A stretch of 31,424 nucleotides of DNA from a virus, in the IMG/VR virus record IMGVR_UViG_3300035670_000899, positions 1-31,424 of that record. One strand, given 5' to 3'. Positions 1-31,424 of this stretch are shown in pieces. The first letter of the stretch is position 1. The number at the start of each line of letters is the position of its first letter. The position numbers and the translations under genes are program-made. The notes beneath the pieces were generated by a model, which ran no database searches, was not told the DNA's origin, and worked only from the letters and a program-made list of their open reading frames with translations.

Positions 1-2
1 CT

Positions 3-245
3 TATAGATATGGAAAACGTCATAAGTCCCAAGATGTTATTGAGTGGTGCGTAACAAATTTTGTCAATATTTGTGACAAAGGTTTCACTGAACCACCCAA
101 AGCAATGCCTGATGAATATAAGGTTAAAGATGTTATCCAATCTTATAGAAACTATTACATTTGGGCAAAAAAAGATTTTGTTTCTTGGAAAAATCGTGAT
201 GTTCCCTATTGGTTTTGTGAAGAAAATCACTTAGAATTGGTATAA
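3..245 (+). CDS. C-terminal part of a phage protein resembling the pyrimidine-dimer DNA glycosylase-like family (left-truncated)
   Basis: An open frame enters from the left edge and ends at TAA 243-245, leaving about 80 codons. The visible part carries HKSQDVIEWC, then AMPDEYKVKDVIQSYRNYY and WKNRDVPYWF. From memory this spacing of a MPDEYK block, a YRNYY block and a final W-x-P-x-WF matches the C-terminal half of a phage family often annotated as pyrimidine-dimer DNA glycosylase, a base-excision repair enzyme; the annotation of that family is itself weakly supported. The N-terminal half lies outside the window. The next gene begins seven bases after the stop, so they are probably co-transcribed. 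Confidence 0.5.
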   Translation, partial: YRYGKRHKSQDVIEWCVTNFVNICDKGFTEPPKAMPDEYKVKDVIQSYRNYYIWAKKDFVSWKNRDVPYWFCEENHLELV

Positions 246-251
246 AAAATT

Positions 252-512
252 ATGACAGAAGAAAAATTTTTTGAGTTAAAATCCTTTATGGATAAAATTG
301 AAAATATGGAAATGAGACTCCATATTATTGATTCTCTACTGAAATATAATAATTTAGATATGAAAATTACGGGGATGTCTGATTGTAAGTTTAAAATATC
401 AAGATTTTTATATATAGGTGGGGATGATTTAATTAAATCAGTTTTAGAAACTGAAAGAAAAAATGTACAAGATGAATTATCTGTTTTAAAGGAAGAATTT
501 GAAAAAAAATAA
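252..512 (+). CDS. Small unknown protein, 86 aa, partly coiled coil
   Basis: This frame starts at ATG 252, seven bases after the preceding stop, behind an A-rich leader without a Shine-Dalgarno sequence, the usual start context in this genome. The product is charged and mainly helical by composition. The last 25 residues (TERKNVQDELSVLKEEFEKK) look like a short coiled coil. There is no signal peptide, membrane segment or recognisable catalytic motif. I do not recognise a family. Tight packing with its neighbours supports it as a real early or accessory gene. Confidence 0.6.
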   Translation: MTEEKFFELKSFMDKIENMEMRLHIIDSLLKYNNLDMKITGMSDCKFKISRFLYIGGDDLIKSVLETERKNVQDELSVLKEEFEKK

Positions 513-516
513 AACT

Positions 517-606
517 ATGAATATATTCAATAAAATAATGACAGGAATTTGGTTTATACTATTTCTTCTATTTTTATTTACAATTAGAAAAAGGAGGAAG
601 GCATGA
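517..606 (+). CDS. Tiny predicted membrane protein, 29 aa
   Basis: ATG 517 opens a 29-codon frame ending at TGA 604-606. Residues about 10-23 (GIWFILFLLFLFTI) form one hydrophobic segment, followed by a strongly basic tail RKRRK, so the predicted topology is a single-pass inner-membrane peptide with a cytoplasmic C terminus. Its stop overlaps the next start as ATGA. The codons for the basic tail double as an exact AAGGAGG Shine-Dalgarno sequence for the downstream gene. The tail composition may therefore be forced by that site, or the peptide may exist to couple translation. Small phage membrane peptides can be lysis or exclusion factors, but nothing here decides that. Confidence 0.45.
   Translation: MNIFNKIMTGIWFILFLLFLFTIRKRRKA
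591..597 (+). promoter_or_regulatory. Strong Shine-Dalgarno sequence AAGGAGG
   Basis: AAGGAGG ends five bases before ATG 603 and matches the CCUCC anti-Shine-Dalgarno tail of 16S rRNA. I found no comparable site upstream of the other genes here, which have A/T-rich leaders as is usual in Bacteroidetes. It lies inside the last codons of the upstream 29-codon frame. Confidence 0.75.
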
Positions 607-842
607 AAGAAAAATTAACAAAGTTTCAAACTAAGGTTTGGCAAACAATTGAACCAATAATTAAAAAAGAATCTTATCAAGTTAATTTGACATTTGATGA
701 CGAATTTGTAATAACCAGAGATTCTAAATTTACAATTAAAATTTTTCCCAAAAAAGAAGTTTCAATAACACAAGACAATACAATAATTTTTGAGGAAAAA
801 AATATAACTGAATTCGTAAAATTTTTAGAAAATTTAAATTAA
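603..842 (+). CDS. Small unknown protein, 79 aa
   Basis: The start at ATG 603 is fixed by the strong Shine-Dalgarno site just upstream and by ATGA overlap with the preceding tiny frame. The product is a lysine- and glutamate-rich small protein with alternating beta-type stretches (KFTIKIFPKKEVSITQDNTIIFEEK) and no membrane segment. No family is recognised. It is followed after four bases by the next start, so it is part of the small operon ending at the terminator near 1156. What sets it apart is its translation signal, not its protein sequence. Confidence 0.65.
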   Translation: MKEKLTKFQTKVWQTIEPIIKKESYQVNLTFDDEFVITRDSKFTIKIFPKKEVSITQDNTIIFEEKNITEFVKFLENLN

Positions 843-846
843 AAAA

Positions 847-1152
847 ATGACCATTAATGAAGCGTATGAGTTTGTACTAAACAAACTTGAAAGATTGAAA
901 AATGAGGGGATTGATTACACGATGAATGAATCAATTAAAACTCCAATATTGATTGAGAAATATGATAAACCAAACAGATTACCAGTTGATAAGTGGGTTA
1001 ATATCGCATTCAACTTGGAAAATGAAAGTGATGTAAAGAAAATTCACGATATGGAAAATCTGTGTAAAATGGTTGGGATTTATTTTGATACTAGGTTTGG
1101 TAAAGTCCAACGAGACTGGGAAATAGATTGGTCATTTAGATTAAATCCTTAA
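847..1152 (+). CDS. Unknown protein, 101 aa
   Basis: This is the last gene of the left-hand operon, directly followed by a rho-independent terminator. The protein is soluble, with an N-terminal helix (NEAYEFVLNKLERLKNEG) and a tryptophan-rich end (RDWEIDWSFRLNP). I do not recognise the family. Phages of this type often carry such roughly 100-aa proteins with no assigned role. The start ATG follows the upstream stop by four adenines. Confidence 0.65.
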   Translation: MTINEAYEFVLNKLERLKNEGIDYTMNESIKTPILIEKYDKPNRLPVDKWVNIAFNLENESDVKKIHDMENLCKMVGIYFDTRFGKVQRDWEIDWSFRLNP

Positions 1153-1155
1153 AAA

Positions 1156-1193
1156 AAAATCCCCATTTAATTTTGATATTAGGTGGGGATTTC
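1156..1193 (+). terminator. Rho-independent terminator
   Basis: AAATCCCCA pairs with TGGGGATTT across a loop of about 18 bases, flanked by A and T runs. It closes the operon ending at 1152. Confidence 0.8.
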
Positions 1194-1202
1194 TTAATTT
1201 TG
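1172..1202 (+). promoter_or_regulatory. Candidate Bacteroidetes housekeeping promoter
   Basis: TTTG at 1172-1175, a 19-base spacer, and TAATTTTG at 1195-1202 fit the Bacteroidetes -33 TTTG / -7 TAnnTTTG consensus. It lies 26 bases before ATG 1228 and partly inside the terminator hairpin, which would let one compact region both end one operon and start the next. Confidence 0.5.
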
Positions 1203-1227
1203 TGAAACAATTAAAACTAATAAAACA

Positions 1228-1674
1228 ATGGGAACAAACTACTACAGAATTCCAAGTGTGGAAGAAATGGAGAAAAGAAAACAAGAATTGATTAATAATA
1301 TTAATTCTATTGATATTTCACAACTTTCAATTGAAAGTAATTCAATTTGGGATTTGTTTACTGATGGAACAAACATTCATTTAGGTAAACGTAGTAGTGG
1401 TTGGAAGTTTTTATGGAATTTCAATGACAAAAAATTTTATTCAAATAAAGAAGAATTATTGAACTTTATAAGAACAGGTAGAGTTATAGATGAGTATGGT
1501 AAAGAAATGGATGTTGAGGAGTTTATTACAATGGCGTTAGTATGGGGACAACCTGATGGTTATGATCATGAAAAATATCGTAGAGAACATCCACGTCAGT
1601 ACCACTACGATTTTGAAGTAAAAGAAGAATATATAGATGGATTAAGAGTTTCACCAAATAATGAATTTAGTTAA
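1228..1674 (+). CDS. Conserved phage protein of the MGTNYY type, 148 aa
   Basis: The protein opens with MGTNYYRI and has HLGKRSSGWKFLW at about residues 51-63. I recognise this pair, N-terminal GTNYY plus a central H-[IL]-G-K-x-S-x-G-W block, from uncharacterised proteins in many phage genomes; no function is known to me. The conserved histidine, lysine and aromatic residues could form a binding site, but that is inference. It follows a Bacteroidetes-type promoter and overlaps or abuts the RNA ligase gene, so the two are probably translated from one message. Confidence 0.7.
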   Translation: MGTNYYRIPSVEEMEKRKQELINNINSIDISQLSIESNSIWDLFTDGTNIHLGKRSSGWKFLWNFNDKKFYSNKEELLNFIRTGRVIDEYGKEMDVEEFITMALVWGQPDGYDHEKYRREHPRQYHYDFEVKEEYIDGLRVSPNNEFS

Positions 1675-2686
1675 TATGGAAAGAAAATTAGCGAGTATAC
1701 AAATAGTAAAAGAAGTTAGACCTATAGTTGGGGCTGACGTTATAGAAGTTGTTAGAATAAACAACTGGGATGTTGTATCCAAAAAAGGAGAATACAAAGT
1801 TGGGGACTTTTGTATCTATTGTGAGATTGACTCCTTCTTACCAATCAAAGAAGAATTTGAATTCTTAAGAAAAACATCATACAAAAAAATGTCTGATGGT
1901 AGTGAAGGATTTAGATTGAAAACAATAAGATTAAGAGGACAATTAAGTCAAGGTCTATTATTACCAATAAGTGTTCTTCCAATTGTTATGGAAATAACTG
2001 AAGGAGAAGATGTTACTGAAATGTTGGGTATATTTAAATACGAACCCCCAATTCCAGCGGAACTTCAAGGTAAAGTTAAAGGTATGTTTCCATCTTTTAT
2101 AAGAAAAACAGATGAAGAACGTATTCAAAACTTATCAAGTGAATACGAAAATATTAGGTTGTCTGGTAAGGCATTTTATGTCACTGAGAAGTTGGATGGA
2201 TCAAGTGCTACATTCTATTACAAGGATGGTGTATTTGGGGTGTGTTCAAGAAATCTTGAGCTATTGGAGACTGAGGGTAACTCCTTTTGGAAAGTTGCAA
2301 GAGAATTGAATCTGGAGGAATCTTTATCTAAATTGGGTTATAATATGTGTGTTCAAGGTGAAATCATCGGAGAAGGAATCCAGGGTAACCCATACAAGAT
2401 AAAAGGTCAAACAGTTAAATTCTTCAACGCATTTAATATTGATGAACAAAAAAATATCCCATTTACTAAATTCCTAATGTTAATGGAAGATTTGGGTTTA
2501 AAAACTGTTCCAATATTAGATTACGGATTTGTACTTCCAAAATCAATTGATGAATTATTGTTATTTGCTGAAGATAAATCTCAACTTAATGGGAACTTTG
2601 ATAGGGAAGGTGTTGTTATAAGAGCATATGATAGAACAATATCATTCAAAGTTATATCAAACAAATTTTTGTTAAACGAAAAATAA
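1661..2686 (+). CDS. RNA ligase, Rnl5/DRB0094-like nucleotidyltransferase family
   Basis: The first 110 residues (RKLASIQ...PIVGADVIE...GWxVV-like NNWDVVSKKGEYKVGD, then LRGQLSQGLLLP) match the N-terminal OB-type module of DRB0094-family RNA ligases. The ligase core follows: motif I EKLDG with catalytic lysine about K177, motif III-like FGVCSRN, motif IV-like QGEIIGEGI, and motif V REGVVIRAYD...SFKVIS near residue 330. Such enzymes seal RNA breaks using ATP and an adenylated lysine; phage ligases often repair tRNAs cut by host defences. ATG 1661 overlaps the previous gene by 14 bases, while ATG 1676 (MERKLASIQ), one base after that stop, fits the family start better. Length is normal for the family. 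Confidence 0.9.
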   Translation: MNLVNMERKLASIQIVKEVRPIVGADVIEVVRINNWDVVSKKGEYKVGDFCIYCEIDSFLPIKEEFEFLRKTSYKKMSDGSEGFRLKTIRLRGQLSQGLLLPISVLPIVMEITEGEDVTEMLGIFKYEPPIPAELQGKVKGMFPSFIRKTDEERIQNLSSEYENIRLSGKAFYVTEKLDGSSATFYYKDGVFGVCSRNLELLETEGNSFWKVARELNLEESLSKLGYNMCVQGEIIGEGIQGNPYKIKGQTVKFFNAFNIDEQKNIPFTKFLMLMEDLGLKTVPILDYGFVLPKSIDELLLFAEDKSQLNGNFDREGVVIRAYDRTISFKVISNKFLLNEK

Positions 2687-2694
2687 ATAAAATT

Positions 2695-2988
2695 ATGGCT
2701 AAGAGACTTTCATATCAAGAAAAAAGAGACAAACTAGTAATTGAAATATTGAATAAAATGTTTGAATTTGCTGGTCATAAGGTTACATATGAGGATATCA
2801 AAGACCGTAAGGATGCTTGGTACAATGATTGGACAATTACTGAAGAACAATATGACAAATGGAAAGAATGGGGTACTAAACAAATCAAGAAAAAACTTAA
2901 TTATACTGATGTTTATGCCGAAAGACAAATGTCAATGATTGGTGCTAATTGGGGTTTGAAATTTGAAAATAAAAAAAGTACAACCTAA
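2695..2988 (+). CDS. Conserved-looking phage protein, 97 aa
   Basis: This small soluble protein follows the RNA ligase by eight bases. It is rich in lysine and tryptophan, with the pattern YNDWTITEEQYDKWKEWGTKQIKKKL in the middle and ANWGLKF near the end. I recall similar W-x-x-x-x-[ST]-x-E-x-[QE] proteins ending in a G-L-K segment in other phages, all uncharacterised. Its stop codon lies in the loop of a terminator hairpin, so the gene clearly ends the transcription unit. Confidence 0.6.
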   Translation: MAKRLSYQEKRDKLVIEILNKMFEFAGHKVTYEDIKDRKDAWYNDWTITEEQYDKWKEWGTKQIKKKLNYTDVYAERQMSMIGANWGLKFENKKSTT

Positions 2989-3002
2989 GTTGTACTTTTT
3001 TT
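2971..3002 (+). terminator. Bidirectional-looking terminator overlapping a gene end
   Basis: AAAAAAAGTACAAC pairs with GTTGTACTTTTTTT around a short loop (CTAA) that contains the stop codon of the 97-aa gene. A-run plus T-run flanks would permit termination in either direction. Confidence 0.8.
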
Positions 3003-3014
3003 ATTTTATTGTGG

Positions 3015-3022
3015 TATTTATT
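3015..3022 (+). promoter_or_regulatory. Late-promoter-type motif TATTTATT
   Basis: TATTTATT followed by AATAAAAA lies 23 bases upstream of ATG 3038. It is one of about a dozen similarly placed copies in the window. Confidence 0.55.
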
Positions 3023-3037
3023 AATAAAAATAAAACA

Positions 3038-3580
3038 ATGCCAAATCATTTAACTTTAAAAGAATTTAAAGATAACCTAAATAAACCAAATGCTACATCA
3101 AAAGTTGATTTCACAAGTCTTGGAGGTAATGACAGCGAACAATATGGTCTATTATTAGATGGGATTGATTATTATTTAACTAATCACAAATATGAAAATA
3201 TAAAATTAAGTGATTTAAAAAAAATTAGGGATATTGTATCAATAAATATTACTAATACTGCAGGTAATCTGAATCACGCAGATAATTTGATTGACAATAT
3301 GATAAAATTATACGGAACTTCAAATAAGGCAAAAAAAATAAGTACTAATACATTGGAAATGACTTTGGAATCAATATCTTCAAATTCACAAAATACTGAA
3401 AGTAGAAAACAAGCAATTGCTAACGCTCTTTGGAAAAAAACAACTTTTTTTACTAATCCTTCAATAAAAACTGGTACAAAAGATTTACAACCTTTGGCGG
3501 TTGCAGAATCTAATGAAATTGATTCAAATCTTATATTAGAAGAAATAAATAGAATTAAAGAAATTATGAGTAATGGATAG
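3038..3580 (+). CDS. Unknown protein, 180 aa, ending in an EINRIKEIM motif
   Basis: I place the start at ATG 3038 (MPNHLTLKEF) rather than an in-frame ATG at 2963, because the latter lies inside the previous gene and upstream of the terminator and promoter motif. The protein is soluble, rich in Asn, Ser and Lys, with no membrane segment. Its last residues LEEINRIKEIMSNG resemble the end of the next protein (KEEVNRIKKLMK). The next gene overlaps it by eight bases. Function unknown; a shared C-terminal tag suggests that the two proteins go to the same place, perhaps the virion. Confidence 0.6.
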   Translation: MPNHLTLKEFKDNLNKPNATSKVDFTSLGGNDSEQYGLLLDGIDYYLTNHKYENIKLSDLKKIRDIVSINITNTAGNLNHADNLIDNMIKLYGTSNKAKKISTNTLEMTLESISSNSQNTESRKQAIANALWKKTTFFTNPSIKTGTKDLQPLAVAESNEIDSNLILEEINRIKEIMSNG

Positions 3581-4205
3581 ATTTATTAGTCCTATTGAAG
3601 GAGAAAGGATAAAAATTGATGATATAAGTGTGCAAAAAGGAAAATATATTGTACAAAACTCAACAAATGTACTTTGTCCTTATGATGGTGAGGTTGTTGA
3701 TTCTTATGGGTTAAATTGCAATGGTAGTTATAAGATTAAACATGAAATTTCTCGTGATGGTAATATTGAAATTTTTTATTCTAATTTTTGTAACTTGCAA
3801 AAACAAAAATATTCTGTTGGTCAATTAGTTAAACAAAATAATAAAATTGGTGAGACAACTACAGAACACTTAGAATATTGGATTACAAATAAAAAAAAAG
3901 AAAAACAAGATATTAATTCGTTCTTTAGAGGATTTAAACCCTCAACAACTACCAATAAAAAAGAAGATAAAAAAGAAGATAAAAAAGAAGACAAGAAAGA
4001 AAATAAAAAAGAAAATAAAAAAGAAAACAAGAAAGAAAATAAAAAAGAACCATCAAGTCTTAAAAGTGATTCAACAACACCAACAAGTGGAAAAATAACA
4101 TCACAAAGTAAATTTCTTTTTGCGACACCATTTACACTAATACCAGATGTAATCCAAGGAGCATTAAAAGAAGAAGTTAATAGAATTAAAAAATTAATGA
4201 AATAA
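3573..4205 (+). CDS. Degenerate M23/lipoyl-like protein with a Lys-Glu repeat linker, 210 aa
   Basis: Residues about 5-105 look like a degenerate M23 peptidase (lysostaphin-like) beta-barrel: CPYDGEVVDSYG, then YKIKHE, FYSNFCNL, VGQLVKQNNKIGETTTEHLEYWI. In active M23 enzymes this last block is normally IGxTG...HLHFEI with an HxH zinc site; here it reads HLE, so the zinc site appears incomplete and the domain is probably binding rather than catalytic. Residues about 125-155 are tandem KKED/KKEN repeats, a flexible charged linker. The end, LKEEVNRIKKLMK, is shared with the upstream protein. No signal peptide is visible. The fold assignment is moderate and the function unknown. Confidence 0.55.
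   Translation: MDRFISPIEGERIKIDDISVQKGKYIVQNSTNVLCPYDGEVVDSYGLNCNGSYKIKHEISRDGNIEIFYSNFCNLQKQKYSVGQLVKQNNKIGETTTEHLEYWITNKKKEKQDINSFFRGFKPSTTTNKKEDKKEDKKEDKKENKKENKKENKKENKKEPSSLKSDSTTPTSGKITSQSKFLFATPFTLIPDVIQGALKEEVNRIKKLMK
3957..4048 (+). repeat. 12-15-bp tandem repeats coding KKED/KKEN
   Basis: Units of the form AAAAAAGAAGAT, drifting to AAGAAAGAAAAT, are repeated about eight times in frame and encode a Lys/Glu/Asp/Asn linker. The drift from KKED to KKEN suggests expansion from one seed unit. Confidence 0.8.
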
Positions 4206-4245
4206 AAAAATCCCCATTTCAATTAAGAGTGGGGATTTTAATTTT
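4204..4245. terminator. Bidirectional terminator between convergent genes
   Basis: AAAATCCCCA pairs with TGGGGATTTT around a loop of about 14 bases. It lies between the plus-strand gene ending at 4205 and the minus-strand lipoprotein gene ending at 4257, so it can serve both. Confidence 0.85.
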
Positions 4246-4256
4246 TAACCTAAATA

Positions 4257-4442
4257 CTATTTTTTACCTTCAGGTTTTGTTTCTTCTACTTTTGCGGAAT
4301 CAACAGATGGTGTTGTTACTGTAGTTGTTTCAACCTTAGTAGAATCTTCAGTTGGTTTAACTTCATCAGGTTTAGATTGTGAATCACAAGATGTGAAAAT
4401 AGTACCAAGTACCAATGCTGCTCCAAAAATTACTTTTTTCAT
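4257..4442 (-). CDS. Small predicted lipoprotein, 61 aa
   Basis: The protein starts MKKVIFGAALVLGTIFTSCDSQ: a basic n-region, a hydrophobic core and a lipobox-like FTSC with the acceptor at about Cys19. The mature part is about 43 residues, disordered and rich in Thr, Val, Lys, Glu and Asp (DEVKPTEDSTKVETTTV). This is a typical Bacteroidetes lipoprotein leader, and acidic residues soon after Cys resemble the surface-export signals of that phylum. It is alone on the minus strand between a terminator and its own upstream promoter motif. Phage lipoproteins commonly alter the host envelope, for example in superinfection exclusion; that role is inference. Confidence 0.75.
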   Translation of the reverse strand: MKKVIFGAALVLGTIFTSCDSQSKPDEVKPTEDSTKVETTTVTTPSVDSAKVEETKPEGKK

Positions 4443-4492
4443 TTTTTGTTGTTTTTAAATGTTTTAAAATTGATTTGTTATTTTTTATAAAC

Positions 4493-4500
4493 AATAAATA
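4493..4500 (-). promoter_or_regulatory. Late-promoter-type motif on the minus strand
   Basis: Reading the minus strand, TATTTATTGTTTATAAAAAA lies 51-58 bases upstream of the lipoprotein start, with the same core as the other copies but farther from the ATG. Confidence 0.4.
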
Positions 4501-4557
4501 GGCAATATTTTCAGAGAAGTCAAATGGTTTTAACATTTTTTTAAAAAAAAATATAAT

Positions 4558-4565
4558 TATAAATA
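4558..4565 (+). promoter_or_regulatory. TATAAATA element upstream of a membrane-protein gene
   Basis: TATAAATA lies 19 bases before ATG 4577. It equals the classical T4 late promoter -10 and is the reverse complement of the TATTTATA core seen elsewhere here, followed likewise by AAAC-rich sequence. Confidence 0.4.
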
Positions 4566-4576
4566 AAACATAAAAT

Positions 4577-4930
4577 ATGAATTGGAAACACACCCTAATT
4601 ATCGTGGTATCAATATTATTGATTGGGATTATTTTGGGTTATATGATGAATACAAATCATCAAGATAACAAGAAATTACAACAACAAATTATTGATGCTG
4701 AAAAGAAAGCCATAGATTCTCTATATAAAAAATTGGATGTAATGAAATCTGAGAGAGAAAAAATGGAATCACAGTTGGATATCTTAACTACAAGCATTCA
4801 AATAAGTGAAAGTAATCTAACATCAAAAATAAACCAATTAAAAATTCAAAACAATGTTAAGATTGACGCTATTATTAATAGTTCTAATGACCAGCTCTTG
4901 GATGGTTTACGCACAAGGTTTAACCAATAA
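4577..4930 (+). CDS. Membrane-anchored coiled-coil protein, 117 aa (possible inner-membrane spanin)
   Basis: Residues 5-24 (HTLIIVVSILLIGIILGYMM) form one N-terminal membrane segment with a short cytoplasmic end. The remaining roughly 90 residues are a long charged helix with heptad-like hydrophobics, a probable periplasmic coiled coil. This is the architecture of an i-spanin (Rz-like) or of a tail/lysis accessory protein. Its last 77 bases overlap the start of the next gene in another frame, as in Rz/Rz1 pairs. There is no sequence evidence beyond architecture, and a holin or endolysin is not visible next to it. Confidence 0.55.
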   Translation: MNWKHTLIIVVSILLIGIILGYMMNTNHQDNKKLQQQIIDAEKKAIDSLYKKLDVMKSEREKMESQLDILTTSIQISESNLTSKINQLKIQNNVKIDAIINSSNDQLLDGLRTRFNQ

Positions 4931-5345
4931 CACAGACACAATTAAACCCAAAATTGACTTAATAGTTGTCAATGGTGATACCTCTTTTATTATCAATAGA
5001 AAATTTGCTGAGAAAATTGCTATACAATATGATTCATTGAAAATTGTAACTACTAGACTATCTGAGTATAAAATTGTATTAGATGATTGTGTTAAAGTAA
5101 AAGACCAATATAAGGTAGCCTTTGATAAATCAATGGATATTACAAATATGTTAAAAAGAGAGGCTGAAACCAAAGACCAAATTGTTCAAGGATATAAGAC
5201 AATTGAAGAGTCCCAAAAAAAGATTATTACAGATTTGAATACTGAATTCCGTAAAGTAAAAAATAGGAATAAATGGTTAACAGGATTAACCATTGGAGGT
5301 GTTTCAGTGGGGTTTACTTCAATCATCCTTTTACTTTTAAAATAA
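4854..5345 (+). CDS. Exported coiled-coil protein with C-terminal membrane segment, 163 aa
   Basis: The product begins with a clear cleavable signal peptide, hydrophobic LLLIVLMTSSWMV followed by YAQG, so ATG 4854 is the likely start although it lies 77 bases inside the preceding gene in a different frame. A long charged helical region follows (about residues 45-135), then a C-terminal hydrophobic segment WLTGLTIGGVSVGFTSIILLLL (about 140-162). There is no lipobox cysteine, unlike classical o-spanins. The product would span the periplasm with a membrane anchor at its C terminus. It may act with the upstream membrane coiled-coil protein in late disruption of the envelope; this is inferred from architecture and overlap only. 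Confidence 0.6.
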   Translation: MLRLTLLLIVLMTSSWMVYAQGLTNNTDTIKPKIDLIVVNGDTSFIINRKFAEKIAIQYDSLKIVTTRLSEYKIVLDDCVKVKDQYKVAFDKSMDITNMLKREAETKDQIVQGYKTIEESQKKIITDLNTEFRKVKNRNKWLTGLTIGGVSVGFTSIILLLLK

Positions 5346-5398
5346 GTAATTTAAAATTAGTATGTCTATATGACATAAAATTTAAATAATTTATTATT

Positions 5399-5713
5399 AT
5401 GGGAATTACTTATTTCGCTTTAGGTATGCTCTCGATGTTGGCTCTAGTATTTGTTGGAGTTATTGTTTGGGGTTTGGTTAAGGTATTAAGAATTGAAAGG
5501 CAGATTGTTGCCATAAAAGAAAATCAAAGATTTGATGTTGATAATGTTCAACGTCAATTTGATAATGTGTATAGAACTATTGGTGACCAAAGAGATGATT
5601 CAAATAAGGCTATGGACAACTTGTGGAGAGATATTACTACCAAGTTTGATGAATCAATACGTTATACCGACAAAAGAATTGATAAAGCATTAAATCAAAA
5701 AGAAATTCAGTAA
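5399..5713 (+). CDS. Membrane-anchored coiled-coil protein, 104 aa
   Basis: Residues 3-29 are strongly hydrophobic (FALGMLSMLALVFVGVIVWGLV), followed by a charged helix with repeated aromatic/hydrophobic spacing (QRQFDNVYRTIGDQ, DNLWRDITTKFDES). It is the third consecutive gene here with a membrane segment plus coiled coil. It ends just before a bidirectional terminator shared with the tmRNA gene on the other strand. No family is recognised. A role at the cell envelope is likely; a specific lysis role is only inferred. Confidence 0.6.
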   Translation: MGITYFALGMLSMLALVFVGVIVWGLVKVLRIERQIVAIKENQRFDVDNVQRQFDNVYRTIGDQRDDSNKAMDNLWRDITTKFDESIRYTDKRIDKALNQKEIQ

Positions 5714-5718
5714 AACAA

Positions 5719-5750
5719 AAAACCCCTTCTTAACGGAGGGGTTTTCTTTT
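5719..5750. terminator. Bidirectional terminator between membrane gene and tmRNA
   Basis: AAAACCCCTTC...GGAGGGGTTTTC forms a GC-rich stem with A and T runs on both sides. It ends the plus-strand gene at 5713 and sits six bases beyond the tmRNA 3' end on the minus strand. Confidence 0.85.
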
Positions 5751-5755
5751 TTAAA

Positions 5756-6136
5756 GGTGGAGAGTTTGGGAATCGAACCCAATTCTTGCCCATCTCAATT
5801 ACTAAGGACTACATGCTTAGGACAACATTATTCGCAATGTTCCGAGCTATTTGATTTTTATACACCCAAAATCAACAAAATCGGTCAATTCATTTTTAGG
5901 GATGAGAATTGATTAGACAACCCTATAGTGCTCCTGTTCCTGAGTTAATGCACCCCGACTCGAAAGTAATACCCTATTGACTAGGCTACTACTGCTTCTT
6001 CAGCACGGATTAAACCTACTGCAGAAAGTTTGTTGATAACGTTGCCGTCTATCGTTTCAAACCAGTTTAACAGACTTAGTTTAGGTCTGACATGCCCCTA
6101 ATAACCAACAATGTCAATCGATACCAGTTACTCCCC
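5756..6136 (-). ncRNA. ssrA: tmRNA (transfer-messenger RNA)
   Basis: Read on the minus strand, the RNA begins GGGGAGU and ends ACUCUCC-A-CC; these seven bases pair as the acceptor stem (six Watson-Crick pairs and one G-U). Near the 3' end TTGGG-TTCGATT-CCCAA is a T arm, preceded by CTAAGCATGTAGTCC, which is close to the conserved tmRNA sequence. After GATAGAC a resume codon GGC (6046-6044) opens a 21-residue tag beginning GNVINKLS, ending AEEAVVA, with stop TAG at 5983-5981. The A of CCA is not encoded. tmRNA with SmpB rescues stalled ribosomes and appends a degradation tag. Pseudoknot regions follow the tag. Glycine as first tag residue fits Bacteroidetes. The tag is longer than usual and ends AVVA rather than ALAA. 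No smpB gene is visible, so host SmpB would be used. Confidence 0.95.
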
Positions 6137-6155
6137 TTTTGTAAAGTAATACAAT

Positions 6156-6163
6156 AATAAATA
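6156..6163 (-). promoter_or_regulatory. Late-promoter-type motif upstream of tmRNA
   Basis: On the minus strand TATTTATTATTG ends 20 bases upstream of the mature tmRNA 5' end. Because this RNA is not translated from its 5' end, the motif must be a transcription rather than translation signal. Confidence 0.6.
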
Positions 6164-6192
6164 TAATGATTGATAATTCCAAGTTTTGATTA

Positions 6193-6200
6193 TATTTATT
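6193..6200 (+). promoter_or_regulatory. Late-promoter-type motif TATTTATT
   Basis: TATTTATTTTAATAAAA lies 23 bases before ATG 6216, divergent from the tmRNA copy 30 bases away. Confidence 0.55.
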
Positions 6201-6215
6201 TTAATAAAAAAATGT

Positions 6216-7586
6216 ATGGATTATTCTAATAACGATATATTGTTTGAAAATGACAAATACTTGGCCATTAAATCTCCAAATATGGAAGAGGGTTTAAAAG
6301 TAGGTCCAGAATTCTTGACTACAACAAGACATGGTAAAAATGTCTATAATAATAGAACTGTATACTTTTTCATTAATAAAGAAGAAAAAGATACTAGATA
6401 TGGAATTATAACTCTAGCATATGGAGAATATTTTGAAGTCTATGATAATTATGGTGATGATATTCATTTAACGGATGCTTTCTATTATTTTCCAGATTTA
6501 GATAAAACAATTACAGACATAGTCGGTAATATTGATTTAATAACAACATTAGTCTTGATTGAGAATGGAAAAGAATTTGATAAATATAAATTACAGAGGA
6601 TAGATTCTAATATTGATTATATACAATATAATAAAAAAGTACCAGGTAATAGTAAAATTTATTTAGAATTTGGGGGTAACGCAGGTGTTTTGAGTTTAAT
6701 GGATTTTGATAGTAACGATCTTTATTATATTGAGGCCGTTTTAAGTACATACGGATATAGTTCTAATTTATGGGAAGGAGATACAAATTACGATTGGCTA
6801 GAAGGTAATTTATTAAATTATTTTAATGATGGTAGTAATAAACTTTTGGATAAAATTGTTTCATATATTAAACCTGAATTTTTTAATTGGAGGGATGATT
6901 ATAATATAAAGGGTAAATTATGTGAATTATTATATAATCAATTTGATAATGAAATAAGTAGAATACTAGACGATTATGATAATCATAATGAACAAGCTGG
7001 GATTAATGCACTAAAAGAAGAATTATATAGTGATTTTTGTAATCCATTTGAAAGATATCAAATACATGTAGTTAAAAGAAGTAATATAGATAGATGTTTT
7101 TATGAATATCGCACTTGGGTTTCACAATTAAAAGATTTATTAATAGCGACTAAAACAAACACTATTGAAGAGTTGATGACAAAATTATCTGAGTTCGTTG
7201 GTGGTGGTTTAAAATCTGAGATTTACGAGTATCCATATCGTGGTCAATTTGACACAGAATCTTTTAACAGAGAAGTTGAATACGAATTTGAAAAAATAAT
7301 TGATAAGATTGAAGAAAATCCTGAAAAATATTCCAAGAATATTAGTGAGAATTTAAAATTAATGGGATTACTTAAAAAGTATCAATTGAATACTCCTGTC
7401 AAAATTGATGATGAAAGAGGTTCATTTATTATCACAGGAATTAAAGATGGAAAACTTCTTGTAACACACATTAAAAAGAGTGGTGAAACAATATATAAGA
7501 GTTTCAGTTTTGAAGAATTTAATAATTTTTTATCAATGGGTGAATTATTTGAACATTTAGTTAGAAAATTAAAAAGAATGTTGTAA
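6216..7586 (+). CDS. Unknown protein, 456 aa
   Basis: I choose ATG 6216 (MDYSNNDILF), because an upstream in-frame TTG at 6186 lies over the promoter motif. The protein is soluble, acidic and rich in Asp, Asn and Tyr, without signal peptide or membrane segment. Its first 150 residues look beta-rich (NDKYLAIKSPN, TVYFFINKE, YGIITLAYGEYFEVYDN). The central part is helical, and the end (TPVKIDDERGSFIITGIKDGKLLVTHIKKSGE) resembles a small SH3-like beta domain. I do not recognise the family. It lies between the tmRNA and the peptidase gene, and the peptidase begins nine bases after its stop, so those two are probably co-expressed. Confidence 0.7.
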   Translation: MDYSNNDILFENDKYLAIKSPNMEEGLKVGPEFLTTTRHGKNVYNNRTVYFFINKEEKDTRYGIITLAYGEYFEVYDNYGDDIHLTDAFYYFPDLDKTITDIVGNIDLITTLVLIENGKEFDKYKLQRIDSNIDYIQYNKKVPGNSKIYLEFGGNAGVLSLMDFDSNDLYYIEAVLSTYGYSSNLWEGDTNYDWLEGNLLNYFNDGSNKLLDKIVSYIKPEFFNWRDDYNIKGKLCELLYNQFDNEISRILDDYDNHNEQAGINALKEELYSDFCNPFERYQIHVVKRSNIDRCFYEYRTWVSQLKDLLIATKTNTIEELMTKLSEFVGGGLKSEIYEYPYRGQFDTESFNREVEYEFEKIIDKIEENPEKYSKNISENLKLMGLLKKYQLNTPVKIDDERGSFIITGIKDGKLLVTHIKKSGETIYKSFSFEEFNNFLSMGELFEHLVRKLKRML

Positions 7587-7595
7587 TATTGTGTC

Positions 7596-8411
7596 ATGAA
7601 ACACAATTACGATTTACTCAAAAAGGTTTTGTCCATACCTACCAAGACATACAAAGAGGACTTAATGATTCAATTCCTATGTGAATGGTTAACTGAAAAC
7701 AATATCCCTTATCAAGTTGATAAGATGGGTAATGTTTATGCAACCAAACAAACGGATGATATTGAATATTTCCCTTGTGTTGTTGCACATACCGACACAG
7801 TCCACGAATTGGATACAATCAACATTAAAGAAATGATGTTACCCAATGACCAAAAGGAATTAAAATTGGCATTAAAGGCATATAACGATAACAATCAACC
7901 AACAGGGATAGGTGGGGATGACAAATGTGGTGTTTATGTATGTTTGGAATTATTAAAAAATTTACCAAATGTTAAAGCGGCATTTTTTGTCTCTGAAGAA
8001 ACTGGTTGTCATGGTTCAAAGAATGCTGATAAAGAGTTTTTCTCAAATGTTGGATATGTTATTCAATTTGATGCCCCAGGTAATTGGATGGTTAGTGAAT
8101 ATTGTATGGGGACAAAATTATTTGATAAGAAGTCAGAATTCTTCAGCAAATGTGATAAGGTGTTAACTGAGGGATTTGATAACCGAAACAAATATCAATC
8201 ACACCCTTATACTGATGTTTATGCACTTAAAAACCAATTTGATTTCTCTTGTATAAATTTTGCTGTAGGGTATTATAACTACCACACAAAACACGAATAT
8301 GTAATTGTTGAGGATGTTTTTAATACATTGGAAATTGCAAAGAAAATGATTAATGATTTGGGGAATGTGAAATATTTTGAAGAGGTTAAACCAAGTAAAT
8401 TTTTACTATAA
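7596..8411 (+). CDS. Zinc metallopeptidase of the M20/M28 clan, peptidase T-like, 271 aa
   Basis: Metal-site motifs appear in the expected order: AHTDTVHE (His65, Asp67), GIGGDDKCG (Asp108/109), VSEETGCHGS (Glu134/135), QFDAPG (Asp159) and a late YHTKHEYV histidine. This matches di-zinc aminopeptidases and tripeptidases such as PepT. The protein is shorter than PepT (about 400 aa) because the dimerisation or lid domain is missing or reduced. No signal peptide is seen, so it should act in the cytoplasm, trimming short peptides. It faces the Clp unfoldase gene tail-to-tail across a shared terminator. Recycling peptides released by Clp proteolysis is a plausible inferred role. Confidence 0.85.
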   Translation: MKHNYDLLKKVLSIPTKTYKEDLMIQFLCEWLTENNIPYQVDKMGNVYATKQTDDIEYFPCVVAHTDTVHELDTINIKEMMLPNDQKELKLALKAYNDNNQPTGIGGDDKCGVYVCLELLKNLPNVKAAFFVSEETGCHGSKNADKEFFSNVGYVIQFDAPGNWMVSEYCMGTKLFDKKSEFFSKCDKVLTEGFDNRNKYQSHPYTDVYALKNQFDFSCINFAVGYYNYHTKHEYVIVEDVFNTLEIAKKMINDLGNVKYFEEVKPSKFLL

Positions 8412-8440
8412 AAAAAGGGACTATTCAGTCCCTTTTTTCT
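8406..8440. terminator. Bidirectional terminator between convergent peptidase and Clp genes
   Basis: AAAAAAGGGACT pairs with AGTCCCTTTTTT around the loop ATTC. The stem overlaps the last codons and stop of the Clp gene. Confidence 0.85.
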
Positions 8441-10451
8441 TTTTTGATTTTTTAACTTCTTTTTCTTTAAACACTATGTTTTCTTCATTGGTTGTGAGTT
8501 CATAATTTTGATTCTCAACAACATTTCCGTTAAGTACTTCCTCTGATATGAAATCTTCAATTTTGTCTTGTATGGCTCGTTTTATTGGTCTTGCACCATA
8601 TGTTTCATCAAACCCAACTTTTGAAATTAAATCGTAAACAGATTCATCACAAGTTATATTGTAATTTAATCCATTTAATCTATTCATTAATTTTTCAATT
8701 TCAAGTTTTACAATTTGTTTAACTTCTTCTTCTTTCAATGTATTAAATACAATAATTTCATCAATACGATTTAAGAACTCAGGAGCAAAAAACTTTTTAA
8801 GTTCTTTCTTGAGAATATCTCTTTTTTCTTCTTCCTCAATATAAGAATTTGTACTTGTTTTGAATCCAACACCAGTTCCAAATTCTTGGAATTTTTTAAC
8901 CCCAAGATTGGAGGTCATAATTATGATACAATTTTTGAAGTTAATTTTTCTTCCCAATCCATCAGTAAGATGTCCATCATCTAATACCTGAAGTAATGTC
9001 GAGAATACATCTTTATTAGCCTTTTCAATTTCGTCAAATAGAATAACCGAATATGGTTTATTTTTAACTTGTTCAGTTAATTGCCCACCCTCATCATAAC
9101 CAACATAACCTGGAGGAGAACCAATCAATCTTGATATTGAATGTTTTTCTTGGAATTCTGACATATCAACTCGGATAAGATTATCTTCACTACCAAATAT
9201 TTCTTTTGCCAATTGTTTTGCTAAATATGTTTTACCAACACCAGTTGAACCTAAGAAAATAAATGAACCTATAGGTTTACTTGGGTCTTTAATACCAAGT
9301 CTGTTTCTACGGATTGATTTAGCAATTTTGGATACCGCTTCAGATTGACCAATGACTTTAGATGAAAGATTATCAGCTAATGATGAAAGTTTATTTGTTT
9401 CATCTGAGTTCATTTTTGATACTGGTATTTTGGTCATATTAGATACCACTTCATATACCAATTCAACTGAAATTTCTTTCTTTTTGGTTAATAAGTCAGA
9501 TTCAAATTTTTTCTTTTCAGATTCTAATTTATCCAATATTTTTGTTTCTTTATCACGTAAATCTGCGGCTAATTCATAGTTCTGACTTTTAACAACTTCA
9601 ATCTTTTGTTGTTTGATATCTTGAGCTTTTTGTTTCAAGTCTTCAATGATTTGTGGCATCTTAGTGTCAACTTGACTTCTAGCTCCAACCTCATCAATAA
9701 TATCAAATGCTTTATCTGGGAATTCTCTATCTGTAATATATCTTTCAGCCAAATCAACACAAAGTTTTAGAATATCATCACTATAACTTACTTTATGATA
9801 ATTTTCATATTTGTCTTTAACATTGATTAAAATCTGTAAGGTTTCTTCTTTTGAAGAAGGGTCAACAATTACTTTTTGGAAACGTCTTTCTAATGCCCCA
9901 TCTTTTTCAAAATTCTTTCTATATTCATCTAATGTTGTTGCACCAATACATTGTATTTCACCCCTTGCCAAAGCTGGTTTAAAAATGTTTGACGCATCCA
10001 ATGAACCTGATGAATTTCCAGCACCAACGATTTGGTGTATTTCATCAATGAAAAGAATTATATTTGGGGCTGATTGAAGTTCTTCAATAATAACTTTCAT
10101 TCTTTCCTCAAATTGTCCACGATATTTTGTTCCCGCAACAATTGATGTCATATCCAAGGACATAATTCTTTTATCCATTAGATTTCTTGGACATTCACCA
10201 TTCAATATTTTTAAGGCCAAACCTTCTACTATGGCAGTTTTACCACAACCAGGTTCACCTATTATGATTGGGTTATTCTTTTTTCTTCTTGATAATATTT
10301 GGGCGATTCTTGTTATTTCTCTATCTCTACCTACAACAGGGTCTAATTTTCCTTCTTCGGCAAGTTTGATTAAATCTTTTGCAAAATTATTTAACACTGG
10401 GGTATCACCTTTACCTTTTGTTGAGTAATCTCCATCTTTTGATTCTATCAT
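8421..10451 (-). CDS. ClpC-type AAA+ unfoldase lacking the N-domain, 676 aa
   Basis: Two AAA+ modules are complete. D1 has Walker A GEPGCGKT (65-72), Walker B ILFIDE (132-137), sensor GATT (170-173) and finger ALERRF. D2 has Walker A GSTGVGKT (401-408), pore region GSPPGYVGYDEGG, Walker B VILFDE (469-474) and sensor 2 GARPIKRAI. Between them KSQNYELAADLRD (about 288-300) is a UVR-like motif in the short middle domain, typical of ClpC rather than ClpB. A VGF sequence at 528-530 sits where ClpC carries its ClpP-docking loop, so the protein could feed host ClpP. The usual N-terminal Clp repeats (about 150 residues) are absent, removing the normal adaptor-binding site. The product unfolds proteins with ATP in the cytoplasm. 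It is divergent from a UVR-protein gene. Confidence 0.93.
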   Translation of the reverse strand: MIESKDGDYSTKGKGDTPVLNNFAKDLIKLAEEGKLDPVVGRDREITRIAQILSRRKKNNPIIIGEPGCGKTAIVEGLALKILNGECPRNLMDKRIMSLDMTSIVAGTKYRGQFEERMKVIIEELQSAPNIILFIDEIHQIVGAGNSSGSLDASNIFKPALARGEIQCIGATTLDEYRKNFEKDGALERRFQKVIVDPSSKEETLQILINVKDKYENYHKVSYSDDILKLCVDLAERYITDREFPDKAFDIIDEVGARSQVDTKMPQIIEDLKQKAQDIKQQKIEVVKSQNYELAADLRDKETKILDKLESEKKKFESDLLTKKKEISVELVYEVVSNMTKIPVSKMNSDETNKLSSLADNLSSKVIGQSEAVSKIAKSIRRNRLGIKDPSKPIGSFIFLGSTGVGKTYLAKQLAKEIFGSEDNLIRVDMSEFQEKHSISRLIGSPPGYVGYDEGGQLTEQVKNKPYSVILFDEIEKANKDVFSTLLQVLDDGHLTDGLGRKINFKNCIIIMTSNLGVKKFQEFGTGVGFKTSTNSYIEEEEKRDILKKELKKFFAPEFLNRIDEIIVFNTLKEEEVKQIVKLEIEKLMNRLNGLNYNITCDESVYDLISKVGFDETYGARPIKRAIQDKIEDFISEEVLNGNVVENQNYELTTNEENIVFKEKEVKKSKKKKGTE

Positions 10452-10505
10452 ATTTTTGTTTTTAACTAATTATAATATTTATTTTTACATTTTCAACTAT
10501 GTTAA

Positions 10506-10522
10506 ACTGACAAATTGTCAGT
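10506..10522. promoter_or_regulatory. 17-bp perfect palindrome in the divergent clp/UVR intergenic region
   Basis: ACTGACAA-A-TTGTCAGT is perfectly symmetric and lies between the Clp gene start (10451, minus) and the UVR gene, ending 14 bases upstream of a sigma70-like -35 box. It looks like an operator. A T-run follows, so a weak terminator hairpin is an alternative. Confidence 0.5.
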
Positions 10523-10536
10523 ATTTTTTTTAATTC

Positions 10537-10565
10537 TTGACTAGTTAATTTAATTGGTATATAAT
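10537..10565 (+). promoter_or_regulatory. Sigma70-consensus-like promoter TTGACT-N17-TATAAT
   Basis: TTGACT at 10537-10542 and TATAAT at 10560-10565 are separated by exactly 17 bases, upstream of the UVR gene. This is the E. coli-type rather than Bacteroidetes-type consensus; in AT-rich DNA it may partly be chance. Confidence 0.45.
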
Positions 10566-10607
10566 TGGATTATAAAAATGAAAATAAACTTTAAAAAATA
10601 TAATATT

Positions 10608-11042
10608 ATGAACAGTAAAGATTTTTATAAAAGATTTGAGGAAATTTTAAATGAAATTTTCAATCAAGACAATCAGAAATTTAATACTCCTATGGATGGA
10701 TTTTTAAAAGGGTTAAACCCAGATGACATTTCAAAAGAAATTAAAAAATATAGAAAGTCAATTAAAGAATCAAATGATGGATTATTCACAACTATTAGTT
10801 TCATTTTTACTAATCCACCATTTAATGATAAGAGTGAAGTTAATGAGTTGAAATCTAAACTAGATGAATGTGTATCAAATCAAGATTTTGAGGAAGCTGC
10901 AAGATTAAGAGATAAAATTAAAGAACTTGAGAATAACTCATCTAAGGTTAAAGATTTGAAAAAAGAGTTGGATGTCGCGATTAAAGAACAAAATTTTGAA
11001 AGAGCGATTGAAATCCGAGATGAATTAAAAAAAATAAACTAA
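10608..11042 (+). CDS. Small protein with two tandem UVR motifs, 144 aa; possible Clp adaptor
   Basis: The C-terminal half holds two UVR motifs: ELKSKLDECVSNQDFEEAAR-LRDKIKELE at about residues 79-107, then DLKKELDVAIKEQNFERAIE-IRDELKKI at about 115-142. UVR motifs are helical hairpins known from UvrB, UvrC, the ClpC middle domain and the ClpC partner McsA. The N-terminal 75 residues are unrecognised, with no zinc cysteines, so it is not a full McsA. I prefer ATG 10608; ATG 10578 is also in frame. It is divergent from a phage ClpC-like unfoldase that itself has a UVR motif, which makes an adaptor or regulator of that unfoldase the leading hypothesis. A rho-independent terminator follows. Confidence 0.75.
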   Translation: MNSKDFYKRFEEILNEIFNQDNQKFNTPMDGFLKGLNPDDISKEIKKYRKSIKESNDGLFTTISFIFTNPPFNDKSEVNELKSKLDECVSNQDFEEAARLRDKIKELENNSSKVKDLKKELDVAIKEQNFERAIEIRDELKKIN

Positions 11043-11046
11043 TTAT

Positions 11047-11072
11047 AACCCCTCAGTTTAGAGGGGTTTTTA
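11047..11072 (+). terminator. Rho-independent terminator
   Basis: AACCCCTC...GAGGGGTTTTT forms a strong short hairpin with a T-run directly after the UVR gene. Confidence 0.85.
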
Positions 11073-11085
11073 AATTTAAAATATT

Positions 11086-11328
11086 ATGGCAATTTTAAGA
11101 GAAGAAATCAGAGGTACAAAAATTATTAATGAAATTCAGTCAAGTAATATTAAAAAGACAGAATTTGATACAGAAACAAAAGAGTTAGTTGTGGAATTTA
11201 ACAACGGACTCAGATACTCCTATGAAAATGTCCCCCATCAAGTGTATACCCAATTTAGGATGTCGGAATCTCAAGGTAAGTTTTTTAATTCCAAAATAGC
11301 AAAATCATACCAATATAGAAAATTGTGA
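11086..11328 (+). CDS. KTSC-domain protein, 80 aa
   Basis: The whole protein fits the KTSC domain: SSNIKKTEFDTETKELVVEF, then NGLRYSYENVPHQVY, then MSESQGKFFNSKI and a terminal YQYRKL. KTSC domains are small beta-rich modules found alone or at the ends of phage and bacterial proteins, named for an often conserved Lys-Thr-Ser-Cys set; their biochemical function is not settled. No separate promoter is obvious after the upstream terminator, so readthrough may express it. There is a normal ATG behind an A-rich leader. Confidence 0.85.
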   Translation: MAILREEIRGTKIINEIQSSNIKKTEFDTETKELVVEFNNGLRYSYENVPHQVYTQFRMSESQGKFFNSKIAKSYQYRKL

Positions 11329-11348
11329 TAATTATAGTGGTGCACTAA

Positions 11349-11356
11349 TATTTATC
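11349..11356 (+). promoter_or_regulatory. Late-promoter-type motif TATTTATC
   Basis: The core lies only 12 bases before ATG 11361, the shortest spacing in the set, which would give a nearly leaderless message. Confidence 0.4.
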
Positions 11357-11360
11357 ATTT

Positions 11361-12107
11361 ATGGAAAGTTTAAATAAAGTTATATCTAGTTTTAAATTAA
11401 ATTCAACATTACAACCAAAAATTTGGGTTGATGGTGGTTCAATAATGAATCCAAATGTTAGAAAGCATTTACTAGAAATTGCAAATCAATTCATTGATTC
11501 TTTTGGGGTGGATGTTGTAATTGATGATATTATTGTTAAAGGTTCAATTGCGAATTATAATTGGTCAGAATATTCGGATGTTGATTTACACATATTAGTA
11601 GATTACAAACAATTTTCAGATAAACTTAAAGATATGTATGTTGAATATTTTGATTTAAAAAAAATAGTTTTTAATCAAAAAAGAAACATAAAAATTTTTG
11701 GTTATGATGTTGAAGCATATGTTGAGGGTATTGATGATAAAGGTGTTAGTGGTGGTATTTATTCTATTCTAAATGATGAATGGATTAAAAAACCAATCAA
11801 AGAAAAAATGAAAGCTAGTAATGAAGACATTACAATTAACGTTAAAAAATGGATGCGAATTATTGATAATTTAATTAAACATTTGGAAGGTGAAGATATT
11901 GAAACAATTCGTAATGGTGTAAAAGTGATTAAAGATAAATTAAAAAAATATAGAATAAGTGGTTTAGATAAATCTGGTGAATTGGGATTAGAAAATTTAG
12001 TCTTTAAAGTTTTGAGACGTAATGGTTATATTGAGAAATTATATAATATACCAACAAAACTTATTGATAAAAAACTTTCTTTGGATGAAAAATTAAGAAT
12101 TAAATAA
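11361..12107 (+). CDS. Predicted nucleotidyltransferase (minimal NTase fold), 248 aa
   Basis: Residues 58-80 read IIVKGSIANYNWSEYSDVDLHILV, the signature of the polymerase-beta-like nucleotidyltransferase fold: Gly61-Ser62, then Asp73-x-Asp75 as metal ligands. A third carboxylate may be in the later strand VEAYVEGID. The C-terminal half is helical and lysine-rich. Enzymes of this superfamily transfer a nucleoside monophosphate to RNA, antibiotics or proteins; the substrate cannot be predicted. Similar short NTase-like proteins occur in large phages near structural genes. A promoter-type motif lies just upstream, and the gene precedes the putative head operon. Confidence 0.7.
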   Translation: MESLNKVISSFKLNSTLQPKIWVDGGSIMNPNVRKHLLEIANQFIDSFGVDVVIDDIIVKGSIANYNWSEYSDVDLHILVDYKQFSDKLKDMYVEYFDLKKIVFNQKRNIKIFGYDVEAYVEGIDDKGVSGGIYSILNDEWIKKPIKEKMKASNEDITINVKKWMRIIDNLIKHLEGEDIETIRNGVKVIKDKLKKYRISGLDKSGELGLENLVFKVLRRNGYIEKLYNIPTKLIDKKLSLDEKLRIK

Positions 12108-12114
12108 TTCTGTA

Positions 12115-12122
12115 TATTTATA
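12115..12122 (+). promoter_or_regulatory. Late-promoter-type motif TATTTATA
   Basis: TATTTATATTATAAAAAC lies 28 bases upstream of ATG 12143 and heads the four-gene block ending at the 16385 terminator. Confidence 0.6.
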
Positions 12123-12142
12123 TTATAAAAACAAAAAATATT

Positions 12143-13408
12143 ATGGGAAAATTAAGACCAATAGGTAGTGAAAAGTTACAAGGAATGGATGCAATCAGAC
12201 GTATGATTGAAATTTCAAACTATAATTTGAACATTCCAAAACCAATAAATGAAACACATTCTTTTGATTATAAAAAAACTTTAGCAGATAACGAAACATA
12301 TTTTATTGTTAAAGAGAAAGTTGGATATGTAATCAAAAAAGGTTTAAATGAATCAACAAGTGAATATATTGACCCTATGAAAAATAGGAAATTTTATCCA
12401 TCATATTCACAAGCCCTAAAAAGATTAAATATTATAACTAAAGAAGTAAATTCTATTGAAGGGTACGAACATAACATATCTTTGTTTGAAGGTGATTCTG
12501 AAGAAAAATATTATTTAACTTTGGATGAACAACCACAACAGCAACAACAAAGACCCGCTCCACAACCAGCACCACAACAACCAGCACCCGCGCCACAACC
12601 AGCTCAAGCACCACAAGGCTCACCTGAAGGTGATATGGGTGGTGAAGATATGGGAATGGATGATATGCCAATGGATGATATGGGTGATGAAGATATGCCA
12701 ATGGATGATATGGGAATGGACGAAAATCCAGAAGATGACGATGAACAAGTCACAATTAAGGTTTTACAAAAATACACTGGTAAATTAGCTCAAAAAGTAA
12801 GACAATTCTTGCAAGATGAAGAAAATCAATTAACATCACAAGATGTTCTTTATATTTTGAATTCAGTTATTTCAGCACTACCTATAGATAATCTTGAGGC
12901 TGAAGATAAAGAAAAAGTAATGTCTAAGTTTGAAGGTGGTGAAACTGAATACGAATTGGAAGTAGATGACGAACAAGGAATGATGGGTGATGAAGAAGGA
13001 ATGATGGGTGATGAAGAAGGAATGATGGGGGATGAAGAAGGTATGATGGGTGGACAATCAGCACCACAAACACCGCCAAGACAACCTCAAGGTGAAATGG
13101 GCGAAGATTTTCCAATGGGAAGAGATGCTAGAAGTATGAAAAATAGACAATCATTCAATAGACAATCATTATATTCTGAATCTAAAATTGATAAAGTTTT
13201 GAGTAATTATTTTATTCCAAAAACAACAAATAAAAAATCAAATACAATTCAAAAAATAAGTGAGAGTTATGAACAAGAAGATTCTGCTCATAGATTTTTG
13301 AACAAGTATCCAAAAGCTAAATTATTGGGTAAGGATACAAAAGGTCAATTAGTATTTGAAATGTACAATGAAAGATTTTATATTTCTCCAAATGGTAATG
13401 TAAAATGA
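12143..13408 (+). CDS. Low-complexity acidic, Gln/Pro- and Met/Asp-rich protein, 421 aa (probable head-associated)
   Basis: Residues 1-125 are a basic globular region without a recognised fold. About 130-155 is a Gln/Pro/Ala-rich linker, followed by an acidic Met/Gly/Asp stretch (GMDDMPMDDMGDEDMPMDD). A helical region comes next (about 195-265), then acidic repeats of GMMGDEE and a basic end that includes a small terminal unit (AHRFLNKYPKAKLLGKDTKGQLVFEMYNERFY). Highly acidic disordered segments are common in phage scaffolding and internal head proteins. Its place at the head of a block leading into terminase and portal supports a head or assembly role. The next ATG overlaps its stop. Confidence 0.65.
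   Translation: MGKLRPIGSEKLQGMDAIRRMIEISNYNLNIPKPINETHSFDYKKTLADNETYFIVKEKVGYVIKKGLNESTSEYIDPMKNRKFYPSYSQALKRLNIITKEVNSIEGYEHNISLFEGDSEEKYYLTLDEQPQQQQQRPAPQPAPQQPAPAPQPAQAPQGSPEGDMGGEDMGMDDMPMDDMGDEDMPMDDMGMDENPEDDDEQVTIKVLQKYTGKLAQKVRQFLQDEENQLTSQDVLYILNSVISALPIDNLEAEDKEKVMSKFEGGETEYELEVDDEQGMMGDEEGMMGDEEGMMGDEEGMMGGQSAPQTPPRQPQGEMGEDFPMGRDARSMKNRQSFNRQSLYSESKIDKVLSNYFIPKTTNKKSNTIQKISESYEQEDSAHRFLNKYPKAKLLGKDTKGQLVFEMYNERFYISPNGNVK
12977..13053 (+). repeat. 21-bp tandem repeats coding GMMGDEE
   Basis: Three nearly identical copies of GGAATGATGGGTGATGAAGA(A) plus a partial fourth lie in frame in the 421-aa gene. Confidence 0.85.
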
Positions 13409-13818
13409 TGTTTTTAATTTTTGTTAATGAATTAGGACCAAATTATAAAGGTGATAATATTTACGAATTTATTTTTTCAGATAAAGTTGATGATATTTGG
13501 GGGGAATATTGGGAATCAAAACCAGCTAATGGTTATCCTTTACCCCCAGATATTTTACATATAAAAAAAGTTGGAGTTTTGAAAAATGATGAAATTTCTT
13601 TTTCTGTAATTCAAAAGTCTGATTATTTTTCAATGCAAGATTCAATTGATGATGTTATTGCTTTGGCTTGGGAGAATGAAAGTGAATATATAAATTTTGA
13701 TTTGGTTAAAAGATTGGTATTTAGATTTGGTGAGAGTGAAGAATCTATAAAAAATAAGTTATACGCGAGGGACATTGTCCTTGAATACGAAAAAAAATTG
13801 AGTTATGAATCTAAATAA
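13405..13818 (+). CDS. Unknown phage protein, 137 aa
   Basis: The gene starts by ATGA overlap with the previous gene and overlaps the following one by 14 bases, so it is translationally coupled in the block. The protein is a small globular one with many aromatic residues (DDIWGEYWESKPANGYPLPPDILHIKKVGVL) and acidic C-terminal helices. There is no membrane segment. I do not recognise a family. Conserved gene packing next to terminase suggests an assembly or head-related role. Confidence 0.65.
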   Translation: MMFLIFVNELGPNYKGDNIYEFIFSDKVDDIWGEYWESKPANGYPLPPDILHIKKVGVLKNDEISFSVIQKSDYFSMQDSIDDVIALAWENESEYINFDLVKRLVFRFGESEESIKNKLYARDIVLEYEKKLSYESK

Positions 13819-14752
13819 AAAAATTGGATTTTTGTTGGATAGAGGATTAAATCCCCAATTTATATCAACCCTTAATGAGGGTAAAATAAATTTGTTGTTT
13901 GAAAAAATGTCAAGGAAGGAAACAACCGAACAGACAACAACACCACCAAATACAACACCAGTTACTAAAACAGGTTATGTTGTAAAAGATAATTCTAAAA
14001 CTACGATTGGTAATATGGAAGTAGATACTACAGGTGGAAAAACAACAATAACTCCTATGGAATCTGAAATAAAAGAAAAATTTGAGTCTAAGGCTCAACA
14101 AGGATTATTTTGGGCTAGATGTAATAAGTGTAAAGATGACGATTGTAAATGGTGTAAAATGGCAAAAGAATTTTCAAAGAGTACATCAAAAAAACAATAT
14201 GAAAAAATGCCAGAAAAAAAACATCCTGAAAAGACTGTAAAATATAAGAAGAAAGAAACAAATGAAGTTGTTGATTATAATAAAGCACTTACAGCAGCAA
14301 TAACAGGTCAAATGAAATCAAATATGGGTAGTTTATTAAATCCTAAGTTGACTAGTGAATCAAAACTTCGTAATCATTTAGAAAATATAATCGAAAAAAA
14401 TTTAAAACCAACTATGACTAAGAGAGATTTAATCCGATTGATTGAAACAACAATGGGTGATACCAAAGAAAAAGAAACTGAGACTGAAACAGAAAAGGAA
14501 GAAAAGAAAAAAACTGGTAATCCTTTTAAAAAACCAGATAAAGACCCAGCTGAAGCAAGAAGAAAAAAATATAAAGGTAATACTGAAACAGAAACTGAAA
14601 AGGAAACTGAAACAGAAAAGGAAGAAAAGAAAAAAACTGGTAATCCTTTTAAAAAACCAGATAAAGACCCAGCTGAAGCAAAAAGAAAAGGTGAACAATC
14701 TGAAGGTTTAGACTATTTTATGTCACAAGTTAAAAAACATCGTTTAATCTAA
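13805..14752 (+). CDS. Lys/Glu/Thr-rich protein with a cysteine knuckle and internal duplication, 315 aa
   Basis: Residues about 101-112 (CNKCKDDDCKWC) form a C-x2-C-x4-C-x2-C cluster that could bind zinc. Downstream is a helical region ending in NLKPTMTKRDLIRLIETTMGD, then two copies of a charged block (TETEKEEKKKTGNPFKKPDKDPAEA) separated by about 13 residues, and a short end. The protein is highly charged and probably extended. The beginning carries LNEGKINLLFE, resembling the L-x-E sites of other proteins here. Overlap with the previous gene and an A-rich link to the next show operon membership. Function unknown; an internal head or DNA-contacting role is possible. Confidence 0.65.
   Translation: MNLNKKIGFLLDRGLNPQFISTLNEGKINLLFEKMSRKETTEQTTTPPNTTPVTKTGYVVKDNSKTTIGNMEVDTTGGKTTITPMESEIKEKFESKAQQGLFWARCNKCKDDDCKWCKMAKEFSKSTSKKQYEKMPEKKHPEKTVKYKKKETNEVVDYNKALTAAITGQMKSNMGSLLNPKLTSESKLRNHLENIIEKNLKPTMTKRDLIRLIETTMGDTKEKETETETEKEEKKKTGNPFKKPDKDPAEARRKKYKGNTETETEKETETEKEEKKKTGNPFKKPDKDPAEAKRKGEQSEGLDYFMSQVKKHRLI
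14483..14689 (+). repeat. 84-bp direct duplication within the 315-aa gene
   Basis: 14483-14566 and 14606-14689 are nearly identical, differing at about one base, and both encode the charged TETEKEEKKK...DPAEA block. The near identity indicates a recent in-frame duplication. Confidence 0.9.
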
Positions 14753-14761
14753 AAAAAAAAT

Positions 14762-16381
14762 ATGAGCTTAAAAAATAAAATATCTCTTTTAAAAGAAACC
14801 AGACAAGGTTTAAAATATAAACTTTTAAGTGAAGGTTTAACAAAAAAAGAAAATCAAATTTTAAATGAAATTGAATCTTTAATTAAAGAAGATGAAATGA
14901 CATTTGGACCTGAAGTTGGTGGTGCACGTCCAAGTAGAACTTTACAATCAAAAATTGAAAGGGGTGAATTACCTTTGAATAAATTTGGTCTTACTCAACC
15001 TCAAGTTGATTTTTTTACCTCAGAAGCTTTTAAGTTTTCAATACAACGACTAGAAGAATTAATTGGTCGTGATTCTGATATCGCAAGACGTTTGAATATT
15101 TCAAATCCTAATTTTAAATCTGATTCTGTAACCGCGTTTAGAACTCTTATGACTATTGTACAAAAACTTATGGGTGAATTAACAAGGTTACAAATGGGAA
15201 ACAAAGAAGAACTTGAACAAATAGCTATGGAATCTGTTGAAAAAGCTATGGGTATTGATAACAAGTTTTTTACAAAAATGATACAATTGGATGGGGAATT
15301 AAGTTATGGATTCCTGCCAAAACTTTCAAGTATGAAAGCTAAAGCTGATAAAATAAGTGATGAAGAAATTTTAGACAAATTCGCAGATATTGATGCTGAA
15401 AAAACTCAAAAATTAGAAGATTTAAAAAATGATTTTGAATCAATGGGTATTGAGTTTGATGAAGAAAAAGCTAAAGAAGCAATACAATCCACATTCAAAA
15501 TTTCACCTGAAACATTAGAAAAAGCAAAAGAAGAATTTTCTGATGCCGTAACAAACAGAATGATAATAAATTATTTTAGAAGAGGTATGGCATTGTATTA
15601 CGCTGACGCATACAAAATTTGTATGAGAAAAATACAAGAATTACCTGGAGGTGAAAGAATATTAGAAATTTCTAACGTAATACAACCAATTATGTTACAT
15701 ATGTATTGGTTATTTGATGACATTGGGGGAATAGGTACATCAGGTGGTGGACAAATAGGACAAGTTGAGGTATTATCTCCTGAAGAAACTGGTGAAACAG
15801 GTGGTGATATGGGTGGTGATTATGAAGATGAAGAAGATGAAGAAGAACTTGATTTTGGGGGTGCATTCACAGTAAGAGCAAGAGCATCTACTTTACCTCT
15901 TTTAGTACACGAATTAGTTAAAGGTACAATAATGTTTTTCACTTCTGCCGCTGGTGGAGGAACTACTAGTGACGAACAAAGAGCTTTAGCTAAACGTGCG
16001 GCAACTTCACTTGAAATTGAAGCATATGATTTAGTATTCTCTGAAGTTTTCTTCAAAAGATTTTATGAAATATTTAATGAAATTGTACCTAATGAAGACG
16101 AACAGAGAGAATTAATTCCAGGGGTTTTAAAATACTTCTCAGAAGTAGAAGATGAAGATATTGCAAATAAAGGTAAATTAAAAAAATTAGTTCAATCTTT
16201 AACTATTGGTAAAGATTTAGACCCATACGCAGAGTCATTTGTTGAAGAAATAATTGAAAAGGCAAGAGAGATGACAACAAATTTAAAAAAGGATTTCCCA
16301 TCATATTCAAAGAAAAAATACGACCAAAAGTCAACAGATGATGGACCAATTGATTTAGGTTGGTTAGATGTTGAAGATTAA
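14762..16381 (+). CDS. Large unknown protein, 539 aa, upstream of terminase
   Basis: The protein is mostly helical, with an N-terminal pattern of short basic helices and L-x-E sites (ISLLKETRQG, KLLSEGLTKKE). An acidic Gly/Asp/Glu linker at about residues 335-365 (GGDMGGDYEDEEDEEELDF) separates two helical halves; the second starts ARASTLPLLVHELVKGTIMFF. There is no membrane export signal. It is not recognised. Length, position and the strong terminator behind it indicate a major product of the block, plausibly a virion or assembly protein. Confidence 0.7.
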   Translation: MSLKNKISLLKETRQGLKYKLLSEGLTKKENQILNEIESLIKEDEMTFGPEVGGARPSRTLQSKIERGELPLNKFGLTQPQVDFFTSEAFKFSIQRLEELIGRDSDIARRLNISNPNFKSDSVTAFRTLMTIVQKLMGELTRLQMGNKEELEQIAMESVEKAMGIDNKFFTKMIQLDGELSYGFLPKLSSMKAKADKISDEEILDKFADIDAEKTQKLEDLKNDFESMGIEFDEEKAKEAIQSTFKISPETLEKAKEEFSDAVTNRMIINYFRRGMALYYADAYKICMRKIQELPGGERILEISNVIQPIMLHMYWLFDDIGGIGTSGGGQIGQVEVLSPEETGETGGDMGGDYEDEEDEEELDFGGAFTVRARASTLPLLVHELVKGTIMFFTSAAGGGTTSDEQRALAKRAATSLEIEAYDLVFSEVFFKRFYEIFNEIVPNEDEQRELIPGVLKYFSEVEDEDIANKGKLKKLVQSLTIGKDLDPYAESFVEEIIEKAREMTTNLKKDFPSYSKKKYDQKSTDDGPIDLGWLDVED

Positions 16382-16384
16382 AAT

Positions 16385-16418
16385 AAAAACCCCCATTTAG
16401 AAATAAGTGGGGGTTTTT
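16385..16418 (+). terminator. Rho-independent terminator
   Basis: AAAAACCCCCA pairs with TGGGGGTTTTT around a loop of about 12 bases, directly after the 539-aa gene and immediately before the terminase promoter motif. Confidence 0.9.
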
Positions 16419-16419
16419 A

Positions 16420-16427
16420 TATTTATA
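16420..16427 (+). promoter_or_regulatory. Late-promoter-type motif TATTTATA
   Basis: TATTTATATAAAAAG lies 20 bases before ATG 16440, directly behind a terminator, so terminase has its own transcription start. Confidence 0.65.
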
Positions 16428-16439
16428 TAAAAAGATTAT

Positions 16440-18209
16440 ATGAGTTTAACAAAAGAACAAGTAATGATTGAATATCTTAAGTGTATGAAAGATACCCCAT
16501 ACGCGTTAAGAACATATCTGGAAACCTATGATAATACTGTATCAAAATATGTCCCATTAGAGTTATTTCCAGACCAAATTTCATTACTTAATGACTATGA
16601 AAATTACAATGAAAACATTGCATTAAAGTACAGACAAGCTGGTGTATCAACAGTAACTGCGGCTTGGGTATCATTAAAAATAGCTTTTGCCAAAAAGACA
16701 AAACCTGAAAAGATTCTAATCATTGCCAACAAATTAGATACATCACAAGAGATGGCAAATAAAATAAGAATGTTTATTGGTCAATGGCCAAGTTGGGTTG
16801 GAATTGATTTTTCTGTTGATAAAAATTCACAAAAACATTATAAGACAAACAATGGATGTGAAGTAAAAGCTGTGGCAACCTCAAAGGATGCTCTACGTGG
16901 TTTTACACCAACAATCCTAGTATTTGACGAGGCGGCATTTATTGACGCGGATTCAGACTTTTGGGCGGCTTGTATGGCCTCACTATCAACTGGGGGTAAA
17001 GTTATTGTAGTGTCAACACCAAATGGTTATGACCCAATTTATTATGAAATATATAATCAAGCAAATAGGGGAATGAATGACTTTAAAATATCTGAGATGT
17101 TTTGGTTTAGAGACCCAAGATATACCAAAGATTTATTTTTAGTCAAAACACAAGATGTTATTCATTATCTCCTTAATAAAACAGAATATAGTAGTAATGA
17201 TATTATAAGTTGGGGACATATTCCATTTGATGAAAGAAATTACGAGGAACTTAAATTAATGATGAATTCAGGGTACAAACCTTGTTCATCTTGGTTTGAG
17301 GGAATGGTAAAGAAACTTAAATATGATAAGAGAAAAGTTTCACAAGAGTTAGAGTGTAACTTCTTGGGTTCTGGTGATAACGTATTTGATTCTCTTTTAA
17401 TGCAAAGAGTTAAAGAAAATATGATTAAAGAACCCCAAAATAAAATGATAGGTAATTCTCTATGGATATGGAAAGAACCTATTATGGGACATAAATACGT
17501 TATGGGTGTGGATGTCAGTAGAGGGGATAGTGAAGACTTTAGTTCATTCCAAATTATTGATTTTGATACAAGAGAACAAGTTGCAGAATATGTTGGAAAG
17601 TTACCTCCAGATACAATGGCTGAAATATGTTATAAGTGGGGTAATATGTATAATTGTTTTATTGTGATAGATATAACTGGTGGTATGGGGGTTTCAACCT
17701 CAAGGAAGTTACAAGAGTTGGGTTATAAAAATTTATATGTGGATGGGGTAGATTTGGCAAACAAATGGAAATATGACCCCAAGGCATTGGATAAAATTCC
17801 TGGACTTAATTTTAATAATAAACGTGTTCAGATAATTGCATCATTTGAGGAAGCAATGAGACATGAATTTAAGATATATAGTTCAAGGTTATTTGATGAG
17901 ATGAACACCTTTATTTATGTCAATGGAAGACCAGACCACCAAAAGGGACAACACGATGACTTAATAATGTCAATTGCAATGGCGACTTATATTGCTGAAT
18001 CATCTTTCAGCAGTTTGGAAAAAGTCACTGAACAAACAAAGGCAATGTTGGAATCTTGGGCTGTAAGTAATAATGAAAATATGGGAAAACAATTAGAATT
18101 TAATCCAGTAATACCATATGGGCATGATAGATTACAACAAAGAAATCAAAATGTTTCAAAGGAAGATTATATGAAATACTCTTGGTTATTTGGAAATCAA
18201 AGAAGATAA
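16440..18209 (+). CDS. Large terminase subunit (T4 gp17-like)
   Basis: The protein is the DNA-packaging motor ATPase and nuclease. The ATPase part has a deviant Walker A YRQAGVST (64-71; Val in place of the usual Lys, a variant known in terminases), Walker B ILVFDEA (159-165) and coupling motif VSTPNG (191-196). The nuclease part is RNase H-like with carboxylates in GVDVSRGDSEDF (Asp358), FIVIDITGG (Asp411) and HDDLIMS (Asp506/507). At 589 aa it is close to T4 gp17 (610). It pumps DNA into the prohead through the portal and cuts the concatemer. It stands alone between a terminator and the next promoter motif, upstream of a 49-aa gene and the portal. Confidence 0.97.
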   Translation: MSLTKEQVMIEYLKCMKDTPYALRTYLETYDNTVSKYVPLELFPDQISLLNDYENYNENIALKYRQAGVSTVTAAWVSLKIAFAKKTKPEKILIIANKLDTSQEMANKIRMFIGQWPSWVGIDFSVDKNSQKHYKTNNGCEVKAVATSKDALRGFTPTILVFDEAAFIDADSDFWAACMASLSTGGKVIVVSTPNGYDPIYYEIYNQANRGMNDFKISEMFWFRDPRYTKDLFLVKTQDVIHYLLNKTEYSSNDIISWGHIPFDERNYEELKLMMNSGYKPCSSWFEGMVKKLKYDKRKVSQELECNFLGSGDNVFDSLLMQRVKENMIKEPQNKMIGNSLWIWKEPIMGHKYVMGVDVSRGDSEDFSSFQIIDFDTREQVAEYVGKLPPDTMAEICYKWGNMYNCFIVIDITGGMGVSTSRKLQELGYKNLYVDGVDLANKWKYDPKALDKIPGLNFNNKRVQIIASFEEAMRHEFKIYSSRLFDEMNTFIYVNGRPDHQKGQHDDLIMSIAMATYIAESSFSSLEKVTEQTKAMLESWAVSNNENMGKQLEFNPVIPYGHDRLQQRNQNVSKEDYMKYSWLFGNQRR

Positions 18210-18217
18210 TATTTATT
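18210..18217 (+). promoter_or_regulatory. Late-promoter-type motif TATTTATT
   Basis: TATTTATTAAATAAAAG begins one base after the terminase stop and 20 bases before ATG 18230. Confidence 0.6.
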
Positions 18218-18229
18218 AAATAAAAGATT

Positions 18230-18379
18230 ATGGGATTTGAAAAAAGAAAAACATCTGGTAAAATAAATGCTAATGGAAGATTGATAGTACCCGGTCAAAA
18301 ACCAATAATGGTTAATCCTGGTGGAAACACTGATATTAATCAAAAAAAAGGTAACACTAATAATGGTACTAAACAGTAA
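18230..18379 (+). CDS. Small unknown protein between terminase and portal, 49 aa
   Basis: ATG 18230 opens a 49-codon frame ending TAA 18377-18379. The product begins MGFEKRKTSGKINANG and is a basic, Gly/Asn-rich, probably disordered peptide with LIVPGQKPIMVNPGG in the middle. The start follows a promoter-type motif at the same 20-base spacing as terminase, which supports it as a real gene. I do not recognise it. Its location between terminase and portal suggests a packaging or neck accessory role, but that is only positional. Confidence 0.6.
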   Translation: MGFEKRKTSGKINANGRLIVPGQKPIMVNPGGNTDINQKKGNTNNGTKQ

Positions 18380-18417
18380 AGTATTTAATTTTTATCAAAT
18401 AAATTTAGATTTAATTT

Positions 18418-20229
18418 ATGGAAAATAATAACAAATATACCGTATGGTAAAGATTATCTCAAGCCTTCGGACCTAATGAACTTTTAAATCAAGACTATCC
18501 AACATATAAGTTTGATAGAAAAGAATTATTACGTACAACATCCAAACAAGAATATGATAAAGAGTTATTACAAGCTCAACAAACATATTATTTAGCTAAT
18601 CAATGGACTAAAATTGAAAGTAATCTATATACCCAAGCAGTATATTACGAACCAACTAGATTGGCCTCATTTTACGATTACGAATCTATGGAGTATACAC
18701 CAGAAATATCTGCAGCACTAGACATTTATGGTGAGGAATCAACAACTGTTGACCAAAATGGTAATATGTTACAGATATATTCAGAGTCAAAAAGGATTAA
18801 ATCTATTTTAGCTGATTTATTTAATAATATTTTGGATATTAACACAAACTTACCAATGTGGACAAGAAATACTTGTAAGTATGGTGATAATTTTGTTTAC
18901 CTTAAACTTGATCCAGAAAAAGGTATTGTTGGTTGTATGCAACTACCAAACATTGAAATTGAACGTTTGGAACGAGGTGCTCCTACGCAAGCTGGTAGAC
19001 AAAATGTTGAAGACCCCGTTGAAAACAAAGGTTTAAGATTCAAATGGAAAGTTAAAGACATGGAGTTTAATTCTTGGGAAATTGCTCATTTCCGTTTATT
19101 TGGTGATGATAGAAAACTTCCATATGGTACATCAATGTTGGAAAAGGCAAGACGTATTTGGAAACAATTATTATTATCTGAGGATGCAATGTTGATATAT
19201 AGAACTTCAAGAGCACCAGAAAGAAGGGTGTTCAAAGTCTTTGTTGGAAATATGGATGATAAAGATGTTGAAGCTTATGTACAACGTGTTGCAAATAAGT
19301 TTAAACGTAGTCAAGTTGTTGATTCTCAGACTGGTAATGTTGATATGAGATTTAATCAAATGGCTGTTGACCAAGATTATTTTATTCCTGTTAGAGACCC
19401 AGCTCAAACTATGCCAATTGAAACATTACCTGGTGGTGCGAATTTAGGTGAAATTGCCGATATTGAATATATCCAAAAGAAATTATTAACCGCTCTACGT
19501 GTACCTAAAGCATTCTTAGGTTTTGAAGAACCTGTTGGTGATGGTAAAAATCTTTCTTTGATTGATATAAGATTTGCTAGAACAATCAATAGAATACAAA
19601 AATGTATGGTTGCCGAATTAAATAAAATCGCCATTATACATTTATTCCTTTTAGGTTTTGAAGATGAGTTAGGTAACTTCACTTTAGGTTTGACAAATCC
19701 ATCAAGTCAGGCTGATTTACTTAAAATTGATATATGGAAAGAGAAAGTCGCACTTTATAAAGAATGTGTTACGGCAATTGAAGGTATTTCACCAACATCA
19801 GTTACATGGGCTAAGAAACATATTATGGGATTCTCTGAAGAGGAAATTAAACTTGATTTACAACAACAAAGGATTGAAAAGGCTGTTGGTGCTGAATTAA
19901 CAAATACTGCGACAATTATAACACATACTGGTTTATTTGATAATATTGATAAACTTTATGGAACTAAGTCAGGTACAACTGAAGGTGGAGCACCACCACC
20001 ACCCGGTGGAGGAGGAGAAGAAAGTGGAGGAATGCCACCACCACCTCCTGGAGGTGAAGAATCACCCCCACCTCCAGGTTTAGCACCAGAATCAATTAAT
20101 AAAAATAATTTAAATATTCTATTGGAAAGTGATTCATTAACTGAGGATGATTCTTATATTGATTTGTCAAAAGTAAGAAATTATTTGGGTGAAATGGAAG
20201 TACATCTGAAAAAACTTTTAGATGATTGA
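18418..20229 (+). CDS. Portal protein (T4 gp20-like) with an in-frame TAA at codon 11
   Basis: The frame opens at ATG 18418 (MENNNKYTVW), meets TAA at 18448-18450, and continues open with RLSQAFGPNEL for another 70 codons to a TTG at 18661, then to TAA at 20229. The downstream part is clearly portal: SMEYTPEISAALDIYGEES, YRTSRAPERRVFKVFVGNM and TLPGGANLGEIADIEY match the gp20 core. The 70 codons after the TAA look like genuine portal N terminus and contain no ATG, GTG or TTG start. The C terminus is Pro/Gly-rich, then ILLESDSLTE. The portal forms the dodecameric DNA gate of the head. Readthrough, an error in the sequence or non-standard initiation could explain the stop. Length without the stop is 602 aa, normal for the family. 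Confidence 0.9.
18448..18450 (+). other. In-frame TAA inside the portal gene
   Basis: TGG-TAA-AGA interrupts the portal frame after ten codons. One base change from CAA or AAA would create it. Other genes in the window end normally on TAA, so a genome-wide reassignment is unlikely. Confidence 0.85.
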
Positions 20230-20237
20230 TATTTATA
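20230..20237 (+). promoter_or_regulatory. Late-promoter-type motif TATTTATA
   Basis: TATTTATAATAAAAAAAC starts one base after the portal stop and 19 bases before ATG 20249, which supports that ATG as the true start of the next gene. Confidence 0.6.
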
Positions 20238-20248
20238 ATAAAAAAACT

Positions 20249-20965
20249 ATGAAATTTGGACTTTTAAAATCAAAAATAGAAAAATACTTGTTAGAATCCT
20301 ATGGTAGAAATTTATTTAAGGATGAGTTAAAGATATTCAAAAAACTTGTTTTGGAAAACAAAAATTTGAAAAAATTGTTTTTTGTCTACGATGAATTGAA
20401 TACAAATAAAGGGTACACTAAAGATATTGCAGACCAATTCATAAATGAATGTATTACAATATATGAAAATACTATTAACAAAATAAATCCAAAAGATTTA
20501 AAAGTGTTAGAATTATGGGTTGATGATGTTAAGAGTGAAAATCAATATGATGATATTGATAATTTATTTTCAACAAATATTCTGACATTAGAAAACAAAA
20601 TAAAAAGTAGAAAAATAATTTCAGAATCTTTGATTAAAAAATCAAAAGATGAAAATAGTGATGTTATTAATTTACCCATTTCAACAATGGTTAATATAGC
20701 AAACCAAACAATTAACAAATATATCTCAGAGTTAAACGAATCGGATAAGAAAAGTTTAATTAGTTTATTAAAAGAAGACGATAATAAATTAAATAGTGAG
20801 TTTGATATATTGAAAATAGATATAATTTCAAAATTAAATGAAATTAAAAAAACATCTGACATTGAAACATCAAAAAGAATTGATGAATCAATTGAAAAAA
20901 TAACCACAGAAAAATATGATAAATTAACTTATTTCAAGTTAAAAAATCTAAAAGAAAATCTCTAA
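20249..20965 (+). CDS. Unknown helical protein downstream of portal, 238 aa
   Basis: I choose ATG 20249 (MKFGLLKSKIEKYLLESYGRN) over ATG 20222, because 20222 lies inside the portal gene and upstream of the promoter motif. The protein is almost entirely helical and lysine-rich, with no recognised domain; the N terminus carries a possible L-x-E processing site (YLLE). Proteins at this position, between portal and protease, are often scaffold or head-core components in T4-like phages, but I cannot assign it. Its stop overlaps the end of the convergent bS21 gene by a few bases, and no terminator is evident between them. Confidence 0.65.
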   Translation: MKFGLLKSKIEKYLLESYGRNLFKDELKIFKKLVLENKNLKKLFFVYDELNTNKGYTKDIADQFINECITIYENTINKINPKDLKVLELWVDDVKSENQYDDIDNLFSTNILTLENKIKSRKIISESLIKKSKDENSDVINLPISTMVNIANQTINKYISELNESDKKSLISLLKEDDNKLNSEFDILKIDIISKLNEIKKTSDIETSKRIDESIEKITTEKYDKLTYFKLKNLKENL

Positions 20966-21153
20966 TCTTCTTTTGATTTTATTTGTTGCACATATTTTGC
21001 TTTATTAACAGTAGTTCGTCTTGTTACTGATTTTTTTGTGAATTCTTTTCGATTTCGTAATTCACTCATTAGTTTAGTTTTAATTACCTTACTTTTAAAG
21101 AGTTTTAAGGCTTTCTCAATGTTTGTGTTTTGATCAACTTTTACAATCAACAT
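20962..21153 (-). CDS. rpsU: Ribosomal protein bS21 (phage-encoded)
   Basis: The 63-aa product aligns along its whole length with bS21: LIVKVDQNTNIEKALKLFK, then ELRNRKEFTKKSVTRR and VNKAKYVQQ. Size and basic character fit. bS21 is the small-subunit protein near the anti-Shine-Dalgarno end of 16S rRNA and the one most often carried by phages. Residue 54 is Tyr, the position that I recall holding the 16S tail in flavobacterial ribosomes, so this copy could preserve tail sequestration and favour phage messages without Shine-Dalgarno sites. The gene is transcribed against the head genes, from a divergent region containing a near-perfect dyad. Confidence 0.93.
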   Translation of the reverse strand: MLIVKVDQNTNIEKALKLFKSKVIKTKLMSELRNRKEFTKKSVTRRTTVNKAKYVQQIKSKED

Positions 21154-21181
21154 AATTTTATTTTTTTGACATTTATTAAAA

Positions 21182-21214
21182 TATCAGTTACTTTTTATAA
21201 AAAATAAACTGATA
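21182..21214. promoter_or_regulatory. 33-bp imperfect dyad between divergent bS21 and a plus-strand gene
   Basis: TATCAGTT at 21182-21189 is the exact reverse complement of AACTGATA at 21207-21214. The centre (TTTTTATAAAAA) is nearly symmetric too. It is placed to control both divergent genes, as an operator or back-to-back promoters. Confidence 0.5.
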
Positions 21215-21228
21215 AACTATTAAAATTA

Positions 21229-21684
21229 ATGAAAAAAGGCAAAACCTCTAAAATCCAAGGTTTTAAGACTATAAAAGTAATATATGGTACAACAGATTCT
21301 TTTGAATTAAAATCAATTTACTTAAACATACAAACTTGGGTTGAACCAAAAGAGGAAGAAGAAAATTGGAATCGAATTATTTTAAACTTATCTAGGTCAA
21401 TAAAACACACAATTTATCAAAATTTAGACAAGGTTATTTTTAAAGAAAATTTTATATCTGATTTGGATTTACGTTCAAGTGGAATAACATTAGGTAAAAA
21501 ATCATTCCTAAATTTAGAAATAAATTTATATCTTAATCCAACACAAATAGATTTTAAATCTTCAAAATTAAAAGAAAGTCTCAAAGAACTTACCAAAAAT
21601 ATATTACATTATAATTTTTTAAGGAATGAACATTTTAGTTTTTTTTTAACAAAAAACGACAAAAAAACTAATGTCAAAATATAA
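21229..21684 (+). CDS. Unknown protein, 151 aa
   Basis: This small basic protein begins MKKGKTSKIQGFKTIKVIYG and continues with beta-type strands (SIYLNIQTWVEPKEEEENW) and helices. There is no membrane segment and no motif known to me. It starts 14 bases after the dyad element and precedes the protease promoter motif. Position within the head block suggests an assembly role, not shown by sequence. Confidence 0.6.
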   Translation: MKKGKTSKIQGFKTIKVIYGTTDSFELKSIYLNIQTWVEPKEEEENWNRIILNLSRSIKHTIYQNLDKVIFKENFISDLDLRSSGITLGKKSFLNLEINLYLNPTQIDFKSSKLKESLKELTKNILHYNFLRNEHFSFFLTKNDKKTNVKI

Positions 21685-21699
21685 ATATATATTTTTAAA

Positions 21700-21707
21700 T
21701 ATTTATA
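21700..21707 (+). promoter_or_regulatory. Late-promoter-type motif TATTTATA
   Basis: TATTTATATAATAAAATC lies 23 bases before ATG 21723. A TATAAATA lies 20 bases farther upstream (21680-21687). Confidence 0.65.
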
Positions 21708-21722
21708 TAATAAAATCATACA

Positions 21723-22442
21723 ATGAGCTTAAAAATTTTAAACCCTGGTGAGTTAGGTAGAGGTATTTTAATTGAAAATGATGGGTGGGTTTCCCCAACA
21801 GATGGATTTAACTCTAAAATGTTACAAGAATCCAAACAAATGTTAGACCATTCAAAACCATTTGAATTCTATGCTGTATTACAAAAATACAATACACCAA
21901 ATAGAAATGGTAGAATCTACCCAGAAAAGATATTAAAAAGGGAAGCTGAGAATTATAAAAAGATGATTCAAAAAGGAACATCATTATCAGAATTAAATCA
22001 TCCTGAATCATCTTTAATTGACCTTGATAGAGTATCTCATATTATAAATGAAGTTTGGTGGGAAGGACCAGTTTTAATGGGTAAACTCAAATTGTTAACA
22101 TCCCCAGGATTCCACGAAAGAGGTATAGTATCAACTAAGGGTGATATGGCCGCAAATTATTTAAGACAAGGTGTTACTCTTGGTATATCTTCTCGTGGTG
22201 TTGGTTCATTAAAAAAAGTTGGAGAACAAAATGAAGTACAAGATGATTTTGAATTAATATGTTTTGATTTAGTTTCATCACCATCAACACCTGGTGCTTA
22301 TCTTTTCTTAAACAAAGATGATAAACATATGTTTGAAGAAAATTTAGATGATGATAGGAAAATGGCAGTAGAAAGGAATGTTGGAGAAAGTGGAAATAAA
22401 TCTTTAGAACTAATGAAAAAATTATCTTTATACGGATATTGA
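21723..22442 (+). CDS. Prohead maturation protease (T4 gp21-like serine protease), 239 aa
   Basis: The herpesvirus-assemblin-type fold is indicated by NRNGRIYP near residue 61, the catalytic-histidine block SELNHPESS (His93), the nucleophile block GISSRGVGS (Ser156/157) and a following FDLVSSPSTPGA. These match gp21 proteases, which cut scaffold and capsid precursors after (L/I)-x-E inside the prohead. The length is close to T4 gp21 (212 aa). It has its own promoter-type motif and is followed by a small gene, then scaffold and capsid, the usual T4 order. Candidate target sites are visible in several neighbours. Confidence 0.93.
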   Translation: MSLKILNPGELGRGILIENDGWVSPTDGFNSKMLQESKQMLDHSKPFEFYAVLQKYNTPNRNGRIYPEKILKREAENYKKMIQKGTSLSELNHPESSLIDLDRVSHIINEVWWEGPVLMGKLKLLTSPGFHERGIVSTKGDMAANYLRQGVTLGISSRGVGSLKKVGEQNEVQDDFELICFDLVSSPSTPGAYLFLNKDDKHMFEENLDDDRKMAVERNVGESGNKSLELMKKLSLYGY

Positions 22443-22501
22443 TTTTTATATTTAATCTTCTTATTATTTTTTTAATTAATTAATTAAAAAATTTAAATAA
22501 A

Positions 22502-22717
22502 ATGGAAGAAGGACAAAAATATTTTATTGCAAAAATCTCTGAAGAGTTTGTTGACGAAGAAACTGGAAAGAAAAAAAAGTTAAAATTAGAAAAATTAGTT
22601 ATGGGTTACTCACCAACAGATGTTGAGACAAAAATAACTAAAATTTATGAACACTATACTTTTGATTGGAGAATTACCGCAATAGTAGAAAGTAAAATTG
22701 ATGAAGTGATTGAATAA
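22502..22717 (+). CDS. Small protein between protease and scaffold, 71 aa
   Basis: The protein reads as one small domain: YFIAKISEEFVDEETGKKKKLKLEK, then SPTDVETKITKIYEHY and WRITAIVESKIDEVIE. The beta-strand start and TDVETKI helix recall the DUF4494-type small proteins of Bacteroidetes, but the match is weak. A perfect terminator hairpin follows. In related phages a small gene often lies here; no function is known to me. Confidence 0.6.
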   Translation: MEEGQKYFIAKISEEFVDEETGKKKKLKLEKLVMGYSPTDVETKITKIYEHYTFDWRITAIVESKIDEVIE

Positions 22718-22735
22718 AAAATCACAAATTATTTT

Positions 22736-22762
22736 GGGAGACATATGTCTCCCTTTTTTTTT
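22736..22762 (+). terminator. Rho-independent terminator with perfect stem
   Basis: GGGAGACATATGTCTCCC is a perfect 18-base palindrome followed by nine T residues, between the protease unit and the scaffold/capsid unit. Confidence 0.9.
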
Positions 22763-22840
22763 GCCATTATTCAAATATTTATAATTGTTAAAAATATTTG
22801 GTTAAAAATTAATTTAACTAACTTTTTTTAACATCGTATA

Positions 22841-22848
22841 TATTTATA
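22841..22848 (+). promoter_or_regulatory. Late-promoter-type motif TATTTATA
   Basis: TATATTTATATAATAAAA lies 35 bases before ATG 22876, leaving the longest plus-strand leader of the set, for the scaffold and capsid genes. These are expected to be the most strongly expressed. Confidence 0.65.
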
Positions 22849-22875
22849 TAATAAAATAAACAAAAAACCAAGAAA

Positions 22876-24441
22876 ATGGCTAAAGAAAATAATATTTTAG
22901 AAGAGGCAATCATCCAAATGAAAAATTTGGAGGAAGCGGTTGCTGAAAATGCAAAAGGAATACTTGCTTCAACTATGAAACAAGAAATCAAACAATTGGT
23001 AAAAGAATCTCTTAACGAACAAGATGACGAAGAAGAAGTCGAGGACGAAGAAGAGATTGATATGGATTCAGATGTTGCTGATGTTGAATTCCCTGATGAC
23101 GAAGAAGAAGTTGATGACGAAGAAGATTACGAAGAAGATTACGAAGAAGGGGACTATACTGATGAATATTCTGATGAAGAAGAAGATGATGAAGAGGATG
23201 AGGAAGTCCTTGACTTAAGAAATCTAGACCAAACAGGTATGAGTAAAGAGGAACAAAGTGACGTTCTTTTCAAAGTATTTAAATCAATGGGACCTCAAGA
23301 TAAAGTCCAAGTTGAAGAAGACCCAGCTGGTAATATTCGTTTAAAAGATGAGGAAAACGATACTGAATATATGATTGTCAGAGAAAATTATCATATGGAT
23401 GAAGAAGAATATATGGAAAGTGACTATATGGACGAAGGTATGTATCACGAAATGGACGAAAACTATATGGACGAAGATTATATGAGTACTATGGACGAAG
23501 ATTATATGAGTACTATGGACGAAGATTATATGAGTACTATGGACGAAGATTATATGAGTACTATGGACGAAGAAGATTTTGAACGTGAAGATAAATATAA
23601 AGACATTCTTAGTAAATTTGATGAAGATACTATTTACGAAATTGAAATGGAAGAAGAAGAAGAAGAAGAAGAATTTTATGAATCTTTATACGAAGCTAAA
23701 AAATCTATGAAACCAAAAGGAATGGGTATGGGTTCAGCTTCAAAATTCAAATATTCTAAAAAACCAAATCAAGAAGGTGGTTTTAAAGAAGATATGAAAC
23801 AAGGTACTAGAGGTGTAGGTATGGGTAAAGTTAAAAAAGATATCTACAAATCTGATTCTCCAAGTTTTGATGGTGAATTCTCTAAAAAACCAACCAAATC
23901 AAAAGAAACTAAAGGAAGTATGAAAATGAAACCTAAAAAGGTGGAAACAAAAGAAGCTTCACGTACACTTGGAAATGGTAAATATTGGGGTAGAGATGGT
24001 CTTCCAAAACCAAGAACAGCTCCTCGTCATCTAAGAGAAGAATCTATTGATTTACAAGAAATGGAAATTTTAAGAGAGAAAAACGAAGAATACAGAAAGG
24101 CACTTAATATTTTCAGAAATAAATTGAATGAAGTGGCAGTATTCAATTCAAACCTAGCGTACGCAACTAGATTGTTTACTGAACATTCAACTTCAAAACA
24201 AGAAAAAATTAATATCCTTAAAAGATTTGACGATGTAGAATCTCTTAAAGAATCTAAGACTCTTTACAAAATTATTAAAGATGAATTAACATCATCTAAA
24301 CCACAACAAGTTAACGAATCAATTGAAAGAACAATTAATAAAGTTCCAACTAATGGTTCAGCAATTAACTTAATTGAATCAAAAACTTATGAAAATCCTC
24401 AATTTATGAGAATGAAGGATTTAATGTCAAAATTAAAATAA
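22876..24441 (+). CDS. Prohead core scaffold protein, 521 aa, very acidic
   Basis: It lies directly between protease and major capsid, where T4-like phages carry gp22-type scaffold. Residues about 50-115 are almost all Asp/Glu/Tyr, 195-230 are repeats of YMSTMDED, and 255-265 is a Glu run. The middle is Lys/Gly-rich. The C-terminal 130 residues form a helical domain (EILREKNEEYRKALNIFRNKLNEV, NSNLAYATRLFTEH, KINILKRFDDVESLKES) typical of scaffold ends, followed by NLIESKTYE, a candidate protease site. Scaffold shapes the prohead and is then cleaved and expelled. High acidity fits this role. Confidence 0.8.
   Translation: MAKENNILEEAIIQMKNLEEAVAENAKGILASTMKQEIKQLVKESLNEQDDEEEVEDEEEIDMDSDVADVEFPDDEEEVDDEEDYEEDYEEGDYTDEYSDEEEDDEEDEEVLDLRNLDQTGMSKEEQSDVLFKVFKSMGPQDKVQVEEDPAGNIRLKDEENDTEYMIVRENYHMDEEEYMESDYMDEGMYHEMDENYMDEDYMSTMDEDYMSTMDEDYMSTMDEDYMSTMDEEDFEREDKYKDILSKFDEDTIYEIEMEEEEEEEEFYESLYEAKKSMKPKGMGMGSASKFKYSKKPNQEGGFKEDMKQGTRGVGMGKVKKDIYKSDSPSFDGEFSKKPTKSKETKGSMKMKPKKVETKEASRTLGNGKYWGRDGLPKPRTAPRHLREESIDLQEMEILREKNEEYRKALNIFRNKLNEVAVFNSNLAYATRLFTEHSTSKQEKINILKRFDDVESLKESKTLYKIIKDELTSSKPQQVNESIERTINKVPTNGSAINLIESKTYENPQFMRMKDLMSKLK
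23467..23562 (+). repeat. Four perfect 24-bp tandem repeats in the scaffold gene
   Basis: The unit ATGGACGAAGATTATATGAG plus TACT is repeated four times without a mismatch, encoding MDEDYMST each time, and begins a fifth. Perfect identity suggests recent expansion and a variable copy number. Confidence 0.95.
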
Positions 24442-24477
24442 ACAATAAACAAAACTAAAACAAAAATCAAATACAAA

Positions 24478-26319
24478 ATGGGAGCATTATTAGAAAGCGG
24501 TCTTGTTGGTAACATTGGTTTGAAACACCTTAAAGTTATCAAAGAAGATACTATTAACAAATGGGATAGATTAGGATTCCTTGAAGGCCTTAGAGGTCAT
24601 CTAAAAGAAAATGTTGCACAATTATATGAAAATCAAGCATCATTCTTAATCAACGAAGCAACATCTGATGGAAGTTCTGGTTCATTTGAAACAGTTGTAT
24701 TTCCAATCGTTAGACGTGTATTCTCTAAATTATTAGCAAATGACATCGTATCTGTACAAGCTATGAACTTACCTATCGGTAAATTGTTCTACTTTATACC
24801 TAAAATTCAAGGTTATAGTGGTGACACTAATGGAGGTACTTTTTCTGGTAATCATCATGCACCAATAGGTAGTCCTGGTAATTATCCTGGTGACCCAAAT
24901 GCTGGTTATGGTACGGATTCTAATGCTTATCAAAAAAATCTTTATGATTTATTCTATGAAGGTGCTGAACCTGGTTTAAATCCTGCTGGTTTATTTGATT
25001 ATTCTAAAGGTCGTTGGTCAGCAATTACAGCTAGTGCAACAACTATGACTTGGTCAAATGGTCAAGTTGTTCCTTTAGAAATAACTGAAGAAACACCAAA
25101 TGTTAGAAAACTTTTAATCAAAGTGTGTGGTTTCGCATATGATGGTGTAGGTAAACTTATTGCACCTGATGGTTCTGAAGTTGATACTGAAACATTCTTA
25201 TCTGACCTTAAAGTAATTAGAAATAATGGTGGTATTTCTGCTAGTACTACTCCTTGTGATACTATGGGTATTGGTACTAGTACTTTACCCAACTTATTGT
25301 TTAGAGTTGTAACTCAACAATATGGTAAAGGTCTTGTTCAACCTACTTCAAAATCAACATCAACTTTATGGCCAACAAATGGTGGTGGTACATATAATGA
25401 CACTTGTATCCAAGATGGTTGTATGTTAATTGAGGTTGACTTATCTTGTCCAGTATGTGCTGATTGTAACGCTTCATCTTTAGATGGTTACACTGGTACT
25501 ACAATTTTCTCAGCTTCTTCAGCGTCTTCATTTACTGTTGTATATAGAAGATACGAAGAACTTGAATTTGAAGATAAAATTGGTGAAGTTTCTTTTGACC
25601 TTGAATCAGTAACTGTTTCTGTAACTGAAAGAAAACTTAGAGCTCAATGGTCTCCTGAACTTGCTCAAGACGTTGCAGCATTCCATAACATTGATGCTGA
25701 GGCTGAATTAACTGCCCTTCTTTCTGAACAAGTTGCAGCTGAAATCGATAGAGAAATCCTACGTGACCTTAGAAAAGGTGCGGCTTGGAACTTGAGATGG
25801 GACTACAACGGATGGAGAAGATTACAAAATAACACTTCTTACACTCAAAAAGACTGGAACCAAACTCTTATCACAGCTATCAACCAACTTTCAGCTCAAA
25901 TCCACAAATCAACTCTTAGAGGTGGTGCTAACTGGATTGTTGTTTCTTCTGAGGTTTCTGCAATCTTTGATGACTTGGAATACTTCCACGTATCAAATGC
26001 TTCTCCTGAGCAAGACCAATACAATATGGGTATTGAAAGAGTAGGTACATTAGCAGGTAGATACCAAGTATATCGTGACCCTTACTTCCCACCTAACCAA
26101 GTGTTAATCGGACATAAAGGTACTTCACTTCTTGATACTGGTTACATCTACGCTCCGTATGTTCCACTTCAATTAACTCCAACAATGTATAATCCATTCA
26201 ACTTTACTCCTATCAAGGGTATTATGACTAGATACGCTAAAAAAATGGTGAACAACCGCTTCTATGCGAGAATTACAGTTGATGGTGTTAGAACATTTGA
26301 CTTACAAGAATTGAGATAG
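24478..26319 (+). CDS. Major capsid protein (T4 gp23-like), 613 aa
   Basis: The N-terminal region matches gp23: LYENQASFLINEA parallels the T4 segment ending in its L-x-E cleavage site, so maturation is expected after Glu60. Then IVRRVFSKLLANDIVSVQAMNLPIGKLFYF parallels MVRRAIPNLIAFDICGVQPMNSPTGQVF of T4. The core TERKLRAQWSPELAQDVAAFHNIDAEAELTALL is also typical. An insertion between about residues 120 and 355 is Gly/Thr/Ser-rich and holds a cysteine cluster (CMLIEVDLSCPVCADC). It is longer than gp23 (521 aa). It is co-transcribed with the scaffold and followed by a strong terminator. Confidence 0.95.
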   Translation: MGALLESGLVGNIGLKHLKVIKEDTINKWDRLGFLEGLRGHLKENVAQLYENQASFLINEATSDGSSGSFETVVFPIVRRVFSKLLANDIVSVQAMNLPIGKLFYFIPKIQGYSGDTNGGTFSGNHHAPIGSPGNYPGDPNAGYGTDSNAYQKNLYDLFYEGAEPGLNPAGLFDYSKGRWSAITASATTMTWSNGQVVPLEITEETPNVRKLLIKVCGFAYDGVGKLIAPDGSEVDTETFLSDLKVIRNNGGISASTTPCDTMGIGTSTLPNLLFRVVTQQYGKGLVQPTSKSTSTLWPTNGGGTYNDTCIQDGCMLIEVDLSCPVCADCNASSLDGYTGTTIFSASSASSFTVVYRRYEELEFEDKIGEVSFDLESVTVSVTERKLRAQWSPELAQDVAAFHNIDAEAELTALLSEQVAAEIDREILRDLRKGAAWNLRWDYNGWRRLQNNTSYTQKDWNQTLITAINQLSAQIHKSTLRGGANWIVVSSEVSAIFDDLEYFHVSNASPEQDQYNMGIERVGTLAGRYQVYRDPYFPPNQVLIGHKGTSLLDTGYIYAPYVPLQLTPTMYNPFNFTPIKGIMTRYAKKMVNNRFYARITVDGVRTFDLQELR

Positions 26320-26341
26320 TAAATCTTAATAAAAAATGACG

Positions 26342-26372
26342 AGAGGGACAAGTTTTTGTCCCTCTTTTTTTT
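26342..26372 (+). terminator. Rho-independent terminator after the capsid gene
   Basis: AGAGGGACAA pairs with TTGTCCCTCT around a short GTTT loop, followed by a T-run. Confidence 0.92.
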
Positions 26373-26413
26373 CAATTATAATTTAAGTAATAATACTTTT
26401 TATTCTTTATTGA

Positions 26414-26421
26414 TATTTATA
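26414..26421 (+). promoter_or_regulatory. Late-promoter-type motif TATTTATA
   Basis: GATATTTATAATAAAAAC lies 26 bases before ATG 26440 and is nearly identical to the copy at 20230. Confidence 0.65.
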
Positions 26422-26439
26422 ATAAAAACTTTTTAAAAT

Positions 26440-27942
26440 ATGAAAAAACTATATTTTTTGGATGAACAAGAAAAAAAACGAATCTTGAATCTCCATACTG
26501 AAGCAACAAAACAACAATATTTGGTTAATAAAAAAATTTTGAATGAAAATTGGCCAATAATTCAAAAAATGATAGGTTTACCAAGATTAGCAGTAGGAAA
26601 ATTTCACGGAAAGCCATTAACAACTTTTATACAATATGAAAAACATAATCCTTTAGTTGTAACTGGCCTTGATAATATTTTAAAAAATGTTGATGTAAAA
26701 ACTTTTAAAGTAGATAAACAAGGTCAAGAAGGTGGATTTATGACATCTCAAAATTACTATTATACAATTGAGATGTTAGCTAACGAGATTGAAAAATATT
26801 TTAAACCTGATAAAATACCAACTGATGCTGATATAGACAAATTTACTAGACAATTGCCAAATATAGATATTTATCAAAATGGCGGCCTTACTAACTTAAG
26901 TGATGTTCTTAATAAAGAATTAAAACAGTTAAGAACTAATAAATGGTGGGAAACCAATAAGCCTAAATCTGATGGTATAGTTAAAAAAACTACTGAAAAA
27001 ATTAGTAGTATGGGTAGACCAGCATTATTTATGTCGGGAGCTTTAATTGCTTATACTACAATAGCAACTATGCACGAAGCATTACATAAAATAGGTCTTG
27101 TAAAAACTTCTTCAGAACAAACAAGTGAAGATTTTCTAAATGCAATAAATACTTTTTGTACTACAAAATTTCCCAAAGAAGAACAATATAACAAATTAGC
27201 ACAATCACCTTTGTTTGCTCCAGAGGCTGCAGCTTTTAATGAGAAAATTCAACGTGCTACTTCATCGGAATGGGGAACTGATGAAGATGCAATTGCTGCG
27301 GCTATTTCAGACTTAAATAGCTATACAACTTTTTGTCTTGCAATGTACTCATATAAAGACTTAACCATTAGTAAAAAAGCACCAGCTATTTTAACCGATA
27401 TGTCTAGTTATATTGGTTATAAATTTGTTAGACTTATGAATTATCATTTTGCCGGTGGATGGTCACCTACACATTGGGAATTCAATTATTATAGAGTATA
27501 TGTTACAATTCCGTTAGAGAGTAAGTTTGCGCGTTGGAAGGGTGAATCGAGTGTAGATTTAGGTAAAGCTAAGATAGAGACAGAAAAAGAAGCAAAAGGT
27601 TCAACAGATACAAAAACAACAAAACCTCCTATAGATAATTGTGAAGCTCCTAGTGGTAATGGAACTATAGATTGTTTAATTCAAAAAGAACCACGTTGGG
27701 GACACCCTAATTTGGCTTGTGTTCTTGATACTTACAAAAAAGATCCAAAAAATAATACATATAATATTTTTATAGATACTAAAACTGTTAATAGTAATGT
27801 TAATAGACAAACAAAACCAATGGCTCTGGTACAATTAAATAACAAATATTACTTTCCTAATAATACTTATGAATATCTAAGTGATTTAGGTAATATGAAG
27901 GATTTTGCATGTGGAGCTAATGGTGAAATAATACACAAGTAA
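26440..27942 (+). CDS. Unknown 500-aa protein with ILNLH-type N terminus, membrane segment and annexin-like GTDED motif
   Basis: The protein begins MKKLYFLDEQEKKRILNLHTEATK, an N-terminal motif that I associate with several uncharacterised phage proteins. Residues about 194-210 (ALFMSGALIAYTTIATM) could cross or attach to a membrane. Residues 270-310 read QRATSSEWGTDEDAIAAAISDLNSYTTFCLAMYSYKDL, reminiscent of an annexin repeat, including its calcium-binding GTDED. The C-terminal 90 residues contain paired cysteines (CEAPSGNGTIDC, CVLDTY, DFACG). No catalytic motif is seen. A virion protein acting at the host envelope would fit, but this is inference from a promoter of the late type and the motifs. 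Confidence 0.6.
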   Translation: MKKLYFLDEQEKKRILNLHTEATKQQYLVNKKILNENWPIIQKMIGLPRLAVGKFHGKPLTTFIQYEKHNPLVVTGLDNILKNVDVKTFKVDKQGQEGGFMTSQNYYYTIEMLANEIEKYFKPDKIPTDADIDKFTRQLPNIDIYQNGGLTNLSDVLNKELKQLRTNKWWETNKPKSDGIVKKTTEKISSMGRPALFMSGALIAYTTIATMHEALHKIGLVKTSSEQTSEDFLNAINTFCTTKFPKEEQYNKLAQSPLFAPEAAAFNEKIQRATSSEWGTDEDAIAAAISDLNSYTTFCLAMYSYKDLTISKKAPAILTDMSSYIGYKFVRLMNYHFAGGWSPTHWEFNYYRVYVTIPLESKFARWKGESSVDLGKAKIETEKEAKGSTDTKTTKPPIDNCEAPSGNGTIDCLIQKEPRWGHPNLACVLDTYKKDPKNNTYNIFIDTKTVNSNVNRQTKPMALVQLNNKYYFPNNTYEYLSDLGNMKDFACGANGEIIHK

Positions 27943-27967
27943 AAGAAAGAGGAAGGAAATAAATAAC

Positions 27968-28177
27968 CTAACCTTTACTTAAAAGTCTAATACATTTTGA
28001 AATTACTTCAGATTCACCAATAGAATAAGAACCTTGATGATAAGCATATTTTACAGCTTGAACTATAAAAAAAACTGCTTGTTCTTTATCAATGGTGTTT
28101 AGGATAGTTTCCAAATGTTCTTCAGTATGAAGAGGAATTGTATTAAATAAATTACCAAATAATTCTTTTTCTTCCAT
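27968..28177 (-). CDS. Small unknown protein, 69 aa
   Basis: The minus-strand frame begins MEEKELFGNLFNTIPLHTEEH and continues with a helical hydrophobic patch AVFFIVQAVKYAYHQGSYSIGE. It is too polar around the patch to be a clear membrane protein. It starts 20 bases from the divergent gene at 28198. Family not recognised. Composition and start context look like those of real genes here. Confidence 0.55.
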   Translation of the reverse strand: MEEKELFGNLFNTIPLHTEEHLETILNTIDKEQAVFFIVQAVKYAYHQGSYSIGESEVISKCIRLLSKG

Positions 28178-28197
28178 ATTATTAATTTTATAAGATA

Positions 28198-29088
28198 ATG
28201 ATAAGTAAAATAAAAAATATAGTCAAACAAATATTAAAAGAGGCGACAAGTGAATCTGGTTCAAGAGGTTCATTTGTTGTTCCTCTTAGACCAGGAAAAA
28301 GAATATTTAAAAAATCAGAATTGGGTGCATATCAAGATTCTGTATCAAAATATTATAGTCAACAATTAGCTACTGATAGTTATGATGGTAAAATGGATAC
28401 ACCAAAGAAAGACATTAAAAAAATTGAATCTAAGGCAAAAAAATCTTCAATCTATGCCAAGAATCATCCAGTACAAAATGATGACGATGGTGACCTAATT
28501 AACCCCTACCCAAAGGGTAAATCAAAAAAAATAAATGAGGCAACATTTGGATATGGTGGTGAATATAACGCACCAATTGAAATTGGGATGAAAAAATGGA
28601 AGAACCCTGAATTACAACCATTTTCAGATTTTGTTGATACTGAAGCAAATAAAATTAAAGTTAAATCAACAACCAAAGATAATATAAGAAGAACTGTTGG
28701 AATGTGGGAAAAGGGGAAGGATGGAAGTTATAAAATAGATAAACATTATGTTCACACTATTAATGAATGGGGGTATGAAGAAGCTCCAATAATTACTGAA
28801 GATTTGGCGGTATGGTTTGGGACAAAGAAAAAACCCAAGGGGTCATCACAACCAAAAGGACCTTGGGTTAATATATGTAGAAAGGTTGATGGTAAACATC
28901 CTCCTTGTGGGAGGAGTGAAGCTGATACCAAGAGTTATCCTAAATGTAGGGCTGCAGGAGTTGCTGGTAAGATGTCAGATTCTGAAAAGAAATCCGCATG
29001 TGCTCAAAAACGTAGAGAAGAAAAGAAAAATCCAAAAATTGGAACTGGAAATAAACCGACAATGGTGTCATATAAAAATAAAAAATAA
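28198..29088 (+). CDS. Unknown basic protein with a C-terminal cysteine-containing CGR domain, 296 aa
   Basis: It begins MISKIKNIVKQILKEATSES, a short amphipathic helix ending in an I-L-K-E site. The middle is polar. The C-terminal 90 residues (AVWFGTKKKPKG...GPWVNICRKVDGKHPPCGRSEAD...YPKCRAAGVAGKMSDSEKKSACAQKRR) form a Cys- and Lys-rich unit that I recall as a conserved end of phage proteins with PCGR and YPxCR motifs; its function is unknown to me. The cysteines may bind metal. It is followed after one base by the next ATG. Confidence 0.6.
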   Translation: MISKIKNIVKQILKEATSESGSRGSFVVPLRPGKRIFKKSELGAYQDSVSKYYSQQLATDSYDGKMDTPKKDIKKIESKAKKSSIYAKNHPVQNDDDGDLINPYPKGKSKKINEATFGYGGEYNAPIEIGMKKWKNPELQPFSDFVDTEANKIKVKSTTKDNIRRTVGMWEKGKDGSYKIDKHYVHTINEWGYEEAPIITEDLAVWFGTKKKPKGSSQPKGPWVNICRKVDGKHPPCGRSEADTKSYPKCRAAGVAGKMSDSEKKSACAQKRREEKKNPKIGTGNKPTMVSYKNKK

Positions 29089-29089
29089 A

Positions 29090-29458
29090 ATGAAAAAAAT
29101 TATTAGACTAACAGAAAGTGATTTAACAAGATTAATTAAACGTGTAATTGTTGAGATGGAAACACCTCCAAGTATTTCGGTAAATAAAGATGGTAAAATT
29201 GTAATAGATTCAATTAAATGGCAATTGCAAGCTTATGGTGCTTTTATGTGGTGGAATGTAAAAGTTTTAAGTTTAACAAAACAATCCAATGGGAATTATA
29301 AAATGGAATATGTACATCCGAGTAATAAGAAACAACTTGAATCTATAATTAAAAAAGATAAAGTTGATTTAATTATGAAAGAAATTAATAGGTCAAAAGA
29401 AATAGATTTAGGAAAAACTGATGGTGGAAATGATATTAAATTAGTTAAGATAACATAA
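29090..29458 (+). CDS. Small protein with MKKIIRLTESDL N-terminal motif, 122 aa
   Basis: I place the start at ATG 29090, one base after the preceding stop; longer in-frame starts run through the previous gene. The N terminus MKKIIRLTESDLTRLIKRVIVEME is a short amphipathic helix ending with I-V-E, a motif that I have seen at the start of unrelated proteins of large Bacteroidetes-type phages. The remainder (VNKDGKIVIDSIKWQLQAYG...WWNVKVLSLTKQSNGNYKMEYVHP) looks like a small beta domain. Function unknown. The short motif may be a capsid-targeting peptide removed by the prohead protease. Confidence 0.6.
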   Translation: MKKIIRLTESDLTRLIKRVIVEMETPPSISVNKDGKIVIDSIKWQLQAYGAFMWWNVKVLSLTKQSNGNYKMEYVHPSNKKQLESIIKKDKVDLIMKEINRSKEIDLGKTDGGNDIKLVKIT

Positions 29459-29462
29459 AATA

Positions 29463-29876
29463 TTAACTTTTTATCTTATTAAGTATTACATCCAATGAGT
29501 GAACAATTTGTGACATAATTTCATCCTCATCTTTTTGACGTATTGTTTCAACTTTTTCATCATACATTTTGGTAAACCTATCATAATTTCTATCACTTAT
29601 AATAATATCATGATGATGAACATGGTTTGTTATACTCAATAATTTTCCATCCAATATTAGAAATAAACCCAAAGTTTTATTTATAATATATCTTTTTTTA
29701 CTTAAGAAAGTAAGTCGAAAATGAGAATCTGGATGTAGAATCAATAATCTTGCAATTGACATACATTTTTTTTGTGTCTCAGAGACTTTATTGTAGTCTG
29801 GGTTACTCATTTTTCTATTGAATAGAACCCACTTTACGTAACTACGTTTTAAAAACCTTTTAATAAATTTTTTCAT
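29463..29876 (-). CDS. Unknown basic protein, 137 aa
   Basis: The minus-strand protein begins MKKFIKRFLKRSYVKWVLF and is strongly basic at its N terminus. Its middle is LRLTFLSKKRYIINKTLGLFLILDGKLLSITNHVHHHD-like, with a histidine run that could bind metal, and the end is a helix. It has no clear signal peptide. It converges on the plus-strand gene ending at 29458. Not recognised. Confidence 0.55.
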   Translation of the reverse strand: MKKFIKRFLKRSYVKWVLFNRKMSNPDYNKVSETQKKCMSIARLLILHPDSHFRLTFLSKKRYIINKTLGLFLILDGKLLSITNHVHHHDIIISDRNYDRFTKMYDEKVETIRQKDEDEIMSQIVHSLDVILNKIKS

Positions 29877-29894
29877 ATCTTTTTTTAAAATTTT

Positions 29895-30242
29895 TTAATT
29901 ATTAATGATTTGAGCTACCATATATGAATTTGGAAAATAAAATTTGCATCTATCCAATAATTTTTCCAAATATTCATCAGTTTCGTATTTTGGTCTTATA
30001 ACATAAAAATAACGAGGTTTAAAATTAAAATCTATTGGTTTTTCCACAACAATAGATTCGTCAAGTAATTTAATGTCACTAACATCAACGGAATCTTGTA
30101 GTTCAAACAATTTAATGTAATGTTTTACGTAAATTGTGGAATCTTTTTTATTATCTAATGTCAACACATCAGAAACAATTTGTGATTGTGCATTAAGACC
30201 AAGACCTAATACGATTGAGAATAATACGAGTAGTTTTTTCAT
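29895..30242 (-). CDS. Secreted or periplasmic protein, 115 aa
   Basis: I choose the ATG at 30242 because it gives a textbook signal peptide, MKKLLVLFSIVLGLGLNAQSQ, with cleavage near AQS. An in-frame ATG at 30269 would add nine polar residues before it. The mature protein (about 95 aa) is acidic with beta-type strands (DSTIYVKHYIKLFEL, FKPRYFYVIRPKYET). No lipobox is present. A Bacteroidetes housekeeping promoter is placed correctly upstream, so expression early in infection by the host polymerase is likely. A role at the host envelope is inferred; no family is recognised. Confidence 0.7.
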   Translation of the reverse strand: MKKLLVLFSIVLGLGLNAQSQIVSDVLTLDNKKDSTIYVKHYIKLFELQDSVDVSDIKLLDESIVVEKPIDFNFKPRYFYVIRPKYETDEYLEKLLDRCKFYFPNSYMVAQIINN

Positions 30243-30268
30243 AATGTTTAATTTAATTTGATTCTTCA

Positions 30269-30300
30269 CAAAGATAAAAAGGTTTTAATTATAAAACAAA
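30269..30300 (-). promoter_or_regulatory. Bacteroidetes housekeeping promoter for the secreted protein
   Basis: On the minus strand TTTG (30300-30297), a 20-base spacer, and TATCTTTG (30276-30269) match -33 TTTG and -7 TAnnTTTG exactly, 27 bases before ATG 30242. Confidence 0.65.
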
Positions 30301-30335
30301 AAAAGGTAGAAATATTTTTCTACCTTTTAAAAAAA
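30299..30335 (-). terminator. Terminator downstream of the right-edge gene
   Basis: GGTAGAAA pairs with TTTCTACC (on the plus strand, 30305-30326) with A/T runs on both sides. It ends the minus-strand gene whose stop is at 30354. Confidence 0.8.
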
Positions 30336-30353
30336 AAACTATTTATGTAGTTT

Positions 30354-31424
30354 TTATCTTTGTGAGACTTCACCATTTGGTGATATTATAATTGGTTTTT
30401 GTGGATTTATAGTTAGACCCGCATTAAATCTAAATTTAGTTGTTGAATAATTTTGAATAAAAGTAATAGTACCATCGTTATTTTCAGTTATACTTTTAGT
30501 CTTTCTAAGAATTGGTATTATATCGTCACGAAGTTGCATTTCAGTACCAATAACATATGTAGGTCTACCAAGTTGATCCTTTGTTGGTTCACCAACACCA
30601 ACCGCTTTTGATGCTGATAAAACTTTTGTTCCACATTTGTCTAACATTAATAGAGTCCTATCTTGACCTTTACCAACTGATAAAATAGCACAACATCCAT
30701 GAAATATAACATTACCTTTAGGGTCAGTTATTCTTACTTCAGGAACATCATCGTGGGGTTTTTCATGAATTCCTTCCAATGCTAATACTAATTGATTAGA
30801 ATTACCACCTATTGTTGTTGCTTGTTCTGAAGTAACTATTAATGTCGCGTTTCTACTTCCACCATCATTCTCATTATTTAAATTAGCCTCACCTATTACA
30901 ACCCCATTTAATTTTACATTAAATATTGCTCTATCACATTTATGTTTTCCTCTACATGGAAATTCTGCCGTTGCTGGACTTTTGTCATAAATAACTTCAA
31001 TTTTTAGATTAGTTAAACATAAACCTGGAATATTTAAATCTATTACAACCTCAACAAATCTATCAATACCATTATCTGCTTTACCTGACCTACCTCTCCA
31101 AACATTTGTTCCTGGTGTATTTGGCACATTACTAACATTTGGTAAGTTTTTTAAACCAGAATCTTGTAGATATTGATTTAGGTATGCAATCATTTTATCT
31201 CTTCTAAGATTTGCAAGATACATATCAGGTTTAAGTTTATTATCCTTTAACTCATAGTCATAATTAGGAGAAATAGATTCACCTGCCCTAACATCAATAT
31301 TTAATTTAACATTAGGATATTGTTTTAATGTAGGTAATAGTTGGGCATCTAAAATTGCATTAAATTTAGCTTTATTATTATTAGTTATAGAATAATAACC
31401 ATTAGCATAAAGTTGGTATAATTT
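30354..31424 (-). CDS. Large unknown protein running off the right edge, at least 356 aa
   Basis: The frame is open from the right edge to the stop at 30354; a methionine at 31223 is internal, since 67 further codons upstream remain open. The visible N-terminal part (LDAQLLPTLKQYPNVKLNIDVRAGESIS...YLANLRRDKMIAYLNQYL) recalls the OmpA-like pattern of a beta strand followed by an R-[AR]-x-x-[VI]-x-x-[YF]-L helix, though the match is loose. The rest is beta-rich: VVIDLNIPGLCLTNLKIEV, CRGKHKCDRAIFNVKLNGVVIGEANL, VFHGCCAILSVGKG. It ends with a strand-rich segment. A structural virion protein is plausible. The truncated start prevents a firm call. Confidence 0.65.
   Translation of the reverse strand, partial: KLYQLYANGYYSITNNNKAKFNAILDAQLLPTLKQYPNVKLNIDVRAGESISPNYDYELKDNKLKPDMYLANLRRDKMIAYLNQYLQDSGLKNLPNVSNVPNTPGTNVWRGRSGKADNGIDRFVEVVIDLNIPGLCLTNLKIEVIYDKSPATAEFPCRGKHKCDRAIFNVKLNGVVIGEANLNNENDGGSRNATLIVTSEQATTIGGNSNQLVLALEGIHEKPHDDVPEVRITDPKGNVIFHGCCAILSVGKGQDRTLLMLDKCGTKVLSASKAVGVGEPTKDQLGRPTYVIGTEMQLRDDIIPILRKTKSITENNDGTITFIQNYSTTKFRFNAGLTINPQKPIIISPNGEVSQR

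Follow-up and report, generated by a model that had tools for sequence, protein, structure and literature searches.

Genes for tmRNA have been recorded before in mycobacteriophages and Bacillus phage G (PMC4131195) and in phage Melnitz (PMC9004378). Their role has only been guessed at in these reports, one suggestion being that host proteins are tagged for amino-acid recycling (PMC9004378), and neither account describes an attached unfoldase, a partner for one, or a phage SmpB. In huge phages, tmRNA and SmpB are both on record (PMC7162821). Among described phages, the bS21 Bacteroidetes jumbo phages (Chen et al., 2022, PMC9723584) resemble the locus studied here in having a head-gene region with a reverse-strand bS21 gene; they have Bacteroidota hosts and complete, low-GC genomes of 293–331 kb. 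Their description mentions chaperones and Clp protease and places an unspecified AAA ATPase among the top 100 transcribed genes, but its main text does not use the terms tmRNA or UVR, nor does it describe a tag, SmpB or an operator. The Moraphages (Perez-Hernandez et al., 2025, PMC12619734), likewise aquatic Bacteroidota jumbo phages, have a ClpA-type ATPase and a ‘putative peptidase’ among their 26 core families, and DnaK, DnaJ and Hsp20 in some members; tmRNA, SmpB and ClpP are absent from the main text of that report, which proposes no link between the genes.

The bacterial motor relevant to this comparison is ClpC, whose pore reads the SsrA tag (PMC12583610). An engineered Staphylococcus aureus ClpC that lacks its N-domain and has broken M-domain contacts degrades GFP-SsrA without an adaptor; ClpC that lacks the N-domain and keeps its M-domain intact is inactive (PMC12583610). 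Plastid ClpC1 has UVR-domain interactors (ClpF, EXE1/2 and UVR2-4; PMC8889267), a parallel to the ClpC motor and candidate UVR partner studied here. Phage tmRNAs being already known, what appears to be new here is a lineage-wide block that joins a tmRNA with a conserved tag to an unfoldase; in line with the initial annotation, we found no described phage system with this set of genes in the open-access literature searched.

A conserved block in a lineage of T4-like jumbo phages

The window, by which we mean the whole 31,424-nucleotide stretch analysed, is a 31.4-kb virus record with T4-like head genes at the level of PHROG annotation. It is a fragment; its genes recur at 100%, with an identical tag, in a record of 128.5 kb. 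The head genes, which encode terminase, portal, prohead protease and major capsid protein, lie on the plus strand at 16,440–26,319, and amid them, on the minus strand that Clp and tmRNA share, is a gene for ribosomal protein bS21 (20,962–21,153; PF01165, 48 bits), the arrangement that marks the bS21 Bacteroidetes jumbo phages. The phages that share this conserved block are T4-like jumbo phages of Bacteroidota and make up a large, uncultured lineage.

The four features named in the initial annotation, a tmRNA, a peptidase, a Clp unfoldase and a UVR protein, were all recovered at their places by ARAGORN and Rfam, Pfam, and PHROG searches. Clp and tmRNA occupy the minus strand, and peptidase and UVR protein the plus strand. 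The description of them as side by side needs correction, because an unknown protein (6,186–7,586, plus strand; TTG start, with an ATG at 6,216) intervenes between tmRNA and peptidase. Its position is conserved and its sequence divergent among relatives; it has an AlphaFold model with pLDDT 83.8, and fold searches with it gave no match at E ≤ 0.001.

Co-occurrence in related genomes, which had been put forward as a check, was borne out. We counted 169 dereplicated ClpC loci from a single uncultured lineage, taking the best 80 loci per scan and merging near-identical Clp loci by an identical 600-base stretch, so that close relatives are still counted apart. Set aside were ORFs longer than 400 aa (in the UVR counts), Clp matches under 300 bits, Clp ORFs shorter than about 1.8 kb and four huge-phage loci. 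Among the matches listed, an M20/PepT-like peptidase follows Clp in 136/136 loci that are long enough, a tmRNA is present in 84/84, and tmRNA and Clp lie on the same strand in 149/149. Loci fetched with UVR or SmpB bias the counts of those two genes; in the subset fetched with Clp, analysed apart, peptidase (100/100) and tmRNA (65/65) are likewise constant among the matches listed. This adjacency is weaker evidence than it appears, because all loci come from one lineage whose adjoining head genes keep their order too: TerL, portal, KTSC and nucleotidyltransferase genes beside the block are also held in order across relatives, and the adjacency of the block may therefore be inherited.

SmpB and ClpP are found in some relatives. 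Whole-record searches of two sets of 48 and 44 records, which overlap by two to give 90 distinct records, found SmpB in 7/48 and 2/44 (9/90 distinct) and ClpP in 3/48 and 20/44 (22/90 distinct). The lineage’s tmRNA lies near a phage SmpB in 34 of 65 SmpB-fetched loci. In the records nearest the window (G001–G010, none known to be complete) neither ClpP nor SmpB was found.

The peptidase gene (7,596–8,411, plus strand) encodes a metallopeptidase of the M20/M42/M28 kind, here called M20/PepT-like, with the motifs HTD, GGD.K, EET, FDAP and YHT..EYV. In an alignment of 61 sequences these motifs are conserved in 95% or more, and they include the presumed metal and catalytic residues. Pfam places M42 (27.6 bits) and M28 (23.6 bits) above their cut-offs and M20 (19.7 bits) below; PepT-like NCBIfam matches also fall below cut-off, and PHROG 4191, ‘peptidase’, matches at E 3e-44.

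The tmRNA and its tag

The one-piece tmRNA gene (ssrA; 5,756–6,136, minus strand), called by ARAGORN, matches Rfam RF00023 with 87.2 bits (cut-off 47; E 9.3e-33), retains the G3:U70 pair and ends in ACC at its 3′ end. Judged from sequence, its identity rests on this covariance match and not on its folding energy, which is slightly better than that of shuffles (z −2.08). A terminator-like hairpin and T run can be seen by eye after the 3′ end, at about 5,742–5,715. RF00023 scores above its cut-off in 45/48 related records, and a profile search finds the tmRNA in 83 of 106 loci, a set that includes same-contig duplicates and loci cut short; that ARAGORN alone reports it in just 8 of these 106 is therefore a limit of sensitivity and not absence. 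Among 50 unique tmRNAs, 31 have a readable CCACC end. G3:U70 was scored in 26 of these; in the other five U70 is present and the 5′ end did not score, a fuller 5′ end being obtained for two. A GTTCGA-like T arm was seen in only 20 of the 31. Charging with alanine and use of SmpB would be expected from the family. A blastn search of isolate phages found no similar tmRNA, and unlike the phage tmRNAs in the earlier accounts (PMC4131195, PMC9004378), this one is one-piece, lineage-wide and equipped with a conserved long tag.

ARAGORN reads a tag of 21 residues, GNVINKLSAVGLIRAEEAVVA, followed by a stop (5,981–6,046, minus strand; coding part 91–156). Tags across the lineage have about 21–22 residues and a hydrophobic C-terminus, in most cases -VA; the final residue is A in 139/147, with TI ending six tags and VS two. 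Of 29 Bacteroidota genomes, 28 have a tag with LAA or MAA as its last residues; the phage tag differs from these and is unlike host tags of the GENNYALAA type. With a pN/pS across relatives of 0.37 in frame versus 1.0 and 2.3 out of frame, the tag evolves as a peptide, under protein-level selection.

Upstream of the gene we identified by eye a candidate promoter, TTGG...TATTACTTT (6,142–6,182, minus strand), a variant of the Bacteroidota −33/−7 type. It departs from the strict pattern TTG-N17..23-TAN2-3TTTG, which precedes the tmRNA in 111/137 relatives versus 3.0 in shuffles.

The ClpC-type unfoldase and its divergent partner

The unfoldase (8,421–10,451, minus strand; 676 aa) contains Pfam AAA, AAA_2 and ClpB_D2-small domains and a single UVR motif at residues 275–305, and the proteins of solved structure closest to it in sequence are ClpC. 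Walker, pore and finger motifs are present in its two AAA modules, and it also has an M-domain with Tyr292 at its tip and a ClpP loop; a few of 63 aligned sequences deviate at a Walker A motif. The ClpP-docking VGF that had been singled out at the start is indeed present, at 528–530, and [VIL]GF is retained in 163 of 169 phage Clp proteins. The N-domain is absent in all 165 phage Clp proteins measured, where 5–49 residues precede the D1 linker, versus at least 165 residues in 71 of 80 bacterial ClpC proteins. The phage protein is thus an N-domain-less derivative of Bacteroidota ClpC and not a full ClpC, whereas the characterised ClpC adaptors bind the N-domain (PMC12583610, PMC8889267). In a tree of phage Clp, 80 Bacteroidota ClpC and four huge-phage sequences, built without a ClpA or ClpB outgroup, the phage clade forms one side of a branch with support 99.

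Divergent to Clp is the gene for the two-UVR-motif protein (10,608–11,042, plus strand, from the first ATG; the ORF opens with TTG at 10,554), with a KTSC-domain gene (11,086–11,328, plus strand; PF13619) at the far border of the slot. PF02151 matches two stretches of the 144-residue product (68.8 bits), with Phe94 and Phe130 at the motif tips, and apart from one short repeat model nothing else in Pfam scores above cut-off. A UVR profile search of the PDB returned McsA and the ClpC M-domain among its matches, the phenylalanine of the first motif aligning with ClpC F436; the AlphaFold model (pLDDT 60.4) is too uncertain to use. McsA itself combines a zinc-finger part with UVR. The protein is not McsA, as the NCBIfam McsA model reaches 41.9 of the 210 bits required and covers the UVR part only, nor is it UvrB or UvrC, with which it shares UVR motifs while nuclease and helicase models stay far below their cut-offs. 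A host BFN/DUF151-UVR protein was also rejected: the Bacteroidota matches examined were DUF151+UVR-like proteins of about 200 aa, as judged by eye, or ClpC or UvrB by length. No known phage family accounts for it either, with no PHROG at E ≤ 0.01 and no isolate-phage match at E ≤ 1e-5.

The UVR protein, one of the four members of the set first described, is not constant: among 161 loci listed, the divergent slot holds UVR in 86, Hsp20 in 28 and neither in 47. The two are never found together there, and their alternation implies at least six switches on the Clp tree, in which many branches are weak. Loss of the M-domain aromatic in partner-less phages was ruled out, since the Clp tyrosine is kept in 47/47 of these loci; a missing partner is thus not compensated at that residue.

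Between Clp and the UVR protein lies a 17-bp palindrome, ACTGACAAATTGTCAGT (10,506–10,522), a candidate operator and the only place in the window with the core GACA-N3-TGTC. The palindrome is found upstream of Clp in 73/84 loci with UVR in the slot and 23/27 with Hsp20, or 96/111 with either partner, versus 0/47 with neither; the shuffle expectation is 0.1/162. The same palindrome stands, in one relative, before a DnaK operon whose first gene encodes the UVR protein. The tmRNA lacks the palindrome. Of 19 short ClpP and SmpB loci inspected, three contain the looser core. Promoter geometry on either side of the palindrome exceeds shuffles only moderately, with 28/92 versus 7.5 on the Clp side, 33 versus 10.4 on the partner side and 15 versus 1.3 on both sides together; the strict promoter pattern stands upstream of Clp in just 39/162 versus 3.5. 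Co-regulation of Clp and its divergent partner through this operator-like palindrome is, at the level of sequence, well supported, and its association with chaperone-type partners suggests a phage regulon. A host chaperone operator was considered as the source of the palindrome and rejected: a search of 29 Bacteroidota genomes found the exact TGACAAWTTGTCA in three and, by eye, never beside a chaperone gene. One of the three host sites adjoins a thioredoxin-like gene, again by eye.

A proposed route from tagging to degradation

We propose, with a probability of roughly 55%, that these genes form a block with which Bacteroidota jumbo phages carry out ribosome rescue and proteostasis of their own, and in which tagged chains are degraded by phage ClpC and ClpP. 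That phage ClpC acts with ClpP to destroy the tagged proteins is our best inference, and the block suggests that the phage maintains a protein quality control of its own while it infects. The phage tmRNA, transcribed from a host-type promoter, would enter stalled ribosomes, act with host SmpB, or phage SmpB in some relatives, and add the phage-specific tag. The tagged chain would then be drawn into the pore of the N-domain-less ClpC and degraded by host ClpP, or by phage ClpP in relatives that carry it.

ClpC would be co-expressed with its divergent-slot partner, a step for which co-regulation is supported and contact is predicted. The two UVR hairpins of the partner in the window resemble the ClpC M-domain, and the protein may bind the M-domain tips, the sites of head-to-head pairing between ClpC rings, and so open inactive double rings; Hsp20 would replace it in other phages. 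In the published work, ClpC without its N-domain has no activity as long as the M-domain is intact, so that the model requires an activator, for which the UVR protein is a candidate. In lacking the N-domain, the natural phage protein corresponds to the engineered S. aureus ClpC (PMC12583610), and the UVR protein may be what breaks the M-domain contacts; a putative role as ClpC adaptor is suggested by the shared palindrome and its likeness to the M-domain. Trimming of the resulting peptides to amino acids by the peptidase would be the weakest step.

The idea of one system thus fares differently for its parts. The Clp–partner palindrome, and SmpB or ClpP in some relatives, speak for it, whereas the peptidase is linked to the block by position, the weakest of the ties, and its family recurs in 328 records of other isolated phages. 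A fully self-contained viral form of trans-translation and proteolysis, in which the phage’s own tag is read directly by ClpC without an N-domain, a UVR protein mimicking the M-domain tip undoes ring pairing, and a dedicated operator controls the pair, is a tentative extension that we would not expect to hold in full. If true, it would add a novel mode of ClpC control, together with a phage chaperone regulon marked by a palindrome with UVR, Hsp20 and UVR-DnaK. With a tmRNA placed in a lineage-wide block beside an unfoldase, with a conserved tag and in some cases SmpB or ClpP, the question of tagging and degradation by phages becomes testable in vitro.

It is possible, if doubtful, that the genes are instead a phage chaperone set, in which ClpC works with UVR, Hsp20 or DnaK in the folding, disaggregation or removal of phage proteins such as capsid parts under one stress-type operator, and the tmRNA rescues ribosomes independently. 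The repeated alternation of UVR and Hsp20, the UVR-DnaK operon behind the same palindrome and the tmRNA’s own host-type promoter pattern all fit such a set. Against it stand the widely kept ClpP loop, the ClpP of some relatives, a motor of ClpC rather than ClpB type, and a tmRNA that, in all loci long enough among the matches listed, lies close to Clp and on its strand. Still less probable is counter-defence, with Clp incidental and the tmRNA acting with an RNA ligase to sustain translation when host toxins cut mRNA or tRNA. Rescue of ribosomes from cut mRNA is an established activity of tmRNA, and the window has an RNA ligase of the DRB0094 kind (1,661–2,686; 208.7 bits, cut-off 151.15), but the ligase is 3 kb from the tmRNA, and a selected phage tag and a retained Clp would be left unexplained.

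Inherited gene order, with unrelated genes simply lying in the head-gene region of one lineage, we consider unlikely, though more plausible than counter-defence. A palindrome that tracks the partner (96/111 versus 0/47), a slot refilled repeatedly with chaperone-type genes and an SmpB near the tmRNA in one group of relatives all run against it; it draws support from the equally ordered TerL, portal, KTSC and nucleotidyltransferase genes, from the many other isolated phages with the peptidase family, and from the huge phages. Records of the latter also contain ClpP and Clp, with the parts mostly dispersed: the two huge phages in which a tmRNA is clear have it 40 kb or more from Clp, and in LR756504, 3.7 kb separate SmpB from Clp and 11 kb separate ClpP from the tmRNA, with Clp and tmRNA about 254 kb apart.

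A gene block kept throughout the lineage

All four features that the initial annotation had grouped into one rescue, degradation and recycling module are present in this 31.4-kb virus record: a tmRNA (5756-6136, minus strand), an M20/M42-like peptidase (7596-8411, plus), a ClpC-type unfoldase (8421-10451, minus) and a two-UVR protein (10608-11042, plus, with the ATG at 10608 used as start). The paired tRNA-like ends of the tmRNA contain G3:U70, and a hairpin, terminator-like by eye, lies 3' of it. Between tmRNA and peptidase sits a protein of no assigned family (6186-7586), whose position is conserved but whose sequence varies strongly (13 of 14 aligned relatives share 23-30% identity with it); its AlphaFold model is fairly confident, and fold searches gave no match at E<=0.001. 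A nucleotidyltransferase-like protein with weak Pfam matches (11361-12107) adjoins the KTSC gene here and is present in related loci too.

Viral contigs were scanned with Clp, UVR protein and SmpB queries, taking at most the best 80 loci per scan; 169 dereplicated loci contain a near-full Clp gene, and four huge-phage loci were set apart. The proposed co-occurrence holds for the peptidase, found within 6 kb of Clp in all 136 loci that extend 3.5 kb or more past it, and for the tmRNA, found within 10 kb in all 84 that extend 8 kb or more. It holds only in part for the UVR protein, which fills 86 of 161 partner slots between the KTSC gene and Clp; Hsp20 replaces it in 28 and neither is present in 47, and the two never occur together. 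Loci fetched by Clp alone give the peptidase in 100/100, the tmRNA in 65/65 and, in 119 slots, 58 UVR, 28 Hsp20 and 33 neither. The tmRNA shares the strand of Clp wherever it is found (149/149), and the peptidase is opposite to Clp in 158 of 165 loci, the remaining seven having it inverted, still after Clp (before dereplication, L260, L264, L272, L274-L277, L300-L302, L304, L305 and L438). On whole records, Rfam places a tmRNA above cut-off in 45/48 and at E<=0.001 in 46/48; the two records without a match (G029, G042) stop within 2 kb past Clp, and G047, whose match falls short of the cut-off, has no visible Clp across its 43 kb. The block is real, extends across the lineage and hangs together better than the initial annotation could know.

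An N-domain-less ClpC and its partners

The phage Clp proteins form a single clade beside Bacteroidota ClpC (FastTree, support 99), the window protein being 56-60% identical to the best Bacteroidota ClpC among the best 80 matches. Only 5-49 residues precede the D1 linker (165 measured), whereas 71 of 80 Bacteroidota ClpC proteins have 165 or more ahead of the equivalent region, and the other nine have 41-71. Based on this placement and the short N terminus, the phage protein is most simply read as a Bacteroidota ClpC that has lost its N-domain. The proteins retain the Walker, pore and finger motifs and [VIL]GF with few deviations (63 sequences); [VIL]GF is present in 163/169.

The partner genes are always divergent to Clp (UVR 87/87; Hsp20 29/29, with Pfam confirming the identity of two members). 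On the Clp tree, which has weak support at 66 of its 245 inner branches, slot content must have changed at least 11 times, six of these between UVR and Hsp20. A palindrome, GACA-N3-TGTC, occurs no more than 150 bp upstream of Clp in 73/84 UVR loci and 23/27 Hsp20 loci and in 0/47 others (69/79, 23/27 and 0/41 with identical stretches merged); shuffled upstream stretches contain it in 0.1/162. Of its 149 matches across all these loci, 128 fall within Clp-upstream stretches, and the window has it once only, at 10509. The tmRNA does not share it. In L095, a 195-kb relative, a UVR gene lies directly upstream of a DnaK gene, one base away (stretch 9766-12179), and 78 bases separate the UVR gene from the end of the palindrome core ahead of it; another record, L102, has the palindrome at the corresponding site ahead of its UVR gene (stretch 9772-10321). 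The Clp locus of L095 itself has neither palindrome nor UVR gene.

Gene adjacency might be inherited, as the adjoining head genes likewise retain their order, and the peptidase family occurs in many other phages. The 47 slots empty of UVR protein and Hsp20, where the M-domain tip is unchanged, also count against the rescue-and-destruction reading, as do the absence of the palindrome at the tmRNA and an unsuccessful structure prediction for the UVR protein. Through the shared palindrome, UVR protein, Hsp20, ClpC and DnaK are linked to a single candidate operator; beyond synteny, this is the strongest sign of function. We consider co-regulation of Clp with its partners considerably surer than the full rescue-and-destruction reading, to which we assign slightly better than even odds (roughly 0.55).

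A proposed path from tag to degradation

The tag is readable in 147 of 149 loci as 20-22 residues, mostly with a GN start and a core of ...K(L/M)..(V/I/L)GL.... It ends in alanine in 139 (VA in 97 of those), in TI in six and in VS in two. Because pN/pS over the first 14 tag codons is 0.37 in the tag frame versus 1.0 and 2.3 in the others, the peptide is under selection. Host-side tags in 28 of 29 Bacteroidota genomes have 8-10 residues ending in LAA or MAA (the remaining ARAGORN reading looks wrong); the phage tag is no copy of the host's. A Bacteroidota-type promoter pattern precedes the tmRNA in 111/137 loci versus 3.0 in shuffles, the window having a variant of it. A DRB0094-type RNA ligase (1661-2686, plus), above the NCBIfam cut-off, could act jointly with the tmRNA against RNA-cutting defences.

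Staphylococcus aureus ClpC without its N-domain is described as forming inactive ring pairs joined via M-domain tips; breaking the tip contact in this form by F436A gives strong adaptor-free degradation of GFP-SsrA, the tag being read by the pore, and the ClpC adaptors that this source covers as characterised so far all bind the N-domain (PMC12583610). The phage ClpC naturally lacks the N-domain. Its Tyr292 (counted along the structure chain) aligns with F436, and Tyr occupies this tip in all 158 phage Clp with a readable motif (11 unreadable). In its motifs the UVR protein matches McsA, UvrB and the ClpC M-domain; the first-motif tip Phe also aligns to F436, and tips are Phe or Tyr in 87/87 first and 83/83 second readable motifs from 88 proteins. 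Plastid UVR proteins are reported to be trapped by ClpC1 (PMC8889267). From this we propose binding of the UVR protein to the M-domain tips, which would activate phage ClpC for pore-read tags; it could equally keep ClpC inactive. The genes and their conservation, the selection on the tag, the absent N-domain and the palindrome are observed, whereas tagging, binding, degradation and amino-acid recycling are proposed steps.

Neither SmpB nor ClpP was found in the records nearest the window, and no record is known to be complete. Across two record sets with two records in common, SmpB occurs in 7/48 and 2/44, and ClpP in 3/48 and 20/44. Loci fetched by a phage SmpB, some near-copies, have the lineage tmRNA nearby in 34/65, and in L343 the two genes adjoin. 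Three other phage records (L450, L453, L465) have SmpB and ClpP no more than about 1 kb apart. The L465 record (348 kb) also has Clp and tmRNA, elsewhere. Of the phage ClpP genes, the two with full translations appear intact, with catalytic residues judged by eye. In huge phages the parts are mostly dispersed: SmpB and ClpP each match 15 Prevotella-phage records, and Clp occurs in five records with a Prevotella host. LR756504 has all of Clp, SmpB, ClpP and tmRNA; distances there are 3.7 kb between SmpB and Clp and 11 kb between ClpP and the tmRNA, but about 254 kb between Clp and tmRNA.

Relation to known phages

The initial annotation knew of no phage system with this set, and searches of an open-access library likewise listed no paper describing it. 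Recycling based on tmRNA has been proposed for a marine phage (PMC9004378), and tmRNA with SmpB is known from huge phages (PMC7162821).

The terminase, portal, protease and capsid protein all belong to the T4-like kind, and the best phage records among the terminase matches listed are 24-29% identical. A minus-strand bS21 gene (20962-21153) amid the head genes matches the signature described for bS21-encoding jumbo phages of Bacteroidetes (PMC9723584). At the least, the moraphages form a similar group; a putative peptidase and a ClpA-type ATPase are listed among their core genes (PMC12619734). Three minus-strand genes for translation or proteostasis, bS21, Clp and tmRNA, lie inside the plus-strand head-gene region, and bS21 shares the strand of Clp in 5/5 dereplicated loci where both were located. 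Several window proteins (28889-29458, 3038-3580, 3573-4205, 26440-27942) have short terminal motifs: LTESDL..RLIKRVIVE at the N terminus, EE(I/V)NRIK..M at the C terminus or KKRILNLH near the N terminus. By analogy with T4, we take these to be possibly head-targeting peptides cleaved by the prohead protease. Proteins starting with LTE(S/G)DL occupy the Clp slot in four loci (L072, L073, L079, L081).
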